Shown here: positions 1 through 44,083 of the stretch, piece after piece
How the letters are laid out: each line of letters starts with the position of its first letter
How positions within the stretch are numbered: position 1 is the stretch's first letter
IMG/VR virus record: IMGVR_UViG_3300047557_004020
Location: 1-44,083 of that record
DNA length: 44,083 nucleotides
Reading direction: 5' to 3' (one strand)
Source: a virus
The notes under the pieces: generated by a model
What the model saw: the letters and a program-made list of their open reading frames with translations, nothing else
Database searches by the model: none
What the model was told of the DNA's origin: nothing
Made by a program: the position numbers and the translations under genes

Positions 1-4
1 ATAT

Positions 5-33
5 TTGACTATATACTGTAATGAGTCTATAAT
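5..33 (+). promoter_or_regulatory. sigma70 promoter, TTGACT-17-TATAAT
   Basis: TTGACT at 5-10 and TATAAT at 28-33 are separated by 17 bp, close to the bacterial housekeeping consensus. The -10 is framed exactly by a 5-bp inverted repeat, GAGTC (23-27) and GACTC (34-38). Transcription would start near position 40, immediately ahead of the structured leader and the first small genes. Called from sequence only. Confidence 0.8.
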
Positions 34-40
34 GACTCTA

Positions 41-133
41 CGTTCATCAGAGAAATCTGACGCAAGTAGGACGGCGGAACGGGACGTTCATTCGCTATTT
101 GCAAATAGCGAACGCAAACCGCCCGAAGGAACG
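41..133 (+). promoter_or_regulatory. glutamine-riboswitch-like leader (glnA / Downstream-peptide type)
   Basis: The leader has the landmarks I know from the glnA/Downstream-peptide RNAs, which bind glutamine and occur in cyanobacteria and cyanophages. P1 pairs CGTTC (41-45) with GAACG (129-133). P2 is TCAGA-GAAA-TCTGA (47-60), a perfect hairpin with a GNRA loop. Then come CGCAAGTAGG (61-70) and CCGAAGG (123-129), the two sides expected to form the loop-E element. P3 pairs GGACGG (69-74) with CCGCCC (119-124), with one mismatch. The P3 distal part is unusually large and contains a perfect 22-base palindrome (91-112). It sits between a promoter and a 42-codon ORF, as expected for this class. 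The identification rests on remembered consensus, not a covariance search. Confidence 0.72.
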
Positions 134-165
134 GGACTAACCATCTCATTCTGGAGGAAATCCTA

Positions 166-294
166 ATGGCAAAAATTACTTATAGAGGTGTTCAATATGA
201 CACTGAAGTTCGTCGCCAACAACAAGCACAACAACAACCCCAACAGTATAACGAATCATACCGTGGAGTAAAATTCGTAAAGGAGGGGAAGTGA
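166..294 (+). CDS. DUF4278-like small protein (42 aa)
   Basis: The ORF runs ATG to TGA, with a good ribosome site GGAGG at 153-157, 8 bases before the start. The N-terminus MAKITYRGVQYDTE matches the 'YRGV.Y' signature of the small DUF4278 proteins of cyanobacteria and their phages. The middle is glutamine-rich and the C-terminus basic. Function is unknown for the family. It is the first ORF behind the riboswitch-like leader, so it is the direct candidate for glutamine-dependent control. Its stop overlaps the next start by one base (TGATG), which suggests translational coupling. No membrane segment is visible. Confidence 0.75.
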   Translation: MAKITYRGVQYDTEVRRQQQAQQQPQQYNESYRGVKFVKEGK

Positions 295-413
295 TGAAAA
301 CGCAAAAATTAAATTTTTTACAACTTATTAAAGAAAAAAAAGAAAAAGAACAACGTCGCCATTTAGCATCTCTTTGTAGCGCAGGACATTACGTTTCGGG
401 AGTAAAAAAATGA
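294..413 (+). CDS. hypothetical basic protein (39 aa)
   Basis: A short ORF coupled to the preceding gene through TGATG, with GGAGG at 282-286 inside the upstream gene as ribosome site. The product is strongly basic in residues 9-22 (KEKKEKEQRRH) and ends in a glycine/lysine tail with a single cysteine. I recognise no family. Coding status is inferred from tight packing in the leader operon and from overlap with the next ORF, so it is less certain than its neighbours. Confidence 0.5.
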   Translation: MKTQKLNFLQLIKEKKEKEQRRHLASLCSAGHYVSGVKK

Positions 414-496
414 TGTTCACGGTTGTGCAAATTGCAACTGCATCTGCAGTTTTTATAACTTTAATTTCTCTTTACATTCAAATTCTTTTTAGGTAG
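410..496 (+). CDS. 28-aa single-pass membrane peptide
   Basis: The ORF starts at an ATG inside the end of the previous gene (ATGA overlap) and ends 20 bases before a strong terminator. It encodes a hydrophobic peptide (TVVQIATASAVFITLISLYI) with an R near the C-terminus, enough for one transmembrane helix. Size and hydropathy resemble the petit subunits of photosynthetic complexes or small phage membrane peptides, but I see no specific match and assign no function. It is the last gene of the short riboswitch-led transcript. Confidence 0.5.
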   Translation: MMFTVVQIATASAVFITLISLYIQILFR

Positions 497-516
497 ATTC
501 TACATTAGAAACCAAT

Positions 517-541
517 GGAGGGTTGATACCCTCCTTTTTTT
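517..541 (+). terminator. rho-independent terminator
   Basis: GGAGGG (517-522), loop TTGATA (523-528), CCCTCC (529-534), then seven T (535-541). A perfect 6-bp GC-rich stem plus T-tract closes the riboswitch-led operon. The hairpin loop is at the same time the -35 hexamer of the following promoter. Confidence 0.9.
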
Positions 542-551
542 ATGATATGAT
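523..551 (+). promoter_or_regulatory. sigma70-like promoter nested in the terminator, TTGATA-17-TATGAT
   Basis: TTGATA (523-528) and TATGAT (546-551) are 17 bp apart. The -35 lies in the loop of the terminator hairpin, so its flanks form a perfect inverted repeat. It would restart transcription for the ORF at 573 and the thyX-phoH block. Confidence 0.6.
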
Positions 552-572
552 ATCCTTAGAGAGTAACATCTT

Positions 573-731
573 ATGGACAGAGAAAAACTAAAATTGATTG
601 TTCGTAATCTGGAACTACTTGTAGATTCCTTAAGAGCAGAAATTTATTCAGATACTGAATCACACAAAATTATTAATAATCAGCAAAAATATTTTGATTA
701 TGACGAAATTTTTGAAGAATCAGATGACTAA
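573..731 (+). CDS. hypothetical protein (52 aa)
   Basis: ATG at 573, TAA at 729-731. The product (MDREKLKLIVRNLELLVDSLRAEIYSD...) has an amphipathic, probably helical first half and a very acidic C-terminus ending DEIFEESDD. No family recognised. Support comes from its place just behind a promoter and from an 8-base overlap with the next ORF, typical of packed phage early genes. Confidence 0.6.
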   Translation: MDREKLKLIVRNLELLVDSLRAEIYSDTESHKIINNQQKYFDYDEIFEESDD

Positions 732-891
732 AAGAGCAAAGAACCTTGTTAAATTACTTGAGCGTCTTATACAACAAGATCATCTCTACTCTGGAGAACA
801 ACTCAAAGAGATGAAAGCACAACTGCGTGTCGTTAAACAAGAACTCGCAGAACTGGAAGCAAAAACATCAAAAGGATTTGGAAAAAAATGA
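724..891 (+). CDS. hypothetical coiled-coil protein (55 aa)
   Basis: I take the ATG at 724 rather than an in-frame ATG at 694, because 724 gives the usual short overlap with the previous stop. The 55 residues are lysine-rich with a heptad-like stretch (LLERLIQQDHLYSGEQLKEMKAQL split over residues 10-33) predicting a helical hairpin or coiled coil. The gene ends in an ATGA overlap with thyX. No specific family recognised. Confidence 0.6.
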   Translation: MTKRAKNLVKLLERLIQQDHLYSGEQLKEMKAQLRVVKQELAELEAKTSKGFGKK

Positions 892-1640
892 AACCTATTA
901 AATCAAAAGATCTCCTAGAACTTGATAACCGTCTTAAAGTTGTAAAACTTCAGTGTTATCCGATTCCAGAGCAAGTCATTTGGCAAGCAGGAAAGGGTGA
1001 TTACTCCGAAGTTCCTATTCATGAAGTTGATGTCCCCAATTCTCAGAAGTGTGGAGAGTGGATTGTTGAACAACTTCTTGCAAATGAGCGTGGGCACTGG
1101 GGACCACTAGAGCATCCTCAAATTACATTCTCTTGTTCTGGTTTTGTCCATAATGTAATTGTTCAGGCACGAACTCACCGAATCGGAACTACATGGGATG
1201 TCCAATCTCAGCGTTATACTGGTAAGCGTGTAGTTAAAGTTGCTAAGCGTGAACTTGATGTTGAGGAAGTCTTCTACGTTCGTCCTGCAGGGTTCTATAC
1301 CAATCGTAAGGGCAAGAAGTATGAATGGACTGAAGAACATCGTCAACGCAAACTGGGACGTATTCTGGGTGAATGTGAAGAGTATACTGAGTATTATGAG
1401 CAGGGTATGTGTGAAGAGCACATTCGTGATTATCTTCCTCAAGCAATTCGTCAGAACTTTGTAGTGTCTTTTAATCTACGTTCTGTTCTTCACTTCATGG
1501 ATCTCCGCTCAAAACTTGATGCTCAACTTGAAATTCAAGCACTATGTGATGCTTTTGTTCCAGAACTTCAAAAGTGGACTCCTAATGTTTGGAAATATTA
1601 TGAAGAGAAGCGTCTTCATAAAGCACGACTTAGCCCCTGA
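888..1640 (+). CDS. thyX: flavin-dependent thymidylate synthase ThyX
   Basis: ThyX makes dTMP from dUMP using methylene-tetrahydrofolate and reduced FAD, supplying thymidine for phage DNA. The 250-aa length is normal for the family. The ThyX signature is present in the cyanophage form RTHRIGTTWDVQSQRY at residues 95-110, with the serine and arginine that contact dUMP and FAD. The second family block, FNLRSVLHFMDLRSK..AQLEIQ, lies near the C-terminus. N-terminal HWGPLEHPQITF is also typical. It overlaps the preceding small ORF by 4 bases and forms part of the nucleotide/DNA metabolism run with phoH and the exonuclease. Codon and base composition are more GC-rich than in the fibre genes. Confidence 0.96.
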   Translation: MKPIKSKDLLELDNRLKVVKLQCYPIPEQVIWQAGKGDYSEVPIHEVDVPNSQKCGEWIVEQLLANERGHWGPLEHPQITFSCSGFVHNVIVQARTHRIGTTWDVQSQRYTGKRVVKVAKRELDVEEVFYVRPAGFYTNRKGKKYEWTEEHRQRKLGRILGECEEYTEYYEQGMCEEHIRDYLPQAIRQNFVVSFNLRSVLHFMDLRSKLDAQLEIQALCDAFVPELQKWTPNVWKYYEEKRLHKARLSP

Positions 1641-1646
1641 TAAATA
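1639..1646 (+). promoter_or_regulatory. T4-like late promoter motif GATAAATA
   Basis: GATAAATA straddles the thyX stop codon, 25 bases before the ATG at 1672. It matches the NATAAATA form described for cyanophage late promoters, at the same spacing seen at other sites in this window. Confidence 0.55.
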
Positions 1647-1671
1647 AAAATATCTTGAATTGGTAACATTT

Positions 1672-1914
1672 ATGCCTCTATACCCTGTTAAAAACTTGAA
1701 AACTGGTGAAGAAAAAGAATTAGAAATGTCTATCTCCGAATATACCCAGTGGAGAAAGGATAATCCGGACTGGGATAAGGATTGGAGTAAAGGATGTGCA
1801 TCACCCGGAGAGGTTGGAGATTGGCGTAATAAGTTAGTCTCCAAACATCCCTCTTGGAATGATGTATTGGATCGTGCATCAAAAGCACCAAAGTCAAACG
1901 TTAAAAAACTCTAA
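1672..1914 (+). CDS. cyanophage conserved small protein, FmdB-like N-terminus (80 aa)
   Basis: The start at 1672 (MPLYPVKN...) is preferred over an upstream ATG at 1660. The opening 'MPLYPVKNLKTGEEKELEMS' resembles the beta-hairpin start of FmdB-type zinc-ribbon regulators ('MPxYxFxxxxTGExxE'), but the usual CxxC pair is absent. The rest is tryptophan- and acid-rich (DNPDWDKDWSKG) and ends in a basic tail. Similar short proteins are common in T4-like cyanophages, and their role is unknown. It sits between thyX and phoH with one base between its stop and the phoH start. Confidence 0.7.
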   Translation: MPLYPVKNLKTGEEKELEMSISEYTQWRKDNPDWDKDWSKGCASPGEVGDWRNKLVSKHPSWNDVLDRASKAPKSNVKKL

Positions 1915-1915
1915 C

Positions 1916-2668
1916 ATGGCAAGAAGAAAAAGAGCAGAGCAACCAATCGGGGTTGGTCTTACTACTCGTCAAATGAAGCGTAGAAAACCACTAAGTGCAG
2001 AATACTTAGTTGATATTGACCCATTAACAGAAAATCAGAAAAAACTTTTTGAATCATATGCAAATCAAAAACATCTGGTTGCCTATGGTTGTGCTGGAAC
2101 TGGTAAAACTTTCATTACTCTTTATAATGCTCTGAAAGATGTTCTTGATGAAAGAAGTCCATATGAAAAAGTTTATCTAGTTCGCTCTCTAGTCGCTACA
2201 AGAGAAATTGGTTTCCTTCCTGGAACTCACGATGATAAGGCAGACATTTACCAAATTCCATATAAGAATATGGTAAAGTATATGTTCCAAATGCCTTCTG
2301 ATGCTGACTTTGAGATGCTTTATGGAAATCTCAAATCACAGGAGACAATTAAGTTTTGGAGTACTTCATTCCTTCGTGGAACAACTCTTGATAATGCAAT
2401 CATTATTGTAGACGAATTCCAAAACTTGAATTTCCACGAATTGGATTCGATCATTACCCGTGTTGGTGAAAATACAAGAATTTGTTTCTGTGGTGATGCT
2501 ACTCAGTCGGACCTACAAAAGACAAATGAGCGTAATGGTATTGTAGACTTTATGACAGTATTGCGTAAAATGCCTTCATTTGATATAATTGAATTTGGTG
2601 TAGACGATATTGTTCGCTCTGGACTTGTTAAAGAGTATATTCTTGCAAAAATGGATGCTGGTTTTTAA
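1916..2668 (+). CDS. phoH: PhoH-family P-loop ATPase
   Basis: The start is ATG 1916 (MARRKRAEQ...); an upstream in-frame ATG at 1859 would overlap the previous gene by 56 bases. Walker A GCAGTGKT is at residues 58-65 and Walker B IIIVDEFQN (D166 E167) follows, then a FCGDATQSDL sensor-like block, the standard PhoH order. About 250 aa. PhoH proteins are ATPases with predicted RNA helicase or RNA-processing roles. In cyanophages the gene is a near-universal marker, and a phosphate-stress role is often suggested but not established. Its stop overlaps the next ATG (TAATG), so it is probably cotranscribed with the exonuclease. Confidence 0.95.
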   Translation: MARRKRAEQPIGVGLTTRQMKRRKPLSAEYLVDIDPLTENQKKLFESYANQKHLVAYGCAGTGKTFITLYNALKDVLDERSPYEKVYLVRSLVATREIGFLPGTHDDKADIYQIPYKNMVKYMFQMPSDADFEMLYGNLKSQETIKFWSTSFLRGTTLDNAIIIVDEFQNLNFHELDSIITRVGENTRICFCGDATQSDLQKTNERNGIVDFMTVLRKMPSFDIIEFGVDDIVRSGLVKEYILAKMDAGF

Positions 2669-3348
2669 TGTTTAGTCATGTTGATATTGAACTCCCTAAG
2701 TTGGAGCGTGAAACAATTGATGGTGTTAGGTACTATACCGTTCCTGGAGAAACCGAACCAATTAAACTGGTTTCTATTACTTCAGTAACAAGTCACAAAA
2801 ATCGCCAGTTCTTTATGGACTGGCGTAAAAAGGTTGGAGAAGAAACTGCAGATAAGATTACGAAACAAGCAACCAGTCGTGGAACAGATATGCACACACT
2901 GGTTGAAAACTATCTTTATAACCGAGACCTTCCTCCAGTTCAACCTCTTTCAGAGTTTCTATTTAAGATTTCTAAGGGAGAACTTAACCGCATAAATAAT
3001 ATCTATGCTCTTGAAGGTTCTCTTTATAGCAAACAGTTAGGAATTGCTGGTACTGTTGACTGTATTGGAGAGCATGATGGGGAATTGTCTATAATTGACT
3101 TTAAAACGTCTAAAAAACCAAAACCAAGAGAGTGGATTGAACATTATTTTGTTCAGTGTATGGCTTACGGATGTATGCTATATGAACTCACTGGTATTTC
3201 AGTTAAAAAACTTGTAATTATTATGTCTTGCGAAAATGGAGAATGTGTTATCTATGAAGAAAGAGACAAATCAAAGTACATCAAACTCCTCACCGAATAC
3301 ATTAGAGAGTTTGTTAGAGATAGACTGGAACTCTATGGAACAAAATAA
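2668..3348 (+). CDS. PD-(D/E)XK exonuclease, MGME1/Cas4-like
   Basis: A 226-aa nuclease-fold protein. Motifs visible are ATSRGTDMHTLVE (helix motif with H), AGTVDCIGE (catalytic D131) and IIDFKTSK (D144, K146), the spacing of the lambda-exonuclease/RecB/Cas4/MGME1 superfamily. There is no cysteine cluster for an Fe-S centre, so MGME1-like rather than Cas4 proper. Cyanophages carry such a gene beside replication genes, where it may process DNA ends during recombination-dependent replication or degrade host DNA. It is coupled to phoH by TAATG and overlaps the gp33-like gene by 14 bases. Confidence 0.88.
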   Translation: MFSHVDIELPKLERETIDGVRYYTVPGETEPIKLVSITSVTSHKNRQFFMDWRKKVGEETADKITKQATSRGTDMHTLVENYLYNRDLPPVQPLSEFLFKISKGELNRINNIYALEGSLYSKQLGIAGTVDCIGEHDGELSIIDFKTSKKPKPREWIEHYFVQCMAYGCMLYELTGISVKKLVIIMSCENGECVIYEERDKSKYIKLLTEYIREFVRDRLELYGTK

Positions 3349-3595
3349 AGAATTAGAACAAGCTATTGAGAATAAATTTTTAACTCCTTCAAAGTTTGCT
3401 ATGGAGATTGAATCTCTTGTTGTAACTGAAAATGTTAATTATATTGATGCAATTGTAATGTATTGTGAAAACAATAACATCGAAGTTGAATCTGTTGTGA
3501 AGTTAATTTCAAAACCTCTCAAAGAAAAACTAAAATATGATGCAATTAATTTGAATTTTATGAAGCGTACTTCTAAAGCAAGACTGCCTATCTGA
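3335..3595 (+). CDS. 33: gp33-like late-transcription coactivator
   Basis: The start is taken at 3335; an upstream ATG at 3236 lies deep in the exonuclease gene. The 86-aa product has the pattern NYIDAIVMYCENNNIEVESV...KPLKEKLKYDAINLNFM, which aligns by eye with the T4 gp33 core (SYLEATTAFLEENSIP... and IEKIQSEAIDENLL). In T4, gp33 bridges RNA polymerase and the sliding clamp to activate late promoters. A gp33 here fits the many ATAAATA sites. The match is short, so homology is likely but not certain. The stop overlaps the gp59 start. Confidence 0.75.
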   Translation: MEQNKELEQAIENKFLTPSKFAMEIESLVVTENVNYIDAIVMYCENNNIEVESVVKLISKPLKEKLKYDAINLNFMKRTSKARLPI

Positions 3596-4188
3596 TGAGT
3601 CCTTTTGAATGCTATCAACATTATCTTTCATTAAAATCTCATTTTACAAATCCTAAATACGATTTCTTTAAATATGGTGCAAAGACTCGCGCCAGTATTA
3701 CTTCCTTTAATAAAAGACGCGATAAATACTGGTTTGAAAAGACATCTAGAAAGTATAACGATAAAGAAGTCATAGATTTTTTAGTATCTAATTTTGTTGC
3801 TGCTGATAACCCGGAGAACTTGTGGATTGGAGAAATTATAAATTCTGGCGAAAGAAAATACGCAGAGTGGATGCGTCGCCAACAGAGTTTGAGTTACTTA
3901 TTCAAAGAACAAAGCAACGAATTGTTCTCGGAAATAGAATTGAACGATGTGTTCAATTGTTCCAAAGGGCATCCACCCATACTCAAAAGGTATCTAAGCG
4001 GAAAGTTATCTTTGGAACCATTCGTAATTTACGACAAAATATTTCAATTTTCAAAAAGTTTTGATAAAAAACTTCTAGACCCTGTGTGGGAAACCGTCAG
4101 TTTAAAGTTGAAAAAGTACTCTCCATTTTTACTACATATAGATGTACTCCAATATAAAAACATTTTAAGGGATATTATAAATGAGTAA
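3595..4188 (+). CDS. 59: gp59 helicase loader
   Basis: 197 aa, near the 217 aa of T4 gp59. Residues 5-60 (YQHYLSLKSHFTNPKYDFFKYGAK..., KRRDKYWFEKTSRKY, then FLVSNFVAADNPENLWIGEI) track the T4 protein closely, and the second half keeps the KRYLSGKLSLEPFVIYDKI segment corresponding to T4 'LLQSNIISFETFILLD'. Gp59 loads the gp41 helicase onto gp32-coated forked DNA. It sits just upstream of gp32, its functional partner, with only DUF1825 and one unknown gene between. Overlaps the next ORF by 8 bases. Confidence 0.93.
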   Translation: MSPFECYQHYLSLKSHFTNPKYDFFKYGAKTRASITSFNKRRDKYWFEKTSRKYNDKEVIDFLVSNFVAADNPENLWIGEIINSGERKYAEWMRRQQSLSYLFKEQSNELFSEIELNDVFNCSKGHPPILKRYLSGKLSLEPFVIYDKIFQFSKSFDKKLLDPVWETVSLKLKKYSPFLLHIDVLQYKNILRDIINE

Positions 4189-4513
4189 CTTTTTTGATTC
4201 TGATATTATTCAGGATGAACTAAAAGAAATCAATAAGTTGCAAGAGGAGATTTACGGAAGTATTCTCACTTTTGGTGAAATGTCCCGTGAGACCAAACTG
4301 GAACACATTGAAAAACTGGAACTCTTGCTAGAAAAGCAAAGAGTGATGTATACTAGGTTATCTCTTTCAGATGATCCGAAAGCGGTTGAGATGAAAGAGA
4401 ACCTACGCAAATCAGTAGCACTGATGGGATTCCCGCCAGAAACTGATATGAGTATATTATTTGGCAGTATGACTAAAACCATTGAGTCTCTCAAGCAATT
4501 CATTGACAAGTGA
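4181..4513 (+). CDS. DUF1825 family protein
   Basis: 110 aa beginning MSNFFDSDIIQDELKEI, matching the cyanobacterial DUF1825 family ('FFDSxxVxxE', long helices, then 'FGMTPEQMF..M' corresponding here to MGFPPETDMSILFGSM). The family is nearly confined to cyanobacteria and their phages and has no established function. The protein looks entirely alpha-helical. It overlaps the end of gp59 by 8 bases, and its own 3' end contains the -35 of the promoter for the following gene. Confidence 0.85.
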   Translation: MSNFFDSDIIQDELKEINKLQEEIYGSILTFGEMSRETKLEHIEKLELLLEKQRVMYTRLSLSDDPKAVEMKENLRKSVALMGFPPETDMSILFGSMTKTIESLKQFIDK

Positions 4514-4531
4514 GACCATCCTTGCTATACT
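4503..4531 (+). promoter_or_regulatory. consensus sigma70 promoter, TTGACA-17-TATACT
   Basis: A perfect -35 TTGACA (4503-4508) and TATACT (4526-4531) are separated by 17 bp, with TGC just before the -10 (extended -10). It overlaps the DUF1825 stop. Transcription would begin near 4538 and read the duplicated leader, the unknown gene at 4576 and gp32. CTTG (4521-4524) and CAAG (4535-4538) flank the -10. Confidence 0.85.
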
Positions 4532-4549
4532 ATCCAAGTAAATCCTCCA

Positions 4550-4578
4550 AATCCAAAACTATCCGAATTAATCTAATG
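4550..4578 (+). repeat. duplicated leader copy 1 (matches the gp32 leader)
   Basis: The 29 bases ending in the ATG at 4576 match 27 of 29 bases ending in the gp32 ATG at 5112 (core AATCCAAAACTATCCGA, then TAATCTAATG). The two differences lie between the halves (AT versus GG). See the finding on shared translational control. Confidence 0.85.
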
Positions 4579-5076
4579 TCAGCAAAATTCGAAATAACCA
4601 TCGCAGAGGTTGAGGTAAAATATCCTCAATTTAAAGCAGATCGTGTTAAATATGAAAAGACGATCATTAAAGAATCTCTTCAATGGAGAATTGATCATCC
4701 AGATGCTAAGAATTTTAGTCTTAGGAAACCAAGTATCAGAAAATATTTCTCATATTTAGATGAAGAGTCTGTAAGAACAGTACAATCTGCTATTAGAAAT
4801 AAGTTTTATTCCCATAAAGATGATACTGACTATCAAAAATATTGGAATGAACCAGCACTTTCTCAAGTTTTTTCCGATCTAGATAAAACTTCCACATCTC
4901 TCACAAGAGCTCTTGTTGATGTTGACACACCTACCGGTCTTTATGCTAAAATGGGTGTTGTTCCAGTCGATACTCAAAATTGTATTGAAGTAATTCTTGG
5001 TGATTTTATCTATAAAGGTAAGTTAAAATCACTAGATCACTTTTATACTATTATCGATGCTGTAAGAAACTACTAA
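4576..5076 (+). CDS. hypothetical protein upstream of gp32 (166 aa)
   Basis: The start is set at ATG 4576, because the promoter at 4503-4531 and the duplicated leader both point to it; an in-frame ATG at 4510 precedes the predicted transcript start. The product is mixed alpha/beta and basic in its first half (KADRVKYEKTIIKESLQWRIDHPDAK region). I recognise no domain. It shares promoter and translational leader with gp32, so a role in replication or recombination is a reasonable inference only. Confidence 0.75.
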   Translation: MSAKFEITIAEVEVKYPQFKADRVKYEKTIIKESLQWRIDHPDAKNFSLRKPSIRKYFSYLDEESVRTVQSAIRNKFYSHKDDTDYQKYWNEPALSQVFSDLDKTSTSLTRALVDVDTPTGLYAKMGVVPVDTQNCIEVILGDFIYKGKLKSLDHFYTIIDAVRNY

Positions 5077-5085
5077 TTTTATTTT

Positions 5086-5114
5086 AATCCAAAACTATCC
5101 GAGGTAATCTAATG
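5086..5114 (+). repeat. duplicated leader copy 2 (gp32 translation start)
   Basis: Second copy of the 29-base element, ending in the gp32 ATG. This copy carries GAGG (5101-5104), a better ribosome site than copy 1. T4 gp32 represses its own translation by binding the leader, so this element is the natural candidate operator. Confidence 0.85.
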
Positions 5115-6041
5115 GGCTTTGCCGATCTTAAAAAACAATCCAAACTTGGTTCTCTCACCGCAAAACTGGTGAAAGAAGTCGAAAAAATGAATACTACGAG
5201 TGGGTCTTCTGATGACCGTCTCTGGAAACTTGATGTAGATAAAAGCGGTAATGGTTATGCCGTTATTCGTTTCCTTCCTGCTCCCGATGGTGAAGATCTT
5301 CCTTTTGTAAAGGTTTATAGTCACGCCTTCCAAGGTCCTGGTGGTTGGTATATCGAAAATTCTCTGACTACTCTAGGACAAAAAGACCCTGTATCTGAGC
5401 ATAACACTCTGCTCTGGAACAATGGCACTGATCTTGGTAAGGAGCAAGCACGTAAGCAGAAGCGCAAACTGACTTATATCAGCAACATTTACGTTGTAAA
5501 GGACCCAGCAAACCCCGAAAACGAGGGTAAGGTCTTCCTGTTCAAGTATGGTAAGAAAATCTTTGACAAACTCACCGCTGCGATGCAACCTGAGTTTGAA
5601 GATGAGGAAGCAATTGATCCCTTTGACTTCTGGAAAGGTGCAAACTTCAAACTGAAAGCAAAAAATGTTGCTGGTTATCGCAATTATGATTCCAGCGAGT
5701 TTGCTTTTTCTGGTCCTCTTCTAGATGACGATGATGAACTGGAAGTAATCTGGAAGAAACAGTATTCTCTTGCTGAATTTCTTTCTCCTGATCAATTCAA
5801 ATCTTATGATGAACTGAAGAAGCGTCTTGATTCTGTTCTAGGTAATAAGGGCACTCCTCGTTATCAGGATCCTGATGAGGGTGAAGAGGAAGAGTTTTCC
5901 CGTGGTCCTGCACCAAGTCTTGATGAAGATCTTCGTGCAGAACTTAATAATCTTCAACCTACCCGCCGTGCTCCTGCGGTTGAGGAAGATGATGATACGG
6001 ACGACGCTTTGCAATATTTTGCCCGCCTTGCCTCAGACTGA
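5112..6041 (+). CDS. 32: gp32 single-stranded DNA-binding protein
   Basis: 309 aa, about the T4 length (301). It has the N-terminal basic cooperativity segment (LKKQSKLGSLTAKL), the OB-fold core with YVVKDPANPENEGKVFLFKYGKKIFDKL nearly identical to T4 (given here as a family block, residues about 125-155), and a strongly acidic C-terminal tail ending DDDTDDALQYFARLASD. It coats single-stranded DNA and recruits replication partners. Oddity: there is not one cysteine in the protein, so the zinc-binding cysteines of T4 gp32 are missing. The 3' end carries a sigma70 promoter for the next gene. Confidence 0.96.
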   Translation: MGFADLKKQSKLGSLTAKLVKEVEKMNTTSGSSDDRLWKLDVDKSGNGYAVIRFLPAPDGEDLPFVKVYSHAFQGPGGWYIENSLTTLGQKDPVSEHNTLLWNNGTDLGKEQARKQKRKLTYISNIYVVKDPANPENEGKVFLFKYGKKIFDKLTAAMQPEFEDEEAIDPFDFWKGANFKLKAKNVAGYRNYDSSEFAFSGPLLDDDDELEVIWKKQYSLAEFLSPDQFKSYDELKKRLDSVLGNKGTPRYQDPDEGEEEEFSRGPAPSLDEDLRAELNNLQPTRRAPAVEEDDDTDDALQYFARLASD

Positions 6042-6056
6042 CTAAGGTGCTATAAT
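6028..6056 (+). promoter_or_regulatory. sigma70 promoter at the gp32 3' end, TTGCCT-17-TATAAT
   Basis: TTGCCT (6028-6033) and TATAAT (6051-6056) lie 17 bp apart, with TGC before the -10. The predicted start near 6063 falls inside the terminator hairpin that follows, so transcripts from here would lack the 5' arm and escape it. Confidence 0.7.
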
Positions 6057-6057
6057 G

Positions 6058-6084
6058 AGGGGAGTGAGACCTCCCCTCTTTTTT
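6058..6084 (+). terminator. rho-independent terminator after gp32
   Basis: AGGGGAG (6058-6064), loop TGAGAC (6065-6070), CTCCCCT (6071-6077), then CTTTTTT (6078-6084). A 7-bp perfect stem and T-tract that should stop read-through from gp32. Confidence 0.9.
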
Positions 6085-6675
6085 ATGAAGTCTGATTATT
6101 ATATCGACCGAATCACAAAAAAGCAGGCAGATGAATTGTTATTAAAATACCATTACCTTAAAGATATATCAAAAGCATATAAGTCAGGAAAAAATTTTGG
6201 TCTTTTCAAGAGAAATGATTTTTCACCACTTAACATTGGACCACTACTTGGGGTCGTAATTTTTACTGGTCTTCCAGTTCCAGAAATCGCAAAAGGAGCA
6301 TTTGGTTTAGAAAGAAATGAGCAAGAAGGATTGTTTGAACTTTCAAGACTTTGCATACACCCTAGAACTCAGCAAGAAGAATATAATATTACTTCCTGGT
6401 TCGTATCCCGTTGTATCAAACAACTCCGCAAAGATACCAAGGTCAGGGCTATTATTTCTTATGCTGATTCAGATTTTCATGGCGGCACTATTTACCGTGC
6501 TTGTAACTTTAAATATTGCGGACTCACTGATCCCAAAAAAGATTTTTATTACGCAGACGGGACTAAGCATTCAAGAGGTAAAGTAAAAGGTCTTAAAGGA
6601 GAATGGAAAGAACGCTCCCGCAAGCATCGCTATGTAATGCTGTTTGATAAGGATTTGAAACTCTTATGGAATTGA
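6085..6675 (+). CDS. Mom-like GNAT-fold protein
   Basis: ATG at 6085 directly follows the terminator T-tract. The 196-aa product resembles the phage Mu Mom family: LLKYHYLKD near the N-terminus, GVVIFTGLP, FELSRLCIHP, WFVSRCIKQLRKD, and SYADSDFHGGTIYRACNF. Mom is an acyltransferase-fold enzyme that modifies adenine to methylcarbamoyl-adenine and protects DNA from restriction. The homology call is from pattern recognition; whether this protein modifies DNA is inference. It has its own promoter and is insulated from gp32 by the terminator. Its 3' end overlaps the convergent gp53 gene by 12 bases. Confidence 0.75.
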   Translation: MKSDYYIDRITKKQADELLLKYHYLKDISKAYKSGKNFGLFKRNDFSPLNIGPLLGVVIFTGLPVPEIAKGAFGLERNEQEGLFELSRLCIHPRTQQEEYNITSWFVSRCIKQLRKDTKVRAIISYADSDFHGGTIYRACNFKYCGLTDPKKDFYYADGTKHSRGKVKGLKGEWKERSRKHRYVMLFDKDLKLLWN

Positions 6676-7311
6676 TACTCTAGTATTTTCTGTTTTAATT
6701 AATTTATTATTTACGAATTGTGATGATTGATCATAAGTCATTTCCTTTCTAATATCATTTAATACTTGCTGCAAATATAATGGTTTTAGAACATAGATGG
6801 TTCTTTTTTCATTGTTCTTTTTAACTTCATATTCATAATTTGTAATTCCAATCACCGGATTGATTGTTTGTATTGGAATATTTGGGTTGGGGATTGTAAA
6901 GTTGGAATCTACAATTTTTCCTGCTGGTAAAATTAAACGATTTTCAGAATCTTTTACTTCTGTAGTTTCATAATGATGAATATCATTTAAACTTTCTCCA
7001 TATATTTGTTCAGAATATTCATAAATTTGATAATCTGAAAGAGGCCATTGATCTCTAATTCTTGTGATTCCTGCAGAAACTAAAACAACCCAATCATATT
7101 CAGAACTACCATATAATTCTTCAGCAACTAATTCAGGTCTTGAACCATCAGGAATTTGATATTTATTAAATACTGTAAAAACATTTTGAAGATCATCACG
7201 AAGTTTAACGCGACGAAAAAGATTTTTGACTAGCAAATATTCATCGGATGCTTTTCTATCCGATAAAAATGATTGATATTCTAAATTTGGTAATTCTCTA
7301 AAGTACGACAT
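6664..7311 (-). CDS. 53: gp53 baseplate wedge
   Basis: 215 aa (T4 196). The opening MSYFRELPNLEYQSFLSDRK followed by 'YLLVKNLFRRVKLRDDLQNVFTVFNKYQIPDGSRPELVAEELYGSSEYDWVVL' pattern is the hallmark of the gp53 family (PD.LAE.LYG....W..L.....). Gp53 completes the baseplate wedge during tail assembly. It is the last gene of a four-gene minus-strand block and starts where gp48 stops (shared base 7311), so the two are translationally coupled. Only the 3' end overlaps the plus-strand Mom-like gene. Confidence 0.92.
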   Translation of the reverse strand: MSYFRELPNLEYQSFLSDRKASDEYLLVKNLFRRVKLRDDLQNVFTVFNKYQIPDGSRPELVAEELYGSSEYDWVVLVSAGITRIRDQWPLSDYQIYEYSEQIYGESLNDIHHYETTEVKDSENRLILPAGKIVDSNFTIPNPNIPIQTINPVIGITNYEYEVKKNNEKRTIYVLKPLYLQQVLNDIRKEMTYDQSSQFVNNKLIKTENTRVSIP

Positions 7312-8213
7312 TAGTAACCAACTCCTGTTCTACCTTCTGCTGTATTATCATATTCTTCAGCATAAATTGGTGACAGTTCTTGGAACTGTAGTGTCAATTG
7401 CATATGAACTGGTGTTGCGTCAGAATAAGTTGCATATTGACTAGATCCATTATAATTTACACTCATTTGTGTTAAAGCACATGGTTTAAAACGATGTAAA
7501 AATGGATGTTGATTTCCACCACTCATATACTCTAATTTAAAAATATTTGGTGCTTTTACAAAAAGACCTCCTCCAGTTTGATTCGGTAAACCTTTTTGAG
7601 GAGTCATATTTTTTTTAAATGTACGAATAATAGTTTTTATCATATCAGATTCTGGTTTTGATCTGGGAACCATGTCGAATATAAAATTAAACGCAGGACG
7701 CATTGTAACTCCATTAAAAAGAAGTTCAACGTTTTGATTAAATACTTGTCCAGTTGCTCTTGATATAATTTGATTAATATCTCCTTGCCCTAAAACTGCT
7801 TGTAAAGCAGCACCAGCGGTTCCTGCAGCAGTTGCTTGCTGTCCTTCACCAGTTCTTATTGCAGCATCAATATTTTCGAAACCTTGTATGACTGACTGTC
7901 CTAAAGATCCCAATAAGTTTGAACTTAATACAGCACTACTTCCAGCAGATCCTAAAGCTGCTTGAACTGGATTCATTGAACCCGTTACCCAATCAGCAGA
8001 ATTGTTATCTTGAATGTTTGCTGGCATTGGAAGTATAATTGTTGCCAAAGAAGTCTTGATACTTCCAGATTGCTGCAATGCATCTTCAGTGGTTCTTAAT
8101 GCAAATCCTCCGGTTAAGTTAAGACCAGGTGCTTTATATTCGATAACCTGAATCTTAAGATAATCGTCCTGTGGCCCAATATTTTTAATAGGATATCGGA
8201 GAATATCTGACAT
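7311..8213 (-). CDS. 48: gp48 baseplate tail-tube cap
   Basis: 300 aa, with the gp48 layout: N-terminal YPIKNIGPQDDYLKIQVIEY, an alanine/glycine-rich middle (TAAGTAGAALQAVLGQG), then NVELLFNGVTMRPAFNFIFDMVPRS and a C-terminal tube-like domain with FKPCALTQMSVNYNGS...YATYSDATPVHMQLTLQFQELSP. In T4, gp48 and gp54 cap the hub and start tube polymerisation. Neighbours gp53 and gp4 and the plus-strand gp54-like gene fit. A late-promoter-like motif lies 13 bases before the start. Confidence 0.9.
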   Translation of the reverse strand: MSDILRYPIKNIGPQDDYLKIQVIEYKAPGLNLTGGFALRTTEDALQQSGSIKTSLATIILPMPANIQDNNSADWVTGSMNPVQAALGSAGSSAVLSSNLLGSLGQSVIQGFENIDAAIRTGEGQQATAAGTAGAALQAVLGQGDINQIISRATGQVFNQNVELLFNGVTMRPAFNFIFDMVPRSKPESDMIKTIIRTFKKNMTPQKGLPNQTGGGLFVKAPNIFKLEYMSGGNQHPFLHRFKPCALTQMSVNYNGSSQYATYSDATPVHMQLTLQFQELSPIYAEEYDNTAEGRTGVGY

Positions 8214-8226
8214 TTATTTTTTTAAC

Positions 8227-8234
8227 TATTTATT
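8227..8234 (-). promoter_or_regulatory. late promoter motif AATAAATA (minus strand)
   Basis: Read on the minus strand, 8234-8227 is AATAAATA, 13 bases before the gp48 ATG. That spacing is shorter than at the plus-strand sites, so the call is weaker. Confidence 0.4.
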
Positions 8235-8235
8235 G

Positions 8236-8817
8236 TTAATTTTGAATTAATTTACCGTAAGGAACTGATCTTAAAGTATCAAATTCTTTTTGACTTAATT
8301 CATATAAACCACTGACTAATCTATCACCATCTTCAGTATTATATTGTCTTATTTTTCCAAGGTGATAGTTAAACCCACGAAATCCTTTTGGTAAGAGATC
8401 TCCCGCCTTAATTAAAGGATGACGATCATAAAGAATTCCTGGAGTTGCGGCATAATAAATGTAAGTATAATATCTTCCTGGTGATGGGTATAATCTTTCA
8501 GTTCCACTCAATCTTGATAAAATTTCATCCATTAATTGTTCTGGTTTTTCTGTTCCCAATAAAGACTCTTTAAAATCTTTGAGACGATTCGTAAGTCTTT
8601 TACCACCAACTCTTCTGGGTGATTTTGGATTTGCATCAATATAATCAGAATCGTTTTTAATGATACTAATAAGTTGATCTTTTGTTAGTCTCTTATATCC
8701 ACTAATTTTTCCTACACCACTTGCAGTGGTGTAATAAATACTGTAATATTCTGCAATTTCAACTAATTGTTCTTTTGTGTAGTCTTTTAAGGGTTTTTCG
8801 TATCCTGTGAGTGCCAT
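8236..8817 (-). CDS. virion-type protein with SAP/Rho-N-like N-terminus
   Basis: 193 aa. Residues 8-55 (LKDYTKEQLVEIAEYY...GYKRLTKDQLISIIK) look like one or two Rho-N/SAP helix-extended-loop-helix units, which bind nucleic acid. The second half contains PGRYYTYIYYAATPGILYDRHPLI.AGDLLPKGFRGFNYHLGK pattern, which I associate with a conserved T4-like cyanophage protein of unknown role encoded next to gp4. It lies between gp4 and gp48 and shares base 8817 with the gp4 stop. A role in head-tail completion is inferred from position only. Confidence 0.7.
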   Translation of the reverse strand: MALTGYEKPLKDYTKEQLVEIAEYYSIYYTTASGVGKISGYKRLTKDQLISIIKNDSDYIDANPKSPRRVGGKRLTNRLKDFKESLLGTEKPEQLMDEILSRLSGTERLYPSPGRYYTYIYYAATPGILYDRHPLIKAGDLLPKGFRGFNYHLGKIRQYNTEDGDRLVSGLYELSQKEFDTLRSVPYGKLIQN

Positions 8818-9254
8818 TACTTGATACCAAGTTCGTTTTCTGTTATGATCTTGAACTCATATCCTCGATCAGCACACCATTCTTTTGCTGCTTCCCACTT
8901 TGCCTGATTTTTGGCGTATTCATAAACTTCACTGATGTATTTTTTAGTTTGTCTCTGAGGTTTTGGTGGTGGTGCAGTTTGTTTCTTAGGTTTAATTTCA
9001 ATCATATACTTTTTGATTGAACCATTAGATTCTTTGACTTTTATAAGAAAATCAGGAAAATATCTATGAATTTTGCCATCAATTGGAGATCTGTATGGAA
9101 CAAATTTTTCTTCTGAAGACCACTCTAATATTCTTTCATTAGTGTCACAATATACACAAAATTTTCTTTCCCATAATGATCTGTATATAATATTTGTAGG
9201 ATCTCCAGAATATTTTTCGGGAAATGATGGTTTATATTTTCCTTTATAAGACAT
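8817..9254 (-). CDS. 4: gp4 head-completion protein, TnsA-like nuclease fold
   Basis: 145 aa, as in T4 gp4 (also called 50/65). Diagnostic features are the start MSYKGKYKPSFPEKYSGDP, then IYRSLWERKFCVYCD (conserved R..WE), KIHRYFPDFLI and MIEIKPKKQTAPPPK. The WE, PDF and E.K residues correspond to the restriction-endonuclease-like active site of the TnsA family. It finishes the packaged head, probably by trimming or protecting DNA at the portal before tail joining. First gene of the minus block, opposite the gp54-like gene. Confidence 0.93.
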   Translation of the reverse strand: MSYKGKYKPSFPEKYSGDPTNIIYRSLWERKFCVYCDTNERILEWSSEEKFVPYRSPIDGKIHRYFPDFLIKVKESNGSIKKYMIEIKPKKQTAPPPKPQRQTKKYISEVYEYAKNQAKWEAAKEWCADRGYEFKIITENELGIK

Positions 9255-9293
9255 CTAAATACTTATAATAATATACTCATAATAGGTATTTAG
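9255..9293. promoter_or_regulatory. symmetrical divergent late-promoter region
   Basis: CTAAATAC (9255-9262) and its exact reverse complement GTATTTAG (9286-9293) face each other across an AT-only centre. The plus copy lies 32 bases before the GTG at 9295 and the minus copy 31 bases before the gp4 ATG at 9254. This gives one CTAAATA element per direction at matching distance. Close to, but not identical with, the NATAAATA motif elsewhere. Confidence 0.6.
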
Positions 9294-9294
9294 A

Positions 9295-10128
9295 GTGGCA
9301 ACACCACGTAGAATATCAGACATCAGACCTCTATTTACTAATCTTGCTCAGACTTCACATTATGAAGTTAAGTTTGGAGGTTTGCCAGATCCATTAACTC
9401 AATACCTAAGACAAAGAGGAATCTCATCAAGATTTATTGCAGAAGATGCTGGATTGTTATGCAATAATGCAGTTCTACCAACAACTCAACTTGCTACTGC
9501 GGAAATTTCTGGTAACTACATTGGAATTACAGAATCATTTGCACATAGAAGACAATATCAAGATATAACTCTTGAATTTTATGTTGATAAAAACTATAAC
9601 ACTTTAAAATTTTTAGAGCACTGGATGGAATTTATTGCAAGTGGATCTTCAAATCCAATTGATAGTTCTATTTCACCAATTAATAGTAATGTTGATACTG
9701 GATATTTTATTAGAATGCAATATCCAGAATATTATAAATCAAATAAAACAAGAATTATTAAATTTGATCGTGATTATAGAAGAGAAATTGAATACACTTT
9801 TATTGGATTGTATCCATATTCAATTTCGTCAATACCAGTTTCATATTCCCAATCCGACGTTATGAAAATGTCGGCAACTTTTAAAATGGATCGTTATGTA
9901 ATTGGTAGATCATTAAGTATAAATGTTTTTAGAAATGAAAATAATAATAAAGAATCTATTGAACCAAAACAAAAAGCACCTACAAATCAAGCACCTAGAA
10001 GATTAGTTCCTATATCTCCAGGTTCTGCTCCAGCTGGAGGTATTCGTTTTGTTGATCCGAATTCTTCACCATATCAAAGAGCAACACAACAATACTATGA
10101 TGCACAAGGTACTCGTCGTGCTCCATAA
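9295..10128 (+). CDS. 54: gp54-like tail-tube initiator
   Basis: 277 aa with a GTG start at 9295; no other start gives the full N-terminus. The body (TSHYEVKFGGLP... LLCNNAVLPTTQLATAEISG... YQDITLEFYVDKNYNTLKFLEHWMEFI... YTFIGLYPYSISSIPVSYSQSDVMKMSATFKMDRY) follows the tube-protein fold shared by T4 gp19 and gp54, with the typical 'LP...V...Y.G....P' and 'G.YP..I......Y......MK..V.F..D.Y' pattern. Its position beside gp48, gp4 and gp26 argues for gp54 rather than the main tube gp19. The C-terminal 70 residues are low-complexity. Confidence 0.72.
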   Translation: MATPRRISDIRPLFTNLAQTSHYEVKFGGLPDPLTQYLRQRGISSRFIAEDAGLLCNNAVLPTTQLATAEISGNYIGITESFAHRRQYQDITLEFYVDKNYNTLKFLEHWMEFIASGSSNPIDSSISPINSNVDTGYFIRMQYPEYYKSNKTRIIKFDRDYRREIEYTFIGLYPYSISSIPVSYSQSDVMKMSATFKMDRYVIGRSLSINVFRNENNNKESIEPKQKAPTNQAPRRLVPISPGSAPAGGIRFVDPNSSPYQRATQQYYDAQGTRRAP

Positions 10129-10131
10129 ATA
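10124..10131 (+). promoter_or_regulatory. late promoter motif CATAAATA
   Basis: Overlaps the stop of the gp54-like gene and ends 26 bases before the gp26 ATG at 10158. Same spacing class as the other plus-strand sites. Confidence 0.6.
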
Positions 10132-10157
10132 ATCTTAACTGATTTTGATTGGATATT

Positions 10158-10877
10158 ATGCCATTACCAAAAATTGCAACACCTTCGTATACATTAGAAA
10201 TTCCTTCAATTAAAAAAGAAGTTAAATACAGACCTTTTCTTGTTAAGGAAGAAAAGATTCTAATCATTGCAATGGAAAGTGAGGATCCCAAACAAATTGC
10301 TGAGGCTGTTAAAACTGTAATCAGTAATTGTGTTCTTACTAGAGGAATTAAGGTTGAAGAATTATCAACTTTTGATATTGAATATTTGTTTTTAAACATT
10401 CGCGGAAAATCTGTTGGTGAAACAGTAGATGTTTTAATTACATGTCCAGATGATGAAAAAACACAAGTTCCTGTAAGTATTAATCTTGATGATATTAAAG
10501 TTAATATTAGTGAAGATCATTCTAGAGACATTAAGTTGGATGATAGTTTGACTTTAAGAATGAAATACCCTTCGATGAAAGAGTTTATTAAAACTAACTT
10601 CGATAGAAATTTTAATGTAAGTGTTGACGAAACATTTGATTTAATTATTTCTTGCATCGAACAAGTTTATAGTGAAGAAGAATCTTGGTCAGCATCTGAT
10701 TGTACAAAGAAAGAACTTGCAGAATTTATTGAACAACTGAGTTCTAATCAATTTAAACAAATTGAAAAATTCTTTGAAACAATGCCTAAGTTGACACACA
10801 TTTTAAAGATTAAAAATCCAAATACTGAAGTTGAAAGTGAAGTAGTTTTGGAGGGATTATCCAGTTTTTTCGCCTAG
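10158..10877 (+). CDS. 26: gp26 baseplate hub / assembly protein
   Basis: 239 aa from ATG 10158 (MPLPKIATPSYTLEIPSIKKEVKYRPFLVKEEKILIIAMES...). This N-terminus, ending in 'KYRPFLVKEEK.LLIAMES', is the signature of the T4 baseplate family that includes gp26. The rest carries CPDD (in place of the usual C..C) and a helical C-terminus (QLSSNQFKQIEKFFETMPKL). In T4 it acts in hub assembly. The last codons include the slippery heptamer T TTT TTC, followed at once by a stop and the gp51 frame, so it may also be made as a gp26-gp51 fusion. Confidence 0.88.
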   Translation: MPLPKIATPSYTLEIPSIKKEVKYRPFLVKEEKILIIAMESEDPKQIAEAVKTVISNCVLTRGIKVEELSTFDIEYLFLNIRGKSVGETVDVLITCPDDEKTQVPVSINLDDIKVNISEDHSRDIKLDDSLTLRMKYPSMKEFIKTNFDRNFNVSVDETFDLIISCIEQVYSEEESWSASDCTKKELAEFIEQLSSNQFKQIEKFFETMPKLTHILKIKNPNTEVESEVVLEGLSSFFA

Positions 10878-10903
10878 GAATGGCTCATGAAAGTCTTGAG
10901 TCA
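10865..10903 (+). other. predicted -1 programmed frameshift site joining gp26 and gp51
   Basis: The heptamer T TTT TTC (10865-10871) is in the gp26 zero frame (AGT TTT TTC GCC TAG). A -1 slip continues CGC CTA GGA ATG GCT into the gp51 frame (R-L-G-M-A-H...). Nine bases downstream lies a 7-bp hairpin, TGGCTCA (10881-10887) with TGAGTCA (10897-10903), including one G-U pair and a 9-base loop. Heptamer, spacer and stem match the classical layout of stimulatory -1 frameshift signals. Confidence 0.7.
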
Positions 10904-11053
10904 TACTACAAAACTAATTTTTCTCTCATTCAACATCATAAATATTCATTGACTGAAATAGAAAATATGATACCTTGGGAGAGGGAAGTTTATATTTCTT
11001 TACTTAAACAATATATTGAAGAAGAAAACATAAAGAACAACGCAAATGGCTGA
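10880..11053 (+). CDS. 51: gp51 baseplate hub assembly catalyst (57 aa as independent ORF)
   Basis: ATG at 10880, too short for many gene finders. The sequence MAHESLESYYKTNFSLIQHHKYSL...MIPWEREVYISLLKQYI is the gp51-type pattern (HESLE.YY..NF.L..HH.YSL.....PWERE.Y..LL). In T4, gp51 is needed for hub formation but is not in the virion. It is two bases downstream of the gp26 stop in the -1 frame, so it can be reached either by reinitiation or by the frameshift. Overlaps the next gene by 8 bases. Confidence 0.82.
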   Translation: MAHESLESYYKTNFSLIQHHKYSLTEIENMIPWEREVYISLLKQYIEEENIKNNANG

Positions 11054-12674
11054 TTTAGATCCCGAAAAAGTTGGCAGATCAGGAATCGATCCAATCACAG
11101 GATCTATTTTGTCACAGGATCTTAGAAATACTCTATTAAAAAAATCTATATTTGATTCTTCTGTTTTTAGAAATGACTTATTAGCAATTGAAGGTAGAAG
11201 AAGAGAATTTGAAGTTCAAAACACCACGGTAATTCAAAATCAAGAACAAGCATTAATTGGATTTAATTCAAATATTCAATCTTTACGTGCAGATATTGGA
11301 AGACTAGGTGTAGGTCTTTCTAATATTTCTTTGCTTCTTCAGCAGGATTATAATGAAGAGCAATCTAGAATTCGTGCAGAACAAGAAAGGCAAAGGATAT
11401 TAGCAGAAAGACAAGTAAGAATAGGAAAAGAAAACGATATAGAACAAAGAATACAGGGAGCATTATTAGAACCTGTACAAAAATTAAGTCCTAAAGTTTT
11501 TGATATTTTTGGAAATATTAAAAATGCTCTTACATTTTTATTTGCAGGGTGGTTAACAAATCAAACAGTACAAGCATTAAGAGCATCTGAAGAAAATAAT
11601 ACTCAAAAATTTAATGATATTAGATTTAATATTCTCAAAAATGTAGGGATAATTTTCGGTGGATTAGTAGCAATCCGAGCAGGATTTTCTTTAGTTAAAA
11701 GAACAATTGGATCAATTGCAAAGGGATTGACAAATCTTTTAATTGCAAAACCATTATCTGCAGCTGCAAGTTTAATACGCCTTCCAGGAACACCAAAATC
11801 TCCACCACCAAGAACTGCAGGACCAAGAGGTAGTGGAATTCTTAATATGCTTGGCAAATTTGCTACTGGCGTTACTGCATTTATGAATGCAAAAAATGCT
11901 GAATATGTAGATTCAGTAATAGGTGCATTAAGTCTACTTGGTCCAGGGAAACTTTTTAGTATCTTAAGATTAGCATATGCTGCTGATGAAATTGCAGAAG
12001 CATTTGGTATGAATATATTTGGTAAAAATCCTAATGCTGCAAAACAAGCAGAAGAAGTAAAAAGACAAGCAGAACAAGAAGCAAAATCAACGAAACAAAC
12101 GACTTCTACTACAACATCAACACCAAAAGAATCGATGGTTCCTAAACCATCACCTTCAAAAACAACTTCAGAAGAATCTACATCATCACCTCCAACTACA
12201 CAAGCACAACCAAGTGCTGAAATGGTAAAACAATTTGAAATGGCTTGGCAATATAGAAATAATCCAATGGCAAGAGGAAGAATTGAAGGTGCTTGGGAAA
12301 AAATGTCCCCAGAGCAACAACAGCAAGCAAAAGACTGGGCAAAAACAAAAGGTTATGATTGGAGTGAAATGAGATTAAAAGATGCTCCTGCAGTTGCTAC
12401 AATGTCATCACCAATGACTAGTTCTGATCAAAGTTCTCCTGAAAAACCAAAAACTGCAGAAGTGGTTCCTATGCAATCTCAACCACAAAAAGTTGGCCAA
12501 TTGCCTGAACCAAAACCATCTTTGACAATGATCAAAACATCAAGTAATCAGACACAACAACAAAACCCTCCAATTACAAATGGTACTTTGTCTGATGTTC
12601 CATTAATTAACTCTGCAAATCCTGATAATTTTTATATTTTATATTCACAATTAAATTATAATGTAGTAATATAA
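11046..12674 (+). CDS. tape-measure-like tail protein (542 aa)
   Basis: Residues about 50-150 are long charged helices rich in E, Q and R (coiled coil), followed by a hydrophobic segment FLFAGWL (about 160-170), a second hydrophobic stretch (KNVGIIFGGLVAIRAGF), a proline/glycine linker, and a low-complexity Ser/Thr/Pro/Gln C-terminal half. Length is close to T4 gp29 (590 aa) and the gene directly follows gp51, where T4 has 27-28-29. I infer a tape-measure or hub-internal role. It shares its architecture with the next gene, including the F..AGW motif, suggesting an old duplication. No enzyme motif seen. Confidence 0.62.
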   Translation: MADLDPEKVGRSGIDPITGSILSQDLRNTLLKKSIFDSSVFRNDLLAIEGRRREFEVQNTTVIQNQEQALIGFNSNIQSLRADIGRLGVGLSNISLLLQQDYNEEQSRIRAEQERQRILAERQVRIGKENDIEQRIQGALLEPVQKLSPKVFDIFGNIKNALTFLFAGWLTNQTVQALRASEENNTQKFNDIRFNILKNVGIIFGGLVAIRAGFSLVKRTIGSIAKGLTNLLIAKPLSAAASLIRLPGTPKSPPPRTAGPRGSGILNMLGKFATGVTAFMNAKNAEYVDSVIGALSLLGPGKLFSILRLAYAADEIAEAFGMNIFGKNPNAAKQAEEVKRQAEQEAKSTKQTTSTTTSTPKESMVPKPSPSKTTSEESTSSPPTTQAQPSAEMVKQFEMAWQYRNNPMARGRIEGAWEKMSPEQQQQAKDWAKTKGYDWSEMRLKDAPAVATMSSPMTSSDQSSPEKPKTAEVVPMQSQPQKVGQLPEPKPSLTMIKTSSNQTQQQNPPITNGTLSDVPLINSANPDNFYILYSQLNYNVVI

Positions 12675-12675
12675 A

Positions 12676-14535
12676 ATGGCAGTAATAGATTCTCTTAAAA
12701 GATCTTCAATCAATATTGAAAATATTTCAAAATCTTTGTCATCTACCAAAAAAAGTGTTTCTTCAGTAAATGATAGTGTTGATAATATATCAAATATCAT
12801 TTCTAGAAATACTAGAGTTAAGAGAGAATTATTTTCTAGATCTGAAATGCTAGATTCTAGAAGAAGAGAAGCGTCAAGAAGAAGGGAAGTTGAGGATCAA
12901 TTAGAATCTGCACAAGTTTCCACTTCAATTCCTGGAGGATTATCGTTTGCTTCAAAGAGTGATAAAGGTCCATTAGGAAGACTATTTGGTTTTTTAGGTT
13001 TTATTACTGCTGGATGGATTGCTGAAAATCTACCCAGATGGATATTCATGGGTAAAGAGTTTATTTTTAGAATTCAATCTTTTGGAATGACCATGTATAA
13101 CATGGTTAATAATATGCAATCTATTGTTAATTCTTTTGGAAATGTTTTATCTAATTCACTTAATTCAATTATTTCATTAGATTTTAATGAATTTACTGAA
13201 GGAAGCGTTGCAAGATCATTTGATGAATTGAATACTGCAGTTCAAGGATTGGGAGATAACATCACAGATACATTTAAACTTTTTACTGTGCCTCTTACAG
13301 AATCAATGCAAACCGATGAGGAAGCACCAGAACTTGGTGAAGAAAGAGAACAAACAATGTTTCCTGGGATTACTCAAGAGGGTACTTCAGGTAAAGTAAC
13401 TGGAACCATGAAACAAGCACTTGATATTATTTCAAAATATGAATCTGCTAGTGCTGGATATAATGCAATGAATCAAGGAACAATTGCAGATGCAAAAGGA
13501 CAAAAACCTAGGGCAACTATAGGTGGAAAAACATCAAAAGATATTATTGGAAAAAATCTTACTGACATGACAATTGGTGAGGTAATAAGAAGACAAGATA
13601 GAAGATTAACAAATGATCAAGGTTTTATACATGCTGCAGGAAGATATCAAATAATTGGAAATACATTACCATCAGCCATGCGTGGTGCTGGATTGAAACC
13701 AACGGATATGTTTAGTCCAGAAAATCAAGATAAGATGGGCATTTATCTTTTGAAAAGTGGTGGTCCTGGTAAATGGGTAGGATTGGAAAATGCCACAAAA
13801 CAAGAAATGACCATTGTTCAACAAGCAAGAAGAGAACCAGTTTCTTATTCACAATCACCAAATATAAGTGCTTCTCAACAAAAATCAACTTTAGATTTAA
13901 AAAAGTTAGGTCTTTCAGTTGGTGATCGAGCAGGATATATTCCAAGAAGAGGAAGAATTCATGCTGGTAGAGACATTGCAATTGCACAAGGAACACCAGT
14001 TTCAGTGATTAGTAATGCAACAATTACAAGTGTTGGATTTGAAAAAGGATATGGATATTATGTTACTTATGTGGATTCAAATGGAATAGAGCATTTTTAT
14101 GGTCACTTACGCGAAATGCCTAAAGTAACTAAAGGTCAAAAAGTTTCTGCAGGTACTATTATTGGTTATGTTGGATCTACTGGATATAGTACAGGTCCTC
14201 ATTTGCATTGGGAAATATCTCCTAAACTTGGTGAAGTTGGGAGACCAAGAAAAAATGTAATTGATCCATTAGAATATGGTTTTTCTTCCTCTGCTCCTTT
14301 TAAAGGATCCACTAAAGCACAATTAACACCAAAACCAAAAACACAACAACCTGGTGCAATTACTCCTCAAAGAAAAGGATCTCAAATTGTAATAATTGAT
14401 GATACTCAACCACAACCTTCTCAAGTATCATATCCTCCACAACAATTACCATCGCCTGCACCAACAATTAGTGATTTTAAGTTGTTAAATAATTTTATCA
14501 AGAATAAATTACTCATCGATCTAGCGTATCTCTAA
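12676..14535 (+). CDS. tail protein with muramidase-like and M23 peptidase domains (619 aa)
   Basis: N-terminal 1-120 is helical with the FITAGWIAENLPRW motif shared with the upstream gene. Residues about 245-370 (ISKYESASAGYNAMNQG ... AGRYQIIGNTLPSAM ... LLKSGG) have the E...GRYQI pattern of lysozyme/transglycosylase-like domains. Residues about 405-535 are an M23 metallopeptidase: zinc ligands H429..D433 (HAGRD) and H-L-H (GPHLHWE, about 508-510). It should cut peptidoglycan glycan and peptide links during injection. The gene is between tape-measure-like and hub genes. This is where lysozyme activity, carried by gp5 in T4, seems to have moved. Confidence 0.82.
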   Translation: MAVIDSLKRSSINIENISKSLSSTKKSVSSVNDSVDNISNIISRNTRVKRELFSRSEMLDSRRREASRRREVEDQLESAQVSTSIPGGLSFASKSDKGPLGRLFGFLGFITAGWIAENLPRWIFMGKEFIFRIQSFGMTMYNMVNNMQSIVNSFGNVLSNSLNSIISLDFNEFTEGSVARSFDELNTAVQGLGDNITDTFKLFTVPLTESMQTDEEAPELGEEREQTMFPGITQEGTSGKVTGTMKQALDIISKYESASAGYNAMNQGTIADAKGQKPRATIGGKTSKDIIGKNLTDMTIGEVIRRQDRRLTNDQGFIHAAGRYQIIGNTLPSAMRGAGLKPTDMFSPENQDKMGIYLLKSGGPGKWVGLENATKQEMTIVQQARREPVSYSQSPNISASQQKSTLDLKKLGLSVGDRAGYIPRRGRIHAGRDIAIAQGTPVSVISNATITSVGFEKGYGYYVTYVDSNGIEHFYGHLREMPKVTKGQKVSAGTIIGYVGSTGYSTGPHLHWEISPKLGEVGRPRKNVIDPLEYGFSSSAPFKGSTKAQLTPKPKTQQPGAITPQRKGSQIVIIDDTQPQPSQVSYPPQQLPSPAPTISDFKLLNNFIKNKLLIDLAYL

Positions 14536-15875
14536 TGTCAACTAAAAAGTCTATATATGAAGAACTTTTACTAGAATCAAATGATCGTTCAAGAACGATT
14601 GATCTTACAACTGGGGTAATTTTATTTGAATACTATGAAGATATTTTTTCACCTACGATTACTGCAAAAGTTAAAGTAGTAGATAATGGTAATGTAATAT
14701 CACCAGCTGATGATCCTGATGGTAATCGTCAATCAATCTACAATGGTCTTCCATTGAGGGGTGGTGAAAGGTTATCCTTAAAAATTGCAGGTAATTCATC
14801 AACTAATCCTGGATTAGATTTTTCAAAAAAATCAGATGATTATTTTTATGTTTCAAGTATAACAAATGTAATATCAGAAACAAATAGAGAAAGTTTTACA
14901 TTACATTTAGTTTCTAGAGAGGCAATAACAAATGAAACGACAAGAGTATCTAATAAATTTCCAACTTCATTTAAGATAAGTGATTCTGTTGAAAAAATAT
15001 TAAAAGATAATTTAAAAACAACTAAAATAGGATCTATTGATAAATCATCAAACAAATATGGATTTATTGGAAATTTAAGAAAACCATTTACAGTTTTAGT
15101 ATGGTTAGCATCAAAAGCAGTTCCTGAAGTATCTCAAAATCCTACAGCTGGTTTTCTTTTCTATCAAACTAAAGATGGATTTCAGTTTAGATCAATTGAT
15201 GAATTGATGCTTCAAAAACCAAAAGCAACGTACATTTATAGTGAAGCACAAGAATCATATAATGAGAAGGGTAATAAAGTTAATAATGATTTTAAAATAT
15301 TGAATTATTTTACTGATAAAAATCAAAACTTAATTGAAAAACTTAGATTAGGTACGTATGCTAGTCATAGAATGTTTTTCAATCCTTTAGATTTTTCTTT
15401 TTCAAAACCTGAAGAGGGAGTGTTTAGGAAAGATGACTATGTTGGCAAGGCAAAAAATTTGGGTGGACAATTTAAACTCCCACCAATAGCAGAAGGATCT
15501 AGTGAAACTCTTGGTGATGTACCTTCAAGAATTATAACAGCAATACTTGATATAGGTACAATGGAAAAAGATGCCTCAAAAGATGCAAATTCGGATCCTA
15601 AATTATATCAGTCTCAATCATTGATGAGATATAATACATTATTCACACAAACTGTAAATGTAATAGTTCCATCGAATACAAATTTAAGAGCGGGAGACAT
15701 TATTGAATGCTACTTTCCAAAAATTACACAATCAAATACCAAAGAATTTGATAAGGAGCAAAGTGGTCTATATATGATTAAAGAAGTGTGTCATCATTTT
15801 GATGTAGAAAAGTCTTATACATCAATGAAATTAATTAGGGATACATTTGGAGTAAATGTAGAGGCAAGAAAGTAA
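14535..15875 (+). CDS. 27: gp27-like baseplate hub protein
   Basis: 446 aa. The N-terminus IDLTTGVILFEYYEDIFSPTITAKVKVVDNGN is the typical start of hub proteins of the gp27/gpD fold, and later segments FYVSSITNVISETNRESFTLHLVSREA, FLFYQTKDGFQFRSIDEL and the C-terminal VIVPSNTNLRAGDIIECYFPKI...GLYMIKEVCHHFD fit the barrel modules of that fold. It starts on the stop of the lysin-domain gene (TAATG) and precedes gp5, as 27 partners gp5 in T4. T4 gp27 is 391 aa. The homologue call is by fold-like pattern and position. Confidence 0.72.
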   Translation: MSTKKSIYEELLLESNDRSRTIDLTTGVILFEYYEDIFSPTITAKVKVVDNGNVISPADDPDGNRQSIYNGLPLRGGERLSLKIAGNSSTNPGLDFSKKSDDYFYVSSITNVISETNRESFTLHLVSREAITNETTRVSNKFPTSFKISDSVEKILKDNLKTTKIGSIDKSSNKYGFIGNLRKPFTVLVWLASKAVPEVSQNPTAGFLFYQTKDGFQFRSIDELMLQKPKATYIYSEAQESYNEKGNKVNNDFKILNYFTDKNQNLIEKLRLGTYASHRMFFNPLDFSFSKPEEGVFRKDDYVGKAKNLGGQFKLPPIAEGSSETLGDVPSRIITAILDIGTMEKDASKDANSDPKLYQSQSLMRYNTLFTQTVNVIVPSNTNLRAGDIIECYFPKITQSNTKEFDKEQSGLYMIKEVCHHFDVEKSYTSMKLIRDTFGVNVEARK

Positions 15876-15878
15876 TCT

Positions 15879-17810
15879 ATGTTAGATCAATCATTACTTC
15901 AAAGTCATTTTATTGGTAGAGATGGATTTCGTTGGTGGATTGGTCAGATTCCACCATTAGAATCTATGGGAAAACAAGTTCAAGGTGGTGGATGGGGAAA
16001 TAGATTTAAAGTTAGAATTCTTGGATATCATCCATATAGTGAGGCAGAACTTCCAAATGAAGATCTTCCATGGGCACAATGTTTGATTCCAACAACTGCA
16101 GGAAGTGGAGCAGCAAATGTTTCAACTGGAGTTCAACTTCAACAAGGAGATATTGTATTAGGGTTTTTCTTAGATGGTGATAATGCCCAAATTCCAGTAA
16201 TTCTTGCCACATTTGGAAGAACAGATTCTGTTCCATCTACATCATATCAATCTCCATTTATACCTTTTACTGGATTTTCTTCATTGATGGAGAAAAATAA
16301 GGTTAATCCAAGTGAAAGTAATGAGGTTAAAGAAAATTCTTTACCTTCACCACAAGATGTTTCTCCAGAGCAAGCAAAACAGTTATCTGCAATATATGGG
16401 TATCAAGTAGTATCTACAAACTCTGCAATTGGAGACATTATCCCACTTGCAAATACTGTACAAAATGCAAAAACTTCTAAGATAAAATCAATCGTTACAA
16501 ATTTACTTAAAAAGATAAGTAGATTAGCAGGAAATATTCAAAGAATACAACAAGAAATTTCAAAAGCAGTTGATAAAATTGTTTTACTTGCAAATGAATT
16601 TGTTGGAATTTTTATGAATAAATTGATAAACTTGCTAAAACCTTTATTAAAAAGAGGTTTAAATTTACTTTATAAATTAGTATTTTCTCAAGTTCTTGCA
16701 GCAACTGCAAATCCAGTTATTGCACACCTTGCAGGAGTTGCCGCACAGAAAGCAATGGTTGCTCCAGTAAAAGCATTGGAAGATTCTTTTTCATGCGTTG
16801 CTGGTGCGGTTATTGATAAACTTAAAGATGTTATTACAAACATTATAACTTCCGTAGTTGAAAATGTTGAAAGGTTTGTAAGTTGTGCAGGAGATCAATT
16901 TGTTGGATCACTTTTGAACACTATTATTGATAGTTTGGAAGGTTTACTTTCATCTCCTTTAGGCGGAGTTAGTAAATTACTTCAATTTTTCTCAGATTTT
17001 AGTGTTGGAAATGTGATGAGATCTGCTGTAGATGCTCTTGCTAGTTCTGGCGCTTCATTTGACTGTAATCAAAACTTTACTAACTTTAAGGGGTTGGTCA
17101 ATGAGTGGGTTATTGGTGGTGGTCCAAAATATGGAAATGCAAATCCTTATGCAGATATACAGAGACTTGTAAATATTGAAAATTCAGGAGTAAATCCAAA
17201 CAGCGTAGTTCAATGTTTTACGAATGCTGTTCAAACTGCATCGGCACCAATCATTAATATTTTTGGTGGAGTTGGATCTGGGGCAACTGCTATTCCAATT
17301 TTTGGAAATGTTGTAGTTAATCCTGATGGAAATGTTACTGCAAGTGTAATTGGAGCACAGATTACAAATCCTGGTTCTGGATATACTTTTCCACCATTTG
17401 TTGAAATTATTGATGATGCAGATCAAGGATATGGTGCTGTTGCAAGAACAACTATTAATGAAAATGGTGAAGTGGATTCAATTTATATCGTATCTGAAGG
17501 TGAAAATTATTCGGTGGGAGATATTTCTCAATACTCAGTGACAAGTGTAATTGTGGAGAACGGTGGAAGTGAATATGAAGATGCTGAAGTAATTGATAAC
17601 CTTGGAAATATGTATGGATCTAAGATTATTAATGGCAGTATATATCAAGTATTCCCAATAAATACTGATAATAACATTAATATTCTACCAATTCTTAATG
17701 TAAATTCAAATACTGGTAGTGGTGCAATTCTCAGACCTGTACTTGGGACATATAAATCAGATTCTAATAAAGCACAATTAGTTCAAACATCCATCGATTG
17801 CCCAATATAA
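15879..17810 (+). CDS. 5: gp5-like hub protein with OB-fold, no lysozyme domain
   Basis: 643 aa. Residues 15-115 (FRWWIGQIPP...NRFKVRILGYHPYSEAELPNEDLPWAQCLIPTTAGSGAANVSTGVQLQQGDIVLGFFLDGD..PVILATFG; described in blocks) follow the T4 gp5 OB-fold almost step by step. The T4 lysozyme and terminal beta-helix are absent. Instead there is a helical region (about 190-330), a cysteine-containing stretch, and a C-terminal 'NPGSGYTFPPFVEI...GYGAVARTTI' module also found in two fibre genes here. It probably forms the base of the membrane-piercing spike with the next gene. Confidence 0.85.
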   Translation: MLDQSLLQSHFIGRDGFRWWIGQIPPLESMGKQVQGGGWGNRFKVRILGYHPYSEAELPNEDLPWAQCLIPTTAGSGAANVSTGVQLQQGDIVLGFFLDGDNAQIPVILATFGRTDSVPSTSYQSPFIPFTGFSSLMEKNKVNPSESNEVKENSLPSPQDVSPEQAKQLSAIYGYQVVSTNSAIGDIIPLANTVQNAKTSKIKSIVTNLLKKISRLAGNIQRIQQEISKAVDKIVLLANEFVGIFMNKLINLLKPLLKRGLNLLYKLVFSQVLAATANPVIAHLAGVAAQKAMVAPVKALEDSFSCVAGAVIDKLKDVITNIITSVVENVERFVSCAGDQFVGSLLNTIIDSLEGLLSSPLGGVSKLLQFFSDFSVGNVMRSAVDALASSGASFDCNQNFTNFKGLVNEWVIGGGPKYGNANPYADIQRLVNIENSGVNPNSVVQCFTNAVQTASAPIINIFGGVGSGATAIPIFGNVVVNPDGNVTASVIGAQITNPGSGYTFPPFVEIIDDADQGYGAVARTTINENGEVDSIYIVSEGENYSVGDISQYSVTSVIVENGGSEYEDAEVIDNLGNMYGSKIINGSIYQVFPINTDNNINILPILNVNSNTGSGAILRPVLGTYKSDSNKAQLVQTSIDCPI

Positions 17811-17811
17811 A

Positions 17812-18375
17812 ATGGCACAAAGACCTAAAAATATTTTTAAAAGACAACTTATTAGTTTCAATCCAAACTTTAGGATTGATACTGCAAATCCTCAAATGGG
17901 TTTATCTGGAACAGATGTTTATAAAATTTATGGTGTTACTGATAATGGAGATAATCAATCATCAATTTCTTTAAGTAGTAGCGGGCAATTTTCAATTTTT
18001 AATGATAGAACAATTATAATTTCTGGAGGTACAGAAAATCAAGGTCAAAGTGAAGATGTTATTATTATTGGTAAAAATGGAAATGTTTCCGTTAGTGCAA
18101 ATGGATTAGTTCGCATTAGAGGAACTTCTATCATGCTAGAGGCTGACGAAGACATTCATTTGAAAGCAGGTAGGAACATTGATCTTAAAAGTGGATCTGG
18201 TAGAACTCTAATACAAGGAAATAAAGTTGATGTATCAGCACCAACTGGAAATTTAATTGATGAACTTGGAAAAGGTTTTTTAAAAAGTGTTTTTGATGGA
18301 AGTTTTGTTGGTGGAGATTTTCTTGGTGGATTTATTGTAGGAGTATCTAAAGCAGTTATAAATTCGGTAATCTAA
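17812..18375 (+). CDS. beta-helical needle / spike protein
   Basis: 187 aa. Residues about 85-150 are short alternating strands with regular turns (IIIGKNGNVSVSANG, VRIRGTSIMLEADEDIHLKAGRNIDLKSGSGRTLIQGNKVDVSAPTG), the pattern of the triple-stranded beta-helix found in gp5 C-termini and VgrG spikes. It is encoded one base after the OB-fold gene, so T4 gp5's needle seems to be a separate polypeptide here. The glycine-rich C-terminal 35 residues could cap the trimer. No PAAR zinc motif visible. Confidence 0.7.
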   Translation: MAQRPKNIFKRQLISFNPNFRIDTANPQMGLSGTDVYKIYGVTDNGDNQSSISLSSSGQFSIFNDRTIIISGGTENQGQSEDVIIIGKNGNVSVSANGLVRIRGTSIMLEADEDIHLKAGRNIDLKSGSGRTLIQGNKVDVSAPTGNLIDELGKGFLKSVFDGSFVGGDFLGGFIVGVSKAVINSVI

Positions 18376-18376
18376 T

Positions 18377-19000
18377 ATGGCAGATAATTGTGAACAGATT
18401 AAACCAAAATTAGAAGGTTCTGATAGCGAAGGTAATCAAATAAAAAATAATGTTCCATATAAAGAACCATCTGATGGGAGTACTTTTTACGGAACAGAAT
18501 CTCATTTCAGTGAAGAAGTAGTTTTCTATCAAAATGTAAGAATTTACGGAGACCTAAAGACAAATTTTGCAAGTTTAAAAGATGCATCCGTTGTTGTAAA
18601 AGAGTTAAATGTTTTAAATAATTCAATTTTTGATGGTTATTCTTACTTTTCCAATTATGTTTATGTTGATAAAGGTATCAATGTAGGAATTGCCACAGTA
18701 AGAAAAAAATTAGATGTAGGTTGTGGTGGTACAACTTTAACTGCTGATGCTTCAACAGGAAATGTTGGTATAGGAAGTACTGTTCCACAACAAAGATTAG
18801 ACGTTGCTGGGAGTGTAAAAATAGATGAGAATATTTACGATTCTGTAAATGTTCCAGGTAAAAATGGATATCAATTAGTTAGAGATGATGGAGGAATTAG
18901 GTGGATACCTTTAATTGCAGAACCTATCCCAGGTGTTCCAGGAATTGCTACAGATGGAATTTTTATACTTGATGAGGGAGTTCCTCTTTATCAACCGTAG
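18377..19000 (+). CDS. fibre-like structural protein (207 aa)
   Basis: Contains the module GNVGIGSTVPQQRLDVAGSVKI (residues about 130-150) followed by ENIYDSVN.PG..GYQLVRDDGGIRWIP. The same pair occurs in the 1452-aa fibre gene (VGIGTSVPTQELDLNGDLRL...YDYTNNPG..G). The N-terminus is hydrophilic, with no signal or membrane segment. It closes the hub cluster and may be the connector between baseplate and fibres. Assignment to a specific T4 gene is not possible. Confidence 0.65.
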   Translation: MADNCEQIKPKLEGSDSEGNQIKNNVPYKEPSDGSTFYGTESHFSEEVVFYQNVRIYGDLKTNFASLKDASVVVKELNVLNNSIFDGYSYFSNYVYVDKGINVGIATVRKKLDVGCGGTTLTADASTGNVGIGSTVPQQRLDVAGSVKIDENIYDSVNVPGKNGYQLVRDDGGIRWIPLIAEPIPGVPGIATDGIFILDEGVPLYQP

Positions 19001-19008
19001 TTGTTTAC

Positions 19009-19016
19009 TATAAATA
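19009..19016 (+). promoter_or_regulatory. late promoter TATAAATA (perfect T4 match)
   Basis: An exact TATAAATA, 21 bases before the ATG at 19038, in the short gap after the hub cluster. Likely drives the fibre operon 19038-28189. Confidence 0.75.
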
Positions 19017-19037
19017 TTTTATCATAAAGATAGAATA

Positions 19038-21590
19038 ATGACAAGATTTTACGTACAAGATCAAGGTGTATTCATTCCTACAAATGATTTAGCGCAAGCA
19101 TTTGCTGCTCTTAATTTTGTACAAAAAAATAGTCTTGGAGTTGGCACAGATACTTTAATTCCTATCGTAAATCCAGACAATCCAAATTGGATTGCGAATA
19201 TTCAGACCCAAGATCTTTGGGGTCATACTGGGATTGGATCTACTGCGTCAGTTTATCGAATGACAAATGTAGGTATTCAAAATAATAATCCTACTGCTAC
19301 TTTAGATATTACTGGAACTGTTCATGCTACAGGAAATGTAGATTTTGATGCTATATTAAATGTAGATGGAGATACAACTTTAAATGCAACTTTAGATGTT
19401 GATGGTGCTACTACTCTTAATAGTACTTTAGATGTTGATGGCGCCACGACACTTAATGACACACTAGATGTTGATGGCGCCACGACACTTAATGACACAC
19501 TAGATGTTGATGGCGCCACGACACTTAATGACACACTAGATGTTGATGGTGCTACTACACTTAATAATACTTTAGATGTTGATGGTGCTACTACACTTAA
19601 TGACACACTAGATGTTGATGGTGCTACTACTCTTAATAGTACTTTAGATGTTGATGGCGCCACGACACTTAATGACACACTAGATGTTGATGGTGCTACT
19701 ACACTTAATAATACTTTAGATGTTGATGGTGCTACTACACTTAATAATACTTTAGATGTTGATGGTGCTACTACACTTAATAATACTTTAGATGTTGATG
19801 GTGAAGCAGTTTTTAATAATACTGTTGAACTTAATTCGTCACTAATCGATATTAACAATAGTACTGCATCTGGAAAATTTGATTATCGATTATCATCTGT
19901 AGGAACTGGTGTTTCTTGGAGACCTCCGGGGGTTCAAACTCAAAATGCTATTTGGGTTACTATGGATGGTAATGATTTAAACACTGGATATTTGGAAGGT
20001 GATGCAAAAAGAACTATCGGAGCTGCTGCTTCAATTGCAGAACCTGGAGATACTATTTTTATCAGATCAGGTGTTTACTTTGAAAATAATCCAATTGGAT
20101 TGAGAACCGATGTTTCAGTTTCTGGTCAAGACTTAAGATTAGTAACTATTATTCCAATAAATCCTACAAAAGATGTTTTTCATGTGAGAAGAGGGTGTTT
20201 AGTAGAAAATGTTAGTTTTGCGGGAACTAATGTTTCAGTTGCACATACTGGTTGTGGTGCAGTAGCATTTCCACCAACACCACAAGATATAAGTGCAGGA
20301 AAGGGATTTAGTGCTTCCAGTGGTTATCTTGCTCCCGGACCAGCAACTGAAGGACCAACAGGAAGATGGAAAAGTCCATATGTAAGAAACTGCACTAATT
20401 TCATGACCAAGAGTACTGGTATGAAGATAAATGGAGACCATGCTGTAGCATCAACTATTGGTGCAGATTTGAAATGTATGGTTTGCGACTCATTCACTCA
20501 ATATAATGAAAATGGGATAGGTGTATCAATAACAAATAATGGATACGCGCAGTTAGTTTCTATTTTTACTATTAACTGTGATATTGGCATTTATTGTGAT
20601 ACTGGCGGATCTTGTGACTTAACTAATTCTAACTCTTCATTTGGTAATTATGGATTGTATGCAGTTGGTCTTGGGAAAACAGAATTTACAGCAACTGTAG
20701 GAACATATCCCCCAACAAGAACACAACCTGGTGTAGATGCTGAAACTGATACAGTTACATTCATTAACATGAAGGATGATTCCAATGGGGGAATTGGTAC
20801 AGTAAGAAGACCTTATGATGGGCAAGCATTATTTTTTAAGATAGATTTAAGAAATTATCCTGATGCTGTAACTACAGGATTATCAACTACAATATTGCAA
20901 GAACCTATGCTTTTCATTGATTCTATCAAAGTTTCATCAGGTGGAACTGGGTTTAGTCCAGCATCTCCTCCAACTGTTATCATTAGAGATAGGAATGATT
21001 TTACTCAGCAACCAAAAGGTCCACAAGGAATTATTGCAGAATTAAGTCCTACGATTGATCCCGTGTCTGGATCAATAACTTCAATAGATGTTGTAAATAG
21101 TGGTAGAAATTATTTACCTACACAGGATTTGGAAGTTTTTGTAGATGGTGGAGTATCTGCTGGAGTTACTGCTACAGTAGTAACAGGTCCAATTTATTAT
21201 ACTGTTGATAGTGCTACTGCACCAACTGCAGTTACTGGAGTCACGACAGTTACGTTTAATGAATTTATTCCATACGAACTATTTGGTGGTGAAGCAGTTT
21301 CATTGAAGAGAATTAGTCGTATTTTAACTAGTTCACATTCTTTTGAATATATTGGTACTGGAACAGATATAAATACATCAACTCCCTTTAAAGGTGCAGT
21401 TCCAATTAAAGAAAATGAAATCGTTGCTTTAGATGGAGCACAAGTTCCATTTACAAGTACAGATCAAAAGGGTAATTTTGATATTGGCGAAGGATTTCAA
21501 ATCAATCAACCAACTGCAACAATTAGAGGAAGAGATTTTAGTAAAGCAATACAGGCAGAAGTAACCCCATTAATTCTTGCATTAAGATAA
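19038..21590 (+). CDS. tail fibre with 12-residue repeats and pectate-lyase-like beta-helix (850 aa)
   Basis: Residues 1-115 are a small globular head with VYRMTNVGIQNNNPTATLDITG. Residues 118-249 are eleven copies of TLDVDGATTLNx, which should form a long beta-solenoid shaft. From about residue 305 (AIWVTMDGNDLNTGYLEGDAKRTIGAAASIAEPGDTIFIRSGVY), a right-handed beta-helix of the pectin-lyase type begins. The end (HSFEYIGTGTDINTS...) repeats a module of the 1841-aa gene, and a 'GGTGFSPASPPTVIIRD' GxGY-like unit lies at about 640. Host-receptor or glycan contact is likely. No catalytic residues could be assigned. Confidence 0.75.
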   Translation: MTRFYVQDQGVFIPTNDLAQAFAALNFVQKNSLGVGTDTLIPIVNPDNPNWIANIQTQDLWGHTGIGSTASVYRMTNVGIQNNNPTATLDITGTVHATGNVDFDAILNVDGDTTLNATLDVDGATTLNSTLDVDGATTLNDTLDVDGATTLNDTLDVDGATTLNDTLDVDGATTLNNTLDVDGATTLNDTLDVDGATTLNSTLDVDGATTLNDTLDVDGATTLNNTLDVDGATTLNNTLDVDGATTLNNTLDVDGEAVFNNTVELNSSLIDINNSTASGKFDYRLSSVGTGVSWRPPGVQTQNAIWVTMDGNDLNTGYLEGDAKRTIGAAASIAEPGDTIFIRSGVYFENNPIGLRTDVSVSGQDLRLVTIIPINPTKDVFHVRRGCLVENVSFAGTNVSVAHTGCGAVAFPPTPQDISAGKGFSASSGYLAPGPATEGPTGRWKSPYVRNCTNFMTKSTGMKINGDHAVASTIGADLKCMVCDSFTQYNENGIGVSITNNGYAQLVSIFTINCDIGIYCDTGGSCDLTNSNSSFGNYGLYAVGLGKTEFTATVGTYPPTRTQPGVDAETDTVTFINMKDDSNGGIGTVRRPYDGQALFFKIDLRNYPDAVTTGLSTTILQEPMLFIDSIKVSSGGTGFSPASPPTVIIRDRNDFTQQPKGPQGIIAELSPTIDPVSGSITSIDVVNSGRNYLPTQDLEVFVDGGVSAGVTATVVTGPIYYTVDSATAPTAVTGVTTVTFNEFIPYELFGGEAVSLKRISRILTSSHSFEYIGTGTDINTSTPFKGAVPIKENEIVALDGAQVPFTSTDQKGNFDIGEGFQINQPTATIRGRDFSKAIQAEVTPLILALR
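19389..19820 (+). repeat. 36-bp tandem repeat, 11 units plus one degenerate
   Basis: Eleven in-frame 36-bp units (19389-19784) encode TLDVDGATTLN plus S, D or N, and a degenerate unit follows. Two synonymous spellings alternate: GGCGCCACGACACTTAATGA and GGTGCTACTAC-type. At least one unit is a hybrid of both (beginning GGTGCTACTACACTT and ending AATGACACACTA), pointing to recombination between units. The repeat keeps a spurious minus-strand frame open. Confidence 0.95.
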
Positions 21591-21593
21591 AGT

Positions 21594-22262
21594 ATGGCAG
21601 TAGCACCACTTAATAAATTTTTAACGATCGCAGTTCCTGTTGCTCCAGGTGAGCAAACTGTTTATACTACTCCAACAGGTGTATCTGCAATTATTCTTTA
21701 CGCGCAAGTTGCAAATGTAGGAGTTAATACTTTTCCTTCATTTACAATGACTCATAGGAGGAAAAGTACATCATTAAGAACTTCTGGAAATACTAGAAAT
21801 ATAAGGATTATAAGACAAGCAGAAATACCACCAAATGATGCTCTTGTTGTTGTAGATGGGAGATTAGTTTTAGAAAGAAGTGCTATTATTACAGATTCAA
21901 TTATTATTGAAGGATCTCAAAGTGGCATAGTTACTGTAACAAATTGTTTATATGATAATAATACTGGGGTCACAACAATAACAACAGCAGCACCTCACAA
22001 TTTTATAGTAAATGATCAAGTTACAATGAGTGGACTTGCATTTACATGTACTGGATCATTTGGACTCACTACTTCAATTTTCCCATCACCTCAACAATCA
22101 TTTACAATTACAAGTATTCAAGGAAGTGTTGGAACGTCAAGAACCTTTGTAACTAATTCCGGAAAGGTTGATGGAATTCCACATACATACCTTGGTGGTG
22201 GTTTTGTTGCACCATTACAAATGGAATTTATTTGCAGTATTCTAGAAAATAGTACTACATAA
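21594..22262 (+). CDS. virion structural protein (222 aa)
   Basis: Begins MAVAPLNKFLTIAVPVAPGEQTVYTTPTGVSAIILYAQVANVG, a beta-rich opening common to small cyanophage structural proteins, followed by ALVVVDGRLVLERSAIITDSIIIEG. The second half has an inserted 'VTNCLYDNNTGVTTITTAAPHNFIVNDQVTMSG' unit that resembles the 'HNL..GE.V.I' domain in the 1841-aa fibre gene ('PHNLQVGELVNIRNV'). It lies three bases after the previous fibre gene. Probably a fibre-associated or decoration protein; no precise role assigned. Confidence 0.65.
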   Translation: MAVAPLNKFLTIAVPVAPGEQTVYTTPTGVSAIILYAQVANVGVNTFPSFTMTHRRKSTSLRTSGNTRNIRIIRQAEIPPNDALVVVDGRLVLERSAIITDSIIIEGSQSGIVTVTNCLYDNNTGVTTITTAAPHNFIVNDQVTMSGLAFTCTGSFGLTTSIFPSPQQSFTITSIQGSVGTSRTFVTNSGKVDGIPHTYLGGGFVAPLQMEFICSILENSTT

Positions 22263-22270
22263 ACATAATT

Positions 22271-25200
22271 ATGCCCAGATATCTAAGCGGAAGATCTAAA
22301 AGAACTCCACAATCAGCATTAAGTGATAGTAGATTTAGATACTTATCTATTGCAGATGCTGAACCAAATTTAGGAGATCCTGTAGCACCTGGAGAATTTC
22401 CACCATTTGGTCAACAATATCAAATTGTTTCTGTAGAAGGATATCCAGGAGAAAGATATTGGGTTCCTATTGGTGGTGGTTTAATTCCAGGATCAATCAC
22501 AGTTTTTGATGAAAGTAATCTTGTTGGTGGTATAAGTAGTACAACTCAATTAAATTTTGTTGGATTAGCAATCACTGCACTTGGAAATAGTACACCATCT
22601 CCAGGTTATGCAGTAACAGTTAGAGTATTTGCTCCAGGAAATAATGGAGAATTGTTATTTAATTTGTCAGATGATTTTGGAACCTCTCCATTATTGTCAT
22701 TTGATAATAATATTGGGATTTTAACAGCTGGAAAATCAATAATTGTAGGGTCTGGTGGAACAGTATTAAATGCCACTTTAAGTGGATTGGTTGGAATTGG
22801 TACTTCTGTACCAACTCAAGAATTAGATTTGAATGGTGATTTAAGACTTAGAGGAACCATTTATGATTATACAAATAATCCAGGAATTACTGGAGATGTT
22901 TTAATAAAAAATAATTTTGGTGGATTAACCTGGGTAAATCAAAGTAGTATACGAGCAGGTGCTGGTGGAACTTATAGAAATGTTCAATTCCACAATAGTA
23001 GTGGATTAGTTGATGGTGCGAATATTTTTGTATATAATGAAGTAGATCGTAGAGTAGGTATTGGTAGTACACTACCACAATTCTTACTTGATGTAATAGG
23101 ATACTCAAGATTTACAGGACAAACTGAAATTGGATTTTTAAATGTAACTGGAATTACAACTCTTTCATCATTAGGCGTATCTGGTGCTTCAACAACTCGC
23201 AATTTAAGAGTTACTGGAATTGCTACAATTCCAACTTTAATTGGTACAAATGCAAATTTTAGTGGAATTGTAACAGCAGTAAAATTTATTGGAAATATTG
23301 ATGTAGTTGATTTAAATGTAACCGGTATTGCAACAATATCAACATTAGGTGTTACAGGACTTACAACAACAAGAAATTTAGAGGTAACTCAATCAACCAC
23401 ACTTAATAGACTAAATGTATCTGGAATTTCTACTTTTGGTTCTCAAGTAATAATTACCAATTTAAATGTAACTGGCGTTACAACAATTGGTAATAGTGTT
23501 GTGATAAGTGCTAACAATATTAAAACCACAAGTGGAAATTTAAACATAGATTCTCTTGGTGGTACAACTCAGATAAATGATGCTTTGTATGTCAATGATT
23601 CAACCCAATCAACAAGTCCTAACACTGGTGCTTTAGTAGTTGATGGTGGAGTTGGAATTGGAAATAATTTATATGTTGCTGGAAATGTTAATTTATCAAC
23701 TTCTGGTGGAATTACAACCACTGGAGGAGATCTTTATGTTGGTGGAAATTTATATACGACAGGTGATCAATATTTTGATGAAGTTTTTGCTAGAAATGGA
23801 TATTTTACTGGAATTTTATCAACAAGAAATTTTGAATCCGCAGGAATTTCAAGTTTAAAATCTACAACTATAATTGGTGGTGCAAATTCTACTGGAAATA
23901 GTCAAACTATTTTACAAGTTGTAGGTGTTAATAGTGGTGCTTATATTGGTGGAAATCTTGGAATAGGATCAATCATTCCTACCTCAAAACTTGATGTGGT
24001 AGGTGATATTAAAGTTTCCGGAATTAGCACCTTCAATAATACTTTAAATGTTATTTCTGCTGGTGCTAATATTAATAACATAAGAATTGGTATTACCAAT
24101 TCAAATCAAATTGATACATCAACGGGAAATTTAACATTAACATCTACAGGTGGGCAAGTAACTATTAGTAGTAGGTTAATTGTAACTGGAGTAAGTACCT
24201 TTAATGGTAATGTAACCTTAGGTGATGCAAGTACTGATATTGTAACATTTAACTCTAGAGTTGGTAGTGGAATAACACCATCAACTAATGGAACTTTGAA
24301 TATTGGATCTCCATCAAATCGTTGGGATACAATTTATTCTAATACTTTTAATGGAACTTTTGTAGGAACAGCTTCTAGTTCTGATACTATCAGAACAGTA
24401 TCTACAGCAATTAATTCTACGTTCTTTCCAACGTTTGTAAGAGATAATAATTCAAATGCTGCTTATGAAGAAGTTTATACTGATTCTGGTATTTCATATA
24501 ATCCAGGTAGTGACTTATTATCATTAACGAACCTAGTTGTAACTGGAGTAAGTACCTTTAATGGTAATGTAACCTTAGGTGATGCAAGTACTGATATTGT
24601 AACATTTAACTCTAGAGTTGGTAGTGGAATAACACCATCAACTAATGGATCTTTAAACTTAGGTAGTCCAACAAATCGTTGGGATACAATTTATTCTAAT
24701 ACTTTTAATGGAACTTTTGTAGGAACAGCTTCTAGTTCTGATACTATCAGAACAGTATCTACAACAACTAACTCCACATTTTTTCCAACGTTTGTAAGGG
24801 ATAATAATTCAAATGCTGCTTATGAAGAAGTTTATACTGATTCTGGTATTTCATATAATCCAGGTAGTGACTTATTATCATTAACGAACCTAGTTGTATC
24901 AGGTATCAGTACTTTTGGTGATGCAAGTACTGATATTGTAACATTTAACTCTAGAGTTGGTTCTGGAATAATACCATCAACTAATGGAACTTTGGATATT
25001 GGATCTCCATCAAATCGTTGGGATACAATTTATTCTAATACTTTTAATGGAACTTTTGTAGGAACAGCTTCTAGTTCTGATACTATCAGAACAGTATCTT
25101 CGACAAGTTCTACCCCATTATTCCCAACATTTGTTATTACGAATAGTGCGACTGACATTTATCAAAGAGTTTATACAGATGGAGGTGTAACTTATACCCC

Positions 25201-26629
25201 ATCTACAGATTTGTTAACTGCTACTAATTTAACAGTAACAGGAACTGGGACATTTAACGGTAATGTAATATTTGGAAATTCAGTAACTGATACTGTATCA
25301 TTTACATCAAGAATTAATAGTAATGTATTACCATTAGTGGACATAACTTATGATCTTGGATCATCTACTAATAGATGGAATAATGTTTATGCTAATTCTT
25401 TTATTGGTCAATTTTTAGGAAATTCTAGCACAGCATCAAGATTAGCTACTCCAAGAAATATTGATATTGATGGTGATGTACTTGGCGTTGGAATTGGAAT
25501 TACTTTCGATGGAAGTAGAGATGTTACCATTCCAACTGTCTTAAGTACTACTGGTGTTACAGCGGGAACTTATGGATCTTCAACACAAGTGGGGCAGTTT
25601 ACCGTAGATTCTAAAGGAAGAATTACATCAGCATCAAATGTTGCGATTAACTTTAGTACTGCTACTGTTGCACAATCTGATAAAGTTAGAACTCAATCAG
25701 TTGCATCTAATCAAGATTTTTTCCCGACATTTGTTGACAGTGTTAATGCACTTGGTGATTATGAAACCGTATATACTGATGGAGACATAACTTATAATCC
25801 AAGTACTAACTTGTTGAAAGTACAAAATATAAGACCACAATCAATACAAGACTCTGCTGGAGGAACTGGTACAAATAATTTTGTATTAACTGCCACTGGA
25901 TCAGGTGGATGGTCTTGGAGAGCTGCTACAACTTCTGGTGGAACTCCTGCAATTGGTGGAATTACAATTAGAGAAGAAGGAGTAACTGTAGGTACTGCTG
26001 GACAAATTACAACTGTTAATTTTATTGGACCAGGAGTTACAGCAACTGCAGGACCAACAGGAACTGCAAACGTAACATTCGTGCAGCAAGTTGGACCACC
26101 AGGACCACCAGGATCACCTAGTACTGTTGCTGGACCACCAGGACCACCAGGATCACCTAGTACTGTTGCTGGACCACCAGGACCACCAGGACCACCAGGA
26201 TCACCTAGTACTGTTGCTGGACCACCAGGACCACCAGGATCACCTAGTACTGTTGCTGGACCACCAGGACCACCAGGATCACCTAGTACTGTTGCTGGAC
26301 CACCAGGACCACCAGGATCACCTAGTAGTGTTCCTGGACCACCAGGACCACCAGGATCACCAGGATCACCTAGTAGTGTTCCTGGACCACCAGGACCACC
26401 AGGATCACCTAGTAGTGTTCCTGGACCACCAGGACCACCAGGACCACCAGGTGTAACAAATATTACAGTAACTCAAACTGGATATTGCGCTACTCAAACT
26501 CCAATAACTGCAAGTGGATCAACTTTAACATTTTCTCCTAACAGTAATGCTTATGGAAGACGCTGGGTTCAAACGTATACACCAACTACAGAAGGTTGTA
26601 ATGGCGATATTTGGTATCAAATAACATAA
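22271..26629 (+). CDS. giant fibre with LDV repeats and a collagen-like region (1452 aa)
   Basis: Domains in order: globular head (1-170); VGIGTSVPTQELDLNGDLRL unit and paired IYDYTNNPG segment (about 175-215); many short LNVTGITT / LGVTGLTT beta-solenoid turns (about 280-640); 119-residue repeats with STDIVTFNSRVGSGITPS and NRWDTIYSNTFNG (two near-identical, a third diverged, about 637-960); an SFIGQFLGNSSTASRL-type unit; collagen-like Gly-X-Y blocks (1275-1394) broken by STVA or SSVP; and a 58-residue C-terminal cap containing two cysteines and three tryptophan/tyrosine clusters. Likely a trimeric long fibre. The collagen part would form a triple helix. Confidence 0.82.
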   Translation: MPRYLSGRSKRTPQSALSDSRFRYLSIADAEPNLGDPVAPGEFPPFGQQYQIVSVEGYPGERYWVPIGGGLIPGSITVFDESNLVGGISSTTQLNFVGLAITALGNSTPSPGYAVTVRVFAPGNNGELLFNLSDDFGTSPLLSFDNNIGILTAGKSIIVGSGGTVLNATLSGLVGIGTSVPTQELDLNGDLRLRGTIYDYTNNPGITGDVLIKNNFGGLTWVNQSSIRAGAGGTYRNVQFHNSSGLVDGANIFVYNEVDRRVGIGSTLPQFLLDVIGYSRFTGQTEIGFLNVTGITTLSSLGVSGASTTRNLRVTGIATIPTLIGTNANFSGIVTAVKFIGNIDVVDLNVTGIATISTLGVTGLTTTRNLEVTQSTTLNRLNVSGISTFGSQVIITNLNVTGVTTIGNSVVISANNIKTTSGNLNIDSLGGTTQINDALYVNDSTQSTSPNTGALVVDGGVGIGNNLYVAGNVNLSTSGGITTTGGDLYVGGNLYTTGDQYFDEVFARNGYFTGILSTRNFESAGISSLKSTTIIGGANSTGNSQTILQVVGVNSGAYIGGNLGIGSIIPTSKLDVVGDIKVSGISTFNNTLNVISAGANINNIRIGITNSNQIDTSTGNLTLTSTGGQVTISSRLIVTGVSTFNGNVTLGDASTDIVTFNSRVGSGITPSTNGTLNIGSPSNRWDTIYSNTFNGTFVGTASSSDTIRTVSTAINSTFFPTFVRDNNSNAAYEEVYTDSGISYNPGSDLLSLTNLVVTGVSTFNGNVTLGDASTDIVTFNSRVGSGITPSTNGSLNLGSPTNRWDTIYSNTFNGTFVGTASSSDTIRTVSTTTNSTFFPTFVRDNNSNAAYEEVYTDSGISYNPGSDLLSLTNLVVSGISTFGDASTDIVTFNSRVGSGIIPSTNGTLDIGSPSNRWDTIYSNTFNGTFVGTASSSDTIRTVSSTSSTPLFPTFVITNSATDIYQRVYTDGGVTYTPSTDLLTATNLTVTGTGTFNGNVIFGNSVTDTVSFTSRINSNVLPLVDITYDLGSSTNRWNNVYANSFIGQFLGNSSTASRLATPRNIDIDGDVLGVGIGITFDGSRDVTIPTVLSTTGVTAGTYGSSTQVGQFTVDSKGRITSASNVAINFSTATVAQSDKVRTQSVASNQDFFPTFVDSVNALGDYETVYTDGDITYNPSTNLLKVQNIRPQSIQDSAGGTGTNNFVLTATGSGGWSWRAATTSGGTPAIGGITIREEGVTVGTAGQITTVNFIGPGVTATAGPTGTANVTFVQQVGPPGPPGSPSTVAGPPGPPGSPSTVAGPPGPPGPPGSPSTVAGPPGPPGSPSTVAGPPGPPGSPSTVAGPPGPPGSPSSVPGPPGPPGSPGSPSSVPGPPGPPGSPSSVPGPPGPPGPPGVTNITVTQTGYCATQTPITASGSTLTFSPNSNAYGRRWVQTYTPTTEGCNGDIWYQIT
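24181..24894 (+). repeat. 357-bp in-frame tandem duplication in the fibre gene
   Basis: Copy 1 (24181-24537) and copy 2 (24538-24894) are nearly identical, period 357 bp (119 codons). A third, diverged and shortened copy starts at 24895 (STDIVTFNSRVGSGIIPS). The very low divergence of copies 1 and 2 suggests recent amplification. Confidence 0.9.
26093..26452 (+). repeat. collagen-like Gly-Pro-Pro repeat tract
   Basis: Encodes blocks of GPPGPPGSP (sometimes one extra triplet) separated by four-residue breaks, STVA five times and then SSVP three times. GGACCACCAGGACCACCAGG is reused throughout. Codons are uniform, so the DNA is a minisatellite prone to slippage. Confidence 0.95.
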
Positions 26630-26650
26630 TTTTACATTAGATTATTTAAC

Positions 26651-28189
26651 ATGGCAGCATCATTTATTAAAAAATCGGACGGGAATTATTATCTAAGACT
26701 AACTGGTTTTACCAATTACGTTAAATTTGCTGCGGTTTCTAAAGCAGGTAATGTTTATACCTTTTTTATTAATGGAACTGCTTATGTTTCAAAACCGAAA
26801 GATGATGAAGGTGCAACCCATTACACATCAAGTGCATCACCAATTCCTAGTGGTGGTGTATTAGCAGATAATAGATTTCCTGGTACAGAAACCTTACATT
26901 TCTTTTCCGGTTCTGGTACTAGGGATTATTTATTGTCTTTTACCTCAAGTCCAGTACCAGGAACTAGATTTTACTTAGGTGGAGAAGCATTAACTTGGGG
27001 TGGATATGCTTGGCCAGGTGATGGTTATATTGAAAATAATATTGGTGTTGGTGTAAAAACAGGAGGATCCTGGAAAAACGCAGGTAATCTTTTTTTAAAA
27101 ACACTTGATGAATGGAAAGAAGTTGCTACAGGGTGGATAAAAGTAAGTGGAGTTTGGAGAAAGTTTTATCAAAACTACGGAAATTCCAGTTGGATTAATA
27201 TGCTTGAGGGTACTGATGATGCAATTGACTTTGGTATTAAAGTCGTACCTCCAACAGAGTTTACAATTACTATTAGTTCTAACACTACTAACTTAAACTT
27301 AAAAAGTTCATTTGACACTACATTTGGTTCTGGTGCTTGGGCATCCAGTGTTCCAAAAAGAGTTATTATTAATTCCGGAGTTATCGTAGGTTCAACAAGT
27401 TCTTCTGGTTATGCAATCAATATTCCATCAGGAATGGGTGGAACCTTAAGAATTGATAACAATGGTTCTATTCAAGGTGCTGGTGGTGCTGCTAATAGTG
27501 GTACTGGAGGAAGTGCTATCTTTGTTGGATCAGCAGTATCTATTAATAATGTAGGGTCTATCTATGCTGGTGGAGGTGGTGGAGGTGCAGGTGGTAATGG
27601 TGGTCAAGGATCTTTTACTTATACGGTAGTTAATGGACTAGGATACTCTGGAATTAGGGGTACATCTGTATCTGGTTGCAATCAATCGAGTTGGTTAGAA
27701 GGTTGTGCTCAAGCTTGTAGACAAAGATTTGGAAATTCAATTGGAGGATCAACAGTATATGCATCCACTCCTTGTGGATATACAAGTATAGGACTCGATC
27801 TTTGTTTTCCAGTTTGCAAATACCAGTGTACAGGTAGGTTTACTTCAAACACTACAGCATCAGAATCTTGGACTTGTGCTTATAATTCGACAGCTACAGC
27901 AATAACTTCAGGGGGAACTGGAGGTTCTGGGGGTGTAGGTCGAGGATATAATCAAGCACCAACTGCTGGTCTTGGTGGATCCGGTGGTGGTACTAATGCT
28001 GGTACAGGCGGTACAGGTGGTAATGGTGGTGAATGGGGTGCCTCAGGAACTGCCGGTTCCGCTGGAACTAATGGTAATTATACTGCAGGTTCTGCTGGTG
28101 GTCCAGGTGGATTAGCAGGATTTTATGTTGTAAATAACTCTAGTGTTACTTGGATTAATACCGGAACAAGAGCAGGTAGAGTGGTATAA
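26651..28189 (+). CDS. glycine-rich adhesin tip protein with Cys-rich insert (512 aa)
   Basis: The N-terminal half is globular (WGGYAWPGDGYIENN, WKEVATGWIKVSGVWRKFYQ). From about residue 195 a beta-region (PTEFTITISSNTTNLNL) leads to glycine-rich loops (GGGGGGAGGNGGQG; later GGSGGGTNAGTGGTGGNGG), like the polyglycine-II tips of gp38-type adhesins. Between them lies a block with eight cysteines (about 335-420: SGCNQ, EGCAQAC, TPCGY, LCFPVCKYQC, TCAY). The C-terminus is NTGTRAGRVV. Likely the receptor-binding tip of the fibre encoded just upstream. Disulfide or metal binding by the insert is inference. Confidence 0.75.
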   Translation: MAASFIKKSDGNYYLRLTGFTNYVKFAAVSKAGNVYTFFINGTAYVSKPKDDEGATHYTSSASPIPSGGVLADNRFPGTETLHFFSGSGTRDYLLSFTSSPVPGTRFYLGGEALTWGGYAWPGDGYIENNIGVGVKTGGSWKNAGNLFLKTLDEWKEVATGWIKVSGVWRKFYQNYGNSSWINMLEGTDDAIDFGIKVVPPTEFTITISSNTTNLNLKSSFDTTFGSGAWASSVPKRVIINSGVIVGSTSSSGYAINIPSGMGGTLRIDNNGSIQGAGGAANSGTGGSAIFVGSAVSINNVGSIYAGGGGGGAGGNGGQGSFTYTVVNGLGYSGIRGTSVSGCNQSSWLEGCAQACRQRFGNSIGGSTVYASTPCGYTSIGLDLCFPVCKYQCTGRFTSNTTASESWTCAYNSTATAITSGGTGGSGGVGRGYNQAPTAGLGGSGGGTNAGTGGTGGNGGEWGASGTAGSAGTNGNYTAGSAGGPGGLAGFYVVNNSSVTWINTGTRAGRVV

Positions 28190-28192
28190 ATA
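28185..28192 (+). promoter_or_regulatory. late promoter TATAAATA
   Basis: Exact TATAAATA overlapping the stop of the adhesin gene, ending 23 bases before the ATG at 28216. Candidate driver of the repeat protein, zinc-ribbon protein and oxygenase genes. Confidence 0.7.
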
Positions 28193-28215
28193 TCAAAAAG
28201 CGTTTTTAAGACATT

Positions 28216-28968
28216 ATGAAATACATAATTAAAGAGGTATTGCCTGCTCAAATATTGGTTGAATTTGAGGACGAATCTAGGGCATTAGTTCCAATTTCTC
28301 CAGAAGCAACACCAGAAGAAATTGATCATGCTGTTGCTCAATATGATCCCGACTTTTTACCGATTCCAGAGAATCTTATCAATCAAAATATTTCTGTTGG
28401 TGAAGAGAGAGAATCTAAAAAATTAGACACTGTAAATACTCAATTTGCAGTTGGAAATAATACAACTACTGATACCAATACAATAGAAGAATTTATTCCA
28501 ACCCAATTTAATAGTATTGAATACTTATTAAATTCTATCAATCCAATTAATTTAGCTTTGGCAAATTATTACGCAGAGCAAGGTGATACAAGAATTAAAG
28601 AAGCATTATACTCAAAAGTTTTGGAGTATGTAAATGTAACTAATTTAACAGTAGAAAAAATACTTGAAGATATAAATTTAAATCCCGAAGATATTTTGTC
28701 CCAAGCAGAGTTAGAATTGAATGGAGAAATCACTCCAACTCCAGAAGATACTTCAATCCAAACTCCAGAAGAAGTAATTGCAACTCCAGAAGAAGTAATT
28801 GCAACTCCAGAAGAAGTAATTGCAACTCCAGAAGAAGTAATTGCAACTCCAGAAGAAGTAATTGCAACTCCAGAAGAAGTAATTGCAACTCCAGAAGATA
28901 CTTCAATCCAAACTCCAGAAGAAGTAACTCCTCAAGTACAGGAAGAAACAAATGCAGAGCAACCCTGA
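28216..28968 (+). CDS. acidic repeat protein with TPEEVIA heptads (250 aa)
   Basis: Residues 1-60 look like a small folded domain (MKYIIKEVLPAQILVEFEDESRALVPISPEA). Residues 90-170 are acidic and helical (NSIEYLLNSINPINLALANYYAEQGD...). The C-terminal quarter is low-complexity with six identical TPEEVIA heptads flanked by TPEDTSIQ units. Strongly acidic overall. Its place between fibre genes and the oxygenase suggests a late or virion-associated protein. No family function recognised. Overlaps the zinc-ribbon gene by 17 bases. Confidence 0.65.
   Translation: MKYIIKEVLPAQILVEFEDESRALVPISPEATPEEIDHAVAQYDPDFLPIPENLINQNISVGEERESKKLDTVNTQFAVGNNTTTDTNTIEEFIPTQFNSIEYLLNSINPINLALANYYAEQGDTRIKEALYSKVLEYVNVTNLTVEKILEDINLNPEDILSQAELELNGEITPTPEDTSIQTPEEVIATPEEVIATPEEVIATPEEVIATPEEVIATPEEVIATPEDTSIQTPEEVTPQVQEETNAEQP
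28738..28911 (+). repeat. 21-bp tandem repeat (6 identical units) with 24-bp flanking units
   Basis: A 24-bp unit (28738-28761), six identical 21-bp units ACTCCAGAAGAAGTAATTGC+A (28762-28887), and another copy of the 24-bp unit (28888-28911). DNA identity of all six units implies recent expansion. Reading frame is kept. Confidence 0.95.
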
Positions 28969-29113
28969 AAATAGAGAAGCGATTGATAAAATAAAAATTT
29001 GTTTACAATGTGAACATTTTTTCAAACCAACTCGCCAATGTAAAAAATGTGGGTGTTTTATGCCTCTTAAGGTAAGAATACCTGGTCAAAAATGTCCCGT
29101 TGATAAGTGGTAA
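28952..29113 (+). CDS. small zinc-ribbon protein (53 aa)
   Basis: ATG at 28952 inside the previous gene, TAA at 29111-29113. Cysteines CLQC (residues 17-20) and CKKCGC (33-38), plus a late C in KCPVDKW, make one CxxC...CxxC zinc-binding module with an extra pair. Similar short 'CxxCxxF...CxxCxCFMxxK' proteins are common in T4-like cyanophages and resemble DUF6171. Role unknown. It ends four bases before the oxygenase start, so both are probably made from the same message. Confidence 0.75.
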   Translation: MQSNPENREAIDKIKICLQCEHFFKPTRQCKKCGCFMPLKVRIPGQKCPVDKW

Positions 29114-29117
29114 CTAA

Positions 29118-29714
29118 ATGAATGATTTGATTCAGATTATTAAAATTCTTGATGAAAATGAATTAAAAATTATTAATTCATACATTGATGAGTTAACTTT
29201 TCAAGAAAATACTGTTTTTGATAAAGATGGATTATCTAAAATTGACACTTCAGTAAGATCAAGTCTTGGATCTTCTATGAATGAAGAGCATGAAGCAACT
29301 AAACTTCTTCATCAAAGAATAAATGAATCTTTAATTACATATAAGGAAAAAGTTATTCAAATTAATGAAATGTTTCAATATTACCCTGTTCCAGGGGGAT
29401 ATTCAACTACCTGTTATAGGGAATCAATTCAAGTTTTAGAATATCATCCAGATCAAGAATACAAATTTCATCACGACTCATCAAATAATCCAAATTCAAA
29501 AGAATATCATCGTCATATTAGTGTTGTTGTTTATCTTAATGATGATTTTAGTGGAGGAGGAACACAGTTTCCTCATGAAACATATAAACCATTACCAGGA
29601 TATGGTTTAATTTTTCCATCAAATTGGTGCTATCCCCATTCGGGACAAAAAGTTTTGAAGGGGAAAAAAAGAGTTGCGGTCACTTGGTACTACGTGACCG
29701 ACCACAGTGCTTGA
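29118..29714 (+). CDS. 2OG-Fe(II) oxygenase, prolyl-4-hydroxylase-like
   Basis: 198 aa. Iron ligands H118-x-D120 (FHHD) and H174 (YPHSG), and the 2-oxoglutarate-binding R185 eleven residues later (KKRVAVTWYYV), are in the canonical order for the P4H/double-stranded beta-helix family. SVVVYLNDDFSGGGTQFP is the usual core between them. These enzymes hydroxylate prolyl or other side chains using O2 and 2-oxoglutarate. The substrate is unknown. A collagen-like fibre encoded 2.5 kb upstream, rich in X-Pro-Gly, is the most obvious local candidate. The stop codon overlaps the next promoter's -35. Confidence 0.9.
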   Translation: MNDLIQIIKILDENELKIINSYIDELTFQENTVFDKDGLSKIDTSVRSSLGSSMNEEHEATKLLHQRINESLITYKEKVIQINEMFQYYPVPGGYSTTCYRESIQVLEYHPDQEYKFHHDSSNNPNSKEYHRHISVVVYLNDDFSGGGTQFPHETYKPLPGYGLIFPSNWCYPHSGQKVLKGKKRVAVTWYYVTDHSA

Positions 29715-29746
29715 CAGGATCGGCAAGACCCCCTATAATATGGGGG
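29711..29746 (+). promoter_or_regulatory. perfect sigma70 promoter TTGACA-17-TATAAT with flanking inverted repeat
   Basis: TTGACA (29711-29716), 17 bp, TATAAT (29734-29739): full consensus. CCCCC (29729-29733) and GGGGG (29742-29746) frame the -10 as a perfect inverted repeat with loop TATAATAT. Drives the genes at 29766 and 29962. Confidence 0.92.
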
Positions 29747-29765
29747 TAATCAACGAAACGACCTG

Positions 29766-29957
29766 ATGCAACCCCAGACCGAAGAGTTCCTGACCCGCTG
29801 CGTAGTCGATACACTTGCTCGTAAGTTTTATCTTTACTCTAGCGAAGGATCCGAAAAGGTGGTAGAATGTGAAACTGTAGATCAATTTATGAACGTTCTT
29901 GAGGTTGTTCGCACACAATTAGACGAAAATACTCTAGTTTATTCAAATCCATTTTAA
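29766..29957 (+). CDS. hypothetical protein (63 aa)
   Basis: First ORF behind a full-consensus promoter, about 20 bases after the predicted transcript start. The sequence (MQPQTEEFLTRCVVDTLARKFYLYSSEGSEKVVECETVDQFMNVLEVV...) suggests a small alpha/beta fold. Four bases separate it from the antitoxin-like gene. It lacks the features of common Phd/YefM partner toxins (no Doc, YoeB or PIN pattern), so I do not call it a toxin. Similar short ORFs are usual in cyanophage early regions. Confidence 0.65.
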   Translation: MQPQTEEFLTRCVVDTLARKFYLYSSEGSEKVVECETVDQFMNVLEVVRTQLDENTLVYSNPF

Positions 29958-29961
29958 GAAA

Positions 29962-30147
29962 ATGAAAACTCTTACAGTTCAAGAATTGCAAGAAAAATTT
30001 GAATATTACCTTGATAGGGTTGAGACTGGTGAGTCCTTCCTTATCAAGAGTCAATATGGTGATGCTATGTTAATTCCTTATAATAATGGTGAGGAAGAAA
30101 TTGACGACCTGATACGAATACATACGGATCACGAAGAAGGTTGTTGA
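29962..30147 (+). CDS. Phd/YefM-like antitoxin homologue, no toxin beside it
   Basis: 61 aa beginning MKTLTVQELQEKFEYYLDRVETGESFLIKSQYGDAMLIPY, which is the N-terminal Phd/YefM DNA-binding fold almost by the book (V.EL......L..V..GE.FLI....G..M..IPY). The C-terminal half, which binds toxin in true antitoxins, is short and acidic (EEEIDDLIRIHTDHEEG). It could neutralise a host toxin, or act only as a small repressor of nearby palindromic promoters. The latter is attractive because inverted repeats frame the -10 both before and after it. Both are inference. Confidence 0.78.
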   Translation: MKTLTVQELQEKFEYYLDRVETGESFLIKSQYGDAMLIPYNNGEEEIDDLIRIHTDHEEGC

Positions 30148-30180
30148 CAAAGAGTTCCAAATCCTCTATAATTGATTTGG
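30144..30180 (+). promoter_or_regulatory. perfect sigma70 promoter TTGACA-17-TATAAT for the tRNA cluster
   Basis: TTGACA (30144-30149), 17 bp, TATAAT (30167-30172). CCAAATC (30157-30163) and GATTTGG (30174-30180) form a 7-bp inverted repeat around the -10. The tRNA begins 15 bases after the -10. Confidence 0.92.
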
Positions 30181-30186
30181 TTTTAC

Positions 30187-30278
30187 GGGGGCATAGTTCA
30201 ACGGTTAGAACAGCAAGCTTATACCTTGTATTAGCGCCAGATTAGCGCGAGGTCCTGGTTCGAATCCAGGTGTCCCTA
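30187..30278 (+). tRNA. tRNA with anticodon UAU (Ile?) and expanded variable arm
   Basis: Acceptor GGGGGCA (30187-30193) pairs with TGTCCCT (30271-30277), A 30278 being the discriminator. The D stem is GTTC/GAAC. The anticodon stem GCAAG/CTTGT has loop CTTATAC, giving anticodon TAT (30220-30222). The T arm is CCTGG-TTCGAAT-CCAGG. The variable region (30230-30253) is 24 bases and consists of ATTAGCGCCAG followed by its near copy ATTAGCGCGAG, so it looks like an 11-bp tandem duplication. UAU would read AUA, a codon the AT-rich late genes use often. A long variable arm is not usual for isoleucine, so amino-acid identity is uncertain. CCA is not encoded. Confidence 0.8.
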
Positions 30279-30280
30279 TC

Positions 30281-30426
30281 TGCTTATCCATTTTGTAGTG
30301 GGTTTTAGAGGGTAAGCAACAGTAAACCTACTTGAAAAAAGGAGAGTGAAAAACCCCAGCTGCAAGTCGGTGTGAAACAGACCTATGACTTGTATGCGCT
30401 TCTGTTTCACTGTATGGATCTCTCCT
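30281..30426 (+). ncRNA. putative structured RNA with two pseudoknots between tRNAs
   Basis: 5' part: TGCTTATCC (30281-30289) pairs with GGGTAAGCA (30310-30318), and loop bases AGTGGGTTT (30297-30305) pair with AAACCTACT (30324-30332), an H-type pseudoknot. 3' part: AGGAGAG (30340-30346) pairs with CTCTCCT (30420-30426). Inside it, CAAGTC (30363-30368)/GACTTG (30387-30392) crosses the perfect 10-bp stem GTGAAACAGA (30372-30381)/TCTGTTTCAC (30401-30410), a second pseudoknot. No ORF of note, no tRNA T-loop. It should be cotranscribed with the flanking tRNAs. Family not identified; manA and wcaG RNAs of cyanophages are candidates to test. Confidence 0.62.
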
Positions 30427-30429
30427 ACT

Positions 30430-30502
30430 GCTGGTTTGGCCCTCTGGTGAAGGCAATCTGCTCATAACAGATAGAAGGTCGGATCGTAACCGACAACCAG
30501 CA
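30430..30502 (+). tRNA. tRNA with anticodon CAU (Met, or Ile2)
   Basis: Acceptor GCTGGTT (30430-30436) pairs with AACCAGC (30495-30501), discriminator A. The D stem is GCC/GGC, the anticodon stem ATCTG/CAGAT has loop CTCATAA (anticodon CAT 30463-30465), the variable loop is AGAAG, and the T stem GTCGG/CCGAC has loop ATCGTAA. The T loop departs from the usual TTCRANY, which would make standard scanners score it low. CAU could be elongator Met or a lysidine-modified Ile tRNA. Confidence 0.8.
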
Positions 30503-30503
30503 C

Positions 30504-30537
30504 TTGACTATAAACACTTTTTGTGTTATTATAGTCA
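30504..30537 (+). promoter_or_regulatory. promoter TTGACT-17-TATTAT within a large inverted repeat
   Basis: TTGACT (30504-30509), 17 bp, TATTAT (30527-30532). TGACTATAA (30505-30513) and TTATAGTCA (30529-30537) are perfect 9-bp arms, with inner ACAC/GTGT around TTTTT. It could act as operator, or as a processing hairpin between two tRNAs. Confidence 0.65.
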
Positions 30538-30544
30538 TATACAA

Positions 30545-30628
30545 GGGGCGGTGGTGGAATTGGTAGACACCCCAGACTTAAAATCTGTTGAGCGTATGCT
30601 CGTGCGGGTTCAAGTCCCGCTCGCCCTA
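30545..30628 (+). tRNA. tRNA-Leu (UAA)
   Basis: Class II tRNA. Acceptor GGGGCGG (30545-30551) pairs with TCGCCCT (30621-30627), discriminator A. The D loop has GGAATTGGTAG, the anticodon loop CTTAAAA (30577-30583) gives anticodon TAA (30579-30581), the variable arm is GAGCGTATGCTC, and the T arm is GCGGG-TTCAAGT-CCCGC. Reads UUA and UUG, which suits the AT-rich phage genes. Confidence 0.95.
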
Positions 30629-30644
30629 TTTTAAGTTCGTTCCT

Positions 30645-30652
30645 TATAAATA
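30645..30652 (+). promoter_or_regulatory. late promoter TATAAATA
   Basis: Exact match, 17 bases after the tRNA-Leu and 20 bases before the HNH gene start. Gives the endonuclease gene its own late-type start. Confidence 0.7.
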
Positions 30653-30672
30653 GTTGCAGGGAACGAACTATT

Positions 30673-31236
30673 ATGACCATCAAACATAAACATCATATTA
30701 TCCCCAGACATATGGGTGGGAGTGATAATAAAGAAAATCTAATAGAAGTTACAGTCGAGAAACACGCTATGTTTCATTATTGTAACTGGAAATTATGGGG
30801 AAAGGAAGAAGATAGAATTGCTTGGAAAACTTTAACTGGTCAAATGACTTTAAGTGAAGCAAAGTATGAAGCAATAAAACTTGGCGCTAGAAAAACTGGT
30901 CAAGTTATGAAAGATAAAATGAAGGACCAAGAAACAAAAGAAGAATGGTCTAATATGATAAAAGGATTTTGGGAGAGGGAAGAATATAGGAAAAAACAAA
31001 TACCCCGTCTGTTAGAACTACAAAAACATGCAAGTGTTTTAGGAAATAGTGGAGATGCTTTGAAAAGAAAAAAAGAAACTTATAAAAAAATAGGTCATCA
31101 ACAGGGAAATAATAATTCTCAATATGGTTCTATGTGGATTACTGATGGAACAAGAGAAGGAAATCGTAAAATAAACAAAAATGATCCTATTCCAGAGGGA
31201 TATGGAAAAGGTAGAGTTTGTAAGAATAAAAAATAA
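30673..31236 (+). CDS. free-standing HNH homing endonuclease
   Basis: 187 aa. The N-terminal KHKHHIIPRHMGGSDNKENLIEVTVEKHAMFH carries the HNH core (H-H, N, H spacing) preceded by the short basic start usual in phage enzymes. The middle is helical and lysine-rich. The C-terminal NSQYGSMWITDGTREGNRKINKNDPIPEGYGKGR is the conserved DNA-recognition tail of phage SegF/HNH-type homing enzymes. These cut cognate alleles and spread their own gene. Sited directly beside the tRNA cluster, a common insertion place; the tRNA duplication may relate to its activity (inference). Confidence 0.88.
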   Translation: MTIKHKHHIIPRHMGGSDNKENLIEVTVEKHAMFHYCNWKLWGKEEDRIAWKTLTGQMTLSEAKYEAIKLGARKTGQVMKDKMKDQETKEEWSNMIKGFWEREEYRKKQIPRLLELQKHASVLGNSGDALKRKKETYKKIGHQQGNNNSQYGSMWITDGTREGNRKINKNDPIPEGYGKGRVCKNKK

Positions 31237-31239
31237 ATA
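31232..31239 (+). promoter_or_regulatory. late promoter motif AATAAATA
   Basis: Overlaps the HNH stop codon and ends 21 bases before the ATG at 31261. Confidence 0.55.
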
Positions 31240-31260
31240 TAAGATATTGGAACAAACCCA

Positions 31261-31551
31261 ATGTCTTACAGAATATCTCAAAAATACTGCTGGTATGATA
31301 ATGGCAGTATGATTGTGAAGATGTACTTTATTAATGATGTACCTTTCACATTTGATGAACTTCCAGAAGGGCATTTAAGAGACTTTGATCTTTTAAGAGA
31401 AGCAGATAAAAACAGAACTTATGACCCAGAAGATTTGTTTTTATCCTCTTTTTATTTGATAGATGAGGAAGCACATCCATTACTTTTTGATATGGAATTA
31501 GAAAATCCAGAAGACCTTCCAAAAGATATTGAAGAAGATTTGACTTCATAA
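31261..31551 (+). CDS. hypothetical acidic protein (96 aa)
   Basis: Reads MSYRISQKYCWYDNGSMIVKMYFINDVPFTFDELPEGHLRDFDLL..., a beta-rich start followed by an acidic tail (ELENPEDLPKDIEEDLTS). I recognise no family. It has its own late-type motif upstream and another at its stop, and it sits just before the largest fibre gene, so expression late in infection is likely. A role in fibre assembly is possible but unsupported. Confidence 0.65.
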   Translation: MSYRISQKYCWYDNGSMIVKMYFINDVPFTFDELPEGHLRDFDLLREADKNRTYDPEDLFLSSFYLIDEEAHPLLFDMELENPEDLPKDIEEDLTS

Positions 31552-31554
31552 ATA
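31547..31554 (+). promoter_or_regulatory. late promoter motif CATAAATA
   Basis: Straddles the stop of the 96-aa gene and ends 30 bases before the ATG at 31585. Confidence 0.55.
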
Positions 31555-31584
31555 TATCATAATAAGGTCTAGAATCATAAGAAA

Positions 31585-34500
31585 ATGCCCCTGAACAAGC
31601 TGGATAATTTTATCAAGAATACTGAAGGTCGTATTTTATATGTAAATCCAAACGACCTTGATTCGACTGATAGTATAGAAAATCAAGGTAACTCTCTTAC
31701 TCGACCATTTAAAACAATTCAGAGAGCACTTTTAGAAGCAGCAAGATTTTCTTATATTGCAGGAAATAACAACGATTTAGTAGAAAAAACCACAATTCTA
31801 TTATTTCCTGGAGAACATCTTATTGATAACCGTCCAGGTTGGGCAATTTATAATAACAATGGTGCAAAAGCAGTTTCAAGATCTGGAGCAGAGTCTGTAG
31901 CATCATCCGTCTTTTCTCTTGGATTAGATTCTATTTTTGATCTAAATCAAGAGGATAATATACTTTATAAGTTTAATAGTTTTTATGGCGGTGTTGTAGT
32001 ACCAAGAGGTACTTCAATTGTTGGTCTTGATTTAAGAAAAACAAAAGTACGTGCAAAATATGTTCCAAACCCAACAGATTCTTCTGTACCAAAATCTTCA
32101 ATTTTTAAGATTACTGGTGCTTGTTATTTTTGGCAATTTTCTTTATTTGATGCAGATCCTAGTGGATTAGTTTATACAAATCCAGATAATTTTACTAGTA
32201 CCTATCAATCATCTCCAAATTTCTCACATCATAAATTAACTTGTTTTGAGTTTTGTGATGGCGTAAACAATATTGGATCATATGGTTTAACAGACCTTGA
32301 TATGTATTATAGCAAGGTCTCAAATGCTTATAATTCATTTAGAGCAATTGATGATAATGACAAATATCCAGAAAATCCTAATGGATTTGCTAAAAGAAAT
32401 CCAGAATGGGAAATTGTTGGTGCATTTGCAACAGATCCGATAGAAATTTCATCTATTTTTGCAGGGACAGGATCTGTAGCAACTTCTACTGTTACGGTAA
32501 TAACAAAAACACCACATGGATTAAATGCAGGAACTCCAATTAAAATTAAAGGAGTTACAGGATCTGGATTAACCTCACCATATAATGTTTCAACAACAGT
32601 ACAAAATATTTTAAATTCTACTTCATTCACTTATTTACTACCTGCAATTGAATCATATCCAACAATCAATCCAAGTCCAAGTGCAAGTTCATCAACAGTA
32701 ACGATTGAAACAGATACAGTATCTGGGGCATCTCCTTATATTTTCAACTGTTCTTTAAGATCAGTATGGGGCATGAATGGTCTTCATGCTGATGGTAGTA
32801 AAGCATCTGGATTTAGAAGTACTGTAGTAGCTCAATTTACCGCAGTATCTCTACAAAAAGATGATCGTGCTTTTGCAAAATATGATAAATCATCAAGAAC
32901 TTATCAATCTGTATCTCCAATAACAACAGTTTATGGTTCAAGTTTACCTGATGGTGCATCACAAACTGACTCAAATAAAGTTTATCATTTAGATCCTGAT
33001 GCAGTTTATAGACAAGGATGGGAATCTAGTCATATAAAAATTACAAATGATGCTTTCATACAGATTGTTTCTGTTTTTGCAATTGGATTTAATAAACATT
33101 TTGATGCCGAAACTGGTGGTGATGCATCAATTACAAACTCCAACTCCAACTTTGGACAAATCTCTTTAAATTCATCAGGATTTAAAAAGGAAGCATTTGA
33201 TAAAGATGATAAGGCTTTCATCACTTCAATTATTCCACCAAGAGCAATTGATGAAACGGAAGATGTCATTGAATGGTTATCAATTGATGTTGGTCTTACA
33301 ACAACATCCAGAGGATCTACTGGCATCTCAAGTCACCTATATCTTTACGGATTTACTTCTAAAGATGCTCCACCATCTACCTTAACGCAAGGATATCGAA
33401 TTGGTGCAAGATTAAACGATAAATTGTATGTAAATCTTGGTGGTTCAATTAAAGAAGCATCAATTTTCATGTGCAATAATCAAATTAGTTCAACTGGTTT
33501 GACAACAGCATTAGGTACAACAAGTTCTGTTAAATTATATGATGTAATTTCAGGTCCAACAGGAAATTCTTTTACAATTGGATCTAACAATTTACTAACA
33601 GGTGAAAAAGTTAAAATTATCAGTGATGATGGAGACCTTCCAGAAAATATTGAAGAACATGCAACTTATTATGTAATTAAAGATGGTAGCACTGCAATTA
33701 AGTTAGCTTCTTCATTTACGAATGCAACTCAATCTGAGGAAATTACTGTATATGGTGGATCAAATCTTCATATTTTAAGTCGTGTTTCAGACAAAGATTC
33801 TGGAGATCTTGGATCACCCATTCAATTTGATGCACAAAATAATAATTGGTTTATTCATGTAAATGCAAATAATGAAATTTATAACACTTTATCAATAGGT
33901 GGAACATCTCTTTATGGAGAAACGACTGATTTAAGTTATGTAAATAGAATTTCTGATGAAAGAAGTTTAGATGAAAAAATTTATAAAGTTAGAGTAGTAA
34001 TTCCAAAAGAATTGCCAAATGCAAAAGACCCCGAATCAGGATTTATCATTCAAGAATCAAGTACTACAGGTGCAAGAGATAGTTTTGATTTTACAAGATC
34101 AAGTATTGGAAGTACTGATTATGGTTATAATAGAAATCCAAGATTTATTTCAACTTGTACAGTAAGTTCTGGAACAGTTACTGTATTTACAGATTTACCA
34201 CACAATCTTCAAGTTGGCGAACTAGTAAATATCAGAAATGTATCTTGTACAAATAATCTAAATGGTGTTTATAATATTGGATATAATGGAAGATTTGCTG
34301 TAAGAAATATTACTGATGCAAATACATTTACATATTCAACCACAGATACTGAAGGAAATCTTCATAATCCTGGAATATTTGCCAATGATGTATCGATAAG
34401 AAATGAAAATCTACCAAGATTTGAGAGAAATGATTGGAGAGGAAATCTTTTTGTATACAGAAATGAAGTTATTTCTCCATATATTTTTAATCAACAAGAT

Positions 34501-37110
34501 GGAATTTATCACTTATACGTTTTAAATTCAAATAATAAAATTGCACAGGAATTTACAAATCTCGAATTTGGACAACTGCCATCAGATCTTTATCCACAAT
34601 TAGATCGTGACAATATCGATCCAAATCCAAATTCTGCTAAAACATTTGCAAAAAGATCTCCGATTGGTGCAATTGTTACTAATGACCTTAAAAAAAGTAT
34701 TACTAGAGAATCTGCAGATCTTCTTCTGAAGGAAGTTGGACTTGGAATTACACTTTCTTCTGTGTCTTCAAGTTCCATAAGTGCAACTTTAACTTTCCCA
34801 AGATTCCATGGTTTTTCTGGTATTGTAACTGGTTCAATTACTTCTGGGGCAAATTATATTCCATTATCAGGGATTGCAACATACCATAATGTTAAACTTT
34901 TGAATGGATCGCAAACTGGATCTTGGAATGGAGCAACTGCAAGAGTTGTTGTTTCTGGAGGAGCAGTTGTATCTGTAAATATTATTTCACCAGGATCTGG
35001 ATATAGTGCTGGGGCATTATATTTTGATCAATCAAGAATTGGAACAGGAAATGGAAATGCCAGATATACAATCACTTCATCTACAATCTCATCAAATGTT
35101 GATGATGTAATTCAAGTTACTGGATATGGAACTACTGCAGATCAATATTATAGGATTACTTCTGTTCCATCCTCAACTACAATTTCCATTGCAAAAACTT
35201 CTGGAGATCCTGTAATTCTTTCAAGTCAATATGTATTTTTAGTCGGACCTTCTGTAAGAATTAGTGCATCAACTCCATCTTACAATTCTACAACAAAAAT
35301 TTCAACATTTACAACAACTTCCGCACATGGACTTCTTGTAGGAAATAGATTCCAAGTAAATGATTCAAGTAATAATAACTTAGGAAACTATATTGTTGAA
35401 AGAAGAATTAGTCCAACACAATTTACTGCGATTACCAATTCACAATTATCAGCAGCAAATGGTTACATACTAAAACATGCCCTCTCATCAAATGAAGCAT
35501 CCTCTGATGAAAGAGGAGAAAACTTTGGAGTTCGTCATATAACATTTTATGATTCTGAAAGATTTACTCTCACATCTGCTTTAACAACAGGAACGACAAT
35601 TAATTTTAGTAGTTCTGGAAGTGGAACTGCGCGAAGATTGCCACTTGGATCATATATCCAAATTGATAGTGAAATCATGAGAGTCGTAAGTAGCAATAAC
35701 TCTACTTCAGCAACTGTGATTCGTGGTGCTCTTGGAACAAATCAAGAGTCTCATGATGCAAATTCTTTAATTCGTAAAATTAATCCTATAGCAATTGAAT
35801 TCCGCAGACCATCTATTCTTCGTGCCTCTGGACATACTTTTGAATATCTTGGTTATGGTCCTGGTAATTATTCAACAGGTCTACCACAAGTTCAAGTTAA
35901 AACTTTAAATGATCAAGAGAATTTCTTAGCAAATTCACAAGAAAGGTCTTGTGGTGTTGTTGTTTACACTGGAATGAACAATAATGGTGATTTTTATAGT
36001 GGAAATACCAAAACTTCATCAACAAGTGGTGAAGTTGTTTCATATGATATTCCAAAACCAACTGTAACTGGAGAAGATCCAAATAGATTAAGTGTTGTAT
36101 TTGATGAAGTTACAGTAAAAGAAAGACTTCTTGTTGAAGGTGGTGTTTCTGGTCAAGTTCTTTCTCAGTTTGATGGTCCAGTCACATTTAACAAAGAAAT
36201 TAGGGTAAAAGCACAAAGTAGATTTAACAGTACAGTAAGATTAACTCAAGGAAATCAATCAACTTCAACTACCACAGGAAATCTTATTGTTGCTGGTGGA
36301 GTTGGAATTGGTGGTAATTTAAATGTTGGTGGAAATGCTAATTTTACAGGAGATTCAGTTTTTGATGGAAACCAAACTGTAGATGGAAACTTAACAGTTA
36401 GAGGAAATACATCTTTAGGTAATGAAAGCACTGATACAACTATAATTCGCGGATCTTTAACAGCAAATAATAATTTAACTGTTAATGGTAATACAACTCT
36501 TGGTGATGGATTATCTGACACAACTAACATTACTGGATCTTTAAATGCCAATTCTAATGTTTATGTTGCTGGAATCACAACTCTAGGTGATTCATCATCT
36601 GACACAACTAACATTACTGGATCTTTGATTGTCACTAATAACCTTAATGTTTCTGGAGTCACAACCTTAGGTAATGCATTAACTGACTCAACTATTATTA
36701 ATGGTACTTTATCTGTTACAAGTAATTTAAGTGTCAATGGTAATACAACACTAGGTAATGCGTCAACTGATACTACTACTGTTAATGGTAATTTATATGT
36801 AACTCAAGACATTTATGCATTCTATACAGCATCAGATAAAAATTGGAAAGATAATGTCGTCCCAATTCAAAATGCTTTGGATAAAGTAATTTCTATTAGT
36901 GGAAATACTTTTGATTGGAATGAAAAAGCACCACAATCAGGAAAAGATGTTGGTGTAATAGCACAGGAAATTCAAAAAATTCTTCCTGAAGCAGTGTCAG
37001 AACGAGAAGATGGACACCTTTCAGTTTCTTACCAAAAACTTGTTCCTCTTCTAGTTGAAGCAATTAAAGAATTAAAACAAGAAATTGATGATCTAAAAAA
37101 ATCCAAATAA
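31585..37110 (+). CDS. giant fibre/spike protein with S74 intramolecular chaperone (1841 aa)
   Basis: Opens LYVNPNDLDSTDSIENQGNSLTRPFKTIQRALLEAARF, a pectin-lyase-type beta-helix start. Two PHGL/PHNL 'G....I..V' domains (about 310 and 870), a GSGYSAG...GTGNGNARY module (about 1130) and HTFEYLGYGPGNYSTGLPQ (about 1420, shared with the 850-aa fibre) follow. Then come five 26-residue LTVNGNTTLG...SDTTxIxGSL repeats. The end is a Peptidase_S74 endosialidase chaperone: S1750 and K1755 (SDKNWK) form the Ser-Lys dyad with the usual +5 spacing, then FDWNEKAPQSGKDVGVIAQEIQKILPEAV and a coiled coil. Cleavage before S1750 would release a 92-residue chaperone after trimer folding. Confidence 0.88.
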   Translation: MPLNKLDNFIKNTEGRILYVNPNDLDSTDSIENQGNSLTRPFKTIQRALLEAARFSYIAGNNNDLVEKTTILLFPGEHLIDNRPGWAIYNNNGAKAVSRSGAESVASSVFSLGLDSIFDLNQEDNILYKFNSFYGGVVVPRGTSIVGLDLRKTKVRAKYVPNPTDSSVPKSSIFKITGACYFWQFSLFDADPSGLVYTNPDNFTSTYQSSPNFSHHKLTCFEFCDGVNNIGSYGLTDLDMYYSKVSNAYNSFRAIDDNDKYPENPNGFAKRNPEWEIVGAFATDPIEISSIFAGTGSVATSTVTVITKTPHGLNAGTPIKIKGVTGSGLTSPYNVSTTVQNILNSTSFTYLLPAIESYPTINPSPSASSSTVTIETDTVSGASPYIFNCSLRSVWGMNGLHADGSKASGFRSTVVAQFTAVSLQKDDRAFAKYDKSSRTYQSVSPITTVYGSSLPDGASQTDSNKVYHLDPDAVYRQGWESSHIKITNDAFIQIVSVFAIGFNKHFDAETGGDASITNSNSNFGQISLNSSGFKKEAFDKDDKAFITSIIPPRAIDETEDVIEWLSIDVGLTTTSRGSTGISSHLYLYGFTSKDAPPSTLTQGYRIGARLNDKLYVNLGGSIKEASIFMCNNQISSTGLTTALGTTSSVKLYDVISGPTGNSFTIGSNNLLTGEKVKIISDDGDLPENIEEHATYYVIKDGSTAIKLASSFTNATQSEEITVYGGSNLHILSRVSDKDSGDLGSPIQFDAQNNNWFIHVNANNEIYNTLSIGGTSLYGETTDLSYVNRISDERSLDEKIYKVRVVIPKELPNAKDPESGFIIQESSTTGARDSFDFTRSSIGSTDYGYNRNPRFISTCTVSSGTVTVFTDLPHNLQVGELVNIRNVSCTNNLNGVYNIGYNGRFAVRNITDANTFTYSTTDTEGNLHNPGIFANDVSIRNENLPRFERNDWRGNLFVYRNEVISPYIFNQQDGIYHLYVLNSNNKIAQEFTNLEFGQLPSDLYPQLDRDNIDPNPNSAKTFAKRSPIGAIVTNDLKKSITRESADLLLKEVGLGITLSSVSSSSISATLTFPRFHGFSGIVTGSITSGANYIPLSGIATYHNVKLLNGSQTGSWNGATARVVVSGGAVVSVNIISPGSGYSAGALYFDQSRIGTGNGNARYTITSSTISSNVDDVIQVTGYGTTADQYYRITSVPSSTTISIAKTSGDPVILSSQYVFLVGPSVRISASTPSYNSTTKISTFTTTSAHGLLVGNRFQVNDSSNNNLGNYIVERRISPTQFTAITNSQLSAANGYILKHALSSNEASSDERGENFGVRHITFYDSERFTLTSALTTGTTINFSSSGSGTARRLPLGSYIQIDSEIMRVVSSNNSTSATVIRGALGTNQESHDANSLIRKINPIAIEFRRPSILRASGHTFEYLGYGPGNYSTGLPQVQVKTLNDQENFLANSQERSCGVVVYTGMNNNGDFYSGNTKTSSTSGEVVSYDIPKPTVTGEDPNRLSVVFDEVTVKERLLVEGGVSGQVLSQFDGPVTFNKEIRVKAQSRFNSTVRLTQGNQSTSTTTGNLIVAGGVGIGGNLNVGGNANFTGDSVFDGNQTVDGNLTVRGNTSLGNESTDTTIIRGSLTANNNLTVNGNTTLGDGLSDTTNITGSLNANSNVYVAGITTLGDSSSDTTNITGSLIVTNNLNVSGVTTLGNALTDSTIINGTLSVTSNLSVNGNTTLGNASTDTTTVNGNLYVTQDIYAFYTASDKNWKDNVVPIQNALDKVISISGNTFDWNEKAPQSGKDVGVIAQEIQKILPEAVSEREDGHLSVSYQKLVPLLVEAIKELKQEIDDLKKSK

Positions 37111-37120
37111 GGGGGAATAA

Positions 37121-38131
37121 ATGACTACTCCAACTGGGCAAATTAGTTTTTTAGAAATTACTCAGGAATTTGGAACTCCACCAAATAAAAATATTGGTGC
37201 TTTTAGAGTAAATCAAACTATTGGAGATAGAACATGGCCTTTAGATACTGGTGTTCCATCATCAGGAACAATTAGATTTTCACAGTTAAGAGGAAAAACT
37301 CTTAATGTTGTTGTGGATTATCCTCCAGCCACTGGAGGAACTTTCGAAAGTAATGTGACTGCTACAACAAAATATATTAATGGAACTGTAGTTGGTAATT
37401 TTAAATCTTTACCAATCTTAACAGATACTTCCCAAACAAAAAAAGTTTATCATTTAATTCGCAAAAATATTGGCGCATCTGGATCAAATTCCACAGCATT
37501 TGTAAGCGGAAACTGGAATAATTCTAATACACTTCTATTAAGTTTTATAGTTACTGGAAGTGGTGCTATTTATGGAAGAGGTGGAAATGGTGGAAGGGGA
37601 GCAGATCTTGATGATAGTGGAGATGCTGGACAACCTGGAGGTCATGCTTTATCGGTAAGTTATAATTCAACGATTGTAGTTGAATCTGGTGGCATTCTCG
37701 CTGGCGGCGGCGGTGGTGGTGGAGGAGGTGGATATCAATATAATGGTGGACCAGATGCTAGAGGTGCTGGGTATGGTGGTGGAGGAGGAGCAGGATATCC
37801 TGCAGGGTCTGGAGGACCTGGAGGATTTATAAGTAATGGAGGAAGAAATGGTAATGTTTGTCAAGGTGGACCTGGTGCTGATGGAAATCTAACAACTGGT
37901 GGAATTGGTGGACCTCAAAGTGGTGGAAATAGAACTAATCCTTGCGGATTAACTGGAGGAGGTAATGGTGGATATGGTGGTACTGGAGGAAACTTAGGTG
38001 CAACAGGAAGTAATGGGGAAAATAAAAGTAACGGTACTGGTGGTCAAGGTGGTTCTCCAGGAGATGCAGTTTATCATCCAGGAGTAACTATTGCTTTAAC
38101 TAATTCTGGAACAGTTTTAGGATCATATTGA
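37121..38131 (+). CDS. glycine-rich adhesin-type tip protein (336 aa)
   Basis: Strong ribosome site GGGGG at 37111-37115. N-terminus ISFLEITQEFGTPPNKNIGAFRVNQTIG...LDTGVPSSGTIRFSQLRGKT is a known opening of phage receptor-binding/tail proteins. Residues 150-330 are glycine loops (GRGGNGGRGAD, GGGGGGGGGGYQYNGG, GGNGGYGGTGGNLGATGSNG) typical of polyglycine-II packing, ending in beta-rich GVTIALTNSGTVLGSY. It resembles the 512-aa tip gene but lacks its Cys-rich insert. Lies 10 bases after the S74 fibre, so it is the probable distal tip of that fibre. Confidence 0.78.
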   Translation: MTTPTGQISFLEITQEFGTPPNKNIGAFRVNQTIGDRTWPLDTGVPSSGTIRFSQLRGKTLNVVVDYPPATGGTFESNVTATTKYINGTVVGNFKSLPILTDTSQTKKVYHLIRKNIGASGSNSTAFVSGNWNNSNTLLLSFIVTGSGAIYGRGGNGGRGADLDDSGDAGQPGGHALSVSYNSTIVVESGGILAGGGGGGGGGGYQYNGGPDARGAGYGGGGGAGYPAGSGGPGGFISNGGRNGNVCQGGPGADGNLTTGGIGGPQSGGNRTNPCGLTGGGNGGYGGTGGNLGATGSNGENKSNGTGGQGGSPGDAVYHPGVTIALTNSGTVLGSY

Positions 38132-38298
38132 TAGTTATAGATAATTGAGATTTATAATATTTTTTACATCATCTATATTATACTATATGATTCCAAATAA
38201 ATCATTTAAAGAACGATTGGTAATGTCTTTTAATTTGGAAGTTTTTTAATTAATTTTTTTTTTCATGAAATAAATATTCAATAAAGTAACCATATAAG
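38132..38298 (+). promoter_or_regulatory. AT-rich intergenic region with late promoter AATAAATA at 38269-38276
   Basis: A 167-base gap with no ORF. The only clear signal is AATAAATA at 38269-38276, 22 bases before the ATG at 38299, preceded by a run of ten or more T. No stable hairpin is evident by eye. Confidence 0.6.
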
Positions 38299-40053
38299 AT
38301 GGCAAATTATAGGAAGTCATTTAATCTTAGAAATGGTGTTCAGATTGATGACGATAATTTTATTGTAAATGCTAATGGTCTGGTTGGAATTGGTACGTCA
38401 ATTCCTACTGAATTTTTAGATGTTCGTGGAAATGTAAAAGTAAGTGGATTAACAACAACAAATTCATTATATGCTGGAATTGCCACATTTAATTCCTTAA
38501 GAGTAAGTTCAGATGCTTCAATATCTGGTGTTGTTACTGCAACATCATTTTCAGGTAGTGCTTCTGGATTAACTGGAGTATATGCAATTGCTGTAGATGG
38601 TTGGCATATAAATTCAGGAACTATTTCAACAACATCAAGTGTTGGAATAGGAACAACAATTCCATCAGGTCTTTTACAGATTGGTAATAATATTGTATTT
38701 GATTTAAATGGAGGGGCATCATATTCTGGAATAATAACTGCTTCATCATTTAATGGATCATTTAATGGGCCACTTAATGGATCATTAAATGCTTCCAATT
38801 TAACTGGTATCGCTAGTAACTCAATATTACCTTCAAATATTAACGTCTCCGGAATTGTAACAGCATCTTTATTCAATGGTAATTTAGTTGGAATTGCAAG
38901 CACTGCAAGATTTTTGATAGGTACTCCTGATATCACAGTTGGATTTGTAACTGCAACTAGAATTCAAGGAGATTCTTTAAGTGTTGGGATATTAACTGCA
39001 ACTAATGGATTGAATGTAGGGACATCAGGATCTATATTTACAATTTCTTCCGGAAATATTGGAATTGGATCGGCAATACCAAATGAAAAATTGACGTTAC
39101 TTGGTGGAAATATTGGAATTAGATCGACAACAAATGCACCTTATACAATTTTGGGTGAAAGAATTGGAGTTGGAACTTTTATACCTTCATCTGATATCCA
39201 AATCCGAAGATCCTCCAATGCATCATTATTAGTTACTAGTGATAATTCACAATCTATTATTGCTTTAGGTAGAAGCACAACTACATCAAGTAATGTTGGT
39301 GCATTAAGATACGGAAATTCTTCTCCTCTTTTTCCATATAGTACTCAAAACTCTCTTGATATTATAAACTATGGTTCTGGAAATGTCAACTTTTACATAG
39401 AAGGTGGGGATGTAGGAGTAGGTACAGGATCTTTTTATTGGTTAAGGCGTGGAAATTTCACCCAGTTAATGACATTAACTTATGATGGAAATCTTGGAAT
39501 TGGAATAACGATTCCAAGAAATAAATTACACGTTGTAGGAACTTCAACTGTAACTAATGATGCTTATTTTGGAAATAATGTTGAAATTAATAATGATTTA
39601 ACTGTTTACAATAATTGCAGTATTCAAGGAACATTAACTCTTACAAACTCTTTAATATCAGATTTAACAGGAAACGTTATTGGAAACATTCAAGGAGATG
39701 TTTATTCTGTTGGCATATCAACATTTAATACCATTTCTGTAACAACTTCAGCTTTAGTTGGAAGTGTTGGAATTTCCACAGACAATAATGAAAATTATCC
39801 TTTAAATATCAATAAATCTTTTATTGTAGATAATACTGGAAATCTTGGAGTTGGAACAGACACTGTAAGATCTTCAGTTGATTTTGGAGATGCTGGAAAA
39901 GTAGATAGTCCAACCAAAGCATTTATGATTGCACCAAGACTTACAACTACACAAAGAGCAGGATTATCTACTGAACCTGGAGCAATCATTTACAATGTAA
40001 CAACAAATAAACATCAAGGATTCAATGGAACTAGTTGGTTTGACCTTTATTAA
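38299..40053 (+). CDS. tail fibre-like protein with VGIG/LDV modules (584 aa)
   Basis: Starts MANYRKSFNLRNGVQIDDDNFIVNANGLVGIGTSIPTEFLDVRGNVKVSG, a recurring cyanophage fibre head. The body is many short TATSFSGSASGLTG / FNGSFNGPLNGSL / VGIGTTIPSGLLQIG beta-turn units, and the end (FMIAPRLTTTQRAGLSTEPGAIIYNVTTNKHQGFNGTSWFDLY) is a known knob-like C-terminus of fibre proteins. No enzymatic motif. Own late promoter. Last gene of the fibre region, followed by the promoter for the putative small RNA. Confidence 0.78.
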   Translation: MANYRKSFNLRNGVQIDDDNFIVNANGLVGIGTSIPTEFLDVRGNVKVSGLTTTNSLYAGIATFNSLRVSSDASISGVVTATSFSGSASGLTGVYAIAVDGWHINSGTISTTSSVGIGTTIPSGLLQIGNNIVFDLNGGASYSGIITASSFNGSFNGPLNGSLNASNLTGIASNSILPSNINVSGIVTASLFNGNLVGIASTARFLIGTPDITVGFVTATRIQGDSLSVGILTATNGLNVGTSGSIFTISSGNIGIGSAIPNEKLTLLGGNIGIRSTTNAPYTILGERIGVGTFIPSSDIQIRRSSNASLLVTSDNSQSIIALGRSTTTSSNVGALRYGNSSPLFPYSTQNSLDIINYGSGNVNFYIEGGDVGVGTGSFYWLRRGNFTQLMTLTYDGNLGIGITIPRNKLHVVGTSTVTNDAYFGNNVEINNDLTVYNNCSIQGTLTLTNSLISDLTGNVIGNIQGDVYSVGISTFNTISVTTSALVGSVGISTDNNENYPLNINKSFIVDNTGNLGVGTDTVRSSVDFGDAGKVDSPTKAFMIAPRLTTTQRAGLSTEPGAIIYNVTTNKHQGFNGTSWFDLY

Positions 40054-40056
40054 AAC

Positions 40057-40086
40057 TTGACATAATACCCTAATTATTGCTAGACT
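40057..40086 (+). promoter_or_regulatory. promoter TTGACA-18-TAGACT (extended -10)
   Basis: TTGACA (40057-40062), then 18 bp, TAGACT (40081-40086) preceded by TGC. Begins right after the fibre stop. No ORF follows before the terminator at 40150-40174. Confidence 0.65.
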
Positions 40087-40092
40087 ACCTTT

Positions 40093-40174
40093 GTCTGGTT
40101 TGGAGATGAGTCTGTAAGACTACTATAAAGACAGTTTAATAACTGTCACAAGACCCCATCAAGGGGTCTTTTTT
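40093..40174 (+). ncRNA. putative free-standing small RNA (about 80 nt)
   Basis: Between a promoter and a rho-independent terminator, with no start codon leading to a useful ORF. It folds as serial hairpins: AGTCT-GTA-AGACT (40109-40121), GACAGTT-TAAT-AACTGTC (40130-40147), and the terminator stem. Layout is that of a bacterial sRNA. Target and function unknown; start coordinate is predicted. Confidence 0.6.
40150..40174 (+). terminator. rho-independent terminator
   Basis: AAGACCCC (40150-40157), loop ATCAA, GGGGTCTT (40163-40170), T-run to 40174. An 8-bp perfect stem. Confidence 0.93.
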
Positions 40175-40176
40175 AT

Positions 40177-40185
40177 TGCTATAAT
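40177..40185 (+). promoter_or_regulatory. extended -10 promoter TGCTATAAT
   Basis: TGC plus TATAAT (40180-40185) directly after the terminator. No good -35 at 17 bp, so an extended -10 promoter. Predicted start near 40192, about 17 bases before the helicase ATG at 40209. Confidence 0.55.
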
Positions 40186-40208
40186 AACTTCATAATCAAT
40201 TGACAGTC

Positions 40209-41438
40209 ATGTTTCAACGTCGTCCTCATCAGGTTCATGCCAACGACATGATGCTTAAGCATTCTAAGGGAATTATCTGTGCTGTCACTGGTGCAGGTAA
40301 GACTCGCATTGGTATTTTTGATACCATGAAGCAGTTTGAGAACGATCAACCTCAAACTGTTGTTGTAGTTGCCCCTAGACTCATGTTGGCAAATCAACTA
40401 TCTCATGAGTACTTAGAGTTTATTACGAATGCTTCTGTTTTCCATTGTCACACTGGAGATACTATTCACCAGTCTTCTACACATCCCAAGATGATTGCAA
40501 ATTGGGTTAAAAATACTCCTGGTCATAAACTGATCATCACTACTTATCATTCTCTGCAACGTCTGATTGATGCAGAGATTCATATTGATGCTGCTCATCT
40601 AGATGAAGCACATAATTCTGTTCAAAAGAAGTTTTTTCCTGCTGTTGAAAAACTTTCGCAAAAAGCAGCACGTTTTTATTCTTACACTGCGACTCCCAAG
40701 TATTCTTCTCAGTTCAATAAACCTGGAATGAACTGGAGTCATGTATATGGTCAAATTATTGTGAACATTTCTGCACCCGAAATGGTTGCTGGTGGTTTCA
40801 TTGTTCCTCCAAGTATTCAAGCAAAACAAATCAATGTGATTCGGGATAAAGAGTTTGGTGCTGAGCGTGATTGCATGACTCTTTTGGATACTATTCTCAA
40901 TGAAGACAATATGGAAAAAGTATTGGTTGCTGCACCAAATACTAAAGTCCTCATGCGGATGCTTGCAGAGACTGATTTCATGACAGAAGTTCAGTCTTAT
41001 GGTTATGATGTTCTTTGGATTACTTCCAAATATGGTGCTTTCATCAACAATCAAAAAGTAAGTCGTGAAGTCTTTTTCAACACTCTTAAGGAATATGGAA
41101 AGGATCCTAACAAAAAGTTTATTCTTCTTCACTACAGCATTCTATCTGAAGGTATTGATTGCCCTGGATTGACCTCTTGCATCCTCATGAGGAACATGGA
41201 TTATATCTCAATGGCACAAACTATCGGTCGTGTGATTCGTCTTCATCCAGAGGATTCTGAGCGCCTCTTACAGGGTTCTCTGGTTCCTGGTAAAGTTGAA
41301 GATTATGTAAAGTCCTATGGTTTCATCCATGTTCCAGTGTATAGTAACACTGGTATCGCCACTGCTCGACGCATTCAAGCGGTTGCTGAAACCATCTTTG
41401 TCAACGGTCAACCCGTAATTTCCACCATTAAAAAGTGA
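40209..41438 (+). CDS. SF2 DEAH-type helicase (409 aa)
   Basis: ATG 40209 is chosen; an in-frame TTG at 40200 is possible but would sit on the predicted transcript start. Motifs in order: QxxxxHQVHA near the N-terminus, Walker A GAGKT (28-32), Ia VVVAPRLML, II LDEAH (D132), III SYTATPK, V SEGIDCPGL, VI QTIGRVIRL. Length is short for T4 UvsW (587 aa) and the separate N-terminal DNA-binding domain is missing. Superfamily 2, ResIII-like. Probable roles are DNA branch or R-loop processing; the UvsW equivalence is inference. GC content is higher than that of the fibre genes. Confidence 0.9.
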   Translation: MFQRRPHQVHANDMMLKHSKGIICAVTGAGKTRIGIFDTMKQFENDQPQTVVVVAPRLMLANQLSHEYLEFITNASVFHCHTGDTIHQSSTHPKMIANWVKNTPGHKLIITTYHSLQRLIDAEIHIDAAHLDEAHNSVQKKFFPAVEKLSQKAARFYSYTATPKYSSQFNKPGMNWSHVYGQIIVNISAPEMVAGGFIVPPSIQAKQINVIRDKEFGAERDCMTLLDTILNEDNMEKVLVAAPNTKVLMRMLAETDFMTEVQSYGYDVLWITSKYGAFINNQKVSREVFFNTLKEYGKDPNKKFILLHYSILSEGIDCPGLTSCILMRNMDYISMAQTIGRVIRLHPEDSERLLQGSLVPGKVEDYVKSYGFIHVPVYSNTGIATARRIQAVAETIFVNGQPVISTIKK

Positions 41439-41449
41439 GGTTCTGAATC

Positions 41450-41590
41450 ATGAAACATCGCGTTACTTGCATGGTCAGCGGTCAAACGTTTTATGTTGAA
41501 TGCTATGCTCGAAACCGTGATGAAGCAATTCGCGTTGCTAAATCACAATATCCAAATGCACGGATTATGACCTCTACAATTATTTACTGA
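41450..41590 (+). CDS. hypothetical protein (46 aa)
   Basis: ATG at 41450, 11 bases after the helicase stop with a GAGG site before it, TGA at 41588-41590. MKHRVTCMVSGQTFYVECYARNRDEAIRVAKSQYPNARIMTSTIIY looks like a tiny beta-alpha-beta fold with two cysteines ('VTCMVSGQTFYVECYARNRDEA..VAK..YP.A'). Similar small ORFs are frequent in cyanophages. Its stop overlaps the next ATG (TGATG). Confidence 0.7.
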   Translation: MKHRVTCMVSGQTFYVECYARNRDEAIRVAKSQYPNARIMTSTIIY

Positions 41591-41811
41591 TGAATACACA
41601 AAACGAAACTCTTTTAAATTCAAAGCCAGGTGATCCTAATGGATATGTAACTAAAGATGGTGAATGGGCAGCAGTCCCTTGGGGTAAAAAATTTGTTATC
41701 CTTCATAAAGGACAGCAAGTTCACACCGCAAATAACTACAAAACTGCTAAAAACTTTATTCAAAAGGCAGTTAAAGGTAAGACTATTTCCAGTTTGAATC
41801 AATTTCTATGA
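41590..41811 (+). CDS. hypothetical protein (73 aa)
   Basis: Coupled by TGATG to the previous ORF and by ATGA to the next. Product MNTQNETLLNSKPGDPNGYVTKDGEWAAVPW...; YVTKDGEWAAVPWGKKFVILHKGQQVHTANNYKTAKNFI appears as a beta-rich small domain with a basic C-terminus. No family recognised. Tight coupling on both sides supports translation. Confidence 0.7.
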   Translation: MNTQNETLLNSKPGDPNGYVTKDGEWAAVPWGKKFVILHKGQQVHTANNYKTAKNFIQKAVKGKTISSLNQFL

Positions 41812-42014
41812 GTGATACTTTTACTCTGACATCTTTTGAACCTTACGATAGACATAATTACGAAGTTGTGTTGAAAAATGGTAAAAAAGTATTTTTTGAA
41901 AATTGGGAAGATATTCAAAGGTATTGGTTTGTAAATTCTGAGATTCCAGATTTTTTGGATTATGTAGTCATTAAAGATAAAAGAAAGGTTAAGGGAGGTG
42001 GGTTTGGTAAATAA
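41808..42014 (+). CDS. hypothetical protein (68 aa)
   Basis: MSDTFTLTSFEPYDRHNYEVVLKNGKKVFFENWEDIQRYWFVNSEIPDFLDYVVIKDKRKVKGGGFGK. This is a beta-sheet start, an aromatic helix, then a basic glycine-lysine tail ending KVKGGGFGK that could bind nucleic acid. Four-base overlap (ATGA) with the previous gene. Function unknown. Its stop is embedded in a late promoter motif. Confidence 0.7.
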   Translation: MSDTFTLTSFEPYDRHNYEVVLKNGKKVFFENWEDIQRYWFVNSEIPDFLDYVVIKDKRKVKGGGFGK

Positions 42015-42017
42015 ATA
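42010..42017 (+). promoter_or_regulatory. late promoter motif AATAAATA
   Basis: Overlaps the previous stop and ends 21 bases before the ATG at 42039. Confidence 0.55.
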
Positions 42018-42038
42018 TTGCTATCATAGGAAGGTTCT

Positions 42039-42227
42039 ATGGGATCCCTGTTTTTAACTACGGTTTTGTCTTGTCGTCAGTTATTGGGGATTGCAAATCG
42101 GATAGTAAATAACAGTCTTTTAACAACACAACAAAAGACTGAAATTGTTCTAGAGTTGCGTAAACTTGTACCTTCTTGCCCTCTTATCATCAAGAACTAT
42201 GACACAAAAACAACTTCAAGCAATTGA
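42039..42227 (+). CDS. hypothetical protein (62 aa)
   Basis: MGSLFLTTVLSCRQLLGIANRIVNNSLLTTQQKTEIVLELRKLVPSCPLIIKNYDTKTTSSN, with GGAAGG upstream at 42029-42034. Helical, with two cysteines. No transmembrane length segment. Overlaps the next ORF by 29 bases. Family unknown. Confidence 0.6.
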   Translation: MGSLFLTTVLSCRQLLGIANRIVNNSLLTTQQKTEIVLELRKLVPSCPLIIKNYDTKTTSSN

Positions 42228-42354
42228 TCTTATGCTTGAGGATTTGCATACATCTCATCACGAAATTAGGACAATTGCTAAGAAACTGGGTTGTGAAAAT
42301 GAACTTGAAGAATTGAAGATAAATCTTATAGATTATTTGTATTCATTAAAATGA
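42199..42354 (+). CDS. hypothetical helical protein (51 aa)
   Basis: The start at 42199 (MTQKQLQAIDLMLEDLHTSHHEI...) is preferred to an earlier ATG at 42166 that would overlap the previous gene by 62 bases. The product is all helical with leucine heptads. ATGA overlap with the next gene supports translation. No family assigned. Confidence 0.6.
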   Translation: MTQKQLQAIDLMLEDLHTSHHEIRTIAKKLGCENELEELKINLIDYLYSLK

Positions 42355-42626
42355 ATTCCTACTATTTTTGGGTTTTTCTGCTATCTGTGAGCATTTACTT
42401 GGTCTACACAGATGCTAGTATTGCAAGATTTGTTGATCTCATGAGTAGATTGATTAAATTCCAATACGAAAAAACCAAATGGTGGTTAATTCACAATCCT
42501 CAAAATCCAGTTGTAAAATACCTGATGTGGCGCCGTGCTTTGAAACTTGCAAAAGAACTTCAAGATGAAATCCAAATGGAACGTCAATCCAGACAAGGCA
42601 ACAACAATAGCAAGACTATTGAGTGA
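42351..42626 (+). CDS. single-pass membrane protein (91 aa)
   Basis: Residues 4-24 (YYFWVFLLSVSIYLVYTDASI) form one transmembrane helix with a short N-terminal side. Then comes a basic, aromatic helix FQYEKTKWWLIHNPQNPVVKYLMWRRALKLAKELQDEI, which would lie along the membrane on the cytoplasmic side. This 'YYFWVFL..V..YL..TDASxA' / 'WW..HNP..P..KY..WRR' layout is one I recognise from T4-like cyanophages; role unknown. It overlaps neighbours on both sides (4 bases upstream, 62 downstream). Confidence 0.72.
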   Translation: MNSYYFWVFLLSVSIYLVYTDASIARFVDLMSRLIKFQYEKTKWWLIHNPQNPVVKYLMWRRALKLAKELQDEIQMERQSRQGNNNSKTIE

Positions 42627-42738
42627 ATTAGAAGGCGCCACATATATTTTGGATTGTCTAGGTGATAAAGAGGCATATGATTATATTACTGAATTGAAAA
42701 AGAAGTACTATAAGGAATATTTTGGTAGAAATAAATAA
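42565..42738 (+). CDS. hypothetical protein (57 aa)
   Basis: Start at 42565 (MKSKWNVNPDKATTIARLLSELEG...); an in-frame ATG at 42547 is also possible. Basic, helical, ending LKKKYYKEYFGRNK. It overlaps the membrane-protein gene by 62 bases in another frame, unusually long, but the coding pattern in this frame (KATTIARLLSELEGATYILDCLGDKEAYDYITELKKKYYKE) looks genuine. No family function known. Confidence 0.6.
   Translation: MKSKWNVNPDKATTIARLLSELEGATYILDCLGDKEAYDYITELKKKYYKEYFGRNK
42730..42737 (+). promoter_or_regulatory. late promoter motif AATAAATA
   Basis: Overlaps the previous stop codon and ends 21 bases before the ATG at 42759. Confidence 0.55.
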
Positions 42739-42758
42739 CACTAAACTTGGAGTTTACT

Positions 42759-43079
42759 ATGCTTTCGACTTCTTACAGATTGCGTCTTGAAGAAATTTGT
42801 AATAAAATTGTGAGACAAGAAGAAGTAAGTTTGCAAGATATCATTTGGGCAGAAAAACTTGCAAAAGCAAATCGCACTGCTGGAACAATGCTACGTCAAG
42901 CACGTAGAAAAGCGGCAAATCCAGATATGCAAGAAGATAGTCTGGATGGATTTTTAAACGCATTGGACATTGGTGGAATTGGTCACGAAGGAAGAGGAAT
43001 ATCAGGATTTAATAGTGTTGATGATATTGTAGATTTCTTTACAGAAGATAGACCTGATGATTGGAGAACCAGAGACTGA
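42759..43079 (+). CDS. cyanophage conserved hypothetical (106 aa)
   Basis: Start at 42759, with GGAG at 42749-42752; an in-frame ATG at 42747 would overlap that site. Helical N-terminal half with basic face (LAKANRTAGTMLRQARRKA), then DSLDGFLNALDIGG...GRGISGF and a terminal acidic segment DDIVDFFTEDRPDDWRTRD. The helix-linker-acidic layout recurs in cyanophage small proteins of unknown role. TGATG coupling to the next gene. Confidence 0.7.
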   Translation: MLSTSYRLRLEEICNKIVRQEEVSLQDIIWAEKLAKANRTAGTMLRQARRKAANPDMQEDSLDGFLNALDIGGIGHEGRGISGFNSVDDIVDFFTEDRPDDWRTRD

Positions 43080-43264
43080 TGAAACCTAACTTTCGTAAAG
43101 TATTGGAAATGGCACTTGAAGAAGGTGTTAGGTATGGATATCGTCGTGCTCACAAACACGTAGAAAATCCTCATGAAGATGCTATAATTGATAATGTTGT
43201 AGAGAGTGTTATGAACTCTTTATACGAATGGTTTGACTTTGAGGATGAAAATGAAAATTGTTGA
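43079..43264 (+). CDS. cyanophage conserved hypothetical (61 aa)
   Basis: Starts on the stop of the previous gene (TGATG). MKPNFRKVLEMALEEGVRYGYRRAHKHVENPHEDAIIDNVVESVMNSLYEWFDFEDENENC is a helical pattern I recognise as recurrent in T4-like cyanophages ('ALEEGI..GY.RAHKH.ENP....I..NI....ME.I.E.FDF'). Function unknown. Overlaps the next ORF by 14 bases. Confidence 0.75.
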   Translation: MKPNFRKVLEMALEEGVRYGYRRAHKHVENPHEDAIIDNVVESVMNSLYEWFDFEDENENC

Positions 43265-43508
43265 CTTTGCGATTAGGGAAGATTTTGGTAAAGACTATTA
43301 TTTCTTCTTTTTTAAAGCAAAAAAATACACTCTAATTCAAGGTTCGGTGGGGTGGTTTGATTATCCATCTTGGCCTTATTGTCAAATTAATTTTGGAATG
43401 GGTCGCATTTTTAGTATCTTATTGCAAGTTTACAAGTTTGGATTTGATATGGAATTTTGTGGTAGGACATTTAATCTAAACTATTTTGACGAAGATGCAA
43501 GTAACTGA
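43251..43508 (+). CDS. hypothetical aromatic-rich protein (85 aa)
   Basis: Start at 43251, because GAGG at 43241-43244 is then six bases upstream; ATG 43245 is the alternative. Rich in F, Y and W (DYYFFFFKAKKYTLIQGSVGWFDYPSWPYCQINFGMGRIF). Probably a compact beta sandwich; not a membrane protein by pattern. Overlaps the next gene by 14 bases. No family recognised. Confidence 0.62.
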   Translation: MKIVDFAIREDFGKDYYFFFFKAKKYTLIQGSVGWFDYPSWPYCQINFGMGRIFSILLQVYKFGFDMEFCGRTFNLNYFDEDASN

Positions 43509-43710
43509 ACATAATCTTGATGATTGCGATCTTACGATACAAGAACTTAAAGAAGTTATTCGTATTGTGATGAAAGAACTCAAGTCCTACAAAGATGATT
43601 TGTCAACTCAAATGTATTATGCAAAAATCATTGGGAAACTTTATGGACTTGCTCACACACTGGACGATTTCCAAACTGGCACAGAAGAAACCACAATCAC
43701 TGACCTTTGA
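43495..43710 (+). CDS. hypothetical helical protein (71 aa)
   Basis: Start at 43495 (MQVTEHNLDDCDLTIQELKEVIRIVMKELKSYKDDLSTQMYYAKIIGKLYGLAHTLDD...), with GACGAAGA upstream. Amphipathic helices throughout, ending in an acidic, threonine-rich tail. No family known. It closes the coupled run of small genes begun at 41450. Confidence 0.65.
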   Translation: MQVTEHNLDDCDLTIQELKEVIRIVMKELKSYKDDLSTQMYYAKIIGKLYGLAHTLDDFQTGTEETTITDL

Positions 43711-43712
43711 CC

Positions 43713-43718
43713 TATAAT
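43713..43718 (+). promoter_or_regulatory. possible promoter -10 TATAAT
   Basis: TATAAT lies just after the previous stop and 22 bases before the ATG at 43741. There is no acceptable -35 at 16-18 bp (a TTGACC abuts it directly), so this is weak. Confidence 0.35.
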
Positions 43719-43740
43719 ATCTAAGTAATCGCAAAGAACG

Positions 43741-44058
43741 ATGAGTTTCTCCAAAACGATTTCAGTTTTTGCCGCCCTCGCTAGTATCTTTGGTGCTGGT
43801 GCTGCTGGTTGGAAACTATCGCAGGATAGTCAAGTTAAACCAACAGCGGAAGTGAATACCCAGTATGAGCAACATATTACAGAACTTCAACAGCAAATTT
43901 CTGGTCTTCAGCAGCAACTTACTAATACTAATCCACCACCATCGGTAAATCTTCCACCACAAACGCAAACAGATGTAAAGCAAGTTACTCCACCCACAAC
44001 TCCACAACTTCCTCCACCTCCTGCCCCAAATCCTCCTGCCGCTGGCAATTTTGAATGA
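43741..44058 (+). CDS. membrane-anchored coiled-coil, proline-rich protein (105 aa)
   Basis: Residues 5-25 (KTISVFAALASIFGAGAAGW) form a signal-anchor or transmembrane helix, residues about 42-62 a Q-rich coiled coil (QHITELQQQISGLQQQL), and residues 65-105 a proline-rich tail (PPPSVNLPPQTQ...PPPPAPNPPAAGNFE). The order of TM anchor, coiled coil and Pro-rich periplasmic tail recalls spanin-like proteins, but no lipobox partner is visible in the window, so lysis function is not claimed. Last gene; the window ends 25 bases later. Confidence 0.68.
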   Translation: MSFSKTISVFAALASIFGAGAAGWKLSQDSQVKPTAEVNTQYEQHITELQQQISGLQQQLTNTNPPPSVNLPPQTQTDVKQVTPPTTPQLPPPPAPNPPAAGNFE

Positions 44059-44083
44059 TTTCTGACAATTTTCTTCAACTTGC

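Follow-up and report, generated by a model that had tools for sequence, protein, structure and literature searches.

The question raised by this locus is whether a 2OG-Fe(II) oxygenase encoded in the fibre region of a tailed phage acts on the collagen of its own tail fibre. Few unexplained cyanophage genes are as common as those for 2OG-Fe(II) oxygenases, and a viral collagen prolyl hydroxylase is known from a chlorovirus. The reading favoured here, with a probability of roughly 0.7, is that the oxygenase hydroxylates the fibre collagen of its own phage in the manner of a prolyl 4-hydroxylase (P4H). The window, meaning the whole 44,083-nucleotide stretch that was analysed, comes from a marine cyanobacterial virus, a tailed phage of cyanobacterial type. 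The features concerned are listed in Table 1.

Table 1. Features of the fibre region in the window
Feature	Coordinates	Strand	Basis
Tail-fibre-like protein, 1452 aa, bears the collagen stretch	22271..26629	+	open ORF; orthologues at L035/L002, L004, L039, L043, L071, L074
Collagen-like stretch, nine runs totalling 30 Gly-X-Y triplets	26093..26452	+	pattern count, triplet reading, TRF
Short fibre domain C-terminal to the collagen	26453..26629	+	kept in L035, L039, L074 at 55-60% identity
Gly-rich tail-fibre-like protein, 512 aa	26651..28189	+	phrog_10745 1.5e-48; phrog_11439 tail fiber 2e-11
250-aa protein with 21-bp TPEEVIA repeat	28216..28968	+	ORF, TRF
2OG-Fe(II) oxygenase, prolyl-hydroxylase-like, 198 aa (H118, D120, H174, K184)	29118..29714	+	PF13640, phrog_61, PDB profile, AF2
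Tail fibre phrog_529, 1841 aa, neutral co-occurrence marker	31585..37110	+	PHROG match, marker scans

The initial annotation described a 1452-aa fibre carrying GPPGPPGSP blocks with prolines at Y, and this was borne out by an open plus-strand reading frame with Pro at Y in 29 of 30 triplets; Pro stands at X in 20. The PHROG matches of the fibre are weak and mostly of unknown function. Its collagen lies near the C-terminal end and is built of a 13-residue unit, GPPGPPGSP followed by STVA or SSVP. The GPPGPPGxP pattern occurs 10 times in the DNA at 26093-26448 against 0.00 expected from 100 dinucleotide shuffles, and TRF reports 8.7 tandem copies of a 39-bp unit with 88% matches at 26092-26448. 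The stretch, first given as about 120 residues, is not continuous: runs of 3-4 triplets are separated by the four-residue STVA or SSVP, and each interruption changes the triplet register. The fibre is collagen-like in its repeated Gly-X-Y triplets rich in X and Y prolines. Since no run exceeds four triplets and PF01391 (Pfam Collagen) gave no match to the fibre at E <= 1, it is named collagen-like with interruptions and not a member of Pfam Collagen. None of the 30 triplets has Lys at X or Y, the residue that a lysyl hydroxylase substrate would offer; Y-position Lys is found in the collagens of some relatives. The GPPGPPGSPSTVA repeat is the candidate collagen substrate peptide, and the shortness of the window runs (3-4 triplets) was counted against the proposed collagen hydroxylation. 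A frame +3 reading at 26091-26456 (MDHQDHQ...) was rejected as a gene, being a shadow ORF of the repeat.

A complete oxygenase had been placed 2.5 kb downstream on the same strand, which holds, with an HxD...H...R signature, which has to be amended at its last residue, the aligned basic residue being K184. This residue stands ten positions past H174, next to R185, and aligns with a Lys of Bacillus anthracis P4H at the position of the 2OG-binding lysine of prolyl 4-hydroxylases. All five of H118, D120, H174, K184 and R185 are unchanged throughout an alignment of 22 relatives. The protein matches PF13640 (7.9e-15), is a member of phrog_61 (8.8e-37) and was modelled by AF2 with a pLDDT of 88.8; a double-stranded beta-helix with the HxD...H iron triad was found by PF13640, the AF2 model and Foldseek/VIA. 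A search of all PDB sequences with a profile of the 22 relatives gave, at E <= 0.001, nine distinct matches, every one of them a prolyl hydroxylase, among them B. anthracis P4H (2.4e-15), algal P4H, PBCV-1 viral P4H, human P4HA2 and prolyl 3-hydroxylase 1. The sequence of the window oxygenase is nearer to prolyl hydroxylases than to other solved oxygenases. With the AF2 model, the first Foldseek matches include 3gze, an algal P4H with (Ser-Pro)5 (7.9e-12), and 5c5t, PBCV-1 vCPH. VIA gave Z 19.1 for Trichoplax PHD, 19.0 for Pseudomonas putida PPHD and 18.7 for algal P4H (rmsd 2.6, 171 aligned), values within 1 of each other that cannot tell P4H from PHD-type enzymes. Sequence and predicted fold thus both point to prolyl hydroxylases.

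Several known systems resemble this one in part. PBCV-1 vCPH (5c5t/5c5u) is likewise a virus-encoded prolyl hydroxylase, with a profile match at 6e-8 and a fold similar to the window model (Z 18.1, rmsd 2.6, 163 aligned); PBCV-1, however, is a virus of a eukaryotic alga, whereas the window is a cyanobacterial-type tailed phage with the enzyme in a fibre cluster beside its candidate substrate. A Mimivirus collagen lysyl hydroxylase/glycosyltransferase was reportedly described by Luther in 2011. The Mimivirus enzyme modifies the virus's own collagen, which may be compared with ACG-2014f and S-CAM7, where a glycosyltransferase adjoins the oxygenase, but it gave no match in the PDB profile search, and the window has neither a glycosyltransferase domain in its enzyme nor Lys in its collagen. 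B. anthracis P4H (3itq, 5hv0, 5iax) is the nearest solved sequence and shares the Lys at the 2OG position, although it is a bacterial chromosomal gene with about 20-23% identity to the window enzyme in Foldseek alignments. A passage of one paper describes hydroxylation of (PPG)n by this enzyme, with a preference for Y (PMC8968730).

Co-occurrence of the two genes, proposed in the initial annotation as a check and its absence as a refutation, proved strongly positive. Collagen lies at most 10 kb away on the same strand at 32/32 oxygenase loci. It was found near 61 of 70 distinct oxygenases; the nine others have just 107-1797 bases upstream, and the count is 56/56 where upstream sequence extends to 2 kb or more. 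Loci were also gathered by the neutral neighbour gene phrog_529, requiring 6 kb or more upstream (n=107) and 15 or more triplets for a collagen-positive call; each scan yielded its best 80 matches, so the frequencies are not population frequencies. Among the matches listed, 33 loci have both enzyme and collagen and 0 the enzyme without collagen, against 24 with and 50 without collagen (24/74) where the enzyme is absent (Fisher 2e-12 for the 107). L290 was scored enzyme-negative with 7.1 kb upstream, and its near twin L288 has the enzyme 9.4 kb upstream. Starting from the GPPGPPG DNA pattern, 9 of 46 collagen-bearing records, hand-picked by triplet count from the 80 of 120 loci examined, hold the enzyme at >270 bits, each time on the same strand as the collagen and no more than about 6.2 kb from it, compared with 2/49 marker records (49 of the best 80). 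Among complete isolates, Pfam Collagen is passed by 3/3 with the enzyme versus 3/20 without, the 20 not being a random sample since all were drawn from records holding some distant relative of the enzyme. Isolates carrying the pair are P-SSM2 (oxygenase PSSM2_031; collagen ORFs at 3268-5067 and 9418-11115 of locus L252), ACG-2014f and S-CAM7, while the collagen of S-CAM9 and S-PRM1 has a Y-Pro value of 0.02. The collagen tie is confined to the subfamily scoring >=150 bits; outside it, the highest-scoring copies in the 20 isolates reach <=67 bits. The wider group of phrog_61 or 'PiuC' cyanophage oxygenases includes the window enzyme.

The composition of the collagen follows the enzyme as well. 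Y-position Pro per triplet has a median of 0.294 at 43 loci with the enzyme and 0.020 at 31 without (MWU 5.5e-9). The orthologues of the window fibre at L035, L004 and L074 have Pro collagen and the enzyme, while L039, the nearest orthologue without the enzyme, has 90 Pro-free triplets with mostly Gln at Y, and L043 has neither collagen nor enzyme. In tree-aware pairs differing in Pro-rich collagen, the enzyme agrees in 5.9/8 on average and opposes in 0.0 (median p 0.03); across such sign tests on the FastTree marker tree, support is modest (median p 0.03-0.06). An artefact of shared ancestry was set aside, as the marker tree has ~15 changes of enzyme state with no opposite tendency. Locus L100, enzyme-negative and over the Pro-rich threshold, was rejected as an exception on reading, its fibre being poly-Gly and not collagen; this call was post hoc, and L100 was kept as Pro-rich in the tree-aware test and dropped from later counts.

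The expectation that Y prolines mark the substrate held for the link to Pro-rich collagen and failed for Y-Pro as the only context. Pro-rich collagen is missing at 11/33 enzyme-bearing marker loci among the matches listed, roughly one in three enzyme-bearing loci has a collagen rich in Lys, Thr or Gln in which Y prolines are few, and L020, L021 and L003 have one Y proline each with the enzyme present. The Pro share at Y versus X does not differ significantly between loci with and without the enzyme (p 0.1 to 0.44), so Y specificity is not shown. Such loci leave a small chance for a broader collagen hydroxylase whose main target is not proline: either Lys in GxK or a residue later glycosylated, as with lysyl hydroxylases. 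Y-position Lys numbers 112 in L005, 64 in L013 and L014 and 63 in L255, all with the enzyme, and in ACG-2014f and S-CAM7 group-1 glycosyltransferases lie between a Thr-rich collagen and the enzyme. The enzyme tree tracks collagen class (6 changes for the K class, where shuffling gave 15 on average and never fewer than 11), but it has long branches, and common ancestry of the K class makes this weak evidence. Against it, GxK is at least as common without the enzyme (pooled Y-Lys 1120/3857 versus 752/5501 triplets), the PDB profile search matched prolyl hydroxylases only, and the Lys-free collagen of the window would offer it no such residue.

It is improbable that the enzyme is unrelated to collagen, as a PiuC, DNA-repair or 2OG-sensing auxiliary gene within an exchangeable fibre region. 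P-SSM2 records annotate the orthologue as PiuC, and passages of published papers assign roles in DNA repair or 2OG/NtcA (PMC3037559, PMC9146016) and, for PiuC, iron uptake (PMC13184970). Neighbouring fibre genes are frequently swapped, so linkage alone could come from cassette exchange. Distant 2OG oxygenases near the marker at enzyme-negative loci also go with collagen (7/9 versus 17/65 without, p 0.004), and part of the link may therefore come from the fibre region itself. Linkage through a shared fibre region alone was nevertheless set aside, since marker loci without the enzyme mostly have no collagen or a Pro-poor one; presence of both genes at every sufficiently long locus and the orthologous-fibre comparison argue in the same direction. 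PiuC is absent from the profile matches in all PDB sequences, and the PiuC structure 9ghl reaches a VIA Z of 16.4, below the 18-19 of P4H and PHD. That a host or other phage protein is the main target and the collagen link secondary is highly improbable, since co-gain and co-loss with Pro-rich collagen is not predicted by it, even though P. putida PPHD with EF-Tu (4iw3, Z 19.0) is among the best structural matches and the title of 5v7y has B. anthracis P4H binding and modifying EF-Tu.

Under the favoured reading of fibre-collagen hydroxylation, the P4H-like enzyme would be produced alongside the fibre from the late region. Acting on the three fibre chains before they fold or while they do so, it would hydroxylate prolines, mostly at Y, of the Gly-Pro-Pro/Gly-Ser-Pro blocks to 4-hydroxyproline, consuming O2 and 2-oxoglutarate. 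The short, interrupted collagen triple helix may in this way become stable enough to serve as a fibre stalk. Where relatives have collagens rich in Lys or Thr, a similar modification of those collagens by this enzyme family is probable. A wider reading, put forward tentatively and at somewhat less than even odds, is a fibre-collagen maturation system of marine T4-like phages. Exchangeable cassettes would bring together a stalk of collagen and a 2OG oxygenase dedicated to it, sometimes along with glycosyltransferases, and subclades of the oxygenase would be tuned to the Y residue (Pro, Lys, Thr). Pro-rich collagen would be kept only with the hydroxylase, so phages without it would fall back on GxQ/GxK, and the dedicated oxygenase would make receptor-binding fibres dependent on O2 and 2-oxoglutarate during infection.

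The tie to fibre collagen gives one 2OG oxygenase subfamily a concrete, checkable job. If true, this would be, to our knowledge, the first collagen-modifying enzyme in tailed phages, and phage attachment proteins would depend on the oxygen and carbon/nitrogen state of the host. A literature search limited to PubMed Central CC papers found no report linking a tailed-phage oxygenase to its own fibre collagen. The general idea is already in print: one paper remarks that tail fibres can include viral collagen and that what viral prolyl 4-hydroxylase is used for 'remains cryptic' (PMC9301287). The tie proposed here contradicts another paper, according to which prolyl hydroxylases for collagen are absent from bacteria and viruses (PMC3368898).

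A genome scan for cellular relatives returned three loci (L395-L397), from a single-cell assembly labelled Pelagibacter and from a Euryarchaeota MAG; these are most likely phage contigs, and collagen was found in the fetched stretch of all three. The 250-aa protein adjoins the oxygenase in L035/L002 and L074 and occurs in L043 without it.

Gene co-occurrence had been proposed by the initial annotation as a check on its proposal that a phage collagen fibre would be hydroxylated by a prolyl-hydroxylase-like enzyme encoded downstream, and the two genes are indeed paired. Scanning viral contigs for the 2OG-Fe(II) oxygenase of the window identified 26 relatives of 48-78% identity; once the window and five phage loci from isolates or single cells were added, a same-strand Gly-X-Y collagen lay within 10 kb of the enzyme in 32/32 loci. 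Among everything fetched, collagen of at least 10 triplets was found near 61 of the 70 distinct enzymes of the subfamily (150 bits or more). The nine loci lacking it carry merely 107-1797 bases of upstream sequence, and collagen was near 56/56 enzymes with at least 2 kb upstream. Starting instead from collagen, 46 collagen-bearing records were hand-picked from a GPPGPPG DNA scan; the enzyme was present at >270 bits in 9/46, each time on the same strand and within about 6.2 kb of the collagen, and in 2/49 records carrying the marker, a neighbouring tail fibre.

The late region of the window (IMG/VR, 44,083 bases, topology class linear) is of T4-like cyanophage type, with a single-strand binding protein, tail tube, baseplate hub and several tail fibres. 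Both the collagen-like fibre and the complete oxygenase gene (29118-29714) were found there as annotated. The collagen blocks are present and proline-rich at Y (29/30 triplets, against 20/30 at X), but they are interrupted, forming nine runs of 3-4 Gly-X-Y triplets with STVA or SSVP spacers. The collagen DNA pattern had 0 occurrences among 100 shuffles. As to the HxD...H...R motif ascribed to the oxygenase, HxD...H holds, but the final residue is K184 (followed by R185), which aligns with the lysine of Bacillus anthracis prolyl 4-hydroxylase (P4H).

Marker-based gathering was employed to ask whether collagen is simply constant in the fibre region. The queries were the phrog_529 tail fibres of the window (31585-37110), P-SSM2 and ACG-2014f, giving, among the matches listed, 191 marker loci after de-duplication, 107 of them with at least 6 kb upstream. 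Collagen of at least 15 triplets occurred in 33/33 enzyme-bearing versus 24/74 enzyme-less loci (Fisher 2e-12; n=107), and collagen with at least six X/Y prolines in 33/33 versus 13/74 (2.4e-17; n=107). Collagens of enzyme-less loci are mainly of GxQ or GxK type. Median proline per triplet was 0.294 at Y and 0.519 at X with the enzyme (43 loci), versus 0.020 and 0.022 without (31 loci).

Close relatives keep the N-terminal part and C-terminal domain of the fibre around differing middles. In L039, a locus without the enzyme whose marker is 80-83% identical to that of the window and whose fibre N-terminus is 64% identical over 475 aa, the fibre has 90 Gly-X-Y triplets with zero proline and mainly Gln at Y. 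Another relative, L043, retains the fibre together with the genes that start at 28216 and 29766 in the window, and lacks both collagen and enzyme; L071 has GxQ collagen and no enzyme, and L035/L002, L004 and L074 combine the enzyme with Pro collagen. A marker tree (FastTree, 106 loci) requires at least 15 changes of enzyme state and 11 of the Pro-rich state. Where independent pairs differed in Pro-rich collagen, the enzyme was concordant in a mean of 5.9/8 and never opposite (median p 0.03); where they differed in enzyme, collagen presence was concordant in a mean of 5.3/12 and opposite in 0.0 (median p 0.06). After tree correction the association keeps a consistent direction at modest power. 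The enzyme tree required 6 changes for collagen class K (shuffled minimum 11) and 11 for class P (shuffled mean 18, minimum 13), tracking collagen class beyond chance, although long branches come together in it and the lineages have ancestry in common.

Among 23 complete phage genomes, the subfamily was found in P-SSM2 (320 bits), ACG-2014f (241) and S-CAM7 (218); no copy in the remaining 20 exceeded 67 bits. Pfam Collagen exceeded its cut-off in 3/3 isolates with the enzyme and 3/20 without (S-CRM01, S-PRM1 and S-CAM9, with Y-Pro of just 0.02-0.05). P-SSM2 has five collagen ORFs directly upstream of the enzyme gene, named PiuC in its record. ACG-2014f and S-CAM7 have one or more glycosyltransferase genes after the collagen, followed by the enzyme and then a fibre, a placement that glycosylation of collagen threonine would fit.

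A third of enzyme-bearing loci lack Pro-rich collagen, some being Lys-rich and some Thr- or Gln-rich, and 3/32 enzyme loci have a single Y proline. The Y share of prolines was not significantly higher with the enzyme than without, leaving the classical Y-position rule unsupported. Collagen is likewise associated with other, more distant 2OG oxygenases close to the marker (7/9 versus 17/65; p 0.004), and in S-PRM1 and S-CAM9 two such genes follow it at about 1.5-2 kb. Collagen modification by 2OG oxygenases may thus extend beyond this subfamily, or the region may gather such genes. The S-PRM1 and S-CAM9 collagens have Pro at about half of X and Y-Pro of 0.02. In many collagen loci a second, distant 2OG-Fe(II) oxygenase adjoins the main one, as though a single fibre were served by a pair of hydroxylases. 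One phage without the collagen-linked subfamily has a distant 2OG oxygenase directly before a poly-Gly fibre (L100:4668-6140), its record holding one TGA within the matched stretch.

The window enzyme matched Pfam 2OG-FeII_Oxy_3 (7.9e-15) and phrog_61 (8.8e-37). When a profile built from 22 relatives was run against every PDB chain sequence (E <= 0.001), nine distinct matches resulted, all prolyl hydroxylases, including B. anthracis P4H, Chlamydomonas P4H, PBCV-1 viral P4H, human P4HA2 and prolyl 3-hydroxylase 1. For the AlphaFold2 model (pLDDT 88.8, pTM 0.87), Foldseek ranked algal P4H with a (Ser-Pro)5 peptide first and PBCV-1 collagen prolyl hydroxylase third, then PHD2. VIA-align gave Z 18-19 for Trichoplax PHD, P. 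putida PPHD, PHD2, algal P4H and vCPH, and 16.4 for PiuC; since rows no more than 1 Z apart are tied, the fold indicates the prolyl-hydroxylase class, not its kind. Profile and model together place the enzyme in that class, and its active site is intact.

Stabilisation of the helix by proline hydroxylation is established for collagen P4H. For the phage enzyme, we infer that, most probably, it would be produced late, together with the fibre, and would hydroxylate prolines of the GPP/GSP blocks while the chains are unfolded, stabilising short triple-helical stalks. Fibre quality could possibly follow host O2 and 2-oxoglutarate, as the initial annotation went on to propose. A viral collagen prolyl hydroxylase is already known from chlorovirus PBCV-1 (5c5t), and PMC8968730 describes a bacterial P4H, from B. 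anthracis, active on (PPG)n. Cyanophage 2OG oxygenases are usually attributed to DNA repair, 2OG/NtcA or PiuC, and one paper describes them as structurally like human EGLN3 (PMC12774648); PMC9301287 mentions tail-fibre collagen and says of viral prolyl 4-hydroxylase that its use 'remains cryptic'. Open-licence PubMed Central yielded no paper connecting an oxygenase of a tailed phage with the collagen of its fibre.

Coordinates of features in the window and in related loci (L-numbers)
Feature	Position	Remarks
Fibre ORF	window 22271-26629	C-terminal end is a 120-residue collagen-like stretch, coded by a 39-bp tandem repeat
Mom-like DNA modification protein	window 6055-6675	phrog_1384, 6.7e-35; weaker HNH endonuclease match
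Phd-like antitoxin gene	window 29962-30147	phrog_375, 1.6e-9; kept in several relatives
tRNA genes Ile-TAT, Met-CAT, Leu-TAA, then HNH homing-endonuclease-like ORF	window 30187-31236	within fibre region
Second 2OG-Fe(II) oxygenase	L009:9357-9959; L017:5824-6426; L074:7353-7895; L024:9127-9729; L020:2767-3402; L022:1202-1792	
Group-1 glycosyltransferases	L253:10917-12008 (ACG-2014f); L254:10021-11094, 11091-11993 (S-CAM7)	between Thr-rich collagen and oxygenase

No toxin was noticed beside the Phd-like antitoxin gene, and one ORF of 542 aa among the clustered tail genes (11046-12674) had no PHROG match at E <= 0.001. The 250-aa protein adjoining the oxygenase contains TPEEVIA repeats, encoded by a 21-bp tandem repeat of 7.8 copies (28761-28927).

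Follow-up and report, generated by a model that had tools for sequence, protein, structure and literature searches.

A double-pseudoknot RNA in the tRNA arrays of T4-like cyanophages

Introduction

Structured RNAs are found in the tRNA arrays of phages, and several of them, rnaC and rnaD of T4 as well as GOLLD and ROOL, still have no known function. The T4 pair (the species 1 and 2 stable RNAs, 139 and 119 nt) are small non-coding RNAs that lie inside the tRNA cluster and are spaced like tRNA genes. They are late RNAs of unknown function (PMC9697503). GOLLD and ROOL are structured RNAs of phages and prophages, often located near tRNA islands and likewise of unknown function; GOLLD combines a universally conserved region with a less conserved one, and its members often exceed 800 nt (PMC12286853). 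Among the structured RNAs of T4-like cyanophages, manA (RF01745) is found in putative 5' UTRs of metabolic genes; wcaG (RF01761) seems to control genes for exopolysaccharide or high-light genes (PMC2864571). The theta ribozymes, which are minimal HDV-like ribozymes, are pseudoknotted RNAs directly 3' of phage tRNAs (PMC10879173).

The RNA described here occupies positions 30281-30426, on the plus strand, of the window, by which is meant the whole 44,083-nt stretch analysed (IMG/VR record IMGVR_UViG_3300047557_004020, positions 1-44,083). By the baseplate hub/lysozyme protein the nearest isolate is Synechococcus phage S-SRM01 (Kyanoviridae, Serangoon Reservoir), whose homologue is 63% identical, and the window is therefore assigned to an uncultured T4-like cyanophage. 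An earlier note, made from this sequence alone, had proposed that a phage tRNA cluster here contains an RNA with two pseudoknots. In size and in its spacing among tRNA genes the RNA resembles rnaC and rnaD, but it has a fold of its own: models R1 (run unfiltered) and R2, which represent the window family only, matched neither T4 RNA, and a search of T4 positions 69500-73500 with both models gave nothing convincing, the best scores falling outside rnaC and rnaD. It shares with GOLLD and ROOL a setting near tRNAs, but is 150 nt long and has no Rfam match. Unlike manA and wcaG, which the earlier note had named as candidates, it is flanked by tRNAs in nearly all copies and does not lie upstream of metabolic, exopolysaccharide or photosynthesis genes.

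No family in Rfam 15, RF01745 and RF01761 included, reached its gathering threshold over 30279-30429. Permissive Rfam scans of the window and of two relatives (L189 and L065) returned scores at chance level only. IMES-5 (RF02995) was followed as a lead after it aligned over the full ~150 nt of L189, but the score of 13.3 bits is insignificant against a gathering score of 96.1; none of 46 records gave a match above cut-off, and controls scored at random. No description of the RNA was found in the open-access literature in PMC; literature outside PMC may hold one. The RNA is a new family in a known kind of place, the phage tRNA array.

The locus

The features of the locus are collected in Table 1. 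No open reading frame of at least 60 codons overlaps 30279-30429 on either strand. Directly upstream of tRNA-Ile, at 29962-30147, lies a gene for a 61-aa Phd-like antitoxin (phrog_375), an arrangement seen in many relatives; no toxin gene was noticed adjoining it. The tRNA-Ile(TAT) itself is of an 88-92 nt form with a long variable arm (CCGCCAGATTAGCGG type), which is also present in L002, L009, L017, L125 and many other relatives. Others have an ordinary tRNA-Ile(TAT) of 72-76 nt, and L016 has the long and the ordinary versions in tandem. At the left end of the window (39-137) there is a glutamine riboswitch aptamer (RF01739, 37.9 bits).

Table 1. Coordinates, in the window, of the RNA, its helices and loops, and the flanking elements.
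Feature	Position	Strand	Evidence or remarks
Promoter-like TTGACA-N17-TATAAT (sigma70-type consensus), upstream of tRNA-Ile	30144..30172	+	12/12 consensus match, 17-nt spacing; predicted, sequence match only
tRNA-Ile, anticodon TAT; 2 nt before S1	30187..30278	+	ARAGORN; Rfam RF00005, 59.5 bits
Domain 1, H-type pseudoknot	30281..30332	+	Every cell paired; two-sided changes in S1 and S2; model R1, 94 bits
S1 of domain 1	30281-30289/30310-30318	+	9 bp including one U.G
S2 of domain 1	30297-30305/30324-30332	+	9 bp including one G.U
L1 of domain 1	30290-30296	+	AUUUUGU
Segment between S2 5' and S1 3'	30306-30309	+	4 nt
L3 of domain 1	30319-30323	+	
Inter-domain linker	30333..30339	+	Contains UGAAAA, identical across 18 aligned sequences
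Domain 2 (type A), closed by P0 (30340-30346/30420-30426)	30340..30426	+	P0 of 7 bp, 100% paired; two-sided changes in 4 of 7 pairs
P2 of domain 2 (30361-30371 with 30381-30383 and 30387-30394; UAU bulge 30384-30386)	30361..30394	+	Two-sided changes in 6 of 11 pairs
P3 of domain 2, crossing P2 (30374-30380/30402-30408; preceded by 2-nt loop 30372-30373)	30374..30408	+	7 bp; two-sided changes in 3 of 7 pairs; 99% of cells paired
tRNA-Met (CAT), 3 nt past P0	30430..30503	+	ARAGORN
tRNA-Leu (TAA), last of this tRNA array	30545..30628	+	ARAGORN and Rfam

Fold and covariation

All five stems named in the earlier note are present in the window sequence: S1, S2, P0 and, within domain 2, a crossing pair drawn as 30363-30368/30387-30392 with 30372-30381/30401-30410, the second of which has 10 bp and no mismatch. 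Judged from this single sequence, the complementarity is moderate evidence for a structured RNA. Of 4,000 first-order Markov sequences matched to it in length, one contained an H-type pseudoknot of 9+9 bp, but such a pseudoknot occurs at two other places in the 44-kb window, and the nested, pseudoknot-free fold has a z score of -1.8, that is, 1.8 standard deviations below shuffled sequences.

The comparison of homologues is more informative. In a MAFFT alignment of 14 sequences the structure as originally drawn had 98.1% of its cells paired and nine pairs with two-sided changes. The pairing proposed for domain 1 and the closing stem stood, and both pseudoknots were upheld, but the second had to be redrawn. 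Positions 30372-30373 pair inconsistently, the second being broken in 5 of the 14 sequences; the conserved P3 helix is GAAACAG/CUGUUUC, and 30369-30371 pair with 30381-30383 (GGU/ACC). The second pseudoknot is thus better drawn as an 11-bp P2 with a UAU bulge, the loop of which pairs downstream over 7 bp. With this revision, 99.7% of cells are paired in the same alignment and 12 of 41 pairs have two-sided changes. Under a tree-aware null that kept the number of changes in each column, 11 such pairs were observed among the 14 sequences, compared to a mean of 1.8 and a maximum of 7 in 2,000 simulations.

A model-fitted alignment (A4), which adds the divergent L189 and the type B copies described below and on which the pair counts are based, has 98.9% of cells paired and two-sided changes in 15 of 43 pairs, distributed over all five helices; when the partners were slid by 1-3 columns, only 0 to 3 two-sided pairs appeared. 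The MAFFT alignment (A1) served as an unfitted check, and a further MAFFT alignment (A5) was dropped, having misplaced L189 in S1. The changes in S1 include C-G to U-A in L022 and an alternation of U-A and C-G at 30287-30312. S2 is invariant until L189, in which its second pair changes from G-C to A-U, and with this single double change S2 has the thinnest covariation of all the helices. Covariation extends to all five helices, and this comparative evidence is decisive: 30281-30426 is confirmed as encoding a conserved structured RNA rather than chance complementarity.

The strand and nature of the structured molecule can also be read from the alignment. About 44 of the paired cells hold G.U, a pair that becomes A.C when the opposite strand is read, and the structured molecule is therefore the plus strand; the crossing of the helices argues against a DNA cruciform. 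Single-base insertions and deletions among the copies argue against a conserved reading frame. Between loci of the tRNA-Ile site, the median pairwise identity is 96% in domain 1 and 89% in domain 2, compared to 58% in the tRNA-Ile beside them and 54% in both the upstream and the downstream flank. The Phd-like protein of the window is 43-46% identical to its counterparts in L002 and L003. L1 is invariant in all 18 aligned sequences. The invariance of the RNA as a whole is in part ascertainment, since exact strings taken from it served to find most of the homologues. Scans that required domain 2 only still returned domain 1 intact, and the one divergent copy, L189, was retrieved through the neighbouring protein and not through the RNA.

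Distribution and modularity

Pattern scans of IMG/VR, together with one search by way of the neighbouring Phd-like protein, found the element in 25 contigs, the window and 24 others, among which L003/L004, L011/L021 and L072/L073 are near duplicates. Domain 2 is of the window-like type A in 18 of the 25 (in L014 it is cut by the contig end), and of a shorter type B in four (L065, L068, L072 and L073). Three near-identical contigs (L066, L070 and L074) have domain 1 alone, abutting tRNA-Leu. As read from the alignment, type B keeps P0 through changes from G-C to A-U and has a simple hairpin in place of P2 and P3. In L065 (11034-11150) and the other type B copies the closing stem is AGAAAAG/CTTTTCT and the hairpin is of GTGAATT/AATTCAC type, with no pseudoknot. 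The family is thus modular, with domain 1 joined to type A, joined to type B, or alone. The earlier proposal was framed so that a lack of covariation, or absence from related phages, would count against it; covariation is seen, and related phages carry the element, in each located case within a tRNA array and on the strand of its tRNAs.

When whole records were searched, each contig gave a single full-scoring copy. Weak second matches in L072 and L068 (L119 and L120) lie inside an apparent helicase gene, and L067, L069 and L071 are unrelated, sharing an 18-mer only. Loose pattern scans found no intermediate forms. A blastn search of phage isolates gave short chance matches only; one, beside a tRNA-Arg of Streptomyces phage Moab, covers 24 nt with an E value of 2-6 and was taken as chance. 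In 386 cyanobacterial genomes model R1 made 13 weak matches, eight of which were read and lacked the full motif, and the number of matches in the scan of genome contigs was within chance expectation by our own estimate.

Position in the array and boundaries of the cassette

The insertion sites are after tRNA-Ile, before tRNA-Gly and near a Leu-like tRNA. At the Ile site S1 begins 0-2 nt past the tRNA. At the Gly site it begins 36 nt past the upstream tRNA, and the gap consists exactly of TTGACA-N17-TATRAT plus 7 nt, which places S1 at the predicted transcription start (+1). In eight copies the RNA starts at, or close to, a predicted promoter start. Variants occur: L023 has TTGGCA, and L018, at another site, has a -10 element in the corresponding position with no -35 to match it. 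Where a tRNA directly follows, 3-5 nt separate it from the end of P0. Downstream of the RNA in L003, L015 and L019 there is an HNH gene instead of a tRNA.

Related arrays mostly lack the RNA, and Ile-Met gaps of 0-3 nt are common. In S-PM2, 2 nt separate the counterpart tRNA-Ile and tRNA-Met. S-SRM01 reads tRNA-Ile-TT-ACATACA-HNH, compared to tRNA-Ile-RNA-ACATACA-HNH in L003, and L004 and L012 share a promoter and tRNA-Gly, with the RNA between them in L012 only. The comparison of filled with empty sites, together with the single copy per contig, shows that the inserted unit is the folded unit.

Proposed function and alternatives

It is moderately probable that the element is the gene of a small stable RNA of ~150 nt that acts in trans by binding protein, and that T4-like cyanophages carry this gene in their tRNA arrays as a cassette, the RNA being excised by tRNA maturation. 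The RNA would be co-transcribed with the flanking tRNAs and then freed by their maturation. Its 5' end would be formed where tRNA-Ile is cut at its 3' end or, in other phages, where transcription initiates at the abutting promoter; either event would leave the 5' end within a few nucleotides of S1. The 3' end would be made by RNase P cutting at the next tRNA, just past P0. Release by tRNA-processing enzymes, which the earlier note had raised, is plausible and fits the spacing; the tRNA mimic that it also proposed found no support, no tRNA-like domain having been found.

The product would be a stable two-domain RNA. Domain 1 would serve as its constant core, a rigid H-type pseudoknot. Its U-rich L1 lies alongside the AAA strand of S2 in parallel orientation, and U.A-U triples may form where S2 is UUU/AAA, as in other H-type pseudoknots. 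Domain 2 would be an exchangeable or dispensable pseudoknotted module. The RNA would act during infection, most likely by binding a host or phage protein as a decoy or scaffold. It is possible, as a tentative extension, that the family represents a new class of phage RNA effector, with a constant pseudoknot core and an exchangeable domain, carried cassette-like in tRNA arrays, cut out by the host's tRNA maturation enzymes and directed in trans at a host target, for example an RNase, a tRNA-cleaving defence or a translation factor.

The position beside tRNAs also permits a role in cis, which ranks next after trans action and is rather unlikely. The pseudoknot would protect or tune the tRNA precursor, as an exonuclease block, an antitermination element or a processing signal, and no free product would be needed. 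That the RNA is always directly upstream of, or between, co-oriented tRNAs is in accord with this, as are its being transcribed first in the promoter-driven copies and the abutment of domain 1 alone on tRNA-Leu in L066. Close counterparts of these arrays do without it, however, as in L004 compared to L012, in S-PM2 and in the many relatives with short Ile-Met gaps; three copies are followed by an HNH gene rather than a tRNA, and a conserved second pseudoknot domain is not obviously required for such a role.

The element could also be a mobile or selfish cassette that has recently spread horizontally between phage tRNA arrays, perhaps by way of the frequent HNH genes or of recombination in arrays, and whose fold serves its own spread; its patchy occurrence and its high identity within diverged flanks are compatible with this. 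The several insertion sites with exact presence or absence, and the HNH genes beside several copies, accord with such a cassette. We consider a selfish cassette improbable: compensatory changes in all helices show selection on the RNA fold, the element has no ORF, there is one full-scoring copy per contig, and no terminal or target-site repeats were noticed on reading the junctions.

A riboswitch or other metabolite-sensing leader, suggested by the compact pseudoknots and conserved loops, is very improbable, given that tRNAs lie downstream in almost every copy, with no constant downstream gene, no regulated ORF, and neither a terminator nor a ribosome-binding-site platform seen on reading the sequence. 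Least credible is a self-cleaving ribozyme trimming tRNA 3' ends in the manner of the theta ribozymes, to which the start 0-2 nt past tRNA-Ile and the HDV P1/P2-like crossing order of S1 and S2 bear a likeness, for those ribozymes need a P3, the 4 nt between S2 5' and S1 3' leave no room for P3/L3, Rfam gives no HDV match, and the eight copies with S1 at a predicted promoter start have no upstream RNA to cleave and no tRNA to trim.

The family is compact, with covariation in both pseudoknots, modular domains, natural presence or absence at the same promoter and tRNA, and cassette ends that fall where the folded unit ends. These properties make function testable with short in vitro transcripts, by pull-down and structure determination, and a covariance model built from the family can be used for annotating the tRNA arrays of cyanophages.

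Other elements of the arrays

Two kinds of repeat were observed around the tRNA and HNH genes. An inverted repeat, ACATACA...TATAAATA...TGTATGT, in which TATAAATA resembles a T4-type late promoter, precedes the HNH gene in L003, L015 and L019, where it comes just after the RNA, and in L125; the ACATACA/TGTATGT repeat is altered in L019. The gaps between tRNAs, such as 30504-30544 of the window and many others, often hold a promoter-like TTGACA-N17-TATRAT that starts right after the upstream tRNA, and 24 of 44 distinct inter-tRNA gaps of 25-70 nt score at least 9/12 on the promoter consensus. The two ends of these promoter-like gaps form an inverted repeat (TTGACAATC...GATTGTC).
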